64,000 bases of DNA from contig JAEUUF010000026.1 in assembly GCA_016787645.1 (NCBI GenBank), positions 310,001 through 374,000 on the forward strand, in the 5' to 3' direction. Origin of the DNA: Cyclobacteriaceae bacterium. Its GTDB lineage: Bacteria > Bacteroidota > Bacteroidia > Cytophagales > Cyclobacteriaceae. Below the pieces are notes generated by a model. That model was not told the origin of the DNA and made no database searches. It saw only the letters and a program-made list of their open reading frames with translations. The position numbers and the translations under genes are program-made. Below, in pieces: positions 1 through 64,000 of the stretch; positions within the stretch are counted from its first letter, which is position 1; the number at the start of each line of letters is the position of its first letter.

Positions 1-918
1 GCAAGCGCCGAGAATGGCTGGTTCACAGAACGAAGCGTTCAAATGGCGCTCCAGGGAGTACAGATTCTACTTCAGGGACCACAGCTGAAGTCGTGGGCTG
101 CCTCGTACCCTGAAATCCATTCTCCAAAAACGGTGGGCCTAGCCATGGCCGGTAATATTCCCCTTGTCGGGTTTCATGACTTCCTCTCGGTCCTCGTCGC
201 CGGGCACCGGCTTCGCTACAAGCCTAGTTCAAAAGACACTGTTCTCCTGGATTTTATCCGCAAGAGACTCATTGAGGTTGAGCCTCGATTTGGAGGACTT
301 ATTGAAACTACTGATAGGTTAAATGCCGTCGACGCGGTTATCGCCACCGGAAGCGATAACACATCGAGGTATTTTGAATACTACTTCCGCAACATCCCCC
401 ATATCATCAGAAAAAACCGGGTCTCGTGCGCAGTAATTGAAGGCGACGAACCAACTGCTGAAATTGAGAAGCTTGGAACGGATATTTTCAGCTACTATGG
501 TCTTGGTTGTCGCAACGTGTCCACGGTCTTCGTGCCCCGCGATTACGATCTCACTTTCTTCCTTGACGCCATGAAAGGCTTTGATCATGTTCTCGACAAT
601 CACAAGTATGAAAACAACTATACTTACCAGAAGTCATTACTCATGCTGAACCAGGAAAAATTCCTGGATAACGGGTTCTTGCTCCTGAGGGCCAATAACC
701 GGTTGATCTCCCCCGTTGGAGTCCTTCACTATGTCGTGTACCCTGATTTGGCTGCCCTGAAATCCGAGGTAAGCAGTTATCGGGATCAACTTCAAGTCGT
801 CGTTTCGGCCAATGGCTGGTTTGAAGGGAGTGTTCCTTTTGGAAAAGCCCAATTCCCAGGACTGAATGACTATGCGGACGGCGTGGACACGATGAGGTTT
901 CTGACCGGGTTGAGGTAA
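1..918 (+). CDS. Acyl-CoA reductase (LuxC-like), 5' end cut by window edge
   Basis: The frame is open from the first base. The residues before the first in-frame ATG (position 43) read like the family (NGWFTERSV), so that ATG is internal and the true start lies upstream of the window. About 305 residues are present; the family is usually somewhat longer. LuxC-type enzymes reduce activated fatty acyl groups to aldehydes with NADPH. Visible features are a nucleotide-binding style stretch (VDAVIATGSDN) and a GLGCRNVS segment whose Cys is the likely acyl-accepting residue (inference). It ends at 918, touching the stop of the convergent gene at 919 with no spacer. The family call is from overall resemblance to Bacteroidota acyl-CoA reductases; the physiological substrate is unknown. 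Confidence 0.75.
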   Translation, partial: ASAENGWFTERSVQMALQGVQILLQGPQLKSWAASYPEIHSPKTVGLAMAGNIPLVGFHDFLSVLVAGHRLRYKPSSKDTVLLDFIRKRLIEVEPRFGGLIETTDRLNAVDAVIATGSDNTSRYFEYYFRNIPHIIRKNRVSCAVIEGDEPTAEIEKLGTDIFSYYGLGCRNVSTVFVPRDYDLTFFLDAMKGFDHVLDNHKYENNYTYQKSLLMLNQEKFLDNGFLLLRANNRLISPVGVLHYVVYPDLAALKSEVSSYRDQLQVVVSANGWFEGSVPFGKAQFPGLNDYADGVDTMRFLTGLR

Positions 919-1467
919 TCAGAACTTTGGCTTGAGAATCTCACTCATGATAAAGGCCTTCTTGAAGCCCTGGGGATCGCGGAATTCCTTGAGGATTGAA
1001 TTGACATCCGCCCTACGGGTATCTTTCTCGTAGCCTTTGAATTGTTTGAACCTGACGATGGTATCCTCGAGTTTCACCGTTTCCTCGAGGGACGGGCGGG
1101 CAAAAGCTTCTGCTTTGGCTTGCTCGTAAACCTGGTATATCTGGTCTTCTTTCTGGTAATCCTTCCGGTAGTCAGGAATACGTTCATCGTAGTCTTCGTG
1201 CTGACTCGGGATATCCTCATCATAATCAACTACAACGGGTTCAGATTTTCTGGTCGGGGGTTCCGGGACGGGCTGCTTTGCCCCTTCGATTTCCCGGAGC
1301 AACTCCTCAAAGGTCTTGGGGACGGGCCGAGGAGCCTCCTGCGGCTCCGGCGCTTCCTCTTTGTCGACCGGCCTTTGACGTTGAGGAGGTTGTGGCTCTT
1401 TCTTCTTCCGGGCGAAGAGATAGATCAAACCAATGACGATCCACAATATGACTTTTAAGTCATCCAT
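919..1467 (-). CDS. Small single-pass membrane protein, unknown function
   Basis: 182 residues. One hydrophobic helix lies at about residues 4-19 (ILWIVIGLIYLFA), followed by KKK, which by the positive-inside rule puts the rest in the cytoplasm. The middle is rich in Pro, Glu, Lys and Arg and looks disordered. The last 40 residues (VNSILKEFRDPQGFKKAFIMSEIL) look folded and resemble a short conserved tail seen in other small Bacteroidota proteins. I do not recognise a named family. The gene is convergent with the acyl-CoA reductase (stop codons adjacent) and divergent from smc. A TAnnTTTG box lies only 8 bases before its ATG, which implies a leader of very few bases. The single in-frame ATG leaves no other start nearby. 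Confidence 0.7.
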   Translation of the reverse strand: MDDLKVILWIVIGLIYLFARKKKEPQPPQRQRPVDKEEAPEPQEAPRPVPKTFEELLREIEGAKQPVPEPPTRKSEPVVVDYDEDIPSQHEDYDERIPDYRKDYQKEDQIYQVYEQAKAEAFARPSLEETVKLEDTIVRFKQFKGYEKDTRRADVNSILKEFRDPQGFKKAFIMSEILKPKF

Positions 1468-1475
1468 AGGTAGTC

Positions 1476-1483
1476 CAAAGGTA
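1476..1483 (-). promoter_or_regulatory. -7 box TACCTTTG for the small membrane protein gene
   Basis: On the minus strand the sequence reads TACCTTTG, a perfect match to the Bacteroidota -7 consensus TAnnTTTG. It sits 8 bases before the ATG at 1467. No clear TTG was seen at -33. Confidence 0.5.
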
Positions 1484-1587
1484 CCAATTTATCAGACTTT
1501 TCAGGTTCGTCTTTGAGCTACTTTGCGGCTCAATTAAAGCATTGGTTTAAGTCAAAAATTAGCCCCTTCCTGATTCATATTTCCTTC

Positions 1588-1595
1588 TATCTTTG
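1588..1595 (+). promoter_or_regulatory. -7 box TATCTTTG for smc
   Basis: TATCTTTG matches TAnnTTTG and lies 34 bases before the smc ATG, in the 162-bp divergent spacer. A start about 6 bases downstream would give a leader of about 29 bases. The -33 element is not evident. Confidence 0.5.
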
Positions 1596-1629
1596 CCAAC
1601 TTTATTAGGAACTCAACCACTAGTCAGGA

Positions 1630-4600
1630 ATGCAGCTTTCGAAGTTAGAGATCAAGGGATTCAAGAGTTTTGCCGATAAGATTGTAATCAATTTTGATGA
1701 GGGCGTTACGGGTATTGTCGGGCCTAACGGCTGCGGCAAGTCAAACGTGGTAGATTCCATCCGTTGGGTACTGGGCGAGCAGAAAACCAGCGCTTTGCGC
1801 TCTGAGAAGATGGAGAACATCATCTTCAACGGAACCAACCAGCGGTCACCGCTACAGATGGCAGAGGTCTCGCTGACCATCAATAATACCAAGAACCTCC
1901 TCCCTACTGAATATTCTCAGGTAACCATTACCCGAAGGCTCTATCGCTCCGGCGAAAGTGAGTACCTCCTCAACGGTGTAATGTGCCGTCTTAAAGACAT
2001 CACGAACCTGTTCCTGGATACCGGGGTGGCCTCCAACAGCTACGCCATCATTGAGCTTGGCATGGTGGATGACCTCCTGAATGACCGGGACAACTCCCGT
2101 CGCACCTTGTTTGAAGAGGCCGCCGGCATCAGTAAATTCAAGAAGCGGAAGAAGGAAACACTCAAGAAGTTGGAGGATACCGATGCCGACCTCGAGCGCG
2201 TTGAAGACCTTCTCTTTGAGATCGAGAAGAACATGAAGAGCCTGGAAAAGCAGGCCAAGCAGACAGAATCATATTACCGGGCTAAAGACAACTACAAGGA
2301 TAAGAGCATCCAGCTTGCCAAAGTGGTCGTGAATAAGCATAAGGACAAGTTCAACCAATTGAACAGCCAGATCGAGGCCGAGAATGCACGGAAGGTCTCG
2401 TTGACTACTGAGATAGCCGAGAAAGAAGCCTCCATCGAAAAAGAAAAGGCCGACCTCATATTGAAAGAGAAGGCGCTGGCCACGAGCCAAAAAGCGATCA
2501 ACGACCATGTCGCCACCATCCGCCAGCACGAGAGCGAGAAGCAGATCAACAACGAGCGCCTCCGTTTCCTTAATGATCGCGCCTCTAATCTCCGTGAGCA
2601 GATTGACCAAGACAAGAAAAGCAACGAACGCGCCCACTTTGCCATCAAGAGCCTGCAGGAGGAAGAATTCACTGCCCAGGTTGCTTTGACGGATATCCAG
2701 AGCAAGGCCGAAGTGATCAAGGCCGAGTACGAAGCCCAGCGGCAGACCACCCAGCAACTGCAGTTGGATGTTGACGCCCTGCGTCAGCTGCAGCGCGCCA
2801 AGCAGGAAGAACATTACCAGACCAACAAAGGCCTGGAGATTCGCGAAATACAAATTGCCTCCCTCAAGCAGGAAATTGAGCGCGCCACGTCGGACACCCA
2901 CCAGCGCAGCGAGAGCCTCGTAGAATTTGAGAACAAACTTGTAGTCCTCCAAGACGAAATCAGGGAGAAGAATGCGGCGCTCGATCATATCAAGGAAGAA
3001 GAGAAAGACGTCCTGAGCCGGATCAGTTCGCTGGAGAAGACTATCGAACTCATTCGTGAGGAAATGACTGAAACGGGACGCAAACTGGACGCCCGTCAGA
3101 ATGAATACCAGCTCACCAAGTCGCTCGTGGAAAACCTGGAGGGCTTCCCCGAGGCGATCAAGTTTCTGAAGAAGAAAGTAGACTGGACGCGCAACGCCCC
3201 GCTCCTGTCTGACATCCTCACCTGCCCTGAGGAATACCGCGTGGCCATTGAAAACTACCTCGAGCCCTACCTCAACTATTATATCGTTAATCACGAGGCA
3301 GAAGCTTACGAGGCCATCAACATCCTCAGCGATGCCAGCAAGGGTAAGGCTAACTTCTTTATCCTGGACGCGTTCGAGAAGTTTACCCCACACTCCACCC
3401 AGATTTACTCCAACGCCTACCCGGCAACGCAAGTCATCGAGTTTGACCCGAAGTACAGCAAGCTGATGTCGTTCATTCTCGACCGCGTGTACTTCTTCGA
3501 GGGCGACACCAAACAGATCCCGCAGGATGATGACAACACGTTCATCACCAAGAGTGGCAAATACACCCGTCGCCGGTTCAGCCTGTCCGGTGGGTCAGTA
3601 GGTCTGTTTGAAGGGAAGAAGATTGGACGCGCCAAGAACCTCGAGAAACTCGACAAGGAGATCAAGGAACTCAACCACAAGCTGGAACAGGTTCGCAATT
3701 CCCTGCTCGACCGTCAGCGGGAGCTGGAACGCCTGCGCAATCACAACCTCAAGAACGCCATTGAAGAGGCGCAAAACGCCATCAAACAGGTGAACGATGA
3801 GTTCATCTCGGTAAAGACCAAAAAGGAGCAGTTCGCCGAGATGATCAGCAATGCCGATCTACGCCGCGAAGACATCCTGGAAAAAATTGAGGTGCTTTCC
3901 CGTGAACTGGAGGAACTTAAGCCCCAATCTGAGCGCATCGGCCTGGAGTTGGCTGACTTTGACGCCCGCCTTACCCAATTGGGCGCTGAGCTGACAACTC
4001 AAAATGATCTCCTGGGACAGAAGTCGAACGCGCTGAACGAGCAGAACATATTCTTCCATCAGCAGACCAACCGGGTGAAAAGCCTGGAACAAGAAATACG
4101 GTTCAAACAGGAGGCGGTTGAGCAAACCAATCTGCGGATTGACACCAGTTCATCGGAACTCTCCCACAACGAGAACGAGATTCGGGCTATCATGGAGTCG
4201 ACGCACTCCGGCGATGAAGAACTGATCCGACTCTACGCGCGGAAAGATGAGATGGAAAAGGAAGTGAACGCTGCCGAGCAAGCTTACTATGCCGCACGCG
4301 GTGTGATCGACCAGGTCGACAAGGATCTCCGTGGCGTGCAGCATCAGCGCGAGAACATCGATACCATTCTCATGCAGCTCCAGCAGGAACTGGGCGAGAG
4401 CAAACTTGAGCTCAATTCCATCAAAGAGCGCCTTTCGGTTGAGTTCAACGTCGCGGTAGATGACATTATGACCCAGATGAGTGCCGAAGAGAGCCTGGCG
4501 CTGGCCACTGAGGATGAAGAAAAACTCCGCCAGGACGTAGCACGAATACGAGAACGCATTGACACCATGGGCCCCATCAACCCGATGGCCATGGAGGCCT

Positions 4601-5172
4601 ACAACGAGATTAAGGAGCGCAATGATTTTATTCTGGCGCAGAAAGATGACCTGGTGAAAGCCAAGGAGTCGCTGTTCAGCACCATCAGCGAGATTGAAGG
4701 AGTGGCCAGCCAGACCTTCATGGATGCCTTCCAGAAAATCAAAGAGCACTTTGTATCGGTGTTCCGCTCACTCTTCAACGAGGGAGACGATTGCGATCTG
4801 AAACTGGTCGATCCGTCACGACCCCTGGAGTCGGACATCGATATCATCGCCAAGCCCAAAGGCAAGCGACCGCTGACTATCAACCAGCTCAGCGGCGGAG
4901 AGAAGACATTGACGGCAACTGCCCTCCTCTTCTCGATGTACCTGTTGAAACCCGCGCCGTTCTGTATTTTCGACGAGGTTGACGCCCCGCTTGATGACGC
5001 TAACATCGACAAGTTCAATGACATCATTCGCAGCTTCAGCAAGGATTCCCAGTTCATCATTGTCACGCACAACAAGCGCACGATGACCACAACGGATGTC
5101 ATCTACGGGGTGACGATGGTGGAGAAGGGAATATCCAGGGTGGTTCCTGTGGATATGAGGGAACTGGCTTGA
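1630..5172 (+). CDS. smc: Chromosome segregation protein SMC
   Basis: 1180 residues, normal for bacterial SMC, the ATPase that with ScpA/ScpB compacts and separates sister chromosomes. The N-terminal head has Walker A GPNGCGKS at 31-38 followed by the Q-loop region (RWVLGEQ). Two long coiled-coil arms (about 170-500 and 670-1000) flank a hinge at about 510-660. The C-terminal head has the ABC signature LSGGEKT near residue 1087 and Walker B FCIFDEVDAP near 1111, with a D-loop and a terminal THNK switch region. No truncation or frameshift is visible. It appears to be transcribed alone: a promoter lies upstream and a 172-bp repeat-rich spacer follows. The first ATG after the promoter begins MQLSKLEIKGFKSF, the standard SMC start. 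Confidence 0.98.
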   Translation: MQLSKLEIKGFKSFADKIVINFDEGVTGIVGPNGCGKSNVVDSIRWVLGEQKTSALRSEKMENIIFNGTNQRSPLQMAEVSLTINNTKNLLPTEYSQVTITRRLYRSGESEYLLNGVMCRLKDITNLFLDTGVASNSYAIIELGMVDDLLNDRDNSRRTLFEEAAGISKFKKRKKETLKKLEDTDADLERVEDLLFEIEKNMKSLEKQAKQTESYYRAKDNYKDKSIQLAKVVVNKHKDKFNQLNSQIEAENARKVSLTTEIAEKEASIEKEKADLILKEKALATSQKAINDHVATIRQHESEKQINNERLRFLNDRASNLREQIDQDKKSNERAHFAIKSLQEEEFTAQVALTDIQSKAEVIKAEYEAQRQTTQQLQLDVDALRQLQRAKQEEHYQTNKGLEIREIQIASLKQEIERATSDTHQRSESLVEFENKLVVLQDEIREKNAALDHIKEEEKDVLSRISSLEKTIELIREEMTETGRKLDARQNEYQLTKSLVENLEGFPEAIKFLKKKVDWTRNAPLLSDILTCPEEYRVAIENYLEPYLNYYIVNHEAEAYEAINILSDASKGKANFFILDAFEKFTPHSTQIYSNAYPATQVIEFDPKYSKLMSFILDRVYFFEGDTKQIPQDDDNTFITKSGKYTRRRFSLSGGSVGLFEGKKIGRAKNLEKLDKEIKELNHKLEQVRNSLLDRQRELERLRNHNLKNAIEEAQNAIKQVNDEFISVKTKKEQFAEMISNADLRREDILEKIEVLSRELEELKPQSERIGLELADFDARLTQLGAELTTQNDLLGQKSNALNEQNIFFHQQTNRVKSLEQEIRFKQEAVEQTNLRIDTSSSELSHNENEIRAIMESTHSGDEELIRLYARKDEMEKEVNAAEQAYYAARGVIDQVDKDLRGVQHQRENIDTILMQLQQELGESKLELNSIKERLSVEFNVAVDDIMTQMSAEESLALATEDEEKLRQDVARIRERIDTMGPINPMAMEAYNEIKERNDFILAQKDDLVKAKESLFSTISEIEGVASQTFMDAFQKIKEHFVSVFRSLFNEGDDCDLKLVDPSRPLESDIDIIAKPKGKRPLTINQLSGGEKTLTATALLFSMYLLKPAPFCIFDEVDAPLDDANIDKFNDIIRSFSKDSQFIIVTHNKRTMTTTDVIYGVTMVEKGISRVVPVDMRELA

Positions 5173-5177
5173 CCGGA

Positions 5178-5247
5178 CGGTGAACAGTAACCGGTGATCG
5201 GTGAACTGTGAACAGTAAACGGTAATCGGTGATCGGTAGTCGGTGCA
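5178..5247. repeat. Heptanucleotide array, 10 units, consensus CRGTRAN
   Basis: Ten consecutive 7-bp units follow smc directly: CGGTGAA, CAGTAAC, CGGTGAT, CGGTGAA, CTGTGAA, CAGTAAA, CGGTAAT, CGGTGAT, CGGTAGT, CGGTGCA. Units vary but the period never slips. The same consensus recurs at 8536, 28003 and 62770. Confidence 0.85.
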
Positions 5248-5314
5248 TGGCCGATGCGTAGTGCCGTCTCATAGCTTAGCTACTCAAGGCAGGAAATATA
5301 GATAGGATACTCAA

Positions 5315-5342
5315 CTAGCCTCTAGTCACTAGCCACAAGCCA
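5315..5342. repeat. Heptanucleotide array, 4 units, consensus CTAGCCA
   Basis: Units CTAGCCT, CTAGTCA, CTAGCCA, CAAGCCA run up to the ATG at 5345. The next 7 bp in phase (CTATGGT) contain that start codon, so the array occupies the whole ribosome-binding region. The sequence differs from the smc-side array but has the same period. Confidence 0.7.
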
Positions 5343-5344
5343 CT

Positions 5345-5788
5345 ATGGTCGCACTATTCAGGGACATCTTCGCCTATCATCACCACTTCAATCAGAAGCT
5401 GATTGACGAACTAAAGAAACATGAGGCCGTGCTGCCGGCGCGGACCATACCGTTGTTCGCGCACGTGATCAATGCCCATCAAATATGGAATGCCCGGATT
5501 CTTGGGCTTGCGGAGTTTGGGGTACAGCAGCTACACCAGCTGGCCGATATGGCGCAACTGGATGAGACTAACTACCTGGCTACCCAGAAGATCCTGGACT
5601 CTGTTGACCTGGAGAAGACCATTACCTACAAGACTTCGAAGGGCCAACCCTACACCAACCTAGTACGTGACATCCTGTTCCACGCGGCCAACCACACCAC
5701 TCACCACCGAGGTCAAATAATTTCCGATTTCCGCCAGTCAGGGATTCAACCGCTGGTGACGGATTACATCTTCTATAAGAGAGGGTAG
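5345..5788 (+). CDS. DinB-like metal-binding four-helix protein
   Basis: 147 residues, the usual size for the DinB/YfiT superfamily, small four-helix-bundle proteins that bind a divalent metal. Many act as thiol-dependent transferases; the substrate here cannot be read from sequence. Candidate metal ligands are His45 in NAHQIWN and the His cluster HAANHTTHHRGQ at 113-124, typical of DinB proteins. There is no signal peptide, so it is probably cytoplasmic. The gene is flanked by repeat arrays on both sides and faces the first permease gene. No Shine-Dalgarno or TAnnTTTG box was found, and the leader next to the ATG is a 7-bp repeat array. Confidence 0.85.
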   Translation: MVALFRDIFAYHHHFNQKLIDELKKHEAVLPARTIPLFAHVINAHQIWNARILGLAEFGVQQLHQLADMAQLDETNYLATQKILDSVDLEKTITYKTSKGQPYTNLVRDILFHAANHTTHHRGQIISDFRQSGIQPLVTDYIFYKRG

Positions 5789-5795
5789 CTTAGGC

Positions 5796-5823
5796 GGGGC
5801 GCTGGGCGCTTGGTGCCAGGCGC
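5796..5823. repeat. Heptanucleotide array, 4 GC-rich units; also a hairpin
   Basis: Units GGGGCGC, TGGGCGC, TTGGTGC, CAGGCGC lie between the convergent dinB-like gene and the permease. Bases 5806-5823 can also fold into an 8-bp stem (GCGCTTGG with CCAGGCGC, one G-U pair). It could act as a weak bidirectional stop, but there is no U-tract. Confidence 0.6.
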
Positions 5824-5861
5824 TGGCTTTAAGGAGGAATTAGCAACCGACGTTTGGCATC

Positions 5862-8531
5862 CTACTCGTATTTCAACGTATCCGCGGGATTAGACAACGC
5901 CACCTTGATGGCATGATAGCTAACAGTCACCAACGCCAGAACCAAACCTACCAGGACACTTACCGCAAAGAGCTCCCACCCGATGGTAATCTTGGCATAG
6001 AAATCCTTCAGGAATAGGTTAGTGATCACGTACCACGACAACGGCGCGGCGATGATGAAGGCCAGCAGGGAAAGCCAGACAAACTGCCGGTTGAGCAGAA
6101 TGAAGATATTGATCAACTCTGCTCCCATCACCTTGCGGATGCCGATCTCCTTCGTGCGGTTCACGGCATTGATGCCAGACAGGCCGAATAGCCCAAGGCA
6201 TGAAATGAGCACAGCAAAGGCAGTAGCCAATCCCATGATGCTCATCCAATGTTGGTATGACTTATACTGTTTGGCCACGTTGTCGTCGAGAAAACTGTAG
6301 TCGTAGGGACGGTCCGGATAGAGTTCCTTCCAGATCTTGCTGATTTTTTCCATTGTACCCGGAACGTTGCCGGGCGCTATCTTCACCAACATGGTGATGA
6401 GATGACCGGTGGCTTCTTTGTTCATGCTGAGGAACATCGGCTCCACGGCAGATTCCAAGGAGCGAAAATTGTAATCCCGGGTCACGCCGATGATGCGCGA
6501 GCCCTTGCTGAGGGAATCCTCCTCCCAATTCAGGTACTCGTTTAGAGGGTCCTTCCATTTCATATCCTTCACCAGCGCTTCGTTGACGATCAACGCATTA
6601 CTGTCACTGGCAATGGCCGGATCAAAGTTGCGGCCCATGGCGAGTTCAATGCCAAGCGTAGGGATATACTGAGGATCAACGGCATACACGTATGCTGATT
6701 TCTGTTCGCCGTCTACCTTATAACCGTATCGTGACCAACCTTCGTTGAATGACGAGCTTGTCCCGGCCACCGAAACAATGTCGTTTTCCTGGGCGAGCCG
6801 TGAACGAAACTGTTCCACCGTGCGGTCGGATTCCTCATTCCATCCTTTCTGGGTTGGGATCACCACGATCTGCTCCTTGTTGTAGCCCAGGTCCTTGGTG
6901 GTCACGTACATCATCTGCCGGTACATAATGACACTGCTGATGATCAGGAACGAAGAAAGTGCAAACTGAAGGACCACCAACGGCTTGGCGAAGCCAGCAT
7001 GCAGCCTCGAGGTGAATCCCCCCTTCAACACCTGGACAGGCCGGAAACCGGAAAGGAACAACGCCGGGTAGCTTCCGGCGATAATTCCGACCACCAAAGT
7101 GATGCCGAAGGTCACACCCAGCAGGGAAATCCAATCGCCTTGGAGGAGATCAATTTCCTTTCCGGTGAAACCATTGAATGAGGGTAGGAATAGGACCACC
7201 AGGCCAAGGCCAATGATCATGGAGATTAATGCCAGCAGGATGGATTCAAAGCCGAACTGGTATACCAATTGGTTCTTCTGGGCTCCCACCACTTTGCGTA
7301 TGCCCACTTCGGTGCGGCGGGCGGCCGATGTAGTGAGGGCCAGCGAGATGTAGTTGATGCAGGCAATAATGAGGATAAGAATGGCGATGGCACCCAGGAT
7401 AAGTGAATATTGCGCGTCGCTCACTTTATGCCACCCGATTTCCTTTTTGAGGTGGATTTCCGTGATCCGGGTGAATTCCAGTTCAAACATATTCACGTCA
7501 TCAGGGATCGGTACGGTAGACCGCTTGCGCCACTTCTCCAGGCGGTCCCCCATGTGCTTGTCCACCATCTTGGCCAGGTTGCTCTTGAAAGTCTCCAGGT
7601 TGACATTCTGGCCAAGCTGCACGAAGGTGGGTGTATTGAAATTACCCCAATTGTCTACGTTACGGTCATAGTAGGGACGGTTCTCCTGCGGGAGCAGGAT
7701 CTCGAAGCTAAGGCTGGAATTTGCGGGAGGCGCTTCGATCACTCCGGCGATGGTGAAAGATTTCTCCCCCTCATCGTCGATAAGGACGGTTTTCCCAACC
7801 GGGTCTTCATCTCCGAAATACTTTTTGGCAATATTCAGGGTAATAACAGCGTCGGATTTGTTCTGGAAGAGTTTATCGGGATTACCTGAAATCAATCGGA
7901 AAGAAAACATTTTGAAGAAATCAGCATCCGCATAAGAGAGCTTTTCCGTGAAGACCTTATCCTGGTACCGGAAGATGCCCCGGCTGTCAGGGTTGAAACG
8001 CGTGGCATACTCTACTTCGGCAAGATCATCTTTCATTGCCTTCATCAGGCCCGTTTGCAGCCACGCCGACCGGCTGTATGGATTCTTCGGATCCTGCTGC
8101 CAGGTATCGTAGCTCTTTTCTTCCATGCGGAAGATGCGATCCTTGTTCGCATGAAACTGATCAAAGCTCTTCTCGTCCTCAATGAACAGGTAAATGAGTG
8201 TGCAGAAGGCAATGCCAATGCTTAGTCCAAAGGCATTGATGAACGAGTAGAGCTTTTGCTTGCGGATGTTGCGCGAGGCTACTTTGACGTAGTTGCTGAT
8301 CATAGCAGGGCGATTAAATGGGTTTGAAATCTTGTTCCTGAGGATAATGGATGGTCGGAAGAAACGGAGTACATGCCAGGCAAACTTTACCCGGGCCGAC
8401 CGTACTGTGTACTGACGAATCCGAAGATCCTCTTCAAATTGCTCTACCAGGTCCCCTTCAATGGCCTCCACCAAATGGTCCGGGCAGAACCAGTGGAGGA
8501 AGTGTATGGCCCAGGTGGGGGGTTGGTGCAT
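5862..8531 (-). CDS. FtsX/MacB-type orphan permease with N-terminal prefix domain
   Basis: 889 residues. Residues 1-76 are a soluble extension (WAIHFLHWFCPDHL...EAIEGDLVEQFEED) resembling 'permease prefix domain 2'. From Met77 the protein reads like its neighbours: TM1, a MacB-like periplasmic domain, a three-helix FtsX domain, a second periplasmic domain and a second FtsX domain. The cytoplasmic coupling motif occurs twice, near 410 (EVGIRKVVGA) and 795 (EIGIRKVMGA). The C-terminus ends NPADTLKYE, a motif shared by the cluster. Proteins of this ADOP-like kind occur without a dedicated ATPase gene, as here. PadR pairing with prefix-domain permeases is a recurrent arrangement. The gene lies 50 bp after padR on the same strand and is probably co-transcribed with it. 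Cargo unknown. Confidence 0.9.
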   Translation of the reverse strand: MHQPPTWAIHFLHWFCPDHLVEAIEGDLVEQFEEDLRIRQYTVRSARVKFAWHVLRFFRPSIILRNKISNPFNRPAMISNYVKVASRNIRKQKLYSFINAFGLSIGIAFCTLIYLFIEDEKSFDQFHANKDRIFRMEEKSYDTWQQDPKNPYSRSAWLQTGLMKAMKDDLAEVEYATRFNPDSRGIFRYQDKVFTEKLSYADADFFKMFSFRLISGNPDKLFQNKSDAVITLNIAKKYFGDEDPVGKTVLIDDEGEKSFTIAGVIEAPPANSSLSFEILLPQENRPYYDRNVDNWGNFNTPTFVQLGQNVNLETFKSNLAKMVDKHMGDRLEKWRKRSTVPIPDDVNMFELEFTRITEIHLKKEIGWHKVSDAQYSLILGAIAILILIIACINYISLALTTSAARRTEVGIRKVVGAQKNQLVYQFGFESILLALISMIIGLGLVVLFLPSFNGFTGKEIDLLQGDWISLLGVTFGITLVVGIIAGSYPALFLSGFRPVQVLKGGFTSRLHAGFAKPLVVLQFALSSFLIISSVIMYRQMMYVTTKDLGYNKEQIVVIPTQKGWNEESDRTVEQFRSRLAQENDIVSVAGTSSSFNEGWSRYGYKVDGEQKSAYVYAVDPQYIPTLGIELAMGRNFDPAIASDSNALIVNEALVKDMKWKDPLNEYLNWEEDSLSKGSRIIGVTRDYNFRSLESAVEPMFLSMNKEATGHLITMLVKIAPGNVPGTMEKISKIWKELYPDRPYDYSFLDDNVAKQYKSYQHWMSIMGLATAFAVLISCLGLFGLSGINAVNRTKEIGIRKVMGAELINIFILLNRQFVWLSLLAFIIAAPLSWYVITNLFLKDFYAKITIGWELFAVSVLVGLVLALVTVSYHAIKVALSNPADTLKYE

Positions 8532-8535
8532 AGAT

Positions 8536-8577
8536 CGGTAATCAGTAATCAGTAATCAGTAATCAGTAATCGGTGAA
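8536..8577. repeat. Heptanucleotide array, 6 units, consensus CAGTAAT
   Basis: Six in-phase 7-bp units (CGGTAAT, four CAGTAAT, CGGTGAA) fill the gap between padR and the permease start. It ends 4 bp from the permease ATG, so it covers the ribosome-binding region. Same family as the array after smc. Confidence 0.85.
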
Positions 8578-8581
8578 TGGT

Positions 8582-8911
8582 TCAATAGTTGAATTTTAGT
8601 TGGGGAATGAGTTTCCAAAGGTCTATACGGGCTTCTTTCATGGAACGAAGCGTTGCGAGGCCGGCGTTGGTAACCTGGTACATCCGTTTCCTTCGCCCTC
8701 CTCTTGCATTCGTGGCACCTCCCATCCGCGATCGCACTAGCCCTTTGTCTTCCAGCCGGTATAGAGTAACATGCACGGCACTGAGATTGACCTCCCGACC
8801 CAGGCGCTTTCGTACTTCCTCAACAATGGCGTTGCCGTACGACTCCTCCTGCAGGATGCCCACCATGGTCAATACCAGCTCCTCAAATTCACCGAGGTAT
8901 TCCTTACTCAT
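8582..8911 (-). CDS. PadR-family transcriptional regulator
   Basis: 109 residues from the start chosen here. It begins MSKEYLGEFEELVLTMV, the typical opening of the short PadR subfamily, followed by a winged helix-turn-helix (YGNAIVEEVRKRLGREV, AVHVTLYRLEDKGLV) and a wing with RRKRMYQVT. PadR proteins are dimeric repressors, often released by small molecules. An upstream in-frame ATG at 8938 is rejected because a TATATTTG -7 box overlaps it (8936-8943), placing the transcript start near 8930. The adjacent downstream gene is a prefix-domain permease, the usual PadR target, so the two likely form an autoregulated unit. Confidence 0.9.
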   Translation of the reverse strand: MSKEYLGEFEELVLTMVGILQEESYGNAIVEEVRKRLGREVNLSAVHVTLYRLEDKGLVRSRMGGATNARGGRRKRMYQVTNAGLATLRSMKEARIDLWKLIPQLKFNY

Positions 8912-8913
8912 AC

Positions 8914-8945
8914 TATTTGTATATGTTTTGTAAAACAAATATACA
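8914..8945. promoter_or_regulatory. Probable PadR operator overlapping the -7 box
   Basis: An imperfect inverted repeat is centred on GTTTT-GT-AAAAC (8925-8936), with AT-rich arms that pair at most outer positions. It overlaps the minus-strand -7 box TATATTTG (8936-8943) and the expected transcription start. PadR operators are AT-rich dyads that overlap their own promoters, which fits; binding itself is inferred. Confidence 0.5.
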
Positions 8946-8975
8946 GTATTGATGGCTCTTCATAAATAACCTGAA

Positions 8976-11402
8976 TTATTCGTATTTGAGCGTTTGGGCC
9001 GGGTTCACGAGGGCAGCCTTTAAGGTCTGAACGCCAACGGACAAAAATGCGATAAGCACCACTCCTCCCCCGGCGACCAGGAACAGGATTGGGTTAATTG
9101 TTATATGATAAGGAAAACCCTCCAACCATTGGCTCATGATCCACCACGCCAGTGGCCAGGCAATGAAGTTGGCAATCAGCACGAGTTGAATAAATCCTCG
9201 CGACAACAGCAAAACAATGTTGGGTGCCGTGGATCCAAGAACTTTTCGTATGCCAATTTCTTTGGTTCGTTGCAGGGTCATGAAGGACGCCAGTCCGAAC
9301 AATCCCATGCAGGCGATGACGATGGCCAGGACGGTGAACACACCGAATATCCTGCCAAATTGCTGCTCCCCTTCGTACTGCCGGTTGAAGAATTGATCCA
9401 GCAAGAAATAGTCAATCGGATTACCGGGGTACAGACTCTTCCAGGGGCCTTCAATGCCTGCCAGGACTTCGCGGTAGTTGTCTTGCTCCAATTTAAAAGC
9501 GAAGAATTGGGAAAACTGCGGAGTAAACCGGTACACCAACGGTGTGATCGCCTCTTTGAGGGACATCTGGTGGTAGTTCTCCAGCACACCTACAATTTCA
9601 AAAGTATCGCCTTGCACCACTTTCTGCCCGATGGCCTCGTTGGGGTCCTTCCAATCAAGCGCTTCCGCCATAGCGCGGTTGAGCACCATGCTATGTCTTT
9701 CATCTGGGTGTTCCCTGTCAAAACCGCGGCCGGCAATGACGGTCAGTCCAAAGGCTGAAATGTAATCCTGGTCGATGCCAACCGTATAGCCCGAGATGTT
9801 TGTCTCAGGCCCCCGGGACAATCGGCGAATTCCTCCGGCCCAGAAAATCTCATCACCAGGTACATTCGTCGATGCCGTCATGCTCTTCACTCCGGGAAGG
9901 CGCAACGCTTCCGCTTTGAAGGCTTCCATTTTTCGGGCATAGGTCGAATCCTGCAGCCCAGGGCTTTTGATCACCAAGGTCTTCACGATATCGACACCCA
10001 GGTCCTGGTTGCGCATGAAACTCAGTTGCTCATACACCACGAGTGAACCTACGATGAGGCAAACGGATGCGGCAAACTGGAAGACCACAAGCGATTGGCG
10101 AAGGATATTCCCCTGGCTGGTACGCATTACTTTTCCCTTTAGTACCGCCACCGGCTTGAATGAAGAGAGAACGATGGCCGGGTAGAACCCTGAAAGGAAT
10201 GACCCAATGGCAAACAACAGGAGGAGGCTTAACCAAAAATCAGTTTCGACCAGGTAATCGATGGGAATGGCGCGGCCCGACAAGGAAGCAAATGCCGGCC
10301 AGGCCAGCCAAATTGCGGCCACCGAAATCATGCCGGCAATCAGGTTGATAATGAATGATTCCGCCAGGAACTGATAGATCAACTGGTTGCGGGCTGCCCC
10401 CATCACCTTCCTCACGCCTACTTCGTTGGCCCTGTCGAATGACCGCGCCGTGGCCAGGTTGATGTAGTTTACCCACGCGATGATCAGGATAAATAGAGCG
10501 ATGAAGGACAATGCATAAACGGAATCACGATCACCGCGCTCGTCGGGTTGTGATTCCTGCAAGAGCACTTTTCCAAGGTGGATATCCAATAGCGGTTGTA
10601 AGATGAATTCCTGCTTGCCATTATACTTCTTCCAATCTTCCTTCCGGGTCTCGGCCAGCCACTGGTCCCACTTGGATTGGAGGGCGGAAACATCCGTTCC
10701 TGGTTGCAACAAAACGTACGTATTGAAATCGTACCAACCCCAGGCTGTTTCATAAGCATTGTCTTCCACAAACGACTTCATCGTTTCGTAAGAAAACAGG
10801 AAGTCAAATTTGATATGTGAGTTTACGGGTACGTCCTGAAAAATCCCGGTTACCTCAAAATTGATATTCGCATTTCCCCAACGCAGGGTTTTCCCAATCG
10901 GGTTGGCATCCCCAAAGTATTTCTTCGCTGCCCGCTGTGAAATCACCGCTTTATTGGGTCCGACCAGCGCCCGGCTTTCGTCGCCGTTCACCAAGTGAAA
11001 ATCAAATACATCAAACACCGAAGTGTCGGTGATCTGCATCTTCTCCTCCATGAACGAGACCAGCCCATGGTCCGGGCTTTCGTAACTCATGACGCCACTG
11101 ACCGGGTAAAGCCGGGTGAACTGCCTCACTTCCGGGAAATTGTTCTTCAGCGCTGGTCCTACCGCGGGCACCGCGGCGGCACATTCGAACCGCAGCTTGC
11201 CATTTTGATACTGATTGTATTGAACCCGGTAGATATCTGCCGCCTTGCCATGAAACGTATCGTAGCTACGCTCATACTTTACATACTGCCAGATAAAGAG
11301 ACTGGCAACCAGGCCGAGTGAAAGCCCGGTGATATTGAGCAGGGTGTATCCCTTATGCTTCAAGAAATTCCTGAACGCAGTCTGGAGGTAGCTGGTGAGC
11401 AT
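8976..11402 (-). CDS. FtsX/MacB-type orphan permease
   Basis: 808 residues, without a prefix domain. TM1 lies near residues 21-41 (LLNITGLSLGLVASLFI), followed by a large extracytoplasmic domain. The first FtsX domain carries EVGVRKVMGA near 327; a second periplasmic domain and second FtsX domain follow with EIGIRKVLGS near 716. It ends NPAQTLKYE. No nucleotide-binding domain is present. It starts 28 bp after the stop of the upstream permease (11431-13869), so the two are probably co-transcribed. Its nearest relative in the window is the permease at 18267-20675, judged by shared stretches such as NYINL[AS]TA before the first FtsX motif. The gene ends 33 bp before the padR promoter. Substrate unknown. 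Confidence 0.9.
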   Translation of the reverse strand: MLTSYLQTAFRNFLKHKGYTLLNITGLSLGLVASLFIWQYVKYERSYDTFHGKAADIYRVQYNQYQNGKLRFECAAAVPAVGPALKNNFPEVRQFTRLYPVSGVMSYESPDHGLVSFMEEKMQITDTSVFDVFDFHLVNGDESRALVGPNKAVISQRAAKKYFGDANPIGKTLRWGNANINFEVTGIFQDVPVNSHIKFDFLFSYETMKSFVEDNAYETAWGWYDFNTYVLLQPGTDVSALQSKWDQWLAETRKEDWKKYNGKQEFILQPLLDIHLGKVLLQESQPDERGDRDSVYALSFIALFILIIAWVNYINLATARSFDRANEVGVRKVMGAARNQLIYQFLAESFIINLIAGMISVAAIWLAWPAFASLSGRAIPIDYLVETDFWLSLLLLFAIGSFLSGFYPAIVLSSFKPVAVLKGKVMRTSQGNILRQSLVVFQFAASVCLIVGSLVVYEQLSFMRNQDLGVDIVKTLVIKSPGLQDSTYARKMEAFKAEALRLPGVKSMTASTNVPGDEIFWAGGIRRLSRGPETNISGYTVGIDQDYISAFGLTVIAGRGFDREHPDERHSMVLNRAMAEALDWKDPNEAIGQKVVQGDTFEIVGVLENYHQMSLKEAITPLVYRFTPQFSQFFAFKLEQDNYREVLAGIEGPWKSLYPGNPIDYFLLDQFFNRQYEGEQQFGRIFGVFTVLAIVIACMGLFGLASFMTLQRTKEIGIRKVLGSTAPNIVLLLSRGFIQLVLIANFIAWPLAWWIMSQWLEGFPYHITINPILFLVAGGGVVLIAFLSVGVQTLKAALVNPAQTLKYE

Positions 11403-11430
11403 GGCGATGGATTAATACCCCTAGTTTACG

Positions 11431-13869
11431 TCAGTCACAGCGCAAGGTTTTGGCCGGTTCAGTTGCCGCCGTTTTGAGGGTATGGTAGCCAATGGACAGC
11501 AGGGCAATGGCAATGGCCACAGAAGCCGCCAGGGCAAAGATCCCCCACCCGATGGTAATACGGTACTCAAACGTGGATAGCCAATCGCGCATGGCAAACA
11601 ACGTCAGCGGAACCGACAAGGCTGAACAGATCAGCACCAACAGCACATAATCCCTTGAAAGCAGCGCCAATAGTGATTTTTCAGAGGCACCGAACACTTT
11701 CCGGATGGAGATTTCCTTCCGCTTCGACTGCATGGCCAGTGATGCGAGGGCGTATAACCCAAGGCTTCCGATGATCCCCGCCAGGATCGTGGCGATTTCA
11801 ACGATCCGACCCAGGTTCTGATCGCTGCGATACTGCTTGTTGAGTGACTCGTCGACAAACGAGAAGGTAAACTCCTCTGTGCCGGAAACTTGTTTCCATG
11901 CCGCCTCTATTTTCGTTATGCCGGAGGCTGTCTGGCCAGCTTTCAATCGCACAAGCAATTTCGGCACCGGGGAGCTTTCGATGCTGATGTTTTGTATTCC
12001 TGCAAGGATCAAAGATGGATCTTCCACCATCACCAAGGGGCCCACTTTGGTGTACAAAGAAGCAAAATGAAAGTCTTTAACAACACCAACAATCTCATGA
12101 TCGGGGAATCGCTTTCCTGGCAACCGCTTGCCAATGGGATCGCTCATACCCAGCTCTTTGGCCAACGACTCGTTAATGATGACCGATCGGCGGGCATCGG
12201 CCGGTATTTGGTCCGAGAAATTGCGGCCCGCCACCATCTCCATGCGCATAGAAGGAATGTAATCGTCATCAATCACATTCATCGACATATTCCGGTAAAC
12301 TCCTGATTCATCGGTGAAACCCACCGATGTCCAGCCACCGGTTCCAAAATCGTGGGAAGCGGCACAAACACTTTCCACCTCAGGTTGAGAGGTCAAAATC
12401 GTCTTGAATCGCTCTGCTGTGGCAAAGCCGTTCTTTACTCGTTCCACAAGGTCTGAGCGGGGGCCCGTCATTCTCACCACGGCCACCTGCTCTTTGTTGA
12501 AGCCCAGGTTCTTGGTCTGCAAGAACTGCAGCTGCTGTCGCATGATCAGCGTGCTGGAGATGAGGAAGATCGATAACACCAACTGCATGCCCACCAGGGC
12601 TTTGCGCAGTCCCTGCCGGGTGTGAGGTAAAGCGCCTTTCAAAATCTGGATCGGGCGGAAATTGGATAAAACAAGGGCGGGATAACTGCCGGTGATGATA
12701 CCCATGACAACGAGTAACCCCAGAATAACCATCACCAGAAAGACATTGAATGGGAATATCAATTGCTTGCCAGATAAGTCATTGAACATTGGAAGCGCCA
12801 GCCGGGCAGCCATAATTCCGACAGCAATCGAGGCAACGGTGATCACCAATGCTTCACCGATAAACTGCGTAATAATCTGGGTTCGCTGGGCGCCAACCAC
12901 CTTCCGGATGCCCACCTCCTTGGCCCGGTGCATGGAGCGCCCGATGGCCAGGGTAACGAAGTTGATGCAGGCCACAAAGAGAATAAGCAAGGCGATCGCC
13001 GCCAGGATCAGGCTATATTTCCCATCGCTCACTGGCGCAATGGCCGTCGGGAAGCTGGTGTCCAGGTGGATGTCCTTCATCGGCTGAAGCCCAACGAAAT
13101 ATTTACTCTTGGCATAATCCTCCTCCCCGATCAGCGTCTTGAACAGGGACGGAAACTTGGCCATCAGGCCTTCCGGGTTTACACCCTCTTGGAGCAGAAC
13201 GTAAGTTTCTGGATTTACATTAAACCAACTGGACGTGAGCACCTGCTTGTCGAACATACGCGTGAGGTTCAGATCGGAAATCAGCACGCCGAATGAAATG
13301 CTCGAGTTGGTGGGAATTCGGGAGACACCTTTGACGACGAATTCCTCAAAACGTTCGCCCACCTGGATGGCCAGCGGTTTATCGATCGGGTTTTCAGTGC
13401 CGAAAAACTTGATGGCCATGTCTTCGCTGAGCACCACAGCCCCCTGGCTGTTCAACGCCTTGGAACGGTCACCCGAGAAAGAAAAATCAAATACATTGAA
13501 AAAGTCTTCCCCTCCTACTGTGATCGGTTCCATGACCGACTGTTCACCGACCTTTACGAGGGCGCTGAACTGCAGCACGCGAACCTGGCTCGCCACTTCC
13601 GAGAAGTTCTCTTTGAGGACGGGCCCCATTGGATAAGGTGTCGACGCATTAAAAAATTGCTGGTTCTCACCCCAATCCTCCTTCACATACACACGGTAAA
13701 TCCTGTCCACTTTGGAATGAAACAGGTCGAACGTCCTCTCGTCATACACATACAGGCTGATCAAAACACAGCAAAGAACGCCCAGCCCCAGGCCGAGCAC
13801 ATTGATGGATGAATTAATCTTATCCCGCCATAAGGCGCGGAAGGCGACGGTGAGATAGTTGCGAAGCAT
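11431..13869 (-). CDS. FtsX/MacB-type orphan permease with variant C-terminus
   Basis: 812 residues from the start MLRNYLTVAFRALWRD, which aligns with the N-termini of its neighbours. An upstream ATG at 13917 would add 16 residues encoded by repeat DNA and is rejected. Same architecture as the others: TM1, periplasmic domain, FtsX with EVGIRKVVGA near 320, second periplasmic domain, FtsX with EISIRKVFGA near 720. The C-terminus is EPAKTLRCD instead of the NPxx[ST]L[RK]YE seen in the other five, the only departure from that motif in the cluster. A 7-bp repeat array lies 4 bases upstream of the ATG. It heads a two-gene unit with the permease at 8976-11402. No clear promoter box was found upstream. 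Confidence 0.9.
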   Translation of the reverse strand: MLRNYLTVAFRALWRDKINSSINVLGLGLGVLCCVLISLYVYDERTFDLFHSKVDRIYRVYVKEDWGENQQFFNASTPYPMGPVLKENFSEVASQVRVLQFSALVKVGEQSVMEPITVGGEDFFNVFDFSFSGDRSKALNSQGAVVLSEDMAIKFFGTENPIDKPLAIQVGERFEEFVVKGVSRIPTNSSISFGVLISDLNLTRMFDKQVLTSSWFNVNPETYVLLQEGVNPEGLMAKFPSLFKTLIGEEDYAKSKYFVGLQPMKDIHLDTSFPTAIAPVSDGKYSLILAAIALLILFVACINFVTLAIGRSMHRAKEVGIRKVVGAQRTQIITQFIGEALVITVASIAVGIMAARLALPMFNDLSGKQLIFPFNVFLVMVILGLLVVMGIITGSYPALVLSNFRPIQILKGALPHTRQGLRKALVGMQLVLSIFLISSTLIMRQQLQFLQTKNLGFNKEQVAVVRMTGPRSDLVERVKNGFATAERFKTILTSQPEVESVCAASHDFGTGGWTSVGFTDESGVYRNMSMNVIDDDYIPSMRMEMVAGRNFSDQIPADARRSVIINESLAKELGMSDPIGKRLPGKRFPDHEIVGVVKDFHFASLYTKVGPLVMVEDPSLILAGIQNISIESSPVPKLLVRLKAGQTASGITKIEAAWKQVSGTEEFTFSFVDESLNKQYRSDQNLGRIVEIATILAGIIGSLGLYALASLAMQSKRKEISIRKVFGASEKSLLALLSRDYVLLVLICSALSVPLTLFAMRDWLSTFEYRITIGWGIFALAASVAIAIALLSIGYHTLKTAATEPAKTLRCD

Positions 13870-13873
13870 GGGA

Positions 13874-13901
13874 GGTTGGGAGTTAGGAGTTAATAGTTGG
13901 G
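13874..13901. repeat. Heptanucleotide array, 4 units, consensus AGTTNGG
   Basis: Units GGTTGGG, AGTTAGG, AGTTAAT, AGTTGGG lie immediately upstream of the minus-strand permease ATG at 13869. The period is the same as at the other arrays, but the unit is unrelated. Confidence 0.7.
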
Positions 13902-14044
13902 ACCATACACTCATCAATAGCGTGCCACTTCACGATGCTGTAGGTAGTTATTGGTTAAAGATGAATTGAATTGACGAAAAGTTGTAGTCGATTGGTGAAT
14001 TACGGAAAATCTACCGCAAGTTGGTTGCCCGAAAATGGCTAAAA

Positions 14045-14101
14045 GTGCCCGAAAATGGGCACAAAAAAAACGGGAGCTAATCAATTGCTTGATCGCTCCC
14101 G
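14045..14101 (-). terminator. Strong intrinsic terminator with a second hairpin
   Basis: On the minus strand, CGGGAGC (14101-14095) pairs with GCTCCCG (14077-14071). An inner stem, ATCAA with TTGAT, extends the hairpin, and eight T residues follow (14070-14063). A second hairpin, GTGCCC/GGGCAC (14062-14045), comes directly after. It would end transcripts coming from the dipeptidase gene or from a non-coding RNA just upstream. Confidence 0.8.
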
Positions 14102-14330
14102 TCTCGCTGTGCAGTAGCCGTAGCCAATGCGCAACATCAAATCGCCTGCTTCAAACTGGAACCTGCCCCGACAACCTTGCGACTGCCGTTCTCAATCCCG
14201 CGCTTACGCCAGTTACCCGAAGGCCCTTCTCGCTTGCGCAACCCTGCCACCCCGGTTTTTTTGACCTCGCTTTCCGTAGAAAACTGGGTGTTGTTTACCG
14301 GGTTTGCCTGATCAATCTGCTTTGATCGAC
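14071..14330 (-). ncRNA. Candidate structured non-coding RNA, unrecognised
   Basis: GC-rich compared with its AT-rich flanks and ending exactly at a strong minus-strand terminator. Read on the minus strand it shows several stable loop motifs: CAGTC-GCAA-GGTTG (five pairs closed by a GNRA loop), GC-GTAA-GC, GC-GCAA-GC and GCC-TTCG-GGT. A CCCGGT/ACCGGG pairing joins 14302-14297 to 14256-14251. It does not match tmRNA, RNase P RNA, SRP RNA or any riboswitch I know. It could instead be the 3' untranslated region of the dipeptidase transcript. The 5' end is a guess. Confidence 0.35.
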
Positions 14331-14347
14331 TTGGTGATATGAAGATA

Positions 14348-14361
14348 TATTCACGTGAATA
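14348..14361. other. parS-like palindrome TATTCACGTGAATA
   Basis: A perfect 14-bp palindrome whose central ten bases, TTCACGTGAA, equal the core of the widely conserved ParB site TGTTTCACGTGAAACA. The three outer bases on each side differ. parA and parB are present 44 kb away. No other TTCACGTGAA was seen in the window. Confidence 0.35.
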
Positions 14362-14424
14362 CCTGTACAACTATTCACTAAAAAAGAACTGCACAACTTT
14401 TCAACCGGGTTATGCACAATGGAC

Positions 14425-14464
14425 AATTCGGTGATTCGGTAATTCGATGATTTGATGATTATAG
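14425..14464. repeat. Octanucleotide array, about 5 units, consensus GATTCGRT
   Basis: Units AATTCGGT, GATTCGGT, AATTCGAT, GATTTGAT and a decayed GATTATAG follow each other with an 8-bp period. The same family flanks the parA promoter at 58495-58526 and, inverted, 58554-58609. Confidence 0.7.
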
Positions 14465-14519
14465 TAATTGAATTGTGGGGGCTTGTTAATCTTTAAATCA
14501 ACTAGTTATGCATGACTGC

Positions 14520-15680
14520 TCAGTTCTGGGTGGGCAAGTTTCGCAACAGGAAATCACGGATGTTCCCGCCCATGATCAAGGCTATTTCCTGTTCATTGAA
14601 CCCTTCAGATTTCAGCGCGTCTGCAATGAGCGGCAGGCCTGTGACATCAAAATGAGCCTGGATAGCTCCATCAAAGTCACTGCCCAGGGCCACTTTGTCA
14701 ACACCAATCTTGTCTGCCACGTATCGAATGCTCCTTGCGGTGGCAGCAGCATCGGTTCCGCAAACCGCCGTTTCCCATAGTCCAATGCCCACGAGTCCCT
14801 GTCTCCGCCCAATTTCCAACAAATGCTCGTCGGTCAGGTTGCGCTGGTTGTTGCAGACTCCCTTTACCCCTGTGTGAGAAACAAGGATTGGCCCCTTCGT
14901 GACCGCCAGAATGTCATCAATTGTCTTCCTCGACGCATGAGCCAGATCGACCATGATGTGGAGACTGTCCATCTTTCTAACCAGTTTTCTACCCAGCGGC
15001 GTCAGCCCTCCCTTCTCTACTCCATGAGCAGAACCCCCCCATTCGTTATCAAAGAAATGGGTCAACCCGATGTATCGAACTCCTGCCCGGTAGAAATCAG
15101 CGAGGCTATTTAAATCACCCTCCAGGCAATGAGCCCCTTCCAAACCCAGCATTCCCGCCGTCAGTTGGCTGTTTGATGAGCGATCCTCAATGAACTTCTG
15201 AAGATCCTGCTGGTTGGTTACCACCCGAAAACTCCCTTTCGAGTCGGCCGCAAAATCATGGAGGTTGGCGCATTGATTCAAAGCGCGCGCCTTGAGACTG
15301 AACCAGGTATTGACTGGACGAAGTTGGGCAAGGCTGAGGAGTGTTATCTGATCGGTAGAAGCATCATTATGCTCAATGTTAATTCCTTTGGGTGTCTTGC
15401 TGACGATCGTAAACACTTGGAAGGCCACATTTGCCCTTTTCATCCGCGGAAGGTCCACATGGCCAAAATCATGGTCTTGCAGAAAATCCCTATCCCAAAG
15501 TAGCATGTCGCAATGGAGGTCGGCCACAAAGGGTATAGAGGCATTAGACGACGAAGAGGTATTCTTGACGGTGCGGGTGACTGTATTCATGGACCGATCC
15601 ACATTACCCGGCACATACCCAAAAAATATCACTGCGCCAATCGCCATGGCTATCAAAAGAAATATCCCAACTTTCTTCAT
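14520..15680 (-). CDS. Membrane dipeptidase, peptidase family M19
   Basis: 386 residues. An N-terminal hydrophobic segment (about 4-22) serves as signal or membrane anchor, so the enzyme should face the periplasm. The M19 binuclear zinc site is visible: HxD at His56/Asp58 (ADLHCD), bridging Glu181 (LGLEGAH), His248 (DLAHAS), His269 (VSHTG) and the downstream Asp in GSDFDG (about 335-337). Family members cleave dipeptides, including some with a D-residue; the natural substrate is not evident. It lies 91 bp downstream of a permease gene on the same strand and may be the last gene of that unit. A terminator about 420 bp downstream would end the transcript. ATG 15680 is the only sensible start, giving MKKVGIFLLIAMA. 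Confidence 0.92.
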   Translation of the reverse strand: MKKVGIFLLIAMAIGAVIFFGYVPGNVDRSMNTVTRTVKNTSSSSNASIPFVADLHCDMLLWDRDFLQDHDFGHVDLPRMKRANVAFQVFTIVSKTPKGINIEHNDASTDQITLLSLAQLRPVNTWFSLKARALNQCANLHDFAADSKGSFRVVTNQQDLQKFIEDRSSNSQLTAGMLGLEGAHCLEGDLNSLADFYRAGVRYIGLTHFFDNEWGGSAHGVEKGGLTPLGRKLVRKMDSLHIMVDLAHASRKTIDDILAVTKGPILVSHTGVKGVCNNQRNLTDEHLLEIGRRQGLVGIGLWETAVCGTDAAATARSIRYVADKIGVDKVALGSDFDGAIQAHFDVTGLPLIADALKSEGFNEQEIALIMGGNIRDFLLRNLPTQN

Positions 15681-15771
15681 ACCCTTGAAATTAAGGAATG
15701 AAAAATAGGGAAGTTCTAACTAGCGCGCAATGAACCTGGAGTCTGCCTTGTGCAGGACACAAGAACAGTTG

Positions 15772-18183
15772 TTACTCGTACCTCAACGAGTCCACCGGGT
15801 TTCTGACAGCAGCCGACCAAGTCTGTGATCCAATGGTCAATGTGCCCAGCACGGCCATGATCAGCATTCCGGATAACATTACAAGCAGGGTAATCGGTGC
15901 CTTGTAGGCGTAGTTGTCGAGAAATGCGGTGCCCATCAAATAGCCGAGCGGTGTACCCACCAGGGCGCCAAGTGCAATGAGCCAAAGGAATCCCCTGCTC
16001 AACGTAAGTACCACTTCACCTGCTGTCGCACCCATCACTTTCCGAATACCGATCTCTTTGAATCTTGTCTGCGTGGAATACATTGCCATTCCCAACATCC
16101 CAAGGCAAGCAAGCGTTACGGCCAGGAACGAGATGTAACTAACGATCTTCACCACATCGACAAATCCTGAATCCGTATAAGCCTGGTCAATCTCATCCGC
16201 CATCCGATTTGCCACGAAAGGATGAACGATATCCAACTTCTTCCAGACGGACTCCAACTCCTTCATCACCGCTGCCTCATTACCCGGTGAGACCCTAACG
16301 CTGAGGTAACCGAATTCCTTTGAATCATTCCTGAATGCAAGAGGTCCTATTTCATAGTTCATTGGGCGAAAATGAAAATCCTTCACTACGCCGATGACGG
16401 CCAGCGTTGTCGAGTCATTCAAGTAAACGGGTTGGTCGATCGCATCCCGGGCACTCTTGAACCCAAAACGCTCCAGCGCCCTTTCATTGAGGATAATATG
16501 GCGCTCACGTTCACCCGCACCGACCAAATCAAAATTTCGTCCAGCTACGAATTCAAGGTCAAGGTTTTCGATGTAGGTCCGGTCGGCCATGAAGTCACGC
16601 ATGACAAATGGCTCAGCGCCTGCGGCCGCCTGGTAATCACTGGCACGATCCTGCCATGTACCTAATCGGTGGGACACCCCACCTACCGAAGTTACCCCTG
16701 AAAGTCGCTGCACTTCCGCCGCTGCCTTTTCAAACGGCACGCCCTGTAACTGAACATTGATGATATTCTCTTCATTGAAGCCATAATCCTGCTGCAACAT
16801 GAAGTTGACCTGGTTGAATATGATCGTGATGACAATAATGAATCCTATTGAAAGTGCGAATTGGGTTACTATAAGCGCTTTCCGAAGGGTTTGGCGAGAC
16901 ATGCCACGGGCTCCCCGTGCATCCTTGAGTACCGCCACCGGCCTCATCGCGGATAAGTATCCAGCCGGCAACATACCCGCCACAAGCCCCACGGTAACGG
17001 CAAAGGCTACAAAATAGAGATATAACCCACCGCTTTCACCAAGCGTCACGGCGAACTCACGGGCAATGTTTAACTCTCGAAAAGCCGGCTTCAGCACCTG
17101 CAACAATCCATAAGAAGTGACCAAAGCCATCAGTGAGAATACTATTGCCTCACCTACAAACTGGAAAAATACTTGCTGGCGTCGTGCTCCAATTACCTTT
17201 CGTATTCCAATCTCCCTGGCGCGCGAAAGAGACTTAGCGATCATCAGGTTGGTATAGTTGAAACACGCCATCAGCATGATAATGCCCACGAGGACGGCAA
17301 GGAAGATTACCAGCAAGAGCGGCATTCCAGTGCCCATTTGGTTTGAAAGCATTGGCCCTGGTGTCAATTCGCTAAGCGCAAGCAGAAAAAAAGTGTATCC
17401 CTTATCCCTTGTTTCAAGATCCAGGTTGGCATAATACTTTCCCGCGATGGCTTTCAGCGCATCATTAACCTCACCAAGTCGCGCCCCAGGCTTCATCTTC
17501 ACGTAGACATAGCTACCGTAGTAGTTCTTCCAGTTATCACTGGTTGGCTCGATGATCCTGTCCTGTTCAAAGCGGGGCAGCACAGCCGTGGACGCCAGCA
17601 CTTCAAAATCAAAATGCGTTCTTCCCGGAAGTGGCGCCAGCACGCCGGTCACCTGAAACTCTCCATATCCCCGGAACGAAACGGTTTTACCAAGCGGCTC
17701 AGAATTTCCAAAGAGTCGAATGGCCGTCTCTTGCGTCAAGACCAATCCGGCTGGTGATCGGAGGGCTGTCCCGGCGTCACCCTTGGCCAGGGGGAAGTTG
17801 AATACTTGCAGCAGGGATGGGTCGGCTATCAGACCCTGCACGGGTACGGTAATACTTCCTGCGGTGGCATCTCCATTGAGATGTCGGTTTACCCTCACGA
17901 CAGACTCGGCAAATGCGTAGTCCTCTTCAATGGCCCGGCCTAATGGAAAAGGCACTGAAGCATACGGCTCTTCGCCTCCGTCAGTTCGGATAGCGCGTGT
18001 GTTTACGCGGTAGATCCTGTCCGCATCCGCATGATAGGTGTCGAAGGTAAACTGCTCCTGGATCACGGTTATGATCAGCAGGCCCAGGGACATGGAAACC
18101 GACAAGCCAATCAGGTTGATCAGCGAAAATGAACGGTTGCGAATAATGTTTCGGAATGCGGTGATCACAATGCTTTTGAGCAT
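15772..18183 (-). CDS. FtsX/MacB-type orphan permease
   Basis: 803 residues, starting MLKSIVITAFRNIIRNRSF. It has TM1 at about 21-42, a periplasmic domain, an FtsX domain with EIGIRKVIGA near 327, a second periplasmic domain, and a final FtsX domain with EIGIRKVMGA near 712. The C-terminus is NPVDSLRYE. This is the most divergent of the plain permeases in the periplasmic parts (for example PGRTHFDFEVL where others have SHIKFD or NSSLSFE), but all structural motifs are intact. It lies 83 bp after the permease at 18267-20675. The M19 dipeptidase follows 91 bp downstream. No TAnnTTTG box was found in the upstream gap, so read-through from the upstream gene is likely. Confidence 0.9.
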   Translation of the reverse strand: MLKSIVITAFRNIIRNRSFSLINLIGLSVSMSLGLLIITVIQEQFTFDTYHADADRIYRVNTRAIRTDGGEEPYASVPFPLGRAIEEDYAFAESVVRVNRHLNGDATAGSITVPVQGLIADPSLLQVFNFPLAKGDAGTALRSPAGLVLTQETAIRLFGNSEPLGKTVSFRGYGEFQVTGVLAPLPGRTHFDFEVLASTAVLPRFEQDRIIEPTSDNWKNYYGSYVYVKMKPGARLGEVNDALKAIAGKYYANLDLETRDKGYTFFLLALSELTPGPMLSNQMGTGMPLLLVIFLAVLVGIIMLMACFNYTNLMIAKSLSRAREIGIRKVIGARRQQVFFQFVGEAIVFSLMALVTSYGLLQVLKPAFRELNIAREFAVTLGESGGLYLYFVAFAVTVGLVAGMLPAGYLSAMRPVAVLKDARGARGMSRQTLRKALIVTQFALSIGFIIVITIIFNQVNFMLQQDYGFNEENIINVQLQGVPFEKAAAEVQRLSGVTSVGGVSHRLGTWQDRASDYQAAAGAEPFVMRDFMADRTYIENLDLEFVAGRNFDLVGAGERERHIILNERALERFGFKSARDAIDQPVYLNDSTTLAVIGVVKDFHFRPMNYEIGPLAFRNDSKEFGYLSVRVSPGNEAAVMKELESVWKKLDIVHPFVANRMADEIDQAYTDSGFVDVVKIVSYISFLAVTLACLGMLGMAMYSTQTRFKEIGIRKVMGATAGEVVLTLSRGFLWLIALGALVGTPLGYLMGTAFLDNYAYKAPITLLVMLSGMLIMAVLGTLTIGSQTWSAAVRNPVDSLRYE

Positions 18184-18266
18184 GTCGGTGGTTTTTTGGT
18201 GAAGGGGCCAGTGGTACCTTCACCGTTAGACGTGTGATCTCACCATCATGTTGCATTCCCTTCTAT

Positions 18267-20675
18267 CTATTCATAGCGCAAGGAGGTAACTGGGTTTGTC
18301 CGGGCAGCGCGAATTGTATGGAAACTCACGGTGATAAGGGCAATGAGTACTACCAGGGCACTCGGCAACACAAATAAGATCCAATTGAGTGATATCCGGT
18401 TGGCAAATTCCTCCAGCCATCCATTCATCACCCACCATGCGGCAGGAACCGCAAACAGAATGGCGGTAAGTACCAGCACTACATAGTCACGTCCCACGAG
18501 GATAAGAATGCTGGAAACGGATGCGCCCATGACTTTTCGTACACCGATTTCCTTGGTTCGCTGGATGGCGGTGAGAGACGAAAGACCAAATAGTCCGAGG
18601 CATGCAATAAAGATGGCCAGGAATGAGAACATGGTAAACACTTCACCAAACTGCTGATCCGCTTTGTACTGACTGTTGTATTGGTCATCCAGAAAAAAGT
18701 AGTCGAAAGGGTTGCCGGGAAAGAACTCTTTCCAATCCTGCTCGAACTTAACCATCGATTCCTGGCTGTTGGCGGTATTGAATCGCACGGAGTAAAAGTT
18801 TTTGGGTGCTTTGTCATAACGGAAGAGCAGAGGGTCATAAGCCTTCTTCAGCGACTCCTGCCGGTAGTTTTTGAGAACACCGACAATTCTCAAGGTGTCA
18901 CCCCAAAAGAAGATCTGCTCGTTGATTGCATCCTCGGGCTTGGAAAATCCCATCAGGCGAACCGCTGATTCATTCAACAGGACACTCGAGCCTTCATTGG
19001 ACACCTCACCCGAAAAAGGTCGACCGGCGACCATCTCCAATTGATAGGATGGAATAAAATCATGATCCATGTGAATCACGCGATACTGGTTGGACTCATT
19101 GTCTCCCTGGCGGAGTGTACGGATTCCACCCGCATTGTACCCGGGTCCGCCGGGTACTTCCGTTGAAGCGCATACAGAGCCAACTTCACTATGCTGCAAA
19201 ATCCGTTGTTTGAATCCTTCGTACTTTCCCAGGTAGGTTGAATCCACCACATTGGGCGCTCGCAACACGACTACCTGGTCAATAATCACTCCCAACTTCT
19301 GGCTTCTCATATAGTCCATCTGTTGATAGACGGTGAAGGTTCCTACCACCAATGTGATTGACGCTACAAATTGCAGGACGACCATCCCTTTCCTGAACCA
19401 AACTCCCTGGCCCGTGTTCTTGAATCTTCCTTTCAAAACTTCGACGGGTCGGTAAGAGGACAGCACAAGAGCAGGATACATCCCGGACAGTATGGCTCCT
19501 GCAGCAATCAAGCCCAATGACCAACCCCAGAACGTGGTGGTACGAAACAGGGAGTAACCGAAATCCTTGCCAGTCAGGGTACTGAACCACGGCATGAGAA
19601 GCATGACCAGGCCAATGGCCAATCCGACGGCCAGCAGGTTCAGCAACAAAGATTCAAACAAGAACTGCTGGATCAACTGTTGACGAAAGCCACCCATTAC
19701 TTTCCGAACGCCTACCTCACGCGCCCGTTCGATGGATTTGGCGGTAGACAGGTTGATATAATTGATCCAGGCGATGATTAATATGAGGATGGCGACGATG
19801 CCCAGGAAGTACACCGTACTGCGGTCACCATTTACCTCAAACTCTTCTATGAAATTTGAATCCAGGTGGATATCCGATATTGGCTGGAGGTGAAAGGTCA
19901 TCCCTGCATTGTACTGCTTGAGCTCCTCTCCGGCCCTTTTTTCCACGAAGGCGGGCAGTTTAGCTTCCAGCGCGCCCGCACTAGCATGGTCGTCAAGAAG
20001 AACATAGGTAAGGAATCCATCCCACAGCCAATCCGTTAATTGAGCTTCATCCCGCTTAAGAAGGGTTGCATATGTGGCAAATGAGAGCAGCGCCGTTACT
20101 TTCACGTGGGAATTTTCCGGCAAGTCTTCAAATACCCCGGTTATCAAGTAGTCGGTATTACCATTGTTTCGCATGGTCTTTCCGATCGGATCTACCTCGC
20201 CGAAATACTTCCTGGCCATTGAAGTTGAAATGACCATTGCGTTGGGCGCCTTCAAGGCAGTGGAATCAACTCCCTGTAATAAAGGGTAACCAAAAACGCG
20301 AAAGAAGTCCTTGCTGGCGTAGTAGACACCCTCTTCCTTGAAATAGGTGTCGCCAAACGAGAGTTGTGCATTACTCTTGGTCAGGCGAACATAGTATTTG
20401 ACTTCTGGAAAGTTTGCTTTGAGGTCAGGCCCGATACCCATAGCCCCGGCAGCCCACCGGGTGGAGAGTTCTCCTTTGTCGTACCGATCCAACTGGATTC
20501 GAAAGATCCTGTCCGCATTTCCCCAGAACTTGTCGTAGCTCAGTTCATGAATAACATATTGCCCGATCAGCATGCAGGAAGTCATGCCGATCACCAACCC
20601 GGATATATTGATCAAAGTGAATGCCCGGTTTCGCGAGAAATTGCGCCAAATGGAAGTGAGGTAGTTCTTTAACAT
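18267..20675 (-). CDS. FtsX/MacB-type orphan permease
   Basis: 802 residues beginning MLKNYLTSIWRNFSRNRAFT. Standard layout: TM1, periplasmic MacB-like domain with the SHVKVTALLSF segment, first FtsX domain (EVGVRKVMGG near 322), a second periplasmic domain, second FtsX domain (EIGVRKVMGA near 711), ending NPVTSLRYE. Closest in sequence to the permease at 8976-11402. It is the middle gene of three permeases with gaps of 61 and 83 bp. A short inverted repeat, GTTATT-c-AATAAC (20677-20689), sits two bases before the start codon and could influence initiation. Like its neighbours it has no adjacent ATPase. Confidence 0.9.
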   Translation of the reverse strand: MLKNYLTSIWRNFSRNRAFTLINISGLVIGMTSCMLIGQYVIHELSYDKFWGNADRIFRIQLDRYDKGELSTRWAAGAMGIGPDLKANFPEVKYYVRLTKSNAQLSFGDTYFKEEGVYYASKDFFRVFGYPLLQGVDSTALKAPNAMVISTSMARKYFGEVDPIGKTMRNNGNTDYLITGVFEDLPENSHVKVTALLSFATYATLLKRDEAQLTDWLWDGFLTYVLLDDHASAGALEAKLPAFVEKRAGEELKQYNAGMTFHLQPISDIHLDSNFIEEFEVNGDRSTVYFLGIVAILILIIAWINYINLSTAKSIERAREVGVRKVMGGFRQQLIQQFLFESLLLNLLAVGLAIGLVMLLMPWFSTLTGKDFGYSLFRTTTFWGWSLGLIAAGAILSGMYPALVLSSYRPVEVLKGRFKNTGQGVWFRKGMVVLQFVASITLVVGTFTVYQQMDYMRSQKLGVIIDQVVVLRAPNVVDSTYLGKYEGFKQRILQHSEVGSVCASTEVPGGPGYNAGGIRTLRQGDNESNQYRVIHMDHDFIPSYQLEMVAGRPFSGEVSNEGSSVLLNESAVRLMGFSKPEDAINEQIFFWGDTLRIVGVLKNYRQESLKKAYDPLLFRYDKAPKNFYSVRFNTANSQESMVKFEQDWKEFFPGNPFDYFFLDDQYNSQYKADQQFGEVFTMFSFLAIFIACLGLFGLSSLTAIQRTKEIGVRKVMGASVSSILILVGRDYVVLVLTAILFAVPAAWWVMNGWLEEFANRISLNWILFVLPSALVVLIALITVSFHTIRAARTNPVTSLRYE

Positions 20676-20676
20676 A

Positions 20677-20689
20677 GTTATTCAATAAC
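20677..20689. promoter_or_regulatory. Inverted repeat GTTATT-c-AATAAC next to a start codon
   Basis: A perfect 6-bp inverted repeat with a one-base centre, ending immediately upstream of the minus-strand ATG at 20675. An operator half-site pair is more likely than an RNA hairpin, since the loop is too small. Function unknown. Confidence 0.3.
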
Positions 20690-20736
20690 AATGTAATACT
20701 CGGCACAATCCAAATGGTTACCCAGGATCAAACCAA

Positions 20737-23142
20737 CTATTCGTAGCGCAGTGACTCCACCGGGTCAGCCATGGCAGCCCTGATGGTCTGAAAGCTTACC
20801 GCCACCAAAGCAATTAGTATGGCCAGGCACATGGCCGTGGCGAACAATAATGGGCTGAGCGTCATTCGGAAGGCAAATGACTCCAGCCAGCGGGAAGCCA
20901 CAAACCAGGTTACCGGCACAGCCAGGGCACCGGCGACCACCACCAATGTTACAAATTCCCTGGAGAGCAATGTGGAGATGCTCACCACGCTCGCCCCAAG
21001 TACTTTTCGTACCCCGATCTCCTTGGTCTTGGCAACCACCAGGAAAGAAACCAGGCCGATCATGCCGATCACAGCGATGACTATGGTAATGATTGAAAAT
21101 AATCCCAGCACACTTGCCAACTTCTGTTCTGCCTGGTACTGCTTTTCAAACTGTTCGTCCAGAAAGAAGTAGGTGAACTCATAACCGGGAAAGGAGCGGT
21201 TCCACAAGTGTTCCAATGAGGACAACAAGTCTTTCGTCTCGGCAGCGCGGTACCGGATGGCGTATAAAAAGCCAGGATTGTAATCCAGCGTGATCGGACC
21301 AATCTTCTGCTGAAGTCCTTCATGGTGGTAATCCTTGATTACACCGATAACCGTTCCAGCCGGGTATTCAGAAGGTGAAGTGATTTGCTTGCCGATGGCC
21401 TCTTCGGGTGAACTCCAACCAAATGTAGTGACCGCTGTCTCGTTGAGCACGAGTCCATTTTTCAACTCATCCGGATGATCCTTGCTAAATGAACGTCCCG
21501 CAATCATTTCCAGGCCGAGGAGCTCGATGTAATTTTCATCGACACCCATATACTCCACGCTAACGGCATCATTGCCTGATTTACCTTCCGGGTAAGCCAC
21601 CTGCCCTTGCCATCCATGGGTACCCGGCACTTGCTGCGCGCGGGTAACGCCGGACACCATCGCAAGATTGGCGATCTCATTCTTGAAGGTCTCCTTGGGT
21701 AGATCGTTCTCCAGGTTTACTCGGACCGAGTTGATTACAAGAACCTGTTCTTTGTTGAAGCCCAGGTCTCGGTTCTGCATAAATGTCAGCTGGTCAATAA
21801 CGACGAGTGTGCCAGTGACAAGGCACACCGAAACAAAAAACTGAAAGACAACCAGAAAGCGACGCACACCCACACCCCGTCGGCCTGTTTGCATCTTGCC
21901 GGAAAGCACTTGCGAAGGACGAAGACCCGATAATACCCAGGCTGGATAATATCCTGCCAGCAGGGTAATGCCAACCAGCAGAATGATCATACCCAAGAGG
22001 ATGCTTCCCTGGGAAAGTGCCGGAAGACCATAGTTCTTGCCCAGCAATTGATTAAAGACAGGCAACAGGGCTGTAACGAGGATAAGGGCTACCAGCAGCG
22101 CAAGGCCAGTGAGCACAAAAGATTCGCTGAGGAACTGGCTGATGAGGCTGCTTCGGCTCGATCCGACCACTTTGCGCAGTCCCACTTCCTTGGCCCGGAA
22201 GACGGATCGCGCAGTGGCCATGTTGATGAAATTGATGCACGCCAGCAGGATGACAAAAAATGCGATGCCTGAAAGCAGGTACACCCGGTCGATACTCCCT
22301 TTCGGGCCCATTCCATTACCGGTTTTGGATCGTAGGTAAATATCCGGCAAAGCATCATACAGAACATTCGCCTCCACGCCCCAGTTCTTCAGCATCTCCC
22401 CGGCACGTTCCGTGTAGATATTTTTTGACTTTGCCGCGAACGATGTAAAATCAGCTCCCTCGCGCAGCAAAACATAATTGCGCATGTTAATGTTGCCCCA
22501 GCCGTCGTCGAAGCTGAATTCAGGAACCAACTCTTGATACGTTGAAAAAGAAAGAAACATCTCCGACTGGATATGAGATTGCTCGGGGATGTTTTTCATG
22601 ATACCGGTGACCACCATGTTGAGCGTGTCGGCCATTAGTACTGATTTTCCAAAGGCATCTTCGCCGGGAAACAGTTTTTCTGCCAGGGATTCTGACAGCA
22701 CAACGGAGTAAGGCTCCTTTAGCGCCGTCTTTGGATCGCCTTTCAGCAAAGGGAAAGAGAAGAGGTCAAACAGTTCCTGGCTGGCGAAGAAACTTCTCTC
22801 GCGGAAGCGTTTGTCGTCTTTGTTAATGTGCAAGCCGGAGAACCGTGCATATAAGACTGCCTCCACCTCGGGATAATCCTTTTCCAGTATTTTTCCGATG
22901 GGCCAGCCATTGGTGTCATTCGCCCCTTCCAGGCCTGAACCCGGTGTAAAAAAAGCCGTGTTTACCCGGTAGATGCGGTTGCGCTTTGCGTGGAACTGAT
23001 CGTAGGACAATTCATCCAGGACAAAAACCATGATGAGGATACCGGCCATTAGTCCGAGGGCAAGGCCGACAAGGTTGATGATGGCGTAACCTTTAAAGCG
23101 GAGCAAGGTTCGCAGGGCGATCTTCAGGTAGTTGGTCAGCAT
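20737..23142 (-). CDS. FtsX/MacB-type orphan permease, first gene of its unit
   Basis: 801 residues from MLTNYLKIALRTLLRFKGYA, which aligns with the N-termini of its neighbours; an upstream ATG at 23199 would add 19 unrelated residues. TM1 about 21-43, periplasmic domain, FtsX with EVGLRKVVGS near 320, second periplasmic domain, FtsX with EIGVRKVLGA near 710, C-terminus DPVESLRYE. It leads a run of three permeases followed by the dipeptidase. Upstream, on the minus strand, TGGCAT-N5-TTGC (23173-23159) has the exact spacing of a sigma-54 promoter. It would start transcription only about six bases before the ATG, so this is uncertain. Divergent from the beta-barrel-like gene at 23265. Confidence 0.9.
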   Translation of the reverse strand: MLTNYLKIALRTLLRFKGYAIINLVGLALGLMAGILIMVFVLDELSYDQFHAKRNRIYRVNTAFFTPGSGLEGANDTNGWPIGKILEKDYPEVEAVLYARFSGLHINKDDKRFRERSFFASQELFDLFSFPLLKGDPKTALKEPYSVVLSESLAEKLFPGEDAFGKSVLMADTLNMVVTGIMKNIPEQSHIQSEMFLSFSTYQELVPEFSFDDGWGNINMRNYVLLREGADFTSFAAKSKNIYTERAGEMLKNWGVEANVLYDALPDIYLRSKTGNGMGPKGSIDRVYLLSGIAFFVILLACINFINMATARSVFRAKEVGLRKVVGSSRSSLISQFLSESFVLTGLALLVALILVTALLPVFNQLLGKNYGLPALSQGSILLGMIILLVGITLLAGYYPAWVLSGLRPSQVLSGKMQTGRRGVGVRRFLVVFQFFVSVCLVTGTLVVIDQLTFMQNRDLGFNKEQVLVINSVRVNLENDLPKETFKNEIANLAMVSGVTRAQQVPGTHGWQGQVAYPEGKSGNDAVSVEYMGVDENYIELLGLEMIAGRSFSKDHPDELKNGLVLNETAVTTFGWSSPEEAIGKQITSPSEYPAGTVIGVIKDYHHEGLQQKIGPITLDYNPGFLYAIRYRAAETKDLLSSLEHLWNRSFPGYEFTYFFLDEQFEKQYQAEQKLASVLGLFSIITIVIAVIGMIGLVSFLVVAKTKEIGVRKVLGASVVSISTLLSREFVTLVVVAGALAVPVTWFVASRWLESFAFRMTLSPLLFATAMCLAILIALVAVSFQTIRAAMADPVESLRYE

Positions 23143-23158
23143 ATGGCTTATCCAGCAG

Positions 23159-23173
23159 GCAATACCGATGCCA
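23159..23173 (-). promoter_or_regulatory. Possible sigma-54 promoter (-24/-12)
   Basis: The minus strand reads TGGCATCGGTATTGC: GG and GC separated by exactly 10 bases, with TGGCA and TTGC matching the consensus TGGCAC-N5-TTGC. It lies just upstream of the first gene of the three-permease unit. Chance occurrence cannot be excluded, and the implied leader is only about 6 bases. Confidence 0.3.
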
Positions 23174-23264
23174 GTTCCGCCATCATACCAACGTGTCAAT
23201 ATTAGGCCTTGCTATATGTTCCTAATCGACCAAGGACGTCCATTTTCGAACATTAATAAGGACA

Positions 23265-24410
23265 ATGGAATTGAATTATATTAGGGTCGTGAAGAATTTT
23301 TGGTTTGCCCTGATTGTACTGATCGCTGTCGAGACACAAGCCCAAAGCGACTTTAGGCCGGGCTTTGTTGTGCTGAACAATGGGGACACGGTTAGTGGCT
23401 ACTTAGAGTATAGCGTACGAGACATTCAAGAGAAGGAATGCAGGTTCAGGAGAGAAAAACAAGGAACAACCACTCACTATTCGCCCGTTGAGTTGACTGG
23501 GTATGGATTTGAATCCGGACGGCAATATGTAACTCGAACCATTCCAATTGAAGGAGACAACCGTTCTGTCTTTCTCCAGCGCCTGCAATCCGGGCGTGCC
23601 AATCTTTACCTCTACGATGATAAGTTCTACCTGGAAAAAGACTCCCTTTTCCAGCTTCCTGTTCCCAAGAAGCGGGAAGTAAATACGGACAATGGAATGT
23701 ACGTAGTTCAAGACAATCTGTATGTGGGGCTGCTCAGTATGACTTTTGCGGATTGTAAGATGGAACTCAAGAATCCCGCTTATGAGATCCGATGGCTCAG
23801 TAAGGCAGTACAGGCCTACAACCGATGCACTGGCTCGGTGACAGTCACGGACAGAACATCCTCTACCTGGACCAAAGTAAATTGGCAACTATTTGGCGGG
23901 GTGAAGTACGTTGGAAGCGACAGTGAATCCAACTTGTTCTCATTCTTCCCCCTTGCTGGTGCCTCTCTCGAATTATCTTCCCCGATTGTCAACGACAAGT
24001 TATTTTTGTGCGTGGAGCTGATGTATTTCAAGTATTATTCTCAACGAACCGAAGAGTATGTGAATCCCCTTTACACAATGCGAATAGATTACACCTATCG
24101 CTCGTCCACGGTTTCAGTTCCCATCGGTATCCGTTACAATCTAATGCCCGAGGTTCAAACGATCTATTTTAAGTGCGGAATCCTATTGAATCACACCTTC
24201 AACCCAAGTGGTTCCACGACCATTGAGCGTGAACAAGCGGGCGTGGTGACTACATCATACTCAGAAGTCACCACCGAAAATTTTCAGGGCACCGGGTTTT
24301 GGGTCGGTGCAGGGTATTTGAAGTCATTTCGACCCAAGCTCAATGTATTCCTGGAGATCAGAGCGGAGTTAAGTGGCAACCTCAACCTGCTAGGCGGCCT
24401 TCGGTTCTAA
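23265..24410 (+). CDS. Secreted protein with C-terminal beta-barrel-like region
   Basis: 381 residues. An N-terminal signal peptide (hydrophobic stretch WFALIVLIAV, cleavage after TQAQ) sends it to the envelope. Residues about 30-170 form a beta-rich domain beginning with a GFVVLNNGDTVSGYLEYS motif that I have seen in other uncharacterised Bacteroidota outer-membrane proteins. From about residue 205 (KVNWQLFGGVKYVG) the alternating pattern looks like an eight-strand-type outer-membrane barrel, ending in strands with the terminal residue Phe (LLGGLRF), as in barrels recognised by the BAM complex. No enzyme motif is visible. The TIG/Kelch lipoprotein gene starts 3 bases after its stop, so they form one operon. 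Function unknown; possibly a membrane partner of that lipoprotein. Confidence 0.75.
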   Translation: MELNYIRVVKNFWFALIVLIAVETQAQSDFRPGFVVLNNGDTVSGYLEYSVRDIQEKECRFRREKQGTTTHYSPVELTGYGFESGRQYVTRTIPIEGDNRSVFLQRLQSGRANLYLYDDKFYLEKDSLFQLPVPKKREVNTDNGMYVVQDNLYVGLLSMTFADCKMELKNPAYEIRWLSKAVQAYNRCTGSVTVTDRTSSTWTKVNWQLFGGVKYVGSDSESNLFSFFPLAGASLELSSPIVNDKLFLCVELMYFKYYSQRTEEYVNPLYTMRIDYTYRSSTVSVPIGIRYNLMPEVQTIYFKCGILLNHTFNPSGSTTIEREQAGVVTTSYSEVTTENFQGTGFWVGAGYLKSFRPKLNVFLEIRAELSGNLNLLGGLRF

Positions 24411-24412
24411 CC

Positions 24413-26977
24413 ATGGTAAAGAATACTTTCAAGATATTGGCGTTGCTGCTGCTCCTGACAATGTGCGAGCAGAAAGAGAAGATACAGCCGAGACCCTATC
24501 CACGGGTGCGCACCTTCTCGGTAACTGAAATCACTCCGAAGGGTGCTGTTTTCCATGGAGAAGTTATTTACACGCCTTCCCCGATCACCGATTACGGCTT
24601 TGTATGGTCCTACAACCCGAACTTAAATCCGTACGAAAGTGAAGTGTTGTCCCTTGGAAGCCTGGCATCAGCTGGAAAATTTGAGGCGCGTATTGAGCGA
24701 AGCCTGAAGGCTGGTTACACATATTACGTTCGCGCCTATGCAAAGACCTCCAACTACGAGGTCTATGGAGATCCCATTACCTTTCTAAGCCTGGGCAGCG
24801 ACGCACCGGTGATTACCAAACTTGACCCGCCAACCGGGAGAACCAGCGATACTATTCGCGTGGTGGGCAAGAATTTCAGCAAAATAACATCGAATATTCA
24901 AGTCCGGTTCGACACGTTAAAGTCGAAACTGGTGGAAGCCACAGACAGTGTACTCCGCGTTATCGTGCCCCCCACCTTGTCGATACCTAGTGCATTTGTC
25001 AGTGTCTCTGTTTTTGGCAACGTGGGAACATCCCCTATGCCCTTTGAGTTGATTGCCCCTACGCTTACTTCAGTGGCTCCAAGCCTGATTTCTGCGTGCG
25101 ATACATTACACATAACAGGAAGTGATTTCTCCACCCTACCCGATAATCTCAAGGTAACCTTGGGAGGCACTTCTTGTCGAATCTTGTCCGTGTCATCTAC
25201 TGATGTATATGCTCTTGTACCGAGTTTCACCCCGGGCAGTTCCGCAGTAATCGTTGAACTGACTAGCTCTAATATCAAAGTCGCGTACCCAAACACAATT
25301 ACCTACAAGGCACCCTCCGTTTCCGCCTTGAGTTCTCCCTCAATAATCACGTACCTGGATACTCTTGTATTTACGGGAGTAAACCTGCCGACCTGCGGTT
25401 TGCTTAGTGTTACTTTGGGCACATTCAGTGCCGCCACTGTTTCAAGGACTAAAACGACGATCAAGGCAATCGTACCTCAAACGTTGACCAACACGAATAA
25501 TACCGTCAAACTGGACTTTGATAATGGTGCCTATGTATATGAAACAAATTTTTCGCTGGCTACGCCGGTGATCTCCTCTATTTCGCCAAGTACCAGTACC
25601 TTTTTTGAAGAGATTACAATTACCGGGAACTACTTCCATCCTGTAGCCGCAAGCAACATCGTTTATGTGGGCAACTATCGTGCAATTACCTTCTCCGGGA
25701 ATAGGACAAAAATTAGAGCATATATTACTATGAATAGTGTCCTTTGCTCAGAGAATAACAGTTGTAACCAGGTCAGCGTGGTTGTTGGCGATCGGGTGGC
25801 AGAATCCACCGCTTTCAGTCTGAGGAAGCCAAACATCAATTCAATTAGCCCCCTCACACTTTCTATCGCTGAACCCCTCACCATCGACGGAAATGACTTC
25901 GCTCCCGGGCCTCAGAACTACCTTTATTTGAATGGCTACAGATTACTTGCCTCTACTTATACACCAACGTCCCTCACATTCAATATGACTCGGAATGCCC
26001 TGAGTAACAACAATCCGTACTTTAGTTCCAGTTATACCGCTTCCATATGGGTCTCAGTAGGTAATGCAGACCCCTCGCGCCCAAACTCACTATATTCCAA
26101 TTCCATCAATGTTCCTGTCAATTACGAAGGGCCTTGGACGTTGATGAATGCATATTCAGGAAACTATCACTCCGGCTCCCTTACGTTTAGTATCAACGAC
26201 AAGGCCTACCTGGTGGGCGGTTTGAATGAACTCAATGCACTTTCTGCGGAAGTTTGGGAATATGACTCCAGCCAGGATTCGTGGAGGCAGTTGGCCGACT
26301 TCCCTGGTGGAGCCCGCATGAAAGGGATGGGCTTTTCGCACAACGGCTTGGGGTACGTGGGATTGGGCCAAGGCAACCTGGGTTTGTATCATGACGTCTG
26401 GGAATTCAATCCTGCCACCGAGAGCTGGACTCAAATGTCGGATTTCACAGGCGGAGCCAGAAAATCCCCATTTGCATTTACCACGGGAGACTACACGTAT
26501 GTTGGTGGAAGTGATGCAGAGGTTAGCGGTGCGCTCGACTTCTGGCAATTCGACCCGGCTACCAAAACGTGGAATAGGAAGGCGGATCTTCCAAAGCCTT
26601 TCTACAAGGGCATTGCCTTCAATACCAACACGGGCGGCTATGTCGTCGAACTACCTCAAGTATGGAACTACAATCCTGCAACCAATTCATGGACGGAGGT
26701 GGCCAACCCAGGAATTTCTGCTGGGGGCATAGGCGTTTACCACGCCACTGGGCTTGGAACTTGGGATCGGGGATTCCTGTTTTCAGAAGTCAGCAACCAG
26801 TTCTTTATGTACGATCCCTACCAGAATAACTGGACCTTTATGGTATCGATTAATCCAACCGCACTCGGGCGAACAGGCTTCACCATTGGTCGATTCTTCT
26901 ATTACGGATTGGGCAGATCAGGCGGATTCCCTAATACTGAATTTTACAAGTTGGATATGGCCAACTATCCCTACTAG
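24413..26977 (+). CDS. Lipoprotein with TIG repeats and a Kelch propeller
   Basis: 854 residues from ATG 24413, chosen because it gives a lipoprotein signal peptide (MVKNTFKILALLLLLTMC, lipid-bearing Cys18). The longer frame upstream runs out of phase through the preceding gene. Order: an FN3-like domain (about 30-125), about five IPT/TIG immunoglobulin-like domains (about 130-570) each opening with a P-x-I-x-x-[IL]-x-P pattern such as PVISSISPST or NINSISPLT, then Kelch blades (about 590-850) with repeated W-x-x-[MLV] and VWEYD/VWEFNP/FWQFDP/VWNYNP signatures. It lacks a T9SS sorting domain, so it should be anchored in the outer membrane by lipid. This suggests surface or periplasmic binding of a glycan or protein; the ligand is unknown. 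Its 3' end is 13 bases from the SRP RNA gene, which runs towards it. Confidence 0.85.
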   Translation: MVKNTFKILALLLLLTMCEQKEKIQPRPYPRVRTFSVTEITPKGAVFHGEVIYTPSPITDYGFVWSYNPNLNPYESEVLSLGSLASAGKFEARIERSLKAGYTYYVRAYAKTSNYEVYGDPITFLSLGSDAPVITKLDPPTGRTSDTIRVVGKNFSKITSNIQVRFDTLKSKLVEATDSVLRVIVPPTLSIPSAFVSVSVFGNVGTSPMPFELIAPTLTSVAPSLISACDTLHITGSDFSTLPDNLKVTLGGTSCRILSVSSTDVYALVPSFTPGSSAVIVELTSSNIKVAYPNTITYKAPSVSALSSPSIITYLDTLVFTGVNLPTCGLLSVTLGTFSAATVSRTKTTIKAIVPQTLTNTNNTVKLDFDNGAYVYETNFSLATPVISSISPSTSTFFEEITITGNYFHPVAASNIVYVGNYRAITFSGNRTKIRAYITMNSVLCSENNSCNQVSVVVGDRVAESTAFSLRKPNINSISPLTLSIAEPLTIDGNDFAPGPQNYLYLNGYRLLASTYTPTSLTFNMTRNALSNNNPYFSSSYTASIWVSVGNADPSRPNSLYSNSINVPVNYEGPWTLMNAYSGNYHSGSLTFSINDKAYLVGGLNELNALSAEVWEYDSSQDSWRQLADFPGGARMKGMGFSHNGLGYVGLGQGNLGLYHDVWEFNPATESWTQMSDFTGGARKSPFAFTTGDYTYVGGSDAEVSGALDFWQFDPATKTWNRKADLPKPFYKGIAFNTNTGGYVVELPQVWNYNPATNSWTEVANPGISAGGIGVYHATGLGTWDRGFLFSEVSNQFFMYDPYQNNWTFMVSINPTALGRTGFTIGRFFYYGLGRSGGFPNTEFYKLDMANYPY

Positions 26978-26990
26978 CCTCAAAAAAAGA
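26976..26990 (-). terminator. Terminator of the SRP RNA gene
   Basis: On the minus strand GCCTC-TTTTTTT-GAGGC follows directly on the SRP RNA, giving a T-run that lies within a small hairpin. It overlaps the stop region of the convergent lipoprotein gene by two bases. Confidence 0.55.
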
Positions 26991-27083
26991 GGCAAACCGA
27001 ACATCGCACCGCTACAACCGCCTACCCTTGCTACCTTCCGGTCCTGGGGGAGTTCAGCAGGAGCTGGTCGTGCCCGATTTGCC
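26991..27083 (-). ncRNA. ffs: Signal recognition particle RNA, small bacterial type
   Basis: About 93 nucleotides on the minus strand. The conserved apical part of helix 8 reads CAGGACCGGAAGGTAGCAAGG, containing the GGAAG tetraloop and the asymmetric loop that binds Ffh. The ends pair: GGCAAATCGGGC at the 5' end with GTTCGGTTTGCC at the 3' end. A perfect -7 box, TATCTTTG (27096-27089), lies just upstream, placing the start about 6 bases later at the first paired G. The RNA works with Ffh and FtsY to deliver membrane proteins to the translocon. This gene is easily missed because it has no reading frame and sits between two protein genes. Confidence 0.93.
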
Positions 27084-27088
27084 AGCCA

Positions 27089-27096
27089 CAAAGATA
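27089..27096 (-). promoter_or_regulatory. -7 box TATCTTTG of the SRP RNA gene
   Basis: A perfect TAnnTTTG match. Because the RNA 5' end is fixed by its terminal helix at about 27083, it shows that transcription begins about 6 bases after the final G of the box. This calibrates other promoters in the window. Confidence 0.65.
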
Positions 27097-27313
27097 GTGC
27101 AAGGGTGCCTGAATTCACAGCTCCGCCAAGCGCCTTTCTGTGGAACAGGTTTAAAGAGTCTATTTCATCTATTCAAGCAATTATTTTTTAATCTGCCAGT
27201 TATGGGTTTACACGATAAATGTGTCCACGTTCCAACCAAATTGTGGACGGGCGCCCGGCCTTAACAGCATCCTTAAACTGCAAGACAACCTCGGCGAGAA
27301 TGGCTTTATCCAG

Positions 27314-27321
27314 TAGATTTG
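27314..27321 (+). promoter_or_regulatory. -7 box TAGATTTG for the aldolase gene
   Basis: TAGATTTG matches TAnnTTTG, 20 bases before the ATG at 27342. By the SRP calibration the leader would be about 15 bases. The rest of 27100-27313 holds no gene I can recognise. Confidence 0.55.
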
Positions 27322-27341
27322 CCTAATAACCTAACCACCTC

Positions 27342-27998
27342 ATGAAATTCTTTATCGACACCGCCAATCTCAAAGAAATCAAGGAAGCCTATGACCTCGG
27401 TGTCCTCGACGGCGTTACCACCAACCCTTCGCTCATGGCTAAGGAGGGTATCAAGGGTGAGGACAATATCAGGGCCCATTACAAAGCCATCTGCAACATT
27501 GTCGACAACAACGTCAGCGCCGAAGTTATCGCCACGGAGTATGAAGCCATGCTCCGTGAAGGTCGCGAACTGGCAAAGATCGATGACAAGATCGTCGTGA
27601 AAGTACCCATGATCCGTGATGGGGTAAAAGCCATCAAGAAATTCGCCAGTGAAGGGATCCGCACCAACTGTACCCTGGTCTTCTCCCCAGGCCAAGCCAT
27701 CCTGGCCGCCAAGGCCGGTGCATCTTACGTCTCCCCTTTTATTGGTCGCCTGGATGATATCTCCCAGGAAGGGATCGACCTCATCGCCCAAATCAGGGTG
27801 ATCTATGATAACTACGGTTTTGGCACTGAAATCCTGGCCGCCAGCATTCGCCACACCATCCACATCATCAAGTGTGCGGAAATCGGCGCCGACGTGGCTA
27901 CCTGCCCGTTGAAAGTGATTACCGACTTGTTGAATCACCCCTTGACCGACATCGGCCTGGCCAAGTTTCTGGCCGATCATAAGAAGGTCAACGGTTGA
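27342..27998 (+). CDS. fsa: Fructose-6-phosphate aldolase / transaldolase-family protein
   Basis: 218 residues, the length of the short transaldolase family (MipB/TalC/FSA). It opens MKFFIDTANLKEIKEA with the conserved DTAN, then DGVTTNPSL (23-31). The Schiff-base lysine is Lys87 in the motif VVKVPM. ASYVSPFIGRLDD and ILAASIRH complete the TIM-barrel phosphate and active-site segments. Members either cleave fructose 6-phosphate to dihydroxyacetone and glyceraldehyde 3-phosphate or act as transaldolases in the pentose phosphate pathway; sequence alone does not decide. Its own promoter box lies upstream. The FtsE-like gene follows after a 58-bp gap containing a 7-bp repeat array. Confidence 0.92.
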   Translation: MKFFIDTANLKEIKEAYDLGVLDGVTTNPSLMAKEGIKGEDNIRAHYKAICNIVDNNVSAEVIATEYEAMLREGRELAKIDDKIVVKVPMIRDGVKAIKKFASEGIRTNCTLVFSPGQAILAAKAGASYVSPFIGRLDDISQEGIDLIAQIRVIYDNYGFGTEILAASIRHTIHIIKCAEIGADVATCPLKVITDLLNHPLTDIGLAKFLADHKKVNG

Positions 27999-28002
27999 AG
28001 TG

Positions 28003-28030
28003 TGGTGATCGGTAATCAGTAATCGGTGGG
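28003..28030. repeat. Heptanucleotide array, 4 units, consensus CRGTAAT
   Basis: TGGTGAT, CGGTAAT, CAGTAAT, CGGTGGG, in phase, directly after the fsa stop codon. Same unit family as at 5178 and 8536. Confidence 0.75.
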
Positions 28031-28056
28031 CGGCAATAAAATCAATATCCCATTCC

Positions 28057-28770
28057 ATGTTTAGCAGTGATCCGGTAGTGCGAGTAAAGGAGGCCACGAT
28101 CTTCCAGGGGCAGGAAGCCGTGCTGCAAAACATTTCGTTCGATATCGAGAAGGGTGACTTTGTCTTCCTCGTAGGCCGCACAGGGTCGGGCAAGTCGTCA
28201 TTGCTAAAAACACTGTACGCCGACCTCCCCCTTCGCCTCGGTGACATTAGTGTAGCCGGCTACAACATCCGGGGCATTCGGGCCAAGGATATTCCTCAGT
28301 TAAGAAGGAAGATTGGTATCATCTTCCAGGATTTTCAGTTGTTTCCCGACCGTACCGTTGCCGATAATTTGCTTTTTGTGATGCGGGCCACTGGCTGGCG
28401 CGACTCCATTAAAATGAAAAGCCGTCTCGTTGATGTGCTCATGCAGGTAGGACTTGGGTCTGTGGAAAAAAAGATGCCTCACCAACTATCTGGCGGGGAA
28501 CAGCAACGGGTGGTCATCGCTCGGGCATTGCTCAATGAACCCCAGATCCTCATTGCTGACGAACCAACCGGAAACCTCGACCCCGAAGTGTCTTCAGGAA
28601 TCTTGAAAGTATTTCAGCAGATCAACCGCAGTGGTACGGCCGTTTTGATGGCCACGCACAGTTACGGCCTCATCAAACGCTTCCCGAACCGCGTCCTTAA
28701 ATGTGAGGATGGAAAAATTTTGGATTCCAACAAAGACCCTATCGAACTGAAGAGCGAGGAGGATTTTTGA
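28057..28770 (+). CDS. ABC transporter ATP-binding protein, FtsE-like
   Basis: 237 residues, a single nucleotide-binding domain. Walker [10 protein letters not shown] at 40-48, Q-loop FQDFQLFPD, signature LSGGEQQRV, Walker [13 protein letters not shown] and H-loop ATHSYG are all intact. The overall pattern (short, LolD/FtsE/MacB class, DEPTGNLDP) fits FtsE, which with FtsX controls septal peptidoglycan hydrolases, but no ftsX gene is adjacent. It lies 58 bp after fsa, on the same strand. A role as the missing ATPase for the orphan permeases 5 kb away is conceivable but unsupported by linkage: the permeases are on the other strand in separate units. Start ATG 28057 gives a normal N-terminus. 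Confidence 0.88.
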
Positions 28771-28831
28771 GATGGCAGTGAGAACCAGGTCCTGGGCGAT
28801 GGGTACTTGGTAATAAGCTCTTAGTTGGATA

Positions 28832-29347
28832 TCAGACTTCCGATTTCGGCTTTGCCCTGGATTCCTCCAGTCGCTGTATCTGCTGGTTGAGCAGGTCAAT
28901 ACGTATCAGCATGTTAAGCACAAGGGCATCTTTTACCTTCTGCGAAGGACTCTTCTTCATCTCCTCGGAGAGCACCGCATACATTGCCTCCAGCTTTTCA
29001 AAGTCCTGGGTGAACCGGTCGTCCTCAAACCCGCCATCATTCCGAATGAACATTACTTTCTCGGTAATCTGGGCTGAATAGTAAGACTCCACATCTGAAA
29101 ATTCCTGCTGTGCGATGCGGTCTTCCCGAACCATTGCGGGTGTTTGCCGGCCCAAAAAGAGATACAAGGAAATTCCTAGCAAGATCATCGCAGCGGCACG
29201 CCATACCATGACATTGTTCCATACATTGATCGGCCTTGAGCCAAACAGGGTTCGCTCGATGCGTCGCCACACCCTGCCCGATGGTGCACGGTCGTCGAAG
29301 GCTTCGCGGTGCGAGTCAAAAAACTTCTTCAAGTTGTCGTTATTCAT
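28832..29347 (-). CDS. Probable anti-sigma factor, single-pass membrane protein
   Basis: 171 residues. A charged N-terminal segment (about 1-45, FDDRAPSGRVWRRIERTLFG) is followed by one hydrophobic helix (about 49-65) and a coil-forming C-terminal half (repeated Glu, Lys and Leu, including FEKLEAMYAVLSEEMKK). The ATG overlaps the sigma-factor stop as ATGA, with an unusually strong Shine-Dalgarno (GGAGGGAGG) upstream. This shows translational coupling, and partners made this way are typically sigma and anti-sigma proteins. There is no zinc-finger HC2 motif, so this would be a non-classical type. The function is inferred from position and topology. Confidence 0.7.
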   Translation of the reverse strand: MNNDNLKKFFDSHREAFDDRAPSGRVWRRIERTLFGSRPINVWNNVMVWRAAAMILLGISLYLFLGRQTPAMVREDRIAQQEFSDVESYYSAQITEKVMFIRNDGGFEDDRFTQDFEKLEAMYAVLSEEMKKSPSQKVKDALVLNMLIRIDLLNQQIQRLEESRAKPKSEV

Positions 29348-29898
29348 AGTTTACCTCCCTCCAGGAGGCTGAGCAATTTCTTCTTTGACCTGTTAAACTG
29401 CGATTTTGATGTTGATTCTGAAATACCCAGTATTTCGGCAATTTCGGAATGGTCGTACCCCTCCAACAGGTAGAGCGACAGCACTGCCCGATAACCATCG
29501 GGAAGTGACTCAATGGCCTTTTTCACCTGATCGACAGTGAATGGAAATTCACGGTCTTCAGGCCCCGGCTCCGCTACATCAAATTCCTCGTTTTCCGGCA
29601 AGGTTTCCATCCTACGCTTCTTCAGTGCATTGATGGCCTTATTGACCACAATGCGCTTCAGCCAGGCTCCAAACGAGGCATCTCCACGATAATATTCCAG
29701 GTTTCGAAAAGCACTTACAAACGCCTCCTGAAGCACATCCTCGGCCTCTCCTGTGTTATTCACAATACGATAACCCACATTGTACATACTGCGGGCGTAG
29801 AGTTTATAAAGCTGATAATGGGCTTCACGGCTCCCCTGCCGGCACTGTTCGATCAGGGCCGCATGAGGGTTCAGGTAAGACGTCTTCACACTCATCAT
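29344..29898 (-). CDS. ECF-type RNA polymerase sigma factor
   Basis: 184 residues. Region 2 (about 22-90) contains the core-binding and -10 recognition segment (DVLQEAFVSAFRNL, FGAWLKRIVVNKAINALKKR). After an acidic linker (ENEEFDVAEPGPEDRE), region 4 (about 125-178) has the helix-turn-helix YDHSEIAEILGISESTSKSQFNRSKKKL. There is no region 3, as usual for ECF sigma factors. It lies 37 bp after the TPR gene and overlaps the downstream anti-sigma gene by 4 bp, so it should be expressed with both. Its own target promoters cannot be read from the window. A near-match AACCTTTG upstream (about 29922-29929) might be a weak internal promoter. Confidence 0.95.
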   Translation of the reverse strand: MMSVKTSYLNPHAALIEQCRQGSREAHYQLYKLYARSMYNVGYRIVNNTGEAEDVLQEAFVSAFRNLEYYRGDASFGAWLKRIVVNKAINALKKRRMETLPENEEFDVAEPGPEDREFPFTVDQVKKAIESLPDGYRAVLSLYLLEGYDHSEIAEILGISESTSKSQFNRSKKKLLSLLEGGKL

Positions 29899-29935
29899 TA
29901 TCGTTTAAAGACACTCCCCCGAAGCAAAGGTTGCA

Positions 29936-30691
29936 TCACTTCAATGATGCCAGGTTTTGCTTGGCCGCCTCAAAGGCAGGATCAATCTTCAGGGCTTCTT
30001 CAAACGACTTTTTAGCGTTAACCATATCCCCCTGGGCCTTGTAGGAAAGGCCCTTCAGGTTATGCAGCGCGGCCTTAATGGGGTGCTCCTTTGAATTGTT
30101 CTTGGCGTCGGTAAAAACGACCTTGAGCGAATCCGACTGGGGCTTCGAAAGAAGAATGTCTGAATTGGTAATGGACTCACCATACCGTTTCAGGTCATAC
30201 TGGAGTGATGCCATTTTATACAATGTAGAACTGTTGTTGGTCACCAGGAACAAGCTCTCATAGTTCTGAAGAGCTTTGTCTTTGATGTTCAGGTTTTCAT
30301 AGCTGACAGCTGAAAGTTCCAGGGCCGGCGCATTCTTTGGATTTCGCGCGAGCAAGTCATTGCAGACCACAGCACAGGAGGCGTGCTTCTGGTTCTCATA
30401 GTAGAAATACGCCAGCGTAAAGATCAATGAATCATTGCCCGGAAATTCGGCTATCAAGTCGTAGAGAGCATCCTTGGCGACATCGTAATCACCCCATCGC
30501 TGAGCTACCGCTTGTTTGCGGGCAAAATGATTGACCAGGATATCCGCGGTTGTCGCGCGGATGTATTTATCCTGGGTCTCGGCGGCCGGCGCCGGGTCTG
30601 GTGCTTTGCCAGGCGTTGTCTGCTTTCCCTTCTGAGCTTCCGCCAGCAGAGCGATGAGAATGAGAACGGCAGCAAAAAAATACTTCTTCAT
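29936..30691 (-). CDS. Secreted TPR-repeat protein
   Basis: 251 residues. A signal peptide (MKKYFFAAVLILIALLAEAQ) is followed by a Pro/Ala-rich linker (about 21-40) and then helical repeats. At least four TPR-like units can be traced, for example APALELSAVSYENLNIKDKALQ and AALHNLKGLSYKAQGDMVNA followed by KKSFEEALKIDPAFEAAKQN. TPR proteins are protein-binding scaffolds; this one should act in the periplasm or at the outer membrane. Its ATG overlaps the end of the cca gene by 4 bp (ATGA). It is followed after 37 bp by the ECF sigma factor, so a structural link to envelope stress signalling is possible but inferred. Confidence 0.88.
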   Translation of the reverse strand: MKKYFFAAVLILIALLAEAQKGKQTTPGKAPDPAPAAETQDKYIRATTADILVNHFARKQAVAQRWGDYDVAKDALYDLIAEFPGNDSLIFTLAYFYYENQKHASCAVVCNDLLARNPKNAPALELSAVSYENLNIKDKALQNYESLFLVTNNSSTLYKMASLQYDLKRYGESITNSDILLSKPQSDSLKVVFTDAKNNSKEHPIKAALHNLKGLSYKAQGDMVNAKKSFEEALKIDPAFEAAKQNLASLK

Positions 30692-32121
30692 GAAACGTTA
30701 TTGGTTAATTCAACTCGATTAAGTCCTTTTTCCTGTGCAATGCGGATCAACAAATTGAGCGCCTCTTCGCGGTTGTTGTGAATTTCTCCTTCCAGGATAG
30801 CCTCTTTGATCCTCTCCTTCAACTCTCCGATGATGCGTCCCGGCGGCAAGTTGAACATGCGAATGATTTCATCTCCAGTCACCGGTGGCTGGAAGGTACG
30901 GACATGATCTTTAGCCTCCACATCCACCATCTTCTGCTCTACCCGTTCGAAGTTCGCCAGGTATTTCTTCACCTTTTCCGGGTTCTTCGAGGTAATGTCC
31001 GCCCTGCACAATTTCATCAGCGCATCCGTATCTTCTCCGGCTTCAAACAACAATCGACGAACGGCAGAGTCAGTCACGTCATACGCCAGGACAATGGGTC
31101 TCAGGTGAAGGCGGACCAGCTTTTGAACAAACGTCATCTTTTCGTTCATCGGGAGTTTCAACCTGCGGAATATTCCTGGCACCATGCGGGCGCCCTTGTC
31201 TTCGTGGCCATGAAAGGTCCATCCATGACCCGGTTCAAAACGCTTCGTCGCCGGTTTGGCAATATCGTGCAGAATGGCCGCCCATCGGAGCCACAGGTCA
31301 TCCGACATTTTGGCCACATTGTCCAATACTTGCAACGTATGATAAAAGTTGTCCTTGTGCGCCTTGTTATCCTGGTACTCAACACCATGCAAGGCGATCA
31401 TTTCCGGGAAATACTGTTTCAATAATCCGCTATGAAAGAGCAGTTTGAATCCATACGAGGGCATCGGCGAAAGAATGATTCGATTGGTCTCCTCGATGAT
31501 ACGTTCCATGGAAATAATATGGAGGCGGTCTGATTGCTTTACGATGGCCTCATACGTGTCAGGTTCAATGTCAAAATGAAATTGAGAAGCAAAGCGTACC
31601 GCACGCATCATGCGCAACGGATCATCTGAGAAGGTCACCGCCGGGTCCATGGGCGTCTTGATAATTCCTTCCCGCAGGTGTTCAACTCCTCCGAACGGGT
31701 CAATCAAATCTCCGTATGTCGCATCGGCCAGGCTAATAGCCATGGCATTAATGGTAAAATCACGTCTTTGCTGATCTTCTTCCAGCGTACCATCCTCAAC
31801 AATAGGCTTTCGGGAATCATGCCGATAGGATTCCCTCCGTGCACCGACGAACTCTAATTCATACTCCTCGTACCGGATCATCGCCGTTCCAAAATTCTTG
31901 AATACGGACACCGGTTGCCCCAACTTCTTCCCTACCCGCTCAGCCCATTCAATGCCACTTCCCACACACACAAAATCAATGTCCTTGCTGGGGCGTTTGA
32001 GCATCAGGTCACGGACATAGCCGCCCACCACATAACCATCCAACCCCATTTCGCGGGCGGTATCAGCCACCAGCCGGAAGACCGGGTTCTGTTCAAGGGC
32101 CTGGGAAAAGTTCCTTTTCAA
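30688..32121 (-). CDS. cca: CCA-adding tRNA nucleotidyltransferase with HD domain
   Basis: 477 residues. The class II nucleotidyltransferase head shows GGYVRD at 33-38 and the catalytic DxD (Asp47, Asp49 in KDIDF), followed by RRDFTINAMA and DPFGG. An HD phosphohydrolase domain lies in the middle (AAILHDIAKP, then HGHEDKGARM). The enzyme adds or repairs the 3' CCA of tRNAs, or in some lineages only part of it; some relatives are poly(A) polymerases, but the short head and HD domain favour tRNA. It is the first gene of a four-gene unit. A TACCTTTG box (32152-32145) lies upstream, giving a leader of about 18 bases. Housekeeping co-expression with a sigma/anti-sigma pair is unusual. Confidence 0.92.
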   Translation of the reverse strand: MKRNFSQALEQNPVFRLVADTAREMGLDGYVVGGYVRDLMLKRPSKDIDFVCVGSGIEWAERVGKKLGQPVSVFKNFGTAMIRYEEYELEFVGARRESYRHDSRKPIVEDGTLEEDQQRRDFTINAMAISLADATYGDLIDPFGGVEHLREGIIKTPMDPAVTFSDDPLRMMRAVRFASQFHFDIEPDTYEAIVKQSDRLHIISMERIIEETNRIILSPMPSYGFKLLFHSGLLKQYFPEMIALHGVEYQDNKAHKDNFYHTLQVLDNVAKMSDDLWLRWAAILHDIAKPATKRFEPGHGWTFHGHEDKGARMVPGIFRRLKLPMNEKMTFVQKLVRLHLRPIVLAYDVTDSAVRRLLFEAGEDTDALMKLCRADITSKNPEKVKKYLANFERVEQKMVDVEAKDHVRTFQPPVTGDEIIRMFNLPPGRIIGELKERIKEAILEGEIHNNREEALNLLIRIAQEKGLNRVELTNNVS

Positions 32122-32144
32122 CGGTTCTGACTCGTTTTATCCGT

Positions 32145-32152
32145 CAAAGGTA
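32145..32152 (-). promoter_or_regulatory. -7 box TACCTTTG for the cca operon
   Basis: A perfect TAnnTTTG match on the minus strand, 23 bases before the cca ATG. It lies in the 58-bp gap after the PorP/SprF stop region of the next unit. Confidence 0.55.
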
Positions 32153-32179
32153 CGGTTCCACCCGCTGGATAAAAAGCAA

Positions 32180-33196
32180 TTAACGGTTGTGTGTGAAGGT
32201 CGGGCAGGGAATCAGTTTCTCCTTGCGCTTGACCCGGGAAGGCCGGTCAATCACCAGCTTGTACTTGAGCGCTATTTCGTGGCTACCCCCGGAGATACTG
32301 CCCAGTTTTGAAACTGTAAAATCATAACTGTACAACACTTCCAGGTGTGGAAGTTGAAAGCCCAAGATGACGACGACCGCATCATGGCTGAGATTATCAG
32401 CCACCTCCTGTTGGATAGGTATACCCCGGTACCACAAGCCAACCACAATGGGCTCATAAAGAAAATGAGCACCAATGTCGAGTTGATCAAAATTGCCTTG
32501 CCGTTTGTAAACGAAAGACGGCGCCAACACTGCTTCACGAACAGTCTTAAGGCTGCGGTTGAGTGGGATTCGAATCCCACCGTGTATGGTCGTCTTAATG
32601 GGCAAAGTCGCTTCCTGGTTGAGCAGCGATCGGTTGGGTTTGTTGAGGTGGCTGGCTGCAAATCCCAGCCAGAATGTTTTGTTGTATGCAAGAATGCCGG
32701 AGTTGAAATCAAAATAGCTGGACATGCCGAGGTTATAGAGAGCCGGATCATCACTGGGCACCTGCGCTTTCGAATCGAATTGAAGCTGGTCGCCAAAAAC
32801 CAGCCGGTTGAAGTCAATGGTTCGGAAGGCGTAGCCAAAACTCAACCCGGAGGCTATCACCCACTTGTTGTCAACCACAACGCGATAGGAATAGAGAAAG
32901 TTGAATTGGGAGGATTTCATTCCTGCCGTTCCTGCCTGGTCCATGGTTACCAGAAAACCAATGCCACTATTGGCTTGCGACAGGTTGTAGTCATAGGACA
33001 AGGCAGTGGTTACATAGCCTCGTGCAATGTTGGGCCACTGGTTACGATAATTGGCAATAAACCGATGGTCGCTGGAGGTCCCGGTAAATGCAGGGTTCAG
33101 ATAAAGTGGTGCAGCGTAGTACTGCGAAAACTCCGGGTCCTGGCAGAAGGTTTCCTGGAAGAAACAAACAAGGAAAAGGATCAGCAGGTATCTCAT
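32180..33196 (-). CDS. PorP/SprF-family outer-membrane protein
   Basis: 338 residues. A signal peptide (ends FCQ) is followed by the family hallmark QDPEFSQYYAAPLYLNPAFTG at the mature N-terminus, then a beta-barrel with repeated GxGxL and [YF]xY patterns, finishing with a basic tail KLIPCPTF shared with the other family member in this window. PorP/SprF proteins assist T9SS secretion or surface retention of a cognate large adhesin; SprF is needed for SprB display in Flavobacterium johnsoniae. The start codon overlaps the stop of the PKD adhesin gene (ATGA at 33196-33193), so the two are translationally coupled and almost certainly work together. Confidence 0.92.
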   Translation of the reverse strand: MRYLLILFLVCFFQETFCQDPEFSQYYAAPLYLNPAFTGTSSDHRFIANYRNQWPNIARGYVTTALSYDYNLSQANSGIGFLVTMDQAGTAGMKSSQFNFLYSYRVVVDNKWVIASGLSFGYAFRTIDFNRLVFGDQLQFDSKAQVPSDDPALYNLGMSSYFDFNSGILAYNKTFWLGFAASHLNKPNRSLLNQEATLPIKTTIHGGIRIPLNRSLKTVREAVLAPSFVYKRQGNFDQLDIGAHFLYEPIVVGLWYRGIPIQQEVADNLSHDAVVVILGFQLPHLEVLYSYDFTVSKLGSISGGSHEIALKYKLVIDRPSRVKRKEKLIPCPTFTHNR

Positions 33197-36100
33197 CGGA
33201 TAAGGTTGATGTCACCGGTTCGGACAACTCGTTCACCATTGTCATACATCGCGGTGATTTTGTAGACATAGACATCCTGTGGGCACAGTTGTCCTTTGTG
33301 ATAACCGTCCCATCCCACATTCGGATCGGTGCTTTGAAAAAGAAGCTCACCCCACCGATCGAAGACCAGCATTTCAAATTGTGTGACCCCCATCATCAGT
33401 GGAAGAAAAACATCGTTCTTGGTACCTGTTCCACCTGTCCCACCCGACGGACCGTTGATGGAAGGCGAAAAGGCATTGGGTACCAACAAGGTGCCCCCGG
33501 GTTGCACACGGACGGCCTTCATGACACGAAGGGTATCTGTGCACTGATCAGGACTGATGGCGATCAATGAAATGTCATATACCCCTACAGATGCATAGCT
33601 ATGTTCAGGCGCAACCTCCTCCGAGGTGGTACCGTCCCCAAAATCCCAAAGGAAGCGGCCAGCTCCGTAGCTGTCATTTCGGGTATACAATATGCCGCCC
33701 GGGAAATACAGTACCACCGGCTTTACCTGGAACTCGGCCTTTGGTTTAGCTGAAACATGAATGAGCATCGTCTTCGTTTCAGTAACCACTTGGTTGGTAA
33801 TGTTGGATCCGGACAGAGAGACCGTGTACGTACCCTGCTCGAAGTAGGTGTACACCGGGTCAACCGCATTTGACATCGCTTGCCCATCGCCAAACCGCCA
33901 GCTGTACGTATTCGCTTCAGCAAACCGGGACAAGTTCGTGAACCTTACGGTGAGCGGAGCACAACCGGACACCGGTTCAGCGGAAAAGTCAATTACCGGA
34001 GGTATGGCCTGGATGGTTACAGTCTGGGTGGCGGTCTCCGTACAAACATTATTGACAACCTTAAGCGTAATCGTGTAGGTTCCATAGCTGGCATAGGTAT
34101 GTTGCACGGTTGGTCCACCGCCTCCGGTGGTACTGCCGTCACCAAAATCCCAGAGGTACGACCATGGACCAGGCGAAGTCGTGTTGGTGATAAAGACCGT
34201 AGACGAGGGCAAGGATTGCACTGCCGGCGATGCAGTAAAAGATGCGTTGATAACATCCCTTGCAGGAATGACAACGCCTTGCGTGGTAAGCGGGCTTACG
34301 CAATTGAACGGATTGCGCGTTTCAAGTCCCACCGATAGACTGATGTCCAGAGCAGCGCGATTGACTTCATACTCCAGAAGGTCATTGCTCCCGGTAGTGT
34401 TCAGTAGAGTAATTCCATTCTCAGCCACTGTCCAATGGTACTCCAATCCCTTCTGCGTAGCCAAGAAGCGAAAGCGCATGCGTTCACAATCGAACAACAG
34501 GGTGTCGATGAGGAAATTGGAGGATGGAACAGGGCTTACGCGAATGGTCTTGACGGAGTCCCCAAAACATCCGGTGTTCAATGTGGTGGTCAGTCGAATG
34601 GCAAAATCTTTCAGGGATGTTCCGGCATTAGCGAAGGAGTACGAGAAAGCCGGTGTCGTACCCGTGCTCACATCTGCCACCACACCCGAAAGATCACTTA
34701 CCCTCCACCGGTAGTCGCTGGGATTTAGTGACTGGGTAGCCGCATCCACCGAAAAGTTGACAGCCACTGGGGAGCAATTGTCGTTGAAAGGGGAATAATT
34801 CACCGCGGCAAAACCTGAAGCTGTACCCGGAAATATCGTGATGACCGACACCGGCGAAATTGCCTCACACCCGTTGGCTGTGACAGTCCTCAGCCGCACA
34901 CTCACTGACCTGTTGACCTGACTGGTATTGACATAAGACCGGTTAAAGACATTGGTAAAAGCCGGGTCGGAAGGCAGCTGGGTACCCACCACGGTGAATC
35001 CTGAACCAGCATCCTCCTCCCAGACATACCGGTCGATGGTATCTGGTTGACCAGCCACCGAGGTATTAGTGAATGTGACATTCAGCAGACTGCAACCAGC
35101 AAGTGTACTGGGTGAAAATGATGCCAACGGAACCGCATCGACAGTGACAGGAATGACAACCGTCTGGCTACAACTGTTTTGGCTTGTGGTGACCCGTAAC
35201 GCCACCGGGTAGGTTCCTGCCGGGCCCATAACTCGCACAAAATTCACCTGGTTGTCAAAGGCCGGGTCTTTGTTGAATGTCACCCCATCATAATTGAAGT
35301 CCCACTCACGCAGCACAATTGACTCCCCGTTGACAGGCACGAGGGTCGAAGATTCCGTAAATGAAGTCGCTGTTCCCTGGCAGGTTCGGGTGGTCGTGAA
35401 TACCGGAACGGGTTCTTCATATACAATTACTTGCACATCATCGACCGACTCGCATGAGGTGGCATTGTCCCGAACGATGAGTCGGGCGCGGTAAATACCT
35501 CGTGTTGTAAATACACGATCGAAGGGACCAAGCGGCACATTCGAGAATGCGCCGAACGCCGGTGATTCAAACACGAGTGCGTTGGCCTGGTCATAAAATT
35601 CCCAGCGCCATTGCGTGGTCGGCAGCACACTTCCGGAGGAAATATCGCGAAAGCGGACCTGGAAATTGGTAAACGGTGCCAGTGAAGTTTGACAAAATCG
35701 GGGCGTCAGTGGCTGGTCAGCCAAGTCCGTTGTTTCAATTTTAGCGATCAAAGAAGGTGAGATTGTAATGATCGCATCAAAACTTGATTGGCAATTTCCC
35801 GCTGCGTTGGCATCCCGGACGGAAAGACGCACGAGTTTCTGCCCTGAGGTTCCATAAGAAAATGTCGGGTTAGTGGATGCAGAAGTTCCTGCGGGAGGCC
35901 CCGTCCCCGCTGGGTTATCAAAGAACTCCCAGGTGTACCGGAAATTGGCGCCGCCAATGGGAGGCGTATTGTTATCAAAATAAATTGGGTCATTGACGCA
36001 AAAAACCGTTTGGATGGGCCCAACTGCACCACCGAGACGTGTGACATAATCCGGTTGGGGTGAAGCTACAATGACAATTCGTGCCGTGGTTTGCTGAGCA

Positions 36101-36921
36101 GGATTGTCGCCATTCACAAGATCACCTCCTACCGGGTTAAGTCCGTTGCCATCAAGTACATTGTTGTCATAGGGATTGCATTGGTTCCAGTTCTTCAATT
36201 GCACCACAAAGTCCTTCCCCACATCAGCCGGTAACGTAGCGGGTATATGGATCGGAAGCGTGGTCTGCCCCGGGGTGGCCACGGGATACTTTGGGTTGTT
36301 ATTGGGTGCCGGGTTTAGATAGGGATAACCTCCGGGCAGAAGGCCATTCACAAGCACTCCGGGTATCTGATTGGCGGGTAAACCTGTTCCGTACAACCAC
36401 TGGATCCATCGTGGTTCGCTGTTTTCGCGGGTGGCCCGGGGAAAACAATTCCAGGTGCTGTTGTCGGTCAGTTGCAGGTCGGCAGCAAAGCCTGCACACA
36501 CACGCACCGTACCCGGATTGATCGAAACCACGTCGTTCGTCCAGACAATGACTTGCGTATTGATGGGCACTACGCTTCCTCGCGGGTTGCACGCATTGGA
36601 AGCATCAATGACGACATCATATCCGCAATTAACAGATGCCAGCGGGTAAGTATGCGTCATTACCACGCCGGCAGGACCAACTTGGGTAAAGGTTTCTTCT
36701 GGTGATCCATCTCCCCATTGAACATAGTAGCGGGTACCCGGTACAGAGGCGAGGTAGATGGTCTGAAGATTAACAGTGAAAGGGGCACAACCCCGGCTAC
36801 TCGTGAGAAAGGCAAAACCGGGCTCCATAATACCGCCGCATTGGGCCCTGCTGTCCAGGTTGGACAAGAGCAACAAAATTGTCCCGATTACCCTTAAGAG
36901 AATTCCGATGCGATAGACCAT
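33193..36921 (-). CDS. T9SS-secreted PKD-domain adhesin with type B sorting domain
   Basis: 1242 residues from ATG 36921 (MVYRIGILLRVIG...SRAQC, a signal peptide); a TTG at 36942 is the less likely start. An N-terminal region (about 28-300) with several Cys and a QLKNWNQCNPYD segment resembles the start of the giant adhesin. Then come many Ig/PKD-like domains, several with the diagnostic WxFGDG motif (YLWDFGDGST, SWRFGDGQA, LWDFGDGTT). The last about 90 residues are a gliding-motility-type C-terminal domain: PNAFSPS, DVFLPLM, VFDRWGELLF, GWDGYHKG, DVYVYK, ending INLIR. This domain directs export by T9SS, typically with a PorP/SprF partner, which is the next gene. Likely a surface adhesin; ligand unknown. 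Confidence 0.9.
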   Translation of the reverse strand: MVYRIGILLRVIGTILLLLSNLDSRAQCGGIMEPGFAFLTSSRGCAPFTVNLQTIYLASVPGTRYYVQWGDGSPEETFTQVGPAGVVMTHTYPLASVNCGYDVVIDASNACNPRGSVVPINTQVIVWTNDVVSINPGTVRVCAGFAADLQLTDNSTWNCFPRATRENSEPRWIQWLYGTGLPANQIPGVLVNGLLPGGYPYLNPAPNNNPKYPVATPGQTTLPIHIPATLPADVGKDFVVQLKNWNQCNPYDNNVLDGNGLNPVGGDLVNGDNPAQQTTARIVIVASPQPDYVTRLGGAVGPIQTVFCVNDPIYFDNNTPPIGGANFRYTWEFFDNPAGTGPPAGTSASTNPTFSYGTSGQKLVRLSVRDANAAGNCQSSFDAIITISPSLIAKIETTDLADQPLTPRFCQTSLAPFTNFQVRFRDISSGSVLPTTQWRWEFYDQANALVFESPAFGAFSNVPLGPFDRVFTTRGIYRARLIVRDNATSCESVDDVQVIVYEEPVPVFTTTRTCQGTATSFTESSTLVPVNGESIVLREWDFNYDGVTFNKDPAFDNQVNFVRVMGPAGTYPVALRVTTSQNSCSQTVVIPVTVDAVPLASFSPSTLAGCSLLNVTFTNTSVAGQPDTIDRYVWEEDAGSGFTVVGTQLPSDPAFTNVFNRSYVNTSQVNRSVSVRLRTVTANGCEAISPVSVITIFPGTASGFAAVNYSPFNDNCSPVAVNFSVDAATQSLNPSDYRWRVSDLSGVVADVSTGTTPAFSYSFANAGTSLKDFAIRLTTTLNTGCFGDSVKTIRVSPVPSSNFLIDTLLFDCERMRFRFLATQKGLEYHWTVAENGITLLNTTGSNDLLEYEVNRAALDISLSVGLETRNPFNCVSPLTTQGVVIPARDVINASFTASPAVQSLPSSTVFITNTTSPGPWSYLWDFGDGSTTGGGGPTVQHTYASYGTYTITLKVVNNVCTETATQTVTIQAIPPVIDFSAEPVSGCAPLTVRFTNLSRFAEANTYSWRFGDGQAMSNAVDPVYTYFEQGTYTVSLSGSNITNQVVTETKTMLIHVSAKPKAEFQVKPVVLYFPGGILYTRNDSYGAGRFLWDFGDGTTSEEVAPEHSYASVGVYDISLIAISPDQCTDTLRVMKAVRVQPGGTLLVPNAFSPSINGPSGGTGGTGTKNDVFLPLMMGVTQFEMLVFDRWGELLFQSTDPNVGWDGYHKGQLCPQDVYVYKITAMYDNGERVVRTGDINLIR

Positions 36922-36923
36922 AG

Positions 36924-36942
36924 TTGATTGAAAGACAATCAA
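36924..36942. promoter_or_regulatory. Inverted repeat TTGATTG-N5-CAATCAA at an adhesin start
   Basis: A perfect 7-bp inverted repeat with a 5-base loop, ending two bases before the minus-strand ATG at 36921. As RNA it would put a hairpin directly against the start codon; as DNA it could be an operator. No promoter box was found in the remaining 130 bp of this gap. Confidence 0.4.
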
Positions 36943-37076
36943 TTAAGGCCAGAATAGACGTGTGTAGATAGCCTCAGATCAGCTCAGGAAACCAGTGCGG
37001 TAGCCGAAACGCCAAATCGGTCGACAAGGCGTCAAATCACGGGATGACTGAAAAATTGCGGGCTTGAAAATGCGAT

Positions 37077-38111
37077 CTACTTGCCCCAGAAACCCGGGTT
37101 GCGACCGCCGGTTGGGCAAGGAATGAGGCGGTTGCGTTTCTTGACACCGCGGCTGATAGGCTTGGAGCTGAATTCGTACATCAACGAAATCTCATGCGCG
37201 CCTCCTGAAGCGGTGGCCAGCGGTGAAATGTTAAAATCATAGCTGTAGCCAATCGTCAGTTTGTCCAGGTACATTCCCAGCTGAAGAATCATGGCGTCAT
37301 GATTGATTGAGCCAACTACACTTTCTTCCCACGGCTTGCCGCGATACCACAAACCCACAAAAACGGGGTCAATATGATAATTGAGTCCCACATTGAACTG
37401 GGTGATGGGACCCTGGGATTGATAGATAAAAGAGGGTGTGAGGTAGGAAACACGCGAGGAAGTACGAAGGCCTCCCATCAGCGGAATACGGGCACCTGCG
37501 TGGATGGTAATCTTCATGGGTAGCCGGGTTACATCGTTGAGGATCGACATATTTGGTTGGTTCAAGTGATTGAACGATGCCCCAAACCAATAGATGGAAG
37601 AATATACAATAAATCCCGCGCTAAAGTCGAAGTACTGCTGATTGCCAAGGCGGTTAAGGTCAGGGTCCAGCGACTGGTTGTTGTACTCAAGTCCATCCCC
37701 CATGGTGAGTTTGCTTCGGTCAAGCCCGTTGATGCCATAGCCAAAGGCAAGACCGGGTGAGAACAGCCACTTGTCGCTTAACCGGATCTTGTAACTGTAC
37801 AACATGCTGATATTCGTTGTCCTCCACCCTGCCGAACCCATTTTGTCGGTTGTGGCGAGGATACCAAAACCGCTGTTGAGTTCATTCACCCAAATGTCAT
37901 AAGATGCCGCAAAGGTTGAGAATGCCTGGGGCAGGTTGGGCCACTGGAGGCGGTGGTTAAAAGTAAGGCGCTGCTGCGGTGTTACACCTGTAAATCCCGG
38001 GTTCAGGTACAACGGCGACTGGTAGTATTGGGAGAATTGAGGATCCTGTGCGAAGGCCAGGCTGGCCATCAGCATTATCCACCCCGTTACTATTTTCCCC
38101 TTTAGCGTCAT
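37077..38111 (-). CDS. PorP/SprF-family outer-membrane protein, partner of the giant adhesin
   Basis: 344 residues. The signal peptide (MTLKGKIVTGWIMLMASLAFAQ) is followed by DPQFSQYYQSPLYLNPGFTG, the family signature, a beta-barrel body, and a basic tail NRLIPCPTGGRNP like that of the second copy at 32180. The start is 10 bases after the stop of the giant adhesin gene, so they are co-transcribed. By analogy with the sprB-sprF pair, this protein is probably required to export or hold the adhesin on the cell surface. No terminator with a T-run was found in the 155-bp gap that follows. Confidence 0.92.
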   Translation of the reverse strand: MTLKGKIVTGWIMLMASLAFAQDPQFSQYYQSPLYLNPGFTGVTPQQRLTFNHRLQWPNLPQAFSTFAASYDIWVNELNSGFGILATTDKMGSAGWRTTNISMLYSYKIRLSDKWLFSPGLAFGYGINGLDRSKLTMGDGLEYNNQSLDPDLNRLGNQQYFDFSAGFIVYSSIYWFGASFNHLNQPNMSILNDVTRLPMKITIHAGARIPLMGGLRTSSRVSYLTPSFIYQSQGPITQFNVGLNYHIDPVFVGLWYRGKPWEESVVGSINHDAMILQLGMYLDKLTIGYSYDFNISPLATASGGAHEISLMYEFSSKPISRGVKKRNRLIPCPTGGRNPGFWGK

Positions 38112-38121
38112 TCTTCCAAAA

Positions 38122-41100
38122 TTATCGGATCATCGTGACATCACCAATTTGTGTGGACCGTTGACCGTCGGACAATCGAACCGTCAATTTATAGACGTAA
38201 ACTCCGGCCGGCATCAGTTTTCCATCAACGCTATATCCGTCCCAACCAATCTGGTTGCTATTGCTTTCAAAGATCAGGTTACCCCACCGGTCGTAGATCT
38301 GGAGGTTGAATTCATCTGCACCCTTCACGATTGGGAGGAAAACGTCATTGAACGAACCGTTACCCGACTGTCCTCCCGTCGGACCACTGGTTCCCGGGGT
38401 AAAGGCGTTGGGGACCTTGGTGATTCCACCCTGCCTGGCCTGAACCGTGTGTTTAAGCGTATCCGTGCATACTACACCGTCGCCATGGTCAAAGTTTGCA
38501 TAGAGCGTCAGCTCATAGATTCCTTCAACCTTATAGAAGTGTGAAGGCTCTTCGTAGGTGCCCTTTGTCCTACCATTATGTGTGCCGCTAGGAACCGCGA
38601 TTGTGTTGCTAGGTGCCGGGGGAGCCGTGAGCACATCACCATCACCAAAGTCCCAGGTGAATTGGAGATCCTGAGGGCTGGTGCTGAAATTGAAGATATC
38701 CAATTGGGTATCCGGAACAAAAATCACATCTGGCCTTGCGTCGAAGGAGGCAAATGGCTTTCCAAAAACGTGGAAGATATCAGGATGGGTAAAGGTTGCC
38801 TGCTGACCTGTCATGGAACTCTTGGTCAACACGCTGATCCGGTACTCGCCTGCCACAGGGATTTCAAATACCGGGAATACTCCGCTCGAAGTTGCGACCA
38901 CCCGGTTATTCTCATCGACCACGGTCCACTCTATGATATCCCCGGTAATTTCGGTCTTCAACGGATCCGTGCTTACGCTGATCTTGGCCGGGAAGCAGTC
39001 CTTCTTCGGGTCGGCATCAAACTTCGCGATCAGCGGCGGCAATACAATACTGATCGACTTGGTAAAGGTCGTCTTACATTCGGCCCGCTGTTTATTCGTT
39101 ACCGTAAGGGTAATGTCCTTAGGTCCCGGGCTCACGTAACGAATCGGAGCTGGCGTAGTTCCAGAGAAATTCGGCGGGTCAGAATCAGGTCCAAATACCC
39201 AGTCGTAGTCGAAAGCTGTAGCATCGATAACACTCGAGGTATTGGTGAATGGCACAATAGACTCGCCGTTAATGAAGGGTGGTACTGTGCCTTCCGAGAA
39301 CGAGGCCACCGAGTAGCGATACACATTAATCGGCATAATCACGGCCGGCACCACACATCCACTGGCATTGCTCGCCCGGAAAATAACCTCATAAACGATA
39401 GGGTTCGCCGTAGTGGTATTTGTGAACGTGTAGGTCATGTTGAAGGTAGTGCCCATCACTGTCTCCGGCACTTGTCCCTGCACCCGGTAGGACCACTGAA
39501 TGGTGGATGCCTGCGTTCCTACACTCGAATTCGTAAACGTAATTGACTCACCACTACAAATGTCAGTCCGGTTAGGCAACACGTTCAGGATCGGATTCGG
39601 GAATATCGTCACCTGCTTCGTCGTCGACTTGAAGCAGCCGGGATAAGGTGCCGGCAATTCGGTCTGCAGCGTCACCGGGTAGTTCAGCGTGGTGGAAGGA
39701 CTCAGGTTGGTGTAGGTATGCTTGATGACCATGTTGGGCACCGTAGTAGTCGCCGTGTAAACAGAGTCAGGTGAGTCACCAAAACGCCAGGTGTAAATCG
39801 TGCCTGCCACCTGGTTGTATTGGAACGTAGCCCGGTTAGGACTGCATGAAGACACAGGGCTGGTGATTGTGAAATTCGGATCGGTATCACCCACGTTGAC
39901 CACGAAGGGAACGTTAAATGGCGTTGTACAACCGAGGCCATCAGTAACCGAAGTTAGCGTGTAAGTCGTTGTCACCGTGGGCGCGTGCTGGAGGACAGCC
40001 ACTGGAGGCTGGTTGGTTTTGTTGATTGGAGCACCTCCATCGTTATAGGTGAAGTTGAAGGGCGCACGTCCTCCAATATTCAGCACAAGGAATTCCAGGC
40101 TTCCCTTGCATATAAAGTCAGGTGAAGGTGTATTCAACCATGAAGCCGAAATCTGAGGCGAAACAGTCACAATAATGATCTTGCTTTCTCCAACGCAACC
40201 GGTGCCGGGGCCAGGGCCTGTCGGTGTAATCGTATAGGTCAGTGTAGCCTGGAATCCAAGGGTGTTGGTCATCGGCTGGTTGATCACGTTTCCGCTGCCC
40301 GTGGCCGGCACGCCGAGCCCGCTGGGATCATCCACTGTCCAGGCGAATGTTGCAGCCGCCACGTTGCTGGTAAGCGGAACATTCAAGGTGGCTCCATGGC
40401 AAACGGTGACTGTTGTCGGCACGCCAAGTACCTTCGCTTTCGGGTTGACTTGCACAGCAACCGGAACGGTGGTTCCAGCGCATCCCGCGGCCTGAGGTGT
40501 AACATTGTAGGTTACGGTCTCAACAATGTTACCCGAATTGAACAGGATCTGGAAGATGCGATCGCCAGCCCCGGCGCTTGCGCCAGTAATCGTCGGATTC
40601 GCGGTTACTGTCCAGGTAGAAACCGTCGCTGCCACATCGGTAGTAAGCGTAATGTCGATCACGTCACCACTGCATATCTGGGGCTGAGGTGATGGCGTGA
40701 CAGTAGGTCTTGGATTGACTGTCACGGTAATGAATACATCATCACCAATACAGCCCGCGCCACCGTTGATGCGAGGACGCATGGTATAAGTTACCGTTTG
40801 CGCTGTGGTCAGCGGGTTGCTAAGCACATCATTCAGCGTACTTCCGTTTGCGAAGACGGTTCCGTTGGCAGACATACCGGTTACTCCGCCTGTCGGAACA
40901 GCGGTAACGAGCAAGAATTCAATGGTACCCGCCGACGGCGTAGTGGGTGATGTCAGCGAAATGTTGGTAGCCACCCCTTCGCAGAGTGTCTTGACTGTCG
41001 CTGCCACCAACTTGGGCTTCGGTTCAACCGTTACTACAACAACTGCCGGTGTACCCGAGCATCCCGCTCCCGATGAAGCGCCTGCCGCCACTGGCGTGAT

Positions 41101-44100
41101 GGTATAGGTTACTGTTGCAGGTGCATTCGACGAATTAACCAGGTTATCAGTGATCTTGTAGTTTTCGGCCAGTCCGCTGAGGGCAGGGACAAATCCTGTG
41201 ATCTGCGTACCCACTGAGGATACCGCAGTGTAGTTAAATGTGATCACTCCGGCAGTCGGGTTGGTCGGAGAAATCAACTCGATATCGGTAAGATCGGTAC
41301 CGTTGCCACTTCCACTGCACACCGTCGCTTTAAGGCTGATAGGTGCTGCCGTGATGGTAGGTTCCACGGTCAACGTGATATCCTCCTGCGGGCCTTTGCA
41401 AGCCGCAGCGGAAACTGGCTCCACGCGATAGATTACGGTCAGCGGGTTATTGGTAGGATTACTAAAGCGATCGTTGCTGACATAGTTGGCGGCTACACCG
41501 TTGGCAGGAACTACATTGGCACCGTTGGGAACCAATCCAGGGGCCGGAGTCACGCTGATGAGATTATAGGCCGTTGCCGGAGTGCTTGCGGCCGTAGTTG
41601 TGAACAGTACACCCGAAACCGCGTTTGTACATGCGATCTTGTTCAGGTTGTTGGCCAGGTCGGGTGAAGGATTGATCGTAAGTGTCACGGTTCCTTCAGG
41701 GCCCATGCAGCCCGCAGCAGTTACTGGAGATATCTTGTAAATGGCGGTCAATACTCCGTTGGTGGTGTTGATGTACACATCATTGAAGATTGCATTGGCT
41801 GCCTTGCCATTTCCTATTCCGGTATTCGCTCCCCCTGCGGTCAGCCCGGGGAACAAGATGGAGTTGATGTTGTAGGTAGTTGCGGCTACCGAACCGGCAG
41901 CTACACCCAGCGTCACACTTGAAATGACGCCACTGCAGACCGGGGTAGGGTTAAGCAACGGATCCAGGGTCGGTTCTGGGTTAATCACTACATCGTAGTC
42001 CAGGTTGGCACTCTTACATCCAGAGGAACTCGTCCCCTGGATGGTGTAACGGACGGTAACCGGCACCGTGGAAGTGTTGGTATAACGATCATTCTTGACC
42101 AGGTCAATGCTGCCAGTCGCACCTACCAGTGCATTACCTCCAGCCGCGGTGAATCCTGCCGGCAAGGCGACGCCAAAGGGTCCGCCATTGCTGTATTGAA
42201 TCAGCATCAACTGATAAGATGAAGCTGAGGCCGAAGTACCGTTTGTACCCAGTACAACGTTGACAATATTGCTGACAGCGGTATTGCTACTGCAGACGGC
42301 CGGGAATCCAGGGTTAAGCAGGACGGGCTCAGGATTGATGGTGAACTCCACCAACTTCGCGTCGCCGAGGCAACCATTGGTTCCCACAGGTACAACACTA
42401 TAAACAACCTTCTGCGGTGTAGCAGTGGTATTCACATAGCTGTCTCCCTGAATGACGTTATCAGCCGATCCACCACCTCCGATAAGTCCGAGCGGGCGAC
42501 CGCCAGTGATACCCGCATCCTTGCTGACCACCGTTACATTATAACTGGCTGCAGCAATCGAAATACCGTTCGTAGCCAGCAGTTTACCGTAGACTTCTCC
42601 GCTACACTTGGTTTCGTTAAGCGTATTGGCTACCACCGGTTCAGGACGAACCGTAATGGCAATCTGGAACGGGTCGCCCACAGCACCATTTGTGCCTGTG
42701 GGAGTCACTGTATAAGTGATGACCTCATCTGCATTGGTCACGTTGTTGAGCAGGTCGATGATGAATGCCCCGGATTGAAGCGTCGTGCTCTCGCCGGTAA
42801 CGTTAGGGTTAGCTGTTGCAAACCAGCCAAACGTGGCAGTCTGACCATTACCCAGTGTGTTCAAATTGTTCTGTAAGTCATAATTCGCAGCAATATCGCT
42901 GCACACCGTGACCGCGTCGTTAGCGCCCACTGGTTCAGAGCGAACCGTTACTGTAATAGTGAAAGGATCGCCAAGGACTCCGTTTGTCCCGGTAGGAATA
43001 ACAGTATACACCACTACCTGGTCGACACCCGTCACGTTGTGAAGGACATCGGTAATTGTGCCTGTAGGTGTACCAGCCAGGCTCTCTCCGGTGACTGACG
43101 GATTATCAGCTGCCTGCCATACGAAAGTAGCTGGCACGGCATTTCCACCGCTGTTCACATTATTCTGCAGACTGTAGCTGAGGGCCACATCACTGTTGAC
43201 CGTGACGATATCATTAAAACCAACAGGCTCAGGCAGCACGGTAACCGTGATGATAAACGGATTCCCTACACATCCATTGGTGCCTGTAGGAATCACTGTA
43301 TAGGTGACTGTCTGATTGGCATTAGTGACGTTATTGAGAACATCCGTGATCACTGCACCAGCCTGTGGAGTAGTGCTCTCACCTCCTACGTTGCTATTGA
43401 TGGAGGCTACCCAACTGAAGTTGGCCGGGAGATTATTGCCAATGGTATTGACATTATTCTGCAGATTGTAATTGAGAATAATATCGCTGTTGATGGAAAC
43501 CGCTTCGTTGGCCCCAACTGGTTCCGGTTGCACCGTCACACTCACTGTGAACGGATTGCCTGCGCAACCATTCGTACCGGTAGGAGTTACCGTGTAGACG
43601 ACCACCTGGTTCGCGTTCGTTACATTGTTGAGGACATCCGTGATGATCGGTCCAGCCTGTGCAACAGTGCTTTCACCCGTGATATTGGCATTCGGAGCCG
43701 CCACCCAGGTAAAGTTGGAAGAGAAGCCGTTACCCAACGTATTGACGTTGTTCTGCAAATTATAGGTTACGGCCGCATCGCTGCAGATGGTTTTCACATC
43801 ATTTGCGCCAACAGGTTCTGCGCCGATGGTGATAGTAATAATCTTGGAATCGCCCAAACAGCCGGTTGCCGAAACAGGAACTACGGTATATTGAACCGTC
43901 AGGGGAACCAGCGTCGGGTTGGTAAAGACATCAGCCGCCAGATAGATAGGCGCAACGCCAACAGCAGGTACCGCTGCGTTGCTTCCAGCTGCAATCAAGC
44001 CAGGAGCAATTGTAATAGATGTAATGTTGTAATTGGCAGCCGCGGCCGATGTGCCGGTAGTCGCCAATGTAAGCCCAGTAGCCACATCGCTGCAACGCGC

Positions 44101-47100
44101 AGCATCCAGGCCGCTCGCTACAACAGGCTCAGGCTGAATGGTCATGGTAATGACCTTTGAATCTCCCAAACATCCAGCGCCACTGACCGGGACCACCGTG
44201 TAGGTTACCGTCAACGAGGCTGCGGTGACGTTAGTAAAGAAATCAGCAGACAAATAGTTATTGGCTACACCGGCCGCGGGAACTATTGCATTAGTCCCTC
44301 CTGCCAGCAAGCCGGCGGCAATCGTACGACTGGTAATGTTGTAGGTTCCAGCGGCAACGGAAGTGCCGTTGGTATTCAGGGTAAGTCCGATAGCAAGATC
44401 ACTGCAGACTGTGGCATCCAGTCCATTGGCGACCACAGGCTCTGGGTCAATAGTCATTGTCACCACGACGGCATCGCCCACACAACCCGCTGCACTCACT
44501 GGCACGACAGTATAAGTAACTGTCAACGGCAGCGGACCACTGTTGGTATACTTATCATTTAACAAATAGTTGGAGGTCACTCCTATCGCCGGCACTACGG
44601 CATTTGTTCCGGCAGGAACCAGTCCAGCACTAATCGTCCTGGCCGTGATATTGTAGTTTGCAGCGGCCACAGAGGTTCCATTCGTAGCCAGTGTCAGACT
44701 GATCGAAGCATCGCTGCACTTGGTTGCACTCAATCCGGGAGAAACAACCGGCTCTGGATTGATGGTCATGGTGACCACTTTCGGATCACCCAAACATCCT
44801 GCTGCAGTTACCGGGACAACGGTATACGTCACCGTCAGTGACGTATTGGTGGGGTTAGTGAACGCATCAGCTGCCAGGTAGTTATTGGCCACCGCAACAG
44901 CTGGAACTGCCACATTCGTTCCTGCAGGAACCAATCCGGCCGCAATAGAGCGTGCGGTAATGTTGTAATTGGCCGCTGCTGCAGAGGTGCCTGTGGTATT
45001 GAGTGTCAGGCCGACCACCGCATCGCTGCACACCGTAGCATCCAGGGTTGAAAGGACAACCGGCTCGGGATTGATGGTTACGGTAATAACCTTGGGGTCA
45101 CCCGGACAGCCAGCTGCACTGACAGGAACCACGGTGTAGGTCACATTGAGTGGTGTTGTACCATTATTGGTATACACGTCAGCCGCCAGGTAATTAGCCG
45201 CTACACCATTAGCGGTAATAGGGGCATTTGAAGCACCTACAGTAAGCCCAGCCGCCACCGTACGAGCTGTAATATTATAGTTGGCTGCCGCCACTGATGT
45301 CCCTTCGGTGGCCAGCATCAATCCAATCGCCACATCGCTGCACTGTGTGAGATTCAGCGTACTCGATACTACAGGTTCGGGATTAATGGTGATAGTAATC
45401 ACCTGAGGATTCCCAACGCAACCCGCCGCGCTTACTCCCACTACCGTGTAGGTCACGCCCAGCGGTACTGCTCCGTTATTGACGAACTTGTCACTAGCCA
45501 GGAAGTTGGCAGCCACATTGTTCGAAGGCACTGCGGCATTTGTACCCGCTGCAGTGAGTCCTGCGTCGATCGTACGGGCCGTCACATTGTAGCTGGCGGC
45601 AATGACCGATGTACCGTTGGTATTGAGGGTCAATCCGGTAGCAATGTCGCTGCATACGGTGGTATTCAGCAACGGAGAAATAACCGGTTCAGGATTGATG
45701 GTCAGTGTGATAACCCGCGCATTCCCCACGCAACCGGCCGCACTAACCGGCACAACCGTATAGGTCACTTGTAACGATCCATTGGTCGTATTCGTGAAGA
45801 CATCAGCGCCAAGATAATTAGCCGCTACACCAAAGGCCGGAACTACCGCATTACCTGCACCCGCCACCAGGGCACCTGCCACTGTTGAAGCCGTGATATT
45901 GTATGATGCAGCCGCAACCGAAGAACCATTGGTATTAAGGGCAAGGCCAGTAACAACATCACTACAAAGGGTCGCATCGAGGCTTCCGGAAACAACAGGT
46001 TCGGGATTGATCGTGATCGTAACCGTTGCAGGATCACCAAGACAGCCTGCTGCGCTTACGGGGACGATGGTATAAACAACCGTGAGCGGTAAAGCTCCTG
46101 TATTGGTGAAAATGTCGCCGGAAAGGTAGTTCACCCCAACACCGGTTGCGGGGATCACCGCATTGCCACCCGCCGCTGAAAGCCCGGCAGCGATGGTTAC
46201 ACCCGTAATGTTGTAATTGGCGGCAGCCACTGAAGTTCCGTTGGTGTTCAGAACCAATCCAGTAGGTATGTCACTGCATACCGTACCATTTAGTGTAGCG
46301 GAAAGAACAGGCTCCGGGTTGATGGTGATCGTGATCACCTGGATGTCTCCTTTGCAACCTGCAGCGCTCCGGGCTCTGACGGAATAAGTAACGGTCAAGG
46401 GATTCGCTCCTTTGTTGGTGAACTTGTCCGACGCGAGGTAGTTACTTCCTACACCATTTGCCGGAACAGCAACGTTACCGCCTGCCGCCACAAGCCCTGC
46501 ATCAATGGTCCTTGAAACAATCTCATAATCGAGGGCGGCTACGGAGGTACCATTAGTAGCCAGGTTCAGCCCGATAACTGCATCACTGCATACCGTGGTG
46601 TTCAAAGTTGCTGCAACTACTGGCTCGGGATTGATCGTCATTGTAATCACGCGGGGATTGCCCACGCAACCCGAAACGCCTACGCCAACTACCGTATAAG
46701 TCACTGTCAATGGCAACGCACCTGTATTGGTGTAAGTATCATTGGCCAGGTAGGCTGCTGGTGCACCATTGAAAGGAACCACTGCATTCGCGCCTCCAGC
46801 TACCAAGCCAGCGGCAATCGTGCGAGCCGTAATATTGTAGTTAGCCGCAGGGGCTGACGCTGCATCAGTGGCGAGGGTAAGCCCAATGACATCATCGCTG
46901 CATACCGTCGCATTGAGGTTATTGGCAACGATCGGGCCAGCATCAATAGTCACCGTAATGGTTTTGGCATCTCCAAGACATCCTGCAGCACTAACCGGGA
47001 CAACTACATACTGAACAGTCAGCGAGAGGCTTGTACTATTGGCAAAGGTGTGGTTGGCCAGGTAGTTGGCAGCAACTCCGGCTGCAGGCACCACGACGTT

Positions 47101-50100
47101 ACCACCTGCAGCCACCAGTCCTGCTGCTATCGTTTGGGACAGGATATTGTAATTGATGGCTGGCTCAGAAGTTCCATTTGTGCCGAGTACCAGTCCGATG
47201 GCTACGTTACTACACTGGGTGAGATCCAGTGTATTGGATACCACCGGCTCAGGATTAATCGTCACGGTAATGGCTTGCTGGTTACCCAGGCATCCAGCAG
47301 CGCTGAGAGCCTCCACAGTGTAGATTACCGTAAGTGGCGATGCCGTGGTGTTGGTGAATTTGTCAGACGCCAGGTAATTGGCTGCTACTCCCGAAGCCGG
47401 TACTACAGCGTTGGCGCCGTTGGCCACAAGACCTGCGGCAATGTTGCGGCTGACGATATTATAATTGAAGGCGGCAACGGAGGTTCCATTGGTATTCAGT
47501 ACCAAGCCCGTCGCCAGGTCGCTGCAGACGGTTGTATTGAGTGTGGCAGAAACGACCGGTTCAGGATTAATGATAATGGTGATGACACGCGAGTCTCCGA
47601 CACAAGCTCCCGCGCTCACCCCAGCAACTGTATACGTTACGGTCAGTGGCGCTGCGCCGGTATTGGTGTAGACATCATTGGCCAAATAACCTGGCACCAC
47701 GCCCAGTGCAGGAACCGGAACATTGGCTCCTCCTGCCACAAGGCCGGCGGAAATCGACCGGGCAGTGACATTGTAATTGGCTGCCGCTACGGATGAGCCA
47801 TTGGTGTTCAAGGTAAGTCCGATTACTGCATCGCTGCAGACGGTTGCGTCAAGCGTGGCGGCAACAACAGGCTCAGGGTTAATCGTAATAGTAATGACCT
47901 GAGGGTCTCCCTGGCAGCCCGCCGCACTAACGGGCACAACGGTGTAGGTTACCGTCAACGGGGCAGCCCCAGTGTTCGTGAACTGGTCATTAGCAAGGTA
48001 ATTGGCAGCTACACCAGTGGCGGTCACCAAGGCGTTACTGCCTCCTGGGGTCAGGCCTGCCTGGATAGAGCGCGCGGTAATATTATAGGTGGCTGCTGCA
48101 ACGGATGTACCATTCGTATTTAGAATAAGCCCGGTAGCTACATCACTGCACACCGTGGCGTTAAGGAGCGTGGATACCACCGGCTCTGGATTAATCGTCA
48201 TGGTGATCACTTGCGGATCACTCACGCATCCTGAAATGCTCACACCCTCAACCGTATACGTGACGGTCAGCGGAAGAGCGCCTGTGTTTGTGAATTTGTC
48301 ACCAGCGAGGTATCCAGCCGCCACACCATTGGCTGGAACTGCAACGTTGGTAACTGCCGCAGTAAGCCCGGCACTAATTGAGCGGGCCGTGACATTGTAG
48401 ACTGCTGCCGCCACGGAGGCGCCATTCGTCGCCAAGGTCAGACCAGTTGCTGCATCGCTGCATACTGCTGCATTCAAGGTTGTTGAAACAACCGGTTCCG
48501 GATTGATGGTGATCGTAATCGACTTCGCATCACCCACGCAACCAATGGCGCTGACAGGAACGACAGTGTAGACCACGGTCAAGGGTGCTGCGCCGGAATT
48601 CACAAAAATGTCGTTAGCGAGGTAATTCGCTGCAACACCATTTGCGGGTACTACAGCATTGCCTGCATTGGCCGTAAGCCCGGGAGCAATTGTCCTTGTG
48701 GTGATATTATAATTGGCTGCTCCGACAGAGGTACCGTTAGTAGCCAAGGTCAGTGCAATTGCTGCATCGCTGCATTTCGTTGCGTCCAGTGTGTTGGATA
48801 CTACTGGTTCAGGGTTAATCGTCTGCGTGATCACCTGGGGCGCTCCAACGCAACCACTTGCGCTGATACCCACCACGGTGTATGTCACGGTTAATGCGCC
48901 GTTGGTCGCATTAATAAACTCGTCGTTGGCCAGGTAGTTGGCTGCAACACCATTGGCAGGAACAAACGCGTTGGAACCCGCTGCGGTCAATCCGACGGCG
49001 ATGGTACGCGCTGTAACATTGTAAGTTGCAGCGGCCACAGATGTTCCTGACACCGCAAGGGTAAGCCCGGTTGCATCGTCACTACAATGTGTAGCGTCCA
49101 GTGCATTGGAAATGACCGGTTGCGGGTTCACTGTTATCACCACGGTTCGTGGCGTTCCCAAACATCCCGAACCACTGGTCGGTGTAATCGTGTACGTGGC
49201 TGTGATTGGGGCGTTAGTGGTATTGGTCAGGACATCATTAATGTGAATGGTTCCCGCAGGTCCGCCGGCAACGCTACCCGGAGAGGCTGTTCCCTGCGCT
49301 GGTCCGGCAGACATCACCGGTGCAGGCCAGGTAAATGATGTGCCGGCAGGAAATGTCAGCGGGCTTAAAAGAATTTCGTAGCTGGTCGATGCGCCACTGC
49401 ATATGGTCTTCTGCTGTGGCGTAACCAGTACCGGCTCAGGATTAACCGTAACCACAACATCCTGCGAATTACCCGTACAGTTGGGTGCGGCAATGGCCAC
49501 CGGTGTAACGCGGTAGGTGACAGAACCGGAGAACCCAGAAGTATTGGTAAGTACCTGATTGATATTTCCCGAGCCAGTATTACCAACAGTCGCACCGGTG
49601 ACACCACCCGTTACGGTGATCACCTGCCAGTTGAATGTACTTGGAACCAGCGGGTTCGTTGTGAATACAATCGAAGGGACGTTGCCACTGCAGATGGTGT
49701 TCGTATTGCCTGATGTCATCACCGGGCGGTCGGCGGCTGCGACGTTGAGGGTAACAGGTGTTCCTGAACATCCCGATGCACTTACTTCATTCAGAGTAAT
49801 ATCCGCACTGGCTAAAAGACCAAAATCAACCGTAATCGTCTGTAGCCCTACCCCACTTGAAGCACTGACTATCGTCGCACCAGAGGCAGACCAGTTATAA
49901 GTTGATGTTGGGTTGAAAATACCAGCCGGAACACTAAAGTTGACCCCTGTCTGGTTCTTACAAACTACCGTTGGACCATTGATCGACAACGCTCCAGGAG
50001 CCGGAGCTACCGTAATAGGAAGGCTGTTCGATGAACCCACGCAACCAAAGGCATTGGTTTCAACAACCGAGATAGGAAATGGGCCGCCAACCGTTGGGAA

Positions 50101-53100
50101 GCTCAGCAGCACAAAGAAGTTCGGGGAGTTGGTACCGCCACCGCCAAAGACGGTGAACTGAGGAGGAATCGTCCATGTAAAGGTTGACCCCGCATTCGGT
50201 GTCACCTGGTAGAGAATAATATTGGTAGGATCAACGCAGACGGTTCCTGGCCCACCAATCGGGTTGGCCACCGGCAAAGGGTTGATGGTTACTACAACTG
50301 TGCGTGCAGTGCCTACGCATCCCGCACCGCTGGTTGGTGTAATGGTATAGGTGGCTGTAATCGGTGCGCCGGTACCATTGACCAGCACGTCGTTAATATG
50401 TTTAGTTCCTGCCACACCCATCGGAACGTTGACACCGGGTGAACCCTGGGGTGCCCCAGCCGACATAGTAGGCATGCCCCAGTTAAAGACAGTGCCTGCA
50501 GGAGCATTCGCAGGGCTAAGCAGGATTTCAAGACTGGTATTCTGACCGCTACAAATGGCTTTGGTTTGACCTGCAGGAATCACCGGTTCGGGGTTGACCG
50601 TGATCACAACCGGTCGCATGGTGCCCGAGCACACACCAACCGGTGCTGTCGGCGTTACATTATAGGTAACTGTTATTGGGGCGCCTGTTGTATTGGTAAG
50701 GACTTCCGTGATATGATTTGTGCCTGCAACCCCCATCGGGACGTTTACACCGGCAGTACCTTGAGCAGGCCCACCTGAAACTGTGGGGATAGGCCAGTTG
50801 AAAACAGTACCTGCTGGCAGGTTAAGCGGCGTCAACAGGATCTCTTTGTTCACTGCCTGGCCACTGCAGATTGTCTTGGTTTGGCCCGCGACAATTACTG
50901 GTGCAGGACGCACGGTGATCACTACATTCTCCACTGCGCCAGTGCAAGTACCCAAAGCGCCGCCAGGTCCTCTCGGAGTTACCGCATAGGTTACCGTAAT
51001 ATCCGCGCCTGTAGTATTGGTAAGCACATCCCCGATTTGTGCTGTTGTACCCGGGAAGGCCCTCGCGGTGGCTGGTCCGGCACCATCCGGATCAGGCCAG
51101 CTGAAAAGTGTTCCTGCTGGCAGTCCGGCCGGTGTTAATGTTATGGTGTGGTTGACAGCGGCGCCACTGCATATTGTTTTTGTTTGCCCTGGTGTAATGA
51201 CTGGTGCTGGGTTTACCGTGATGACAACGTTTCGCGGAGTTCCTGCACAGCCAGCTGCGCTTGTGGGTGTGACTACGTAGGTAACTGTAGTGTTGGCACC
51301 GGTAAAGTTAGTCAGCACGTCGGTGATATGCAGAGTTCCCGCAGGGTCGGCTGCTATACTCTTGGCCGTCGCGGGCCCGGCGCCATCGGGGTCAGGCCAA
51401 CTCAGGGTGGTTCCGGCAGGTGAATTTACCGGCGTCATGAGAACCTCAAGATTAACTGGTGAGCCGCTGCAAATAGTCTTTACCTGGCCTGCGTTAACGA
51501 CTGGAGTGGCATTGACAATGAGTGGAGTGCTGTTGAAGGGTACAACACCGGCGCAAAGGGTAACTGTATTGATCAGGGATGTGACCGTAATGACATAAGA
51601 GCCAGGAGCGCTGCCCCATGCTGTATAAGGAGGTGCGATTGTGAGTTGTCCCGATGCATTTGTTGCAACGCCAGTGAGTGTGAAAGGCGTACCATTCAGT
51701 GTATAATTGACATCATAGGTTTGAACTGAATTGGGAAGCAGGTCAAGAACTGCATCAGGCGGATTGGTTCCTGCGCCTACGTCACACACTGCAGCGGTTG
51801 CTGTAAAACTTTGTACGGAAGGGGGCGGTACCGCCGTCACATTGACGTTAGCCACGCCTCCCATCGAAGTTGCCACACAACCATTCGCGTCGGTCAGTGA
51901 AGTAATCTGGTAAGTCTGGCTCGCTGGAGGATTAGGTCCAACAATGGTATAGGTCAGGCTCATGTGACCCGCAACAACCAATGGTCCTTCAACCGATCGG
52001 GTGATGGTGAAGTTGAATGGCGCAGTTCCAGTCAGCGTCCAGGTGATGTCAGGTGCCGGAGTTCCCGAACAGACCGAACCACCGCCTGTGGGATTGGAAG
52101 CGGTGGGCAGTGGATTGATGGTAACGGGCGTGGGGTCGGAAAGTACACTTGTACAGTTGGAAGGTGCGATGCCTCGAACTTCGACTGTATAATTTCCACT
52201 TTGAGCAACCGTGGTAAGGACAATATTTTGTGTTGTCGTTCCGGTGAATACGCCATCCTTATACCAACGATATGAAGCAGCCAATGCACCAACATCACTC
52301 GAGGTTAGTGTAACGCTGCCACCAAAGCAGAATGTAGTCGCACCTGATGGTGTGATAGTGGGTTTTGGTGGAACAGGATTAACCGTGACCGTATTCTGAT
52401 TAGCAACAATCGTGGTAGTGCTTGCGCATGGACCGCCGGCATTCTGGTTTTGGACTAAGACTCTGTATTTGTAAGTGCCCGGACCATTGGGTGGTATTTC
52501 ACTGAAAGTAGCGAGGCCTGCAGTACCTGCAATGGCGACAAAGGGCCCTCCTCCGAAACTCCTCTCCCATTGCAAGATGGCGCCCCGCGTGCCAGTGGCA
52601 TTCATATTGCCTGTGGTTACGCCATCGCATATTGTTGGACTTGGGGAAATTGTACCACCATCACTTTGCCCAAATACCGTCACTCCAAGGATTACGTTGG
52701 CATTCTGGCAGGCCAAGGGATTTATATTGTAGGTTGGCGGAGTCAGAGGTGCTGGCACGGGGCTTACCACTGGAATATTCGTAGTTGTAACAAACTGCCT
52801 TCTTACCCGCACATCGCCAGGATCAGAAACTGGAATTGGGGCAATATTGAAATCTACGGTTACTGAGTTGGCATTCGCCGGTGGAGTTACGGATACTGTG
52901 GCTGCGTAGTTAGCCACACTCCATAAGTTCTCAGTGGGAAGATTTATTGCTGCTCCATTTGTAGAGAAAGCGGCAGGAATCGTCTTGGTATTTGGCGCCG
53001 AAGTCGTATAGATAGATGTGCTTCCATTACAAACAGAGGTTGCACCAACAGGAACAGAGGGGATATCAGGTGCAACATCAATTCTTGGTTGTTGAACAAT

Positions 53101-54897
53101 CACGATTTCAATCGGGTCACTTTCGCAACCGTTGGTTCCGCCAGCCACCTGCGTTGCCCACACCGAATGATAACGACCATTGGTGTTATTGCTGGTAAAG
53201 GCACCGCCTATGCCACCTTGGGCACCATACGAACCTGCGGGGAAAGTCAAGGCATTGGCGCCACCCGGGTTGGTCATCTTGGTTGCTGTGCCTACACTGG
53301 CGAAGTCCTTGTACCAATTCACGCCCGTGCGAGCAGCACCAATGGAACTTGCCGATGTAAAATTGAATGCTGTGCTATTTGGGTTGGTATAACAGATGGC
53401 CTGGCCAGCTGTCGTCAGCGGCACAGGTTTTGTAACTATTTCAACATAGTTCTCAATAGTAACTGGAGCAGTAAAAGGGGATGGCAGGATACCATTGGGA
53501 TCCTTATAAGGGTTACACACATCCCAATACTCAAGGCGTACATAAAAACGGTCTCCAACAGCCTGATTAGCTGCTGATACCGTGGTTATGTATCGCATAT
53601 ACGTTACGAGAGTTGATGTAAGCACCGGCGTAGGTAACTCGATAACTCCTTGCGCGTCGGGAATTCCAACCCCACCAATACCTGTTGGAAAGTAACCTGT
53701 TGGGAACAGTAGTGTACCTGCTGCATTGTTGGAAGTCACTTGAACGCCACCGACACGGATATCGGGAATATTAGTAGCAAGGTTTTGGCTTCCATAGACA
53801 ATTCTAATATGACGTGCAAGGTCATTGGGCACACCTGTTTCTGGGGCTGCTAACCGGCAGTTAAGCAGGGTCATGTCGGTGAACCGCATATTCACATTTG
53901 TACCTAAGCAAACCCTGTCAGTCGTTTCACCAACGGCTGGGGGATTAAATGGCATATTTAGTGTGCCAGTGTTTGCATTGTCTGTGTCATAAGATGCAAA
54001 TGTGGTGTTCTGGGCAATTGAATTGCAGAAGGCATTACCATTGAACACTGGCGTTATTCGAGCATCCCAACTACAAATATCCGGCGCTGGGGTAGTTGTT
54101 GCTGGGTAGTTGTGAGTTGGCCTTGACGTAAGTATCACTGCAGGATTGCCCCCAAATGCCGGATCGGAATTACTAATGAATGTGGCATTTGGTACACCAG
54201 CAAGATCAGAACGAACAGGTACAACACTTGAATTTGTTGCATCTCCCCACACAATGGAGTAAGTAAGTGGATAGGCGGCTCGAGATGTGCTATTTTGAAG
54301 TCTCAAACTTAACTTATAGGCGATCTGCCGAAAGTCCATAACAACTGGAGCACATTTGTCAACTGTTCCATAGTCTGTCAAATTAAAAAACACCAATTCA
54401 GAACAGATTGGAGATGCCGGGGGAAACCCGAGGTTTGCGAAATTGTTCTTAGAATTAATGAAAGCGGAACTATTGGCAGGATTCCCACTGCCTGATGTTG
54501 TTAAGGTATTTCCAGTATTAGTGAAACTAATACTTAGCGTTTCACCAGGCTTTACGAATGACTCCCCAGCCAAGTGCCCGGCGGCTCCCGTTGCATCAAA
54601 CTGAACATTGACCCGATTGCCTGCAATGGTAGCAGAGTTCACAACAATACCTACAGCACTACCGTTGATCCGTACAATCCATTGTGCGGGCACTGTGGAC
54701 CCGGTCAGTGTAATTGCTCCACCAGCACCATCATCGAAAAGCACAGAAATAACCCGCTGACTGAGTGTCTCATGCCTAGGCTCAGCAGCACTGTTCACCA
54801 CCGTCGCCGTCTGTGCAAGCGCCGTGGTGGTCGCCAAGAATGAAGTGAAAACCAGAAGGACTAAAGCCAGACCCCTGTACCTTCCAAAATGCTTCAT
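38122..54897 (-). CDS. Giant T9SS adhesin with 17 isometric tandem domains
   Basis: 5591 residues from ATG 54897 (signal peptide MKHFGRYRGLALVLLVFTSF...ALAQ); an upstream ATG at 54960 adds 21 residues before a second, ordinary signal sequence and is rejected. Layout: N-terminal region with DVCNPYKDP (to about 800), Ig-like domains (about 800-1130), six or so domains opening GQTKTICSG (about 1130-1930), 17 tandem 104-residue domains opening LxATxCSD (1931-3698), four 98-residue domains (EPVGAN..., 3699 to about 4090), irregular relatives to about 5050, PKD domains, and a type B sorting domain (VPNAFTPG, DVFLPI, IYDRWGNLIF, GWDGYSVDGK, GVYVYK, ending VTMIR). Likely a long surface adhesin or gliding protein in the SprB manner. 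Its partner SprF-like gene follows by 10 bp. Confidence 0.92.
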   Translation of the reverse strand: MKHFGRYRGLALVLLVFTSFLATTTALAQTATVVNSAAEPRHETLSQRVISVLFDDGAGGAITLTGSTVPAQWIVRINGSAVGIVVNSATIAGNRVNVQFDATGAAGHLAGESFVKPGETLSISFTNTGNTLTTSGSGNPANSSAFINSKNNFANLGFPPASPICSELVFFNLTDYGTVDKCAPVVMDFRQIAYKLSLRLQNSTSRAAYPLTYSIVWGDATNSSVVPVRSDLAGVPNATFISNSDPAFGGNPAVILTSRPTHNYPATTTPAPDICSWDARITPVFNGNAFCNSIAQNTTFASYDTDNANTGTLNMPFNPPAVGETTDRVCLGTNVNMRFTDMTLLNCRLAAPETGVPNDLARHIRIVYGSQNLATNIPDIRVGGVQVTSNNAAGTLLFPTGYFPTGIGGVGIPDAQGVIELPTPVLTSTLVTYMRYITTVSAANQAVGDRFYVRLEYWDVCNPYKDPNGILPSPFTAPVTIENYVEIVTKPVPLTTAGQAICYTNPNSTAFNFTSASSIGAARTGVNWYKDFASVGTATKMTNPGGANALTFPAGSYGAQGGIGGAFTSNNTNGRYHSVWATQVAGGTNGCESDPIEIVIVQQPRIDVAPDIPSVPVGATSVCNGSTSIYTTSAPNTKTIPAAFSTNGAAINLPTENLWSVANYAATVSVTPPANANSVTVDFNIAPIPVSDPGDVRVRRQFVTTTNIPVVSPVPAPLTPPTYNINPLACQNANVILGVTVFGQSDGGTISPSPTICDGVTTGNMNATGTRGAILQWERSFGGGPFVAIAGTAGLATFSEIPPNGPGTYKYRVLVQNQNAGGPCASTTTIVANQNTVTVNPVPPKPTITPSGATTFCFGGSVTLTSSDVGALAASYRWYKDGVFTGTTTQNIVLTTVAQSGNYTVEVRGIAPSNCTSVLSDPTPVTINPLPTASNPTGGGSVCSGTPAPDITWTLTGTAPFNFTITRSVEGPLVVAGHMSLTYTIVGPNPPASQTYQITSLTDANGCVATSMGGVANVNVTAVPPPSVQSFTATAAVCDVGAGTNPPDAVLDLLPNSVQTYDVNYTLNGTPFTLTGVATNASGQLTIAPPYTAWGSAPGSYVITVTSLINTVTLCAGVVPFNSTPLIVNATPVVNAGQVKTICSGSPVNLEVLMTPVNSPAGTTLSWPDPDGAGPATAKSIAADPAGTLHITDVLTNFTGANTTVTYVVTPTSAAGCAGTPRNVVITVNPAPVITPGQTKTICSGAAVNHTITLTPAGLPAGTLFSWPDPDGAGPATARAFPGTTAQIGDVLTNTTGADITVTYAVTPRGPGGALGTCTGAVENVVITVRPAPVIVAGQTKTICSGQAVNKEILLTPLNLPAGTVFNWPIPTVSGGPAQGTAGVNVPMGVAGTNHITEVLTNTTGAPITVTYNVTPTAPVGVCSGTMRPVVITVNPEPVIPAGQTKAICSGQNTSLEILLSPANAPAGTVFNWGMPTMSAGAPQGSPGVNVPMGVAGTKHINDVLVNGTGAPITATYTITPTSGAGCVGTARTVVVTINPLPVANPIGGPGTVCVDPTNIILYQVTPNAGSTFTWTIPPQFTVFGGGGTNSPNFFVLLSFPTVGGPFPISVVETNAFGCVGSSNSLPITVAPAPGALSINGPTVVCKNQTGVNFSVPAGIFNPTSTYNWSASGATIVSASSGVGLQTITVDFGLLASADITLNEVSASGCSGTPVTLNVAAADRPVMTSGNTNTICSGNVPSIVFTTNPLVPSTFNWQVITVTGGVTGATVGNTGSGNINQVLTNTSGFSGSVTYRVTPVAIAAPNCTGNSQDVVVTVNPEPVLVTPQQKTICSGASTSYEILLSPLTFPAGTSFTWPAPVMSAGPAQGTASPGSVAGGPAGTIHINDVLTNTTNAPITATYTITPTSGSGCLGTPRTVVITVNPQPVISNALDATHCSDDATGLTLAVSGTSVAAATYNVTARTIAVGLTAAGSNAFVPANGVAANYLANDEFINATNGALTVTYTVVGISASGCVGAPQVITQTINPEPVVSNTLDATKCSDAAIALTLATNGTSVGAANYNITTRTIAPGLTANAGNAVVPANGVAANYLANDIFVNSGAAPLTVVYTVVPVSAIGCVGDAKSITITINPEPVVSTTLNAAVCSDAATGLTLATNGASVAAAVYNVTARSISAGLTAAVTNVAVPANGVAAGYLAGDKFTNTGALPLTVTYTVEGVSISGCVSDPQVITMTINPEPVVSTLLNATVCSDVATGLILNTNGTSVAAATYNITARSIQAGLTPGGSNALVTATGVAANYLANDQFTNTGAAPLTVTYTVVPVSAAGCQGDPQVITITINPEPVVAATLDATVCSDAVIGLTLNTNGSSVAAANYNVTARSISAGLVAGGANVPVPALGVVPGYLANDVYTNTGAAPLTVTYTVAGVSAGACVGDSRVITIIINPEPVVSATLNTTVCSDLATGLVLNTNGTSVAAFNYNIVSRNIAAGLVANGANAVVPASGVAANYLASDKFTNTTASPLTVIYTVEALSAAGCLGNQQAITVTINPEPVVSNTLDLTQCSNVAIGLVLGTNGTSEPAINYNILSQTIAAGLVAAGGNVVVPAAGVAANYLANHTFANSTSLSLTVQYVVVPVSAAGCLGDAKTITVTIDAGPIVANNLNATVCSDDVIGLTLATDAASAPAANYNITARTIAAGLVAGGANAVVPFNGAPAAYLANDTYTNTGALPLTVTYTVVGVGVSGCVGNPRVITMTINPEPVVAATLNTTVCSDAVIGLNLATNGTSVAALDYEIVSRTIDAGLVAAGGNVAVPANGVGSNYLASDKFTNKGANPLTVTYSVRARSAAGCKGDIQVITITINPEPVLSATLNGTVCSDIPTGLVLNTNGTSVAAANYNITGVTIAAGLSAAGGNAVIPATGVGVNYLSGDIFTNTGALPLTVVYTIVPVSAAGCLGDPATVTITINPEPVVSGSLDATLCSDVVTGLALNTNGSSVAAASYNITASTVAGALVAGAGNAVVPAFGVAANYLGADVFTNTTNGSLQVTYTVVPVSAAGCVGNARVITLTINPEPVISPLLNTTVCSDIATGLTLNTNGTSVIAASYNVTARTIDAGLTAAGTNAAVPSNNVAANFLASDKFVNNGAVPLGVTYTVVGVSAAGCVGNPQVITITINPEPVVSSTLNLTQCSDVAIGLMLATEGTSVAAANYNITARTVAAGLTVGASNAPITANGVAANYLAADVYTNNGTTPLNVTYTVVPVSAAGCPGDPKVITVTINPEPVVLSTLDATVCSDAVVGLTLNTTGTSAAAANYNITARSIAAGLVPAGTNVAVPAVAVANNYLAADAFTNPTNTSLTVTYTVVPVTAAGCLGDPKVVTMTINPEPVVSPGLSATKCSDASISLTLATNGTSVAAANYNITARTISAGLVPAGTNAVVPAIGVTSNYLLNDKYTNSGPLPLTVTYTVVPVSAAGCVGDAVVVTMTIDPEPVVANGLDATVCSDLAIGLTLNTNGTSVAAGTYNITSRTIAAGLLAGGTNAIVPAAGVANNYLSADFFTNVTAASLTVTYTVVPVSGAGCLGDSKVITMTIQPEPVVASGLDAARCSDVATGLTLATTGTSAAAANYNITSITIAPGLIAAGSNAAVPAVGVAPIYLAADVFTNPTLVPLTVQYTVVPVSATGCLGDSKIITITIGAEPVGANDVKTICSDAAVTYNLQNNVNTLGNGFSSNFTWVAAPNANITGESTVAQAGPIITDVLNNVTNANQVVVYTVTPTGTNGCAGNPFTVSVTVQPEPVGANEAVSINSDIILNYNLQNNVNTIGNNLPANFSWVASINSNVGGESTTPQAGAVITDVLNNVTNANQTVTYTVIPTGTNGCVGNPFIITVTVLPEPVGFNDIVTVNSDVALSYSLQNNVNSGGNAVPATFVWQAADNPSVTGESLAGTPTGTITDVLHNVTGVDQVVVYTVIPTGTNGVLGDPFTITVTVRSEPVGANDAVTVCSDIAANYDLQNNLNTLGNGQTATFGWFATANPNVTGESTTLQSGAFIIDLLNNVTNADEVITYTVTPTGTNGAVGDPFQIAITVRPEPVVANTLNETKCSGEVYGKLLATNGISIAAASYNVTVVSKDAGITGGRPLGLIGGGGSADNVIQGDSYVNTTATPQKVVYSVVPVGTNGCLGDAKLVEFTINPEPVLLNPGFPAVCSSNTAVSNIVNVVLGTNGTSASASSYQLMLIQYSNGGPFGVALPAGFTAAGGNALVGATGSIDLVKNDRYTNTSTVPVTVRYTIQGTSSSGCKSANLDYDVVINPEPTLDPLLNPTPVCSGVISSVTLGVAAGSVAATTYNINSILFPGLTAGGANTGIGNGKAANAIFNDVYINTTNGVLTAIYKISPVTAAGCMGPEGTVTLTINPSPDLANNLNKIACTNAVSGVLFTTTAASTPATAYNLISVTPAPGLVPNGANVVPANGVAANYVSNDRFSNPTNNPLTVIYRVEPVSAAACKGPQEDITLTVEPTITAAPISLKATVCSGSGNGTDLTDIELISPTNPTAGVITFNYTAVSSVGTQITGFVPALSGLAENYKITDNLVNSSNAPATVTYTITPVAAGASSGAGCSGTPAVVVVTVEPKPKLVAATVKTLCEGVATNISLTSPTTPSAGTIEFLLVTAVPTGGVTGMSANGTVFANGSTLNDVLSNPLTTAQTVTYTMRPRINGGAGCIGDDVFITVTVNPRPTVTPSPQPQICSGDVIDITLTTDVAATVSTWTVTANPTITGASAGAGDRIFQILFNSGNIVETVTYNVTPQAAGCAGTTVPVAVQVNPKAKVLGVPTTVTVCHGATLNVPLTSNVAAATFAWTVDDPSGLGVPATGSGNVINQPMTNTLGFQATLTYTITPTGPGPGTGCVGESKIIIVTVSPQISASWLNTPSPDFICKGSLEFLVLNIGGRAPFNFTYNDGGAPINKTNQPPVAVLQHAPTVTTTYTLTSVTDGLGCTTPFNVPFVVNVGDTDPNFTITSPVSSCSPNRATFQYNQVAGTIYTWRFGDSPDSVYTATTTVPNMVIKHTYTNLSPSTTLNYPVTLQTELPAPYPGCFKSTTKQVTIFPNPILNVLPNRTDICSGESITFTNSSVGTQASTIQWSYRVQGQVPETVMGTTFNMTYTFTNTTTANPIVYEVIFRASNASGCVVPAVIMPINVYRYSVASFSEGTVPPFINGESIVPFTNTSSVIDATAFDYDWVFGPDSDPPNFSGTTPAPIRYVSPGPKDITLTVTNKQRAECKTTFTKSISIVLPPLIAKFDADPKKDCFPAKISVSTDPLKTEITGDIIEWTVVDENNRVVATSSGVFPVFEIPVAGEYRISVLTKSSMTGQQATFTHPDIFHVFGKPFASFDARPDVIFVPDTQLDIFNFSTSPQDLQFTWDFGDGDVLTAPPAPSNTIAVPSGTHNGRTKGTYEEPSHFYKVEGIYELTLYANFDHGDGVVCTDTLKHTVQARQGGITKVPNAFTPGTSGPTGGQSGNGSFNDVFLPIVKGADEFNLQIYDRWGNLIFESNSNQIGWDGYSVDGKLMPAGVYVYKLTVRLSDGQRSTQIGDVTMIR
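43804..49107 (-). repeat. 17 tandem 312-bp coding repeats in the giant adhesin
   Basis: The Cys codon of the CSD motif recurs at 49084, 46900, 45652, 45028 and 44092. All of these are separated by exact multiples of 312 bp, and 16 intervals give 4992 bp. Each unit encodes 104 residues with a conserved Cys near the start (CSD) and a second near the end (GCxG), a likely disulfide pair. Neighbouring units clearly differ at the nucleotide level, including many synonymous positions, while length is constant. Confidence 0.9.
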
Positions 54898-54939
54898 GAA
54901 AGCGGTAAAAACATTCGTGCGTAAATACACGAAACAGCG

Positions 54940-54948
54940 CAAATAGTA
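54940..54948 (-). promoter_or_regulatory. Variant -7 box TACTATTTG for the giant adhesin
   Basis: Minus-strand TA-N3-TTTG, one base longer than the consensus spacing, 42 bases upstream of the ATG. It is the only TTTG-type box in the divergent gap on this strand. Confidence 0.3.
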
Positions 54949-54967
54949 ACCTTCGGGCATCTAGGGT

Positions 54968-54985
54968 GTTTAGGACCCCCTAAAC
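54968..54985. promoter_or_regulatory. Hairpin/dyad GTTTAGG-ACCC-CCTAAAC in divergent gap
   Basis: A perfect 7-bp inverted repeat with a 4-base loop lies midway between the divergent giant-adhesin and pyrG genes. There is no T-run on either side, so an operator is more likely than a terminator. Target unknown. Confidence 0.35.
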
Positions 54986-55040
54986 TCCTCAAATTCGAAA
55001 TAATTTCAAAGGAGCATGCCCCCCTCGGATGCAAATAATC

Positions 55041-55048
55041 TACCTTTG
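55041..55048 (+). promoter_or_regulatory. -7 box TACCTTTG for pyrG
   Basis: A perfect TAnnTTTG match, 21 bases before the ATG at 55070 and downstream of an earlier in-frame ATG at 55016. It therefore decides the start codon. Confidence 0.6.
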
Positions 55049-55069
55049 CGACCGAAATTTCGAACCCAA

Positions 55070-56689
55070 ATGTCCTCCTCCGCCAAGTATATCTTCGTCA
55101 CCGGTGGCGTAACCTCCTCCCTCGGCAAGGGTATCATCTCCGCTTCCCTCGGCATGCTCCTCCAGGCCCGCGGCTTCAGCGTCACCATCCAGAAGTTCGA
55201 CCCCTACATAAACATCGACCCGGGTACCCTCAACCCCTACGAACACGGCGAATGCTTCGTTACCGACGACGGAGCGGAAACAGACCTCGATTTGGGCCAT
55301 TATGAGCGGTTTTTGAATATCCGCACCTCCCAGGCCAACAACATCACCACAGGACGCATATATAATAATGTCATCACCCGCGAACGCAAAGGCGAGTTCC
55401 TCGGCAAAACGGTCCAAGTCATCCCCCACATCACCGACGAGATCAAACGGAATATCCTCCTCCTCGGCGAAAGCGGCAAATATGACTTCATCATCACCGA
55501 AATCGGCGGCTCAGTCGGGGACATCGAATCGTTACCCTTTATCGAAGCGGTCCGCCAGGTGAGGTGGGAATTGGGATCCCACCAGTCGCTGGTCATCCAC
55601 CTTACCCTCATCCCCTACCTCAAGGCGGCAAAGGAACTGAAGACCAAACCGACCCAACACTCGGTCAAGAAACTCCTCGAAGAAGGTGTACAGCCGGACA
55701 TCCTGGTCTGCCGCACGGAAATGCCGCTACCGATGGAGATCCGCAAGAAAGTGGGCCTCTTCTGTAACGTGCAGCTCAACTCAGTCATCGAAGCCATCGA
55801 CGCTGACACGATCTACGACGTACCCATGCTCATGCGCAAAGAGAAACTCGACGAGCGCGTGATGGCCAAACTGAAAATCACTTCCCGCCACGAACCTGAA
55901 CTCGAGGATTGGAAGACCTTCCTCGGTAAACTCAAGAACCCCACAGACGAAATCCGTGTTGGCCTTGTTGGGAAATATGTATCCCTGCCGGATGCGTATA
56001 AGTCTATCGCTGAGGCGTTTATCCACGGCGGCGCAGCAAACGACTGCAAAGTGAATCTCACGTGGATCTCCTCCGAGGAAATCAACCCCGACAACGTCGC
56101 CCAAATCCTCGGTGGCCTCCACGGTGTACTCGTCGCCCCCGGTTTCGGAGAACGTGGACTCGAAGGGAAGATCGAAGCAATACGCTATGTGCGCGAAAAC
56201 AAGATTCCTTTCTTCGGCATCTGCCTCGGTATGCAATGTGCCGTGGTGGAGTTCGCCCGAAATGTCCTTGGCCTCGCCGCCAGCACCACCGAACTGGACC
56301 CCAAGACCAAGCACCCGGTCATCGATATGATGGAGGAGCAGAAGAAGATCACCACGAAAGGCGGCACGATGCGCCTGGGATCTTATGACTGCAAACTGAA
56401 GAAGGGCTCCAAGGCTGCCGCAGCCTACGACGAACTCATTATTAAAGAGCGGCATCGCCACCGCTACGAGTTCAACAACAAATACCTCGAACAGGTCGAA
56501 GAGGCCGGCCTCAAAGCCGTAGGGACCAACCCCGACAGCGGCCTCGTGGAAGTCGTTGAACTCAAAGACCACCCCTGGTTTGTCGGGGTACAATTCCACC
56601 CTGAACTCAAGAGCACCGTATTAAACCCGCACCCGCTATTTGTCAAGTTTGTTGACGCGGCGATTGCTTATAAGAAACTGAATCCCTGA
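55070..56689 (+). CDS. pyrG: CTP synthase
   Basis: 539 residues from ATG 55070, the normal family length; the upstream ATG at 55016 lies before the promoter box and is rejected. The enzyme makes CTP from UTP, ATP and glutamine. The N-terminal synthase domain opens with [15 protein letters not shown] (P-loop-like ATP site), followed by [10 protein letters not shown] and [12 protein letters not shown]. The C-terminal class I glutamine amidotransferase shows the nucleophile Cys in FFGICLGMQ and the catalytic His/Glu in GVQFHPEL. yidC begins 13 bases after its stop, so the two are probably co-transcribed. Codon use leans more strongly to C-ending codons here than in neighbours, as expected for a highly expressed gene. 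Confidence 0.98.
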
Positions 56690-56702
56690 TACTTAGACCT
56701 CT

Positions 56703-58496
56703 ATGGACCGCAATTCCGCCATTGGGCTTACGCTGATCGCCGTACTGCTTCTCATCTACTTCAACTTCCTGGCACCCCAGCCGCCAGTGGAAACGGGGGC
56801 ACCTGTGTCACAAACCGTGACGCCGGCCGACAGCCTGGCTGCAACCGAGAGCGCTGTGCCAATCGATACCACAGTAATCCTATCGGCACCCTTGCAGGAG
56901 GAACAGCTCAGCCGGGTTGAAACCAATGATATGGTCCTCACCTTCACCAACAAGGGGGGTGTACTCACGGAAGTGGAACTCAAGAAGTTTAAGACCTATT
57001 ACAAGCAGCCGCTGCTGCTCGTCTCCTCGAACTCCAATGGCTTCCGGTTGAACGCCACCATCGAAGGAAAAGACATTGATCTCTATTCTCTTTATTATAC
57101 GGTTGAAACCATTACCTCCGGCGACAGTACCATTGTCACATTCACGACAAACCTGGGTGAAGGAAAGCAATTGAAGAATATCTACCGGGTTCCCGGATCG
57201 GGTTATATGGTGAACTATCATTTGGCATCATCAGGGCTGGGCGCCGCCATCAATGGCGACCAACTTACCTACACGTGGACTGACTTCATCCCTCCCCAGG
57301 AAAAGGATATTAATGACAGCCGGACAAAAACCACGGTTAATTATTACACGGAGAAGGGCGACTTCGACGGGCTGAGTGATACCTCCACTGACCCACAATC
57401 CGAGTCACTGGCTGAACCCATCAAATGGGTGGGCATTCGGCAGAAGTTCTTCACCAGCGCAATCATTGCCAAAGGGGCGTTCTCTGGTGGGGAAGTCCGC
57501 ACCAGCACAAACCTTGCGGACACCACCGTTGTAAAAACGGCCAGCGTTGTCCTTCGAATTCCAAAGGCGGATGTGGTCGGCAACAAAGCAGCGTTCACCT
57601 ATTTCTTTGGACCCAACGACTACAAGGTCATCACCAAAGTCACGGAAGGCTTTGACAAGAACCTGAACCTTGGATGGCCCCCGGTTGGCTGGGTTAACAA
57701 GTATGCGATCATCCCTATCTTCCATTTCCTCGAGCAGTTCATTGGCAACTATGGGGTGATCATCATCATTCTCGTGATCATTATCAAACTGATCCTCGCC
57801 CCGTTGTCGTATAGCTCCTACCTCGGCATGGCCAAGATGCGCCTACTCAAGCCAGAGCTGGACCTGATCAAAGAAAAGAATGGGGATAACATGACCCAGA
57901 CGCAACAGGACCAGATGAAATTATACCAGCAAGCAGGGGTTAATCCGTTCAGCGGATGCATTCCATTGCTGCTGCAGATGCCAATCCTGTTTGCCATGTT
58001 CTACTTCTTCCCGGTTTCTGTAGAACTCCGCCAACAGCCATTCCTCTGGGCCGAAGATCTCTCCACCTACGACTCCATTATCAACCTTCCTTTCGTGGTC
58101 CCCTTTTACGGGAGTCACGTGAGCTTATTTGTGTTGCTGATGACAGCCAGCACCCTGGTTTACACGTGGCAGAACAACCAGATGACTTCCGTGACCGGCC
58201 CTATGAAGTCGCTTTCGTATATCATGCCGGTCGTCTTTATGTTCGTATTGAACTCATTCTCAGCAGGTTTGAGCTTCTACTACTTCGTCTCCAACCTCGT
58301 CACCTTTGCCCAGCAAGCGATCATCAAACGCTTTGTGGATGAAGACAAGATCAAGGCGGTGATGGAGGACCACAAGAAGAAGATGCTCTCTGGCGGAGGC
58401 AGCAAATCAAAATTCATGACGAAGTTGGAGGAAGCGATGAAGGCAAGCGAAGAGGCGAGAAGACAGAGTGACGAAGCGAAAAAGAAGCGTAAGTAA
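56703..58496 (+). CDS. yidC: Membrane protein insertase YidC
   Basis: 597 residues. An N-terminal transmembrane helix (about 6-24, GLTLIAVLLLIYFNFL) precedes a large periplasmic beta-domain (about 60-340), then the conserved insertase core with five membrane segments (from about 350, NYGVIIIILVIIIKLILAPLS through FAQQAIIKRFVDE). The motif NPFSGCIPLLLQMPILFAMF is typical of YidC/Oxa1. The cytoplasmic tail is rich in Lys and Glu (ASEEARRQSDEAKKKRK) and may contact ribosomes. YidC inserts proteins into the inner membrane, alone or with SecYEG. Its stop codon overlaps the first 8-bp repeat unit of the array that follows. Confidence 0.97.
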   Translation: MDRNSAIGLTLIAVLLLIYFNFLAPQPPVETGAPVSQTVTPADSLAATESAVPIDTTVILSAPLQEEQLSRVETNDMVLTFTNKGGVLTEVELKKFKTYYKQPLLLVSSNSNGFRLNATIEGKDIDLYSLYYTVETITSGDSTIVTFTTNLGEGKQLKNIYRVPGSGYMVNYHLASSGLGAAINGDQLTYTWTDFIPPQEKDINDSRTKTTVNYYTEKGDFDGLSDTSTDPQSESLAEPIKWVGIRQKFFTSAIIAKGAFSGGEVRTSTNLADTTVVKTASVVLRIPKADVVGNKAAFTYFFGPNDYKVITKVTEGFDKNLNLGWPPVGWVNKYAIIPIFHFLEQFIGNYGVIIIILVIIIKLILAPLSYSSYLGMAKMRLLKPELDLIKEKNGDNMTQTQQDQMKLYQQAGVNPFSGCIPLLLQMPILFAMFYFFPVSVELRQQPFLWAEDLSTYDSIINLPFVVPFYGSHVSLFVLLMTASTLVYTWQNNQMTSVTGPMKSLSYIMPVVFMFVLNSFSAGLSFYYFVSNLVTFAQQAIIKRFVDEDKIKAVMEDHKKKMLSGGGSKSKFMTKLEEAMKASEEARRQSDEAKKKRK

Positions 58497-58526
58497 TTCG
58501 GTGATTCGATAATTCGTTGATTCGGT
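58495..58526. repeat. Octanucleotide array, left arm, consensus GATTCGNT
   Basis: Four 8-bp units (AATTCGGT, GATTCGAT, AATTCGTT, GATTCGGT) begin inside the yidC stop codon. They are inverted relative to the array at 58554, and the two arms could pair in an RNA that runs through both. Confidence 0.8.
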
Positions 58527-58544
58527 GATGGGTATGACAATTGA

Positions 58545-58552
58545 TATATTTG
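58545..58552 (+). promoter_or_regulatory. -7 box TATATTTG for the parAB operon
   Basis: A perfect TAnnTTTG match lying in the 27-bp spacer between the two inverted octanucleotide arrays. Transcription would start at about 58558, leaving a leader made almost entirely of 8-bp repeats. Confidence 0.55.
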
Positions 58553-58553
58553 G

Positions 58554-58609
58554 AACCGAATCATCGAATTAACGAATCAACGAATCAACGAATCATCGAA
58601 TCAACAAAT
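58554..58609. repeat. Octanucleotide array, right arm, 7 units, consensus CAACGAAT
   Basis: AACCGAAT, CATCGAAT, TAACGAAT, CAACGAAT, CAACGAAT, CATCGAAT, CAACAAAT, in phase, ending four bases before the TTG start of parA. Reverse complement of the family at 58495 and 14425. Confidence 0.85.
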
Positions 58610-58613
58610 CAAC

Positions 58614-59387
58614 TTGGGTAAGATCATTGCGATAGCGAATCAAAAAGGTGGCGTGGGAAAGACCACAACGGCCATCAACCTGGCGGCCAGCCTGGCGGTT
58701 TTGGAACAAAAGACTTTGTTGCTCGATGCAGACCCACAGGCTAATTCCACTTCGGGTCTTGGCATCGACCCCAAGACCGTGAAGCTCAGCATCTATGAGT
58801 GCATGGTGGGTGAAGGTGATATTCACAAGGCCATCGTCCAGAATGAGCTCAAGTACCTGAGCGTGCTCCCTTCCCACATCGACCTCGTCGGTGCGGAAGT
58901 GGAAATGGTGAACATTGAACACCGGGAAGAACGGATGCGTACGGCGTTGGCGCAGATCAAGGATGAATATGACTTCATCATCATCGACTGCTCTCCCTCC
59001 CTTGGGCTGATCACCATCAACTCCCTTACCGCCGCCGATTCACTGATCATCCCTGTCCAGTGCGAGTACTTCGCCCTCGAAGGACTTGGCAAACTTCTGA
59101 ATACCATCAAGATTATCCAGACTCGGCTCAACCCGCAACTGGAGATTGAAGGAATCCTGTTGACCTTGTACGACTCACGCACCTCCCTCGGAAACCAGGT
59201 CGTTGAGGAGGTTCGCATGCACTTCAAGAACATCTCCTTCAAAACGATCATTCCCCGGAATGTGAAGCTGAGCGAGTCGCCCAGTTTTGGACTTCCAGTC
59301 ATCGTTCACGATGCCGAGAGCAAGGGAGCGATCGCTTATCTCAACCTGGCTCACGAGGTCGTGGACAAAAACGGCTTGAACAAATGA
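58614..59387 (+). CDS. parA: Chromosome-partitioning ATPase ParA (Soj)
   Basis: 257 residues with a TTG start. No in-frame ATG exists close upstream, and the sequence from the TTG ([20 protein letters not shown]) is the standard ParA opening. Deviant Walker [10 protein letters not shown] at 11-19, Walker A' region LLDADPQ, Walker [11 protein letters not shown]. There is no N-terminal DNA-binding domain, so this is the chromosomal short type. ParA positions replication origins with ParB. The leader is built from 8-bp repeats and has no Shine-Dalgarno, so translation initiation should be weak or controlled. parB overlaps its end (ATGA, 59384-59387). Confidence 0.96.
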
Positions 59388-60259
59388 GCAAAAAGAAAGG
59401 ACTTGGCCGCGGACTCAGCGCCCTGCTGAGCGATACGCCGGAGACCGGCAAGCTGGAAGAAGCACCCGCTCCCTCGAGCAGCCTGAGTGAAATACCCGTC
59501 AGCGAAATTGAGGTTAACCCGTACCAGCCACGAAAAGACTTCGCACCCGAAGCGCTGCAAGAACTGATCGACTCCATTAAGGTGCATGGGATTATTCAAC
59601 CCGTCACCGTACGTCGGTTAGCACGGAACCAATATCAACTGATTTCAGGCGAGCGACGCTTCCAGGCAGCAAGGCGTGCGGGATTAAAGGCGATCCCTGC
59701 CTACGTTCGTTCTGCCGATGATCAGCAGATGCTGGAGATGGCTCTCGTGGAGAACATTCAACGGGAGAATCTCAACCCGATCGAAATTGCACTCAGTTAC
59801 CAGCGCCTGCTCACGGAATGCAACCTCAAGCAAGAAGAACTGGGCGATCGCGTAGGCAAGAACCGGAGTACGGTCACCAACTATCTACGCCTCCTCAAAT
59901 TGCCCCCGGCCATACAGATTGCCCTTCGTGACAACCGGCTGACCATGGGCCACGCAAGGGCGATCATTAATATAGAGAACCCCGATTTGCAGTTGGTGAT
60001 TTTCAAACGGATTCTTTCCGATGACCTTTCGGTGCGCCAGGTGGAAGAGATGACCCGGAAACTGTCGCATCCGAAAGGAAAGACCCCATCCACCTCTCCC
60101 ACAGGCAGTTCCAGGGAGATCAACCAGTTACAAGGCAGGCTCTCCTCACATTTTGGCACGAAAGTTACGGTGAAGAGCGACGGCAAGAAGGGAGAAATCA
60201 AAATCCCCTTCCTGTCGATCCAGGATCTCAACCGGATTCTTGACCTGCTTAAAATGTAG
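59384..60259 (+). CDS. parB: Chromosome-partitioning protein ParB (CTPase, parS binding)
   Basis: 291 residues. The ParA-stimulating N-terminus ([12 protein letters not shown], 5-15) is followed by the ParB/Srx CTP-binding domain with NPYQPR (45-50), the CTP motif GERR (89-92) and ENIQR (123-127). A helix-turn-helix at about 150-172 ([18 protein letters not shown]) reads parS, and a C-terminal dimer region ends the protein. It overlaps parA by 4 bp and is followed after 2 bp by the DUF5683 gene, so all are co-translated. A parS-like palindrome exists 44 kb away at 14348; none was seen nearer. Confidence 0.97.
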
Positions 60260-60261
60260 CC

Positions 60262-60855
60262 ATGTGGAAAATAGGGTTCATTCTTGCCATCTGCTTCGTT
60301 GAACCCGCCATTGCGCAAAAGGTGGAGGTGATCAAGGACACTACCCAGCAATCGGGAGACACATTGATCATCCGTCGTCGCGGCAAAGTGATCACCGCGG
60401 AGCAATATGCCGCCCGGTATATTCCCCGCAAGGCCCTGCTTTACTCGGCAGTCTTACCGGGCATGGGACAGGTTTATAACAAGAAGTACTGGAAACTTCC
60501 TATTGTTTATGGAGGATTCTATTTACTTACCCGGGTGGCATTCCAGTACAACGACCTCTACAATCACTACAAGCAAGAACTCTTCGCCGTGGTTCGGGAG
60601 CCCGGCTACATTCCACCGAGTGGATATACGGAATCTCAATTGCGATCGGTGACCGAATTCTACCGGCGTCAGCGGGATTTCTTTCTCATCCTTGACGGCA
60701 TGTGGTACCTCGTTCAATTGGTTGACGCCCACGTCGACGCCCACCTCCGCGACTTTGACCTTAACCCCCAGTTGAAAGTAAGCCTGGGTCCAAGCATGCA
60801 ATACAGTCCCTTCTATGGTTCAGCCCCGGGATTTGGCATTACGGTGAAATTCTGA
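60262..60855 (+). CDS. DUF5683-family protein, membrane or envelope associated
   Basis: 197 residues. A signal-like N-terminus (MWKIGFILAICFVEPAIAQ) precedes a region that reads like the DUF5683 family of Bacteroidota: RKALLYSAVLPGMGQVYNKKYWKLPIVYGG, a hydrophobic hairpin, then a long helix (DLYNHYKQELFAV, RRQRDFFLILDGMWYLV), and DAHVDAHLRDFD. The family is almost always found between parB and dapB, as here, which hints at a conserved but unknown envelope role. It is separated from parB by 2 bp and from dapB by 3 bp. No catalytic motif can be seen. Confidence 0.85.
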   Translation: MWKIGFILAICFVEPAIAQKVEVIKDTTQQSGDTLIIRRRGKVITAEQYAARYIPRKALLYSAVLPGMGQVYNKKYWKLPIVYGGFYLLTRVAFQYNDLYNHYKQELFAVVREPGYIPPSGYTESQLRSVTEFYRRQRDFFLILDGMWYLVQLVDAHVDAHLRDFDLNPQLKVSLGPSMQYSPFYGSAPGFGITVKF

Positions 60856-60858
60856 TTC

Positions 60859-61566
60859 ATGAAGATTCTTCTGATCGGCTATGGCAAGATGGGCAAGGCA
60901 ATTGAGGCCGTTGCCAAATCGCGCTCGCACGAAATAGCCATTCTGGACCCTGTAGCGGGTCATCACTTTGACTTTAAAAACAGTGTTGACGTTGCCATTG
61001 AGTTCACCATGCCGGAAGCGGCGCCCAAAAACATCCGGTTGTGCATCGACCACGGTATTCCTGTACTGTCTGGCACGACGGGTTGGTTGAAAGACAAAGC
61101 ATCAGTTGATAGTCATTGTCAGCATAAAAACGGAACCTTCTTTTACGCATCCAATTTCAGTTTGGGCGTCAACTTGTTTTTTCGCCTGAACGAACACTTG
61201 GCCAAGATGATGGCGTCCTTCCAAGGTTATGATGTCTCTATAGATGAGGTACACCACACCCAAAAAAAGGACGCACCCAGCGGCACGGCCATTACCCTGG
61301 CAGAAGGTATCCTGAAGCATTTACCGTTTAAAAAACAGTGGGTGAATAACGAAACCCATACACCATCGGATCTCGTTATACGATCATTCCGAGAGGACCC
61401 GATGCCGGGAACTCACACGGTCACATACCATTCTGCCGTGGATGATGTGGAGATCAAACACACTGCACATTCGCGCGAAGGTTTTGCCGTCGGAGCAGTC
61501 GCGGTGGCGGAATGGTTGCCCGGCCGGAAGGGTGTCCTGGGGATGAACGATTTCCTCACATTCTGA
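60859..61566 (+). CDS. dapB: 4-hydroxy-tetrahydrodipicolinate reductase
   Basis: 235 residues, slightly short for the family but complete. N-terminal NAD(P)-binding motif GYGKMGKA at 7-14, SGTTGW at 71-76, the His pair HHTQKKDAPSGTA (132-144) with the catalytic His and Lys137, and the substrate loop DAPSGT. It reduces the product of DapA in lysine and meso-diaminopimelate biosynthesis, so it also supplies peptidoglycan. It follows DUF5683 by 3 bp; lepB follows after 53 bp. Confidence 0.96.
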   Translation: MKILLIGYGKMGKAIEAVAKSRSHEIAILDPVAGHHFDFKNSVDVAIEFTMPEAAPKNIRLCIDHGIPVLSGTTGWLKDKASVDSHCQHKNGTFFYASNFSLGVNLFFRLNEHLAKMMASFQGYDVSIDEVHHTQKKDAPSGTAITLAEGILKHLPFKKQWVNNETHTPSDLVIRSFREDPMPGTHTVTYHSAVDDVEIKHTAHSREGFAVGAVAVAEWLPGRKGVLGMNDFLTF

Positions 61567-61619
61567 CTTCGGATTATTTTACTTTTATTTGCGGGACTTT
61601 TTAACTGCCTTAATCACCC

Positions 61620-62762
61620 ATGTCAATGAACTGGAAGTTCTGGAAATCTACCTCAGCGCCTGAAACCACCCCAAAGAAGAAGACCGTCGTCCGTGAATGG
61701 ATTGATGCCGTAACCTTCGCCGTTATCGCGGCTACCTTGATCCGCTGGCTCATCATGGAGGCCTACACGATCCCTACTCCTTCCATGGAAAACTCCATGC
61801 TGGTGGGCGATTTCCTCTTTGTCAGCAAGTTTCATTACGGAACACGCACGCCAAAAACTCCGTTGCAGATTCCGCTGACTCACCAGAAAATCTGGTTTAC
61901 TGAGATTCCTTCGTATGTTGACTGGATTCAACTTCCGCAATACCGCCTTCCGGGTTTCTCATCAGTGCATCGCGGTGACGTGGTGGTATTCAATGTGCCG
62001 CCCAAGGAACTGAATGACAATATCGATTACCCGGTCGACCTTAAGACCAATTACATCAAACGATGCATCGGCACACCCGGCGATGTCATCACCATCAAGG
62101 ACCGCCAGGTTTCTGTGAACGGCCAGGAAATGGAAAATCCTCCCAAGATGCAGTACAGTTACCTCATCTACGCGAAGGACGAAATCAATCCAAGAAACCT
62201 GGAAAAACTGGAGCTCGATCCCGACGATTACAATCTGCTGGGCCGACTGGAAGACAACCAGGTGGTGTACCAGATGTTTCTCACCAAGGATAAAGTCGAT
62301 GAACTGAAAGCCGTTCCTTACATCAGCGCAGTCACCGAAGACCATCGTACTCACGAGGGCCCGGACTTCCGGATCTTCCCTAAATCAAAAGCTAACAAAT
62401 GGAATGGTGATAATTTCGGACCGCTAACCATTCCCAAAGAAGGAATGACCATTGCGGTGAATGATTCCACGCTTGCACTTTATGGCGAAACCATCCGGCT
62501 TTATGACCATAATGATGATGCGGTGGTAAAGGACGGTAAACTGATGATCGACGGGCAGGAAGTAAAAGAATATACCTTCAAACAGGATTATTACTTCATG
62601 ATGGGAGACAACCGGCACAATTCCCTCGACTCCCGGTACTGGGGCTTTGTCCCGGAAGATCACATCGTCGGCAAAGGATTCTTCATCTGGCTCTCGATCG
62701 ATAAGTACAAGAGCTTCCTGGGCAAGATCCGCTGGAGCCGGTTCTTTAACCTGGTACGATAG
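61620..62762 (+). CDS. lepB: Signal peptidase I
   Basis: 380 residues, typical of the large Bacteroidota form. A membrane helix at about 30-46 (AVTFAVIAATLIRWLIM) leads into the catalytic Ser55 in IPTPSMENSM. The general-base Lys147 is in NYIKRCIGTPGD. The C-terminal box GDNRHNSLDSRYWGFVP is intact. A long insertion (about 165-320) between the lysine box and the C-terminal box is normal for this lineage. It removes signal peptides at the outer face of the inner membrane. The start could also be the ATG at 61626; either gives the same enzyme. Confidence 0.96.
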   Translation: MSMNWKFWKSTSAPETTPKKKTVVREWIDAVTFAVIAATLIRWLIMEAYTIPTPSMENSMLVGDFLFVSKFHYGTRTPKTPLQIPLTHQKIWFTEIPSYVDWIQLPQYRLPGFSSVHRGDVVVFNVPPKELNDNIDYPVDLKTNYIKRCIGTPGDVITIKDRQVSVNGQEMENPPKMQYSYLIYAKDEINPRNLEKLELDPDDYNLLGRLEDNQVVYQMFLTKDKVDELKAVPYISAVTEDHRTHEGPDFRIFPKSKANKWNGDNFGPLTIPKEGMTIAVNDSTLALYGETIRLYDHNDDAVVKDGKLMIDGQEVKEYTFKQDYYFMMGDNRHNSLDSRYWGFVPEDHIVGKGFFIWLSIDKYKSFLGKIRWSRFFNLVR

Positions 62763-62769
62763 AAGGGGT

Positions 62770-62790
62770 TAGTGACCGGTGACCAGTGGT
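62770..62790. repeat. Heptanucleotide array, 3 units, consensus CRGTGAC
   Basis: TAGTGAC, CGGTGAC, CAGTGGT between the convergent lepB and ung genes. A fourth locus of the CRGTRAN family. Confidence 0.6.
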
Positions 62791-62795
62791 GGCAC

Positions 62796-63464
62796 TCACC
62801 ACTCTATCTCTTTGACTCCCTTGCTTTTTAAGTATTCGTTGGTTTTACTGAAGTGTTTGTTCCCGAAGAATCCGCGGTCGGCAGAGAAAGGTGACGGGTG
62901 CGCGGACATGAGTACCAGGTGACGTGATCGGTCGATGATCTCCCCTTTCTTCTGGGCATAGGATCCCCATAGCAAGAATACAACTCCGTTCTTCTCCTCC
63001 GAGATGACACGTATCACGTTGTCGGTGAAAGTTTCCCAACCCTTGTTTTGGTGTGAGCCGGGTGAAGAAGCCCTGACCGTAAGGGTGGCATTGAGCAGCA
63101 GTACGCCTTGCTTTGCCCAACGTTCCAGGTTACCCGATGAAGGAACGGGTTTACCCAGGTCCTGCTGAATTTCTTTGAAGATATTCAATAGTGATGGAGG
63201 CATGCGCACCCCATCGCGCACGGAAAAGCACAGGCCATTGGCTTGGCCAGGGCCATGGTAGGGATCCTGTCCGATGATGACCACCTTGACCTCGTCGAAA
63301 GGGCAAGCATCAAAAGCAGCAAATATCTCCTTGCCAGGTGGATAGACGGTCTGGGTTGCATATTCGTTTCGCACGAAAGTGGTCAACTCCAAGAAGTAGG
63401 GTTTGCTGAATTCCGCTTGCAGCCGGCTTTTCCATGAGGCGTGAATTCGAACGTCGGAGGTCAT
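62796..63464 (-). CDS. ung: Uracil-DNA glycosylase, family 1
   Basis: 222 residues, normal size. The catalytic Asp67 lies in the water-activating loop GQDPYHG (65-71). The second active-site loop is HPSPFSA with His189 (most relatives have HPSPLSA). Also present are the uracil-specificity segment GLCFSV (77-82) and LLLNATLTVR. It removes uracil from DNA as the first step of base excision repair. Transcribed alone on the minus strand, convergent with lepB and divergent from apaG across a 56-bp gap. No clear -7 box was found for it. Confidence 0.97.
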   Translation of the reverse strand: MTSDVRIHASWKSRLQAEFSKPYFLELTTFVRNEYATQTVYPPGKEIFAAFDACPFDEVKVVIIGQDPYHGPGQANGLCFSVRDGVRMPPSLLNIFKEIQQDLGKPVPSSGNLERWAKQGVLLLNATLTVRASSPGSHQNKGWETFTDNVIRVISEEKNGVVFLLWGSYAQKKGEIIDRSRHLVLMSAHPSPFSADRGFFGNKHFSKTNEYLKSKGVKEIEW

Positions 63465-63507
63465 AGTGAATCGGGCCCAAATAAGGCGATAAAACGGAAA
63501 AAATTGA

Positions 63508-63515
63508 TACTTTTG
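63508..63515 (+). promoter_or_regulatory. -7 box TACTTTTG immediately before apaG
   Basis: A perfect TAnnTTTG match only 5 bases before the apaG ATG. By the SRP RNA calibration transcription would begin on the A of that ATG, giving a leaderless message. Confidence 0.5.
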
Positions 63516-63520
63516 GTCAA

Positions 63521-63907
63521 ATGGTCACGGAAATCACCAAAGGAATACGCGTTACAGTGGAAACGGAGTACCAACCGTCCTACTCCAGTCCCAGCCAACA
63601 CCATTATGTCTTCACGTATCGCATTACGATTGAAAACGGCGGGGAATTCACCATCCAACTGAAACGCCGCAAGTGGCACATCCACGATGCTGGTTTCCTT
63701 CCCCGTGAAGTGGAGGGCGAAGGCGTTGTCGGACAACAACCCGTGCTCGAACCCGGTGAGGTCCATTCGTATGTATCCGGCTGTAATCTTAAATCGGGCA
63801 TTGGAAAAATGGCGGGCACTTACCTGATGGAGCGGATTGTTGACGGAACGACTTTTCCGGTTACCATTCCTGAATTCAGCATGGTTGCCCCGATGCGCCT
63901 GAATTAA
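63521..63907 (+). CDS. apaG: ApaG domain protein
   Basis: 128 residues, the whole of a single ApaG fold (an immunoglobulin-like beta-sandwich). It begins VTEITKGIRVTVETEYQPSYSS and has the family pattern HHYVFTYRITIEN, RKWHIHDA, EVEGEGVVGQQPVLEPGE and GTYLMER. ApaG proteins are linked to cobalt/magnesium resistance in enterobacteria, but the biochemical role is unsettled. The start at 63521 matches the family and there is no ATG upstream. A methyltransferase-like gene follows 6 bases after the stop. Confidence 0.93.
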   Translation: MVTEITKGIRVTVETEYQPSYSSPSQHHYVFTYRITIENGGEFTIQLKRRKWHIHDAGFLPREVEGEGVVGQQPVLEPGEVHSYVSGCNLKSGIGKMAGTYLMERIVDGTTFPVTIPEFSMVAPMRLN

Positions 63908-63913
63908 TTACCC

Positions 63914-64000
63914 GTGCCTACCTTTCACCAGGCCACATCATTCGTCCGGCATTGGCTCTACGAGGTCGACGATCACTCCATTCATTCACCCTATTTCTAC
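63914..64000 (+). CDS. Start of a class I SAM-dependent methyltransferase-like gene, cut by window edge
   Basis: A GTG at 63914, 6 bases after apaG, opens a frame that stays open for the 29 codons to the window end. The peptide (ATSFVRHWLYEVDDHSIHSPYFY) has the HS[IL]HSP[YF] signature found at the N-terminus of Bacteroidota class I methyltransferases. The catalytic domain is outside the window, so the assignment rests on this short motif. Probably co-transcribed with apaG. Confidence 0.55.
   Translation, partial: MPTFHQATSFVRHWLYEVDDHSIHSPYFY

Follow-up and report, generated by a model that had tools for sequence, protein, structure and literature searches.

Architecture of the giant gene

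The window, i.e., the whole stretch of 64,000 nucleotides analyzed here, comes from a Cyclobacteriaceae genome (G000 in the comparisons) and carries one giant gene on the minus strand, with a PorP/SprF-family gene directly downstream. The features are as follows:

38122..54960, minus strand: open reading frame of a putative giant type IX secretion system (T9SS) type-B cargo of 5612 residues (one open frame, 5612 codons)
49129..54960, minus strand: N-terminal part, 1944 residues (open reading frame and domain matches)
43825..49128, minus strand: array of 17 Ig/PKD-like domains, all exactly 104 residues long (Cys spacing, alignment and unit profile)
48817-49128, minus strand: array unit 1
43825-44136, minus strand: array unit 17
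38353..43824, minus strand: region after the array, with more PKD_5 domains and then PKD domains (profile matches)
38146..38352, minus strand: type-B T9SS C-terminal sorting domain (CTD; CHU_C, PF13585; 45.5 bits, cut-off 27)
37077..38111, minus strand: PorP/SprF-family outer-membrane partner gene (TIGR03519, 248 bits, cut-off 90.55)

TIGR04131 reached 39.2 bits on the cargo C-terminus in one search and 33.6 bits in another (cut-off 35). Judged by its CHU_C/TIGR04131 domain, the protein is a likely type-B CTD cargo; that it is an adhesin, as the original prediction called it, is something we infer. The locus resembles SprB/SprF of Flavobacterium johnsoniae by architecture, combining a giant type-B CTD cargo with an adjoining PorP/SprF-like gene. 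SprB has been observed to bind SprF, and PorP-like partners have been proposed to anchor type-B CTD proteins (PMC9143113, in part). SprA is present elsewhere in the genome (2411 bits). The GldJ model stayed below its cut-off in the window's genome (70 bits vs. 458), so that gliding would be conjectural here.

The N-terminal part starts with approximately 500 residues without a recognized fold, followed by varied PKD/Ig-like domains of variable length; a model of residues 49–520, built on an input alignment of 3 sequences, reached a pLDDT of only 31.7. The two halves of the array match PKD_5 (PF19406) with 215 and 150 bits (cut-off 25). Single units mostly match just its C-terminal half, and two of them score below 25 bits when taken alone. 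A two-domain AlphaFold2 model (pLDDT 97.6, pTM 0.88) predicts each 104-residue unit to be one beta-sandwich domain and consecutive units to follow each other without a loose linker. A Foldseek search ranked a cadherin pair first and yielded TM-scores of only 0.26–0.38 for GhpA from Aureispira, i.e., a match at the fold level. At the sequence level, GhpA matched neither the array, the N-terminal or C-terminal third, nor a C-terminal profile. Searching with the unit profile revealed no relatives of solved structure, and two weak matches of the array alone to solved structures (E-values of 0.038 and 0.15) were taken as chance.

Seventeen units of equal length with saturated silent sites

The original prediction of 17 consecutive 104-residue domains with regular Cys spacing was confirmed. 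The minus-strand Cys codons lie at 49086, 48774, and so on to 44094, and all 16 intervals equal 104 codons; the interval preceding the array is 105 and the one following it 103, both leading into other domain types. The Cys belongs to a CSD motif in 16 of the 17 units and to CSN in unit 7. All units were matched by the unit profile over their full or near-full length (one match of 103 residues, the rest of 104). They align gap-free on the protein and DNA levels, with zero gaps even at a lowered gap penalty, so that the claim of no codon gained or lost in any unit also holds. Pairwise identity averaged 0.639 for amino acids (range 0.529–0.740) and 0.607 for DNA (range 0.538–0.676).

Units were further said to differ at synonymous positions, which applies to the point of saturation: pS was 0.77, dS was undefined in 91 of 136 pairs, and codon identity at same-residue sites was 0.348, compared to 0.334 under random codon choice. 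Since Tandem Repeats Finder reported no repeat inside the array, its repetition exists at the protein level only. The longest exact repeat in the 5.3-kb array was 19 bp, similar to codon-shuffled controls, which together with the saturated silent sites indicates an old, inherited array that is not recently exchanging.

The window contains no N, and together with the 19-bp limit on exact repeats, this makes a collapsed or expanded assembly very unlikely. The gene is repetitive, the genomes are drafts, and the related L054 is a metagenome assembly whose contig begins within the gene, all of which could point to an assembly artefact or chimera. We nevertheless consider such an origin of the array barely conceivable, as the longest exact repeat is short in L054 as well (31 bp), the frame stays open across the entire gene, and the same architecture occurs in independent genomes.

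Unit order and number in related genomes

Relatives were compared using one genome per species. The array of the related metagenome-assembled genome L054 comprises 23 units, each of exactly 104 residues. Window units 1–13 pair with L054 units 1–13, and window units 14–17 with L054 units 20–23; all 17 are reciprocal best hits by position, and 16 of the 17 orthologous pairs are sisters in a tree of the 40 units. The two nearest arrays share their unit order across a deep split and differ only by six whole units (17 vs. 23). This difference probably reflects a loss in the window's lineage, because the six extra L054 units lie 0.31–0.50 from their nearest neighbor, i.e., farther than orthologues on average (0.22), and thus probably predate the split. 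The loss reading rests on averages, since the orthologous pair of unit 3 (0.746) is more distant than any of the six. The breakpoint fits best within unit 14, residues 20–28 (1479/1768 matches), with alternatives in unit 13 and at the unit 12 boundary being nearly equal (about 1473/1768). Against more distant lineages, e.g., G020 and G007, reciprocal best hits did not recover the unit order; slow unit turnover occurred over this deeper time, and order was lost.

One of two explanations offered in the original prediction was that whole units were repeatedly exchanged unequally and then diverged. If ongoing, such a Periscope-type mode could hold unit length at 104. It would fit the difference of exactly six units, unit numbers varying across the genus, and another giant open reading frame of the same genus (G031) with fresh blocks of 99.9–100% identity. 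However, no pair of units exceeded 0.71 DNA identity within any of the ten arrays compared, a comparison of units of at least 100 bits, which favors units resembling the window's own. The longest exact repeat was 18–31 bp across the nine arrays measured, and the positional best hits between the window and L054 argue against it further. For recent time, ongoing exchange is largely refuted, and as an account of the constant length we regard it as unlikely.

Natural codon scrambling, by which silent-site selection would keep unit DNAs dissimilar and block recombination, could likewise produce a protein repeat without a DNA repeat. It would also agree with silent divergence being higher in the array than elsewhere in the gene in all four pairs of the window's array type. 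Normalized codon identity for the array and the parts before and after it was 0.40, 0.47, and 0.60 (G033–G002), 0.11, 0.13, and 0.17 (G001–L055), 0.07, 0.15, and 0.11 (G033–L055), and 0.04, 0.10, and 0.08 (G000–L054). However, three of these pairs have genomes in common, the differences in G001–L055 and G000–L054 span roughly one to two standard errors, and G033–G002 fits a recombined segment (units 1–5 diverged, units 6–11 not). In a second array type, the array was more silently diverged than both of its flanks in one of four pairs, and less so than both in two. Scrambling by selection was not favored, as unit DNAs are no less alike than synonymous shuffles, their mean identity lying slightly above that of 200 shuffles (0.589, sd 0.0017); we consider it improbable, although the silent divergence of the array in the four pairs leaves some room for a weak effect.

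Indels per substitution

The other explanation in the original prediction, strong structural selection on domain length, was borne out in direction for the window's array type, where, in all five pairs, the array had fewer indels per amino acid substitution than the remainder of the protein: 0/292 vs. 6/425 (G000–L054), 1/864 vs. 65/1294 (G007–G020), 0/253 vs. 5/680 (G001–L055), 5/194 vs. 25/464 (G033–G002), and 3/390 vs. 13/762 (G033–L055). Only G007–G020, in which the units compared are not paired by descent, was significant on its own; the four remaining pairs gave p-values of 0.086, 0.33, 0.15, and 0.29, and three of the five pairs have genomes in common. The indel excess outside the array may partly reflect harder alignment or, in G033–G002, the recombined segment, and the pre-array part of G000–L054 had 2 indels in one count and 1 in another on a shorter stretch. 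The second array type, found in sister genomes, did not follow consistently: two pairs agreed (2/287 vs. 17/519 in G009–G018; 1/399 vs. 14/567 in G008–G009) and two showed the opposite direction (3/77 vs. 1/56 in G024–G013; 8/313 vs. 6/296 in G009–G024). On the 40-unit tree, zero indels compare to 9.6–11.6 expected at the non-array rate. The constraint is not absolute, as relatives tolerate units of 102–107 residues (terminal units, or units before a skipped weak one, being set to 104 by default).

A three-unit super-repeat

The array contains a three-domain super-repeat, marked by a basic residue at unit position 70 plus other marks. This three-unit period is new here and was missed by the original prediction; a literature search, largely at the abstract level, did not turn up a description of the array, nor of any T9SS stalk with a super-repeat of three domains. 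In the window's array, Lys at position 70 is confined to every third unit:

48295..48297, minus strand: Lys codon, unit position 70, unit 3
47359..47361, minus strand: Lys codon, unit position 70, unit 6
46423..46425, minus strand: Lys codon, unit position 70, unit 9
45487..45489, minus strand: Lys codon, unit position 70, unit 12
44551..44553, minus strand: Lys codon, unit position 70, unit 15

L054 carries Arg at this position in six of seven units of matching phase, encoded by varied codons (AGG, CGG, CGC, CGG, CGA, CGC), and position 70 stays basic through the Lys/Arg change at all five orthologous positions. A concerted Lys-to-Arg change in L054 was discarded, the higher G+C of this genome being the simpler explanation (GC3 of 0.689 vs. 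0.513).

Four other lineages, when pooled, share the position-70 phase (confirmation p-value of 0.00017, or 0.0033 without G033). These pooled tests used unit runs of at least 75 bits, with the phase in G033 and its relatives depending on counting an 83-bit first unit, and left out G017, for which the ten-array identity test indicated no period of three (p-value 0.93). Single-array tests of position 70 were not significant in G020, G007, and L056 (p-values of 0.08, 0.11, and 0.13). The period-3 identity test was passed singly only by L054 (0/2000) and L056 (p-value 0.042) among the ten arrays, and was not significant for the window (0.09), G033 (0.07), L055 (0.15), G002 (0.21), G007 (0.21), G020 (0.30), and G001 (0.79). 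The window's signal disappeared without columns 18, 44, 70, and 98 (p-value 0.37), and in L054 the period spans many columns and persisted without these four (p-value 0.0005). A family-wise test of the best column failed in the other seven arrays (p-values of 0.35–0.80). Lags 1–3 were viewed first in nine arrays, upon which lag 3 was noticed and then tested. The signal is seen at the amino acid level, with no significant period of three in silent codons, and it recurs in the second array type. Avoidance of similar neighbors, for which a misfolding argument exists (PMC4660218, in part), was not observed: in none of nine arrays was lag-1 identity significantly lower than with permuted unit orders.

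The period could be a mere relic of growth by a three-domain cassette, without present function, and we give this slightly less than an even chance. In G031, a block of three domains (318 residues) is present as seven nearly identical copies, the period in L054 extends over many columns beyond the four named, and in both L054 and G020 a distance of 936 bp, i.e., three units, separates the longest exact repeats. On the other hand, the signal outlasts silent-site saturation and keeps one phase across the pooled lineages; the retained charge at position 70 speaks only weakly against a relic, as basic residues are generally well kept (the window's array has 34, of which 30 are still basic in L054).

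A functional reading, in which the array acts as a ruler with three domains per turn and a charged stripe formed by position 70, in which unit length and changes in multiples of three are selected, and in which the period was reached twice, is speculative and in our view rather unlikely. If true, the basic residues on one face would serve lateral packing or surface binding; other lengths or unit changes would break the phase, and the difference of six units fits a multiple of three. Two array types made up of different domain subtypes would both have arrived at this period.

Discussion

Taken as a whole, we consider it probable that this is an old, inherited stalk array whose unit length is under purifying selection and which changes by rare whole-unit jumps on a three-unit super-repeat. 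The array would make up the central stretch of a stalk that is long and probably rigid; the giant protein carrying it would leave the cell through the T9SS and probably be held at the surface via the PorP/SprF-like protein encoded alongside. Purifying selection would preserve the fold and length of the units. Homologous exchange between them would be rare because their DNAs have no long identical stretch in common, so that unit order would be stable and unit number would shift only in rare whole-unit jumps. A cassette of three domains may have been the origin of the array, with the phase possibly persisting because three domains make up one structural repeat of the stalk.

Like Periscope proteins, the array consists of folded domains in tandem that would be expected to build a rod, and its unit number varies among relatives. 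In Periscope proteins, repeats are highly identical in DNA and their number changes fast (PMC8201768, in part), whereas DNA identity here does not exceed 0.68 and the unit order has stayed stable relative to L054. Deeply conserved tandem repeats, too, have units that diverge mutually yet are kept position by position between species, as is the unit order between the window and L054. Such repeats were described in a study of the human proteome (PMC3995336, in part), and horizontal versus vertical repeat evolution has been addressed with bacteria included (PMC5120217, in part). Unlike these, the present case is a giant bacterial stalk with a three-unit phase and a unit number that is not conserved. 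Titin and nebulin likewise show a higher-order period in their domain arrays; they are, however, muscle proteins with periods of 7 or 11 instead of 3, and our array has no known partner filament.

Giant surface stalks are easily mistaken for strings of interchangeable spacers. Here, single domains have stayed in position and kept their identity in two lineages although the DNA repetition has vanished, and a three-domain super-repeat is readable across the genus, the charged residue in every third unit hinting at a three-unit rhythm of the stalk. If the phase is functional, it would provide a testable rule for length change, by whole super-repeats only, and a predicted stalk geometry; a mere relic would be a fossil of how such arrays arise, a sister genome providing a fresh example.

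Array Geometry and Genomic Surroundings

The 17 Ig/PKD-like units are embedded in a giant ORF encoding a T9SS type-B cargo protein:

38122–54960, minus strand: giant array-bearing ORF, 5612 codons
43825–49128: array of 17 units, aligned without gaps as protein and as DNA
37077–38111: PorP/SprF-family gene, directly after the giant ORF

The original prediction of Cys codons at constant spacing, with no codon gained or lost, was borne out: all 16 intervals between the 17 Cys codons span 104 codons, flanked by intervals of 105 codons before and 103 after the array, and no alignment with units of unequal length was obtained. Identity between units averages 0.639 (range 0.529–0.740) for amino acids and 0.607 (0.538–0.676) for DNA. 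The units are assigned to Pfam family PKD_5, with single units mostly matching the C-terminal half of the profile alone. The C-terminus of the ORF carries the type-B T9SS sorting domain CHU_C (45.5 bits, cut-off 27), and TIGR04131 scored 39.2 bits on the ORF in one search and 33.6 in another (cut-off 35). Genes for CTP synthase and YidC lie upstream on the opposite strand. SprA, a T9SS translocon protein, is present in this genome (2411 bits in a profile search), and no GldJ above the cut-off was found in it (best 70 bits, 458 required). As the GldJ-like match (G000:C6:9463-10389, in the window's own genome) is only weak although SprA is present, gliding may be absent. Giant cargo proteins of the T9SS that have PorP-like partners are already known (PMC9143113).

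Further features of the region and genome were recorded in passing. A second type-B cargo ORF with PKD domains (1249 aa; 32180–36942, minus strand; TIGR04131 33.2 bits in one search, 38.1 in another, cut-off 35) adjoins a second PorP/SprF gene, and another PKD_5-domain protein is encoded near a contig end by an open frame of 1664 residues (L053, G000:C13:150000-156043). The long ORFs of about 800–890 aa at 5862–23199, minus strand (889, 808, 828, 803, 802, and 820 aa, with one of 386 among them) may form a paralogous family. Short tandem repeats of 7 and 8 bp occur just outside long ORFs, at 8534–8571 and 58557–58613.

Divergence of Units at the DNA Level

The units were said to differ at synonymous positions too, and this holds: where two units share a residue, the same codon is used in 0.348 of cases, compared to 0.334 for random codon draw. 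No exact repeat within the array exceeds 19 bp (longest repeat in 200 synonymous shuffles: mean 19.9, range 16–27), and Tandem Repeats Finder reported no tandem repeat inside it; no repeat is left in the array DNA. Pairwise dN/dS, defined for 45 of 136 unit pairs, has a median of 0.13, which is only an upper bound because silent sites are saturated. Since mean DNA identity is slightly above that of synonymous shuffles (0.607 vs. 0.589), nothing indicates that the DNA of the units was pushed apart beyond saturation.

Conservation of Unit Order and Turnover

The unit profile matched 25 of the 58 genomes searched: that of the window, 23 of the 35 others in the genus, and one of 22 others of the order. 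Stretches from 13 of the other genomes were compared, together with three named loci from MAGs labelled Cyclobacteriaceae, Bacteroidetes, and Flammeovirgaceae. The nearest related array, in the Cyclobacteriaceae MAG (locus L054), comprises 23 units with 22/22 intervals of 104. Its units 1–13 pair with units 1–13 of the window and its units 20–23 with units 14–17, all 17 pairs being reciprocal best hits (amino-acid identity 0.74–0.91) and 16 of them grouping as sisters in a 159-unit tree; the exception is unit 3. Silent sites of these orthologues are close to saturation, and those elsewhere in the gene almost as much (normalised codon identity above random: 0.04 in the array, 0.10 before, 0.08 after). 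Repeats that are mutually diverged yet conserved between species are already known, bacteria included (PMC5120217, PMC3995336); Periscope proteins, in contrast, follow the opposite evolutionary mode (PMC8201768, PMC9704523).

The six extra L054 units, whose breakpoint can be narrowed down only to the stretch from unit 12 to unit 14, might have been imported from elsewhere. As they lie 0.31–0.50 from any other unit, farther than the orthologous units on average (0.22; range 0.09–0.75, unit 3 being the far one), they instead appear to predate the split, with a probable loss in the lineage of the window. Positional pairing of the window's units with the arrays of genomes G020, G007, and G033, locus L056, and kin is lost, which points to slow unit turnover over deeper time. 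The proposed repeated exchange of whole units does not describe recent history, in which order was kept between the window and L054; unit number differs (17 vs. 23), and order is lost in distant lineages.

As a separate observation, codon identity between G033 and genome G002 (L041, L043) is 0.41–0.52 in units 1–5 vs. 0.59–0.79 in units 6–11, and the closest match to unit 1 of G033 is in locus L055 (0.91). The pattern suggests that lineages recombined here, the breakpoint falling between units 5 and 6.

Constraint on Unit Length

Units of relatives range from 102 to 107 residues, and most arrays contain some that differ from 104.

Unit length and three-unit period in ten arrays (G, genomes; L, loci). 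Counts cover units of at least 100 bits; a unit that ends an array or precedes a skipped weak one was set to 104 by default.
Array; units differing from 104 residues; P for period 3
Window; 0/17; 0.09
L054; 0/23; 0/2000 permutations
L056; 6/21; 0.042
G033; 2/11; 0.07
L055; 5/12; 0.15
G002; 2/11; 0.21
G007; 1/21; 0.21
G020; 2/21; 0.30
G001; 5/12; 0.79
G017; 1/10; 0.93

Indel events per substitution were fewer in the array than outside in 5/5 pairs of this array type (G007–G020: P 2.5e-13, units not paired by descent; other four pairs, three of which share genomes: P 0.086–0.33). In a 40-unit tree of the window and L054, 677–824 substitutions were accompanied by no indel, where the rate found elsewhere in the protein predicts 9.6–11.6. 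A second array type, of another PKD-like subtype, occurs in sister genomes G008, G009, G018, G024, G013, and G027, with unit lengths of 100–105 largely inherited by position. Of four pairs compared, two had fewer indels in this array than elsewhere (G009–G018: 2/287 vs. 17/519, P 0.027; G008–G009: 1/399 vs. 14/567, P 0.006); G024–G013 (3/77 vs. 1/56) and G009–G024 (8/313 vs. 6/296) did not. Together with the range in relatives, the indel comparisons show unit length in the window's array type to be under constraint without being fixed, a constraint that is less clear in the second type; the suggested selection on length stands in this weaker form. The second arrays (L047–L052) correspond to the window's array, and their subtype by eye resembles the domains just after it.

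A Three-Unit Period

When neighbouring units were tested for likeness, an excess of similarity at lag 3 was met in several arrays. In L054, similarity is raised at lags 3, 6, 9, and 12 and lowered at others; tested singly, period 3 was significant there and in L056, and not in the other eight of the ten arrays. Phase agreement between species was significant for L054 and the window, where orthology alone would give it, and for L054 and L056 (P 0.0015); none of the remaining eight pairs tested reached significance.

A column-by-column test singled out position 70, which is Lys in units 3, 6, 9, 12, and 15 of the window (5/5 multiples of three, 0/12 others) and Arg in units 3, 6, 9, 12, 15, and 21 of L054 (6/7 of the phase, 0/16 others), reached in 0/200 permutations for either array. 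Position 98 complements it in the window, being basic in 6/6 units 3n+2, 3/6 units 3n+1, and 0/5 multiples of three. The five position-70 sites common to both arrays are orthologous and differ in codon, L054 having higher G+C; charge was thus kept while the residue changed. Retention of Lys/Arg at 5/5 of these sites is not special by itself, because, of the 34 basic residues in the window's array, 30 are still basic in L054. In four lineages not used in discovery (G020, G007, L056, and G033), position-70 basic residues are enriched at multiples of three when pooled (16/25 such units, P 0.00017). The enrichment persists (P 0.0033) if G033 is left out, as its phase rests on including a weaker first unit. 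Singly, G033 was significant (P 0.014), and G020, G007, and L056 were not (P 0.08–0.13). In these lineages taken together, the third unit is further marked by Ala 18 and an acidic residue at 44, and the second by a basic residue at 98. Scanning 104 columns, 19 residue classes, and periods 2–7 revealed period 3 alone as significant (0/400 permutations; periods 2 and 4–7, P at least 0.07), also without the window and L054. In the second array type, period 3 was the sole one with P < 0.02 among periods 2–6, save its multiple 6 (P 0.015, 0.007, 0.006, 0.005, 0.019, and 0/1000); as the six sister genomes are related, they count as one or two cases.

Origin and Meaning of the Period

Recent duplication is not the source of the period, because the period is not significant in silent codons (nine arrays, P 0.07–0.90). 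Growth by a three-domain cassette is supported by genome G031: a further giant ORF there carries seven copies of a three-domain block of 318 residues, their DNA 99.9–100% identical, a fresh amplification within the window's genus. This ORF (L045, G031:C1:3207000-3226900; 7797 residues, contig positions ~3218701–3226932) also bears a 192-residue block in seven copies (99.1–99.7% DNA identity). Titin and nebulin are known to contain super-repeats (PMC3859903); the literature searched, partly available as text, yielded no account of a super-repeat of three domains in comparable bacterial stalks, which does not prove that none exists. A structural turn of the stalk every three domains, if true, would account for the phase agreement of the pooled lineages, the difference of six units between the window and L054, and the constant unit length.
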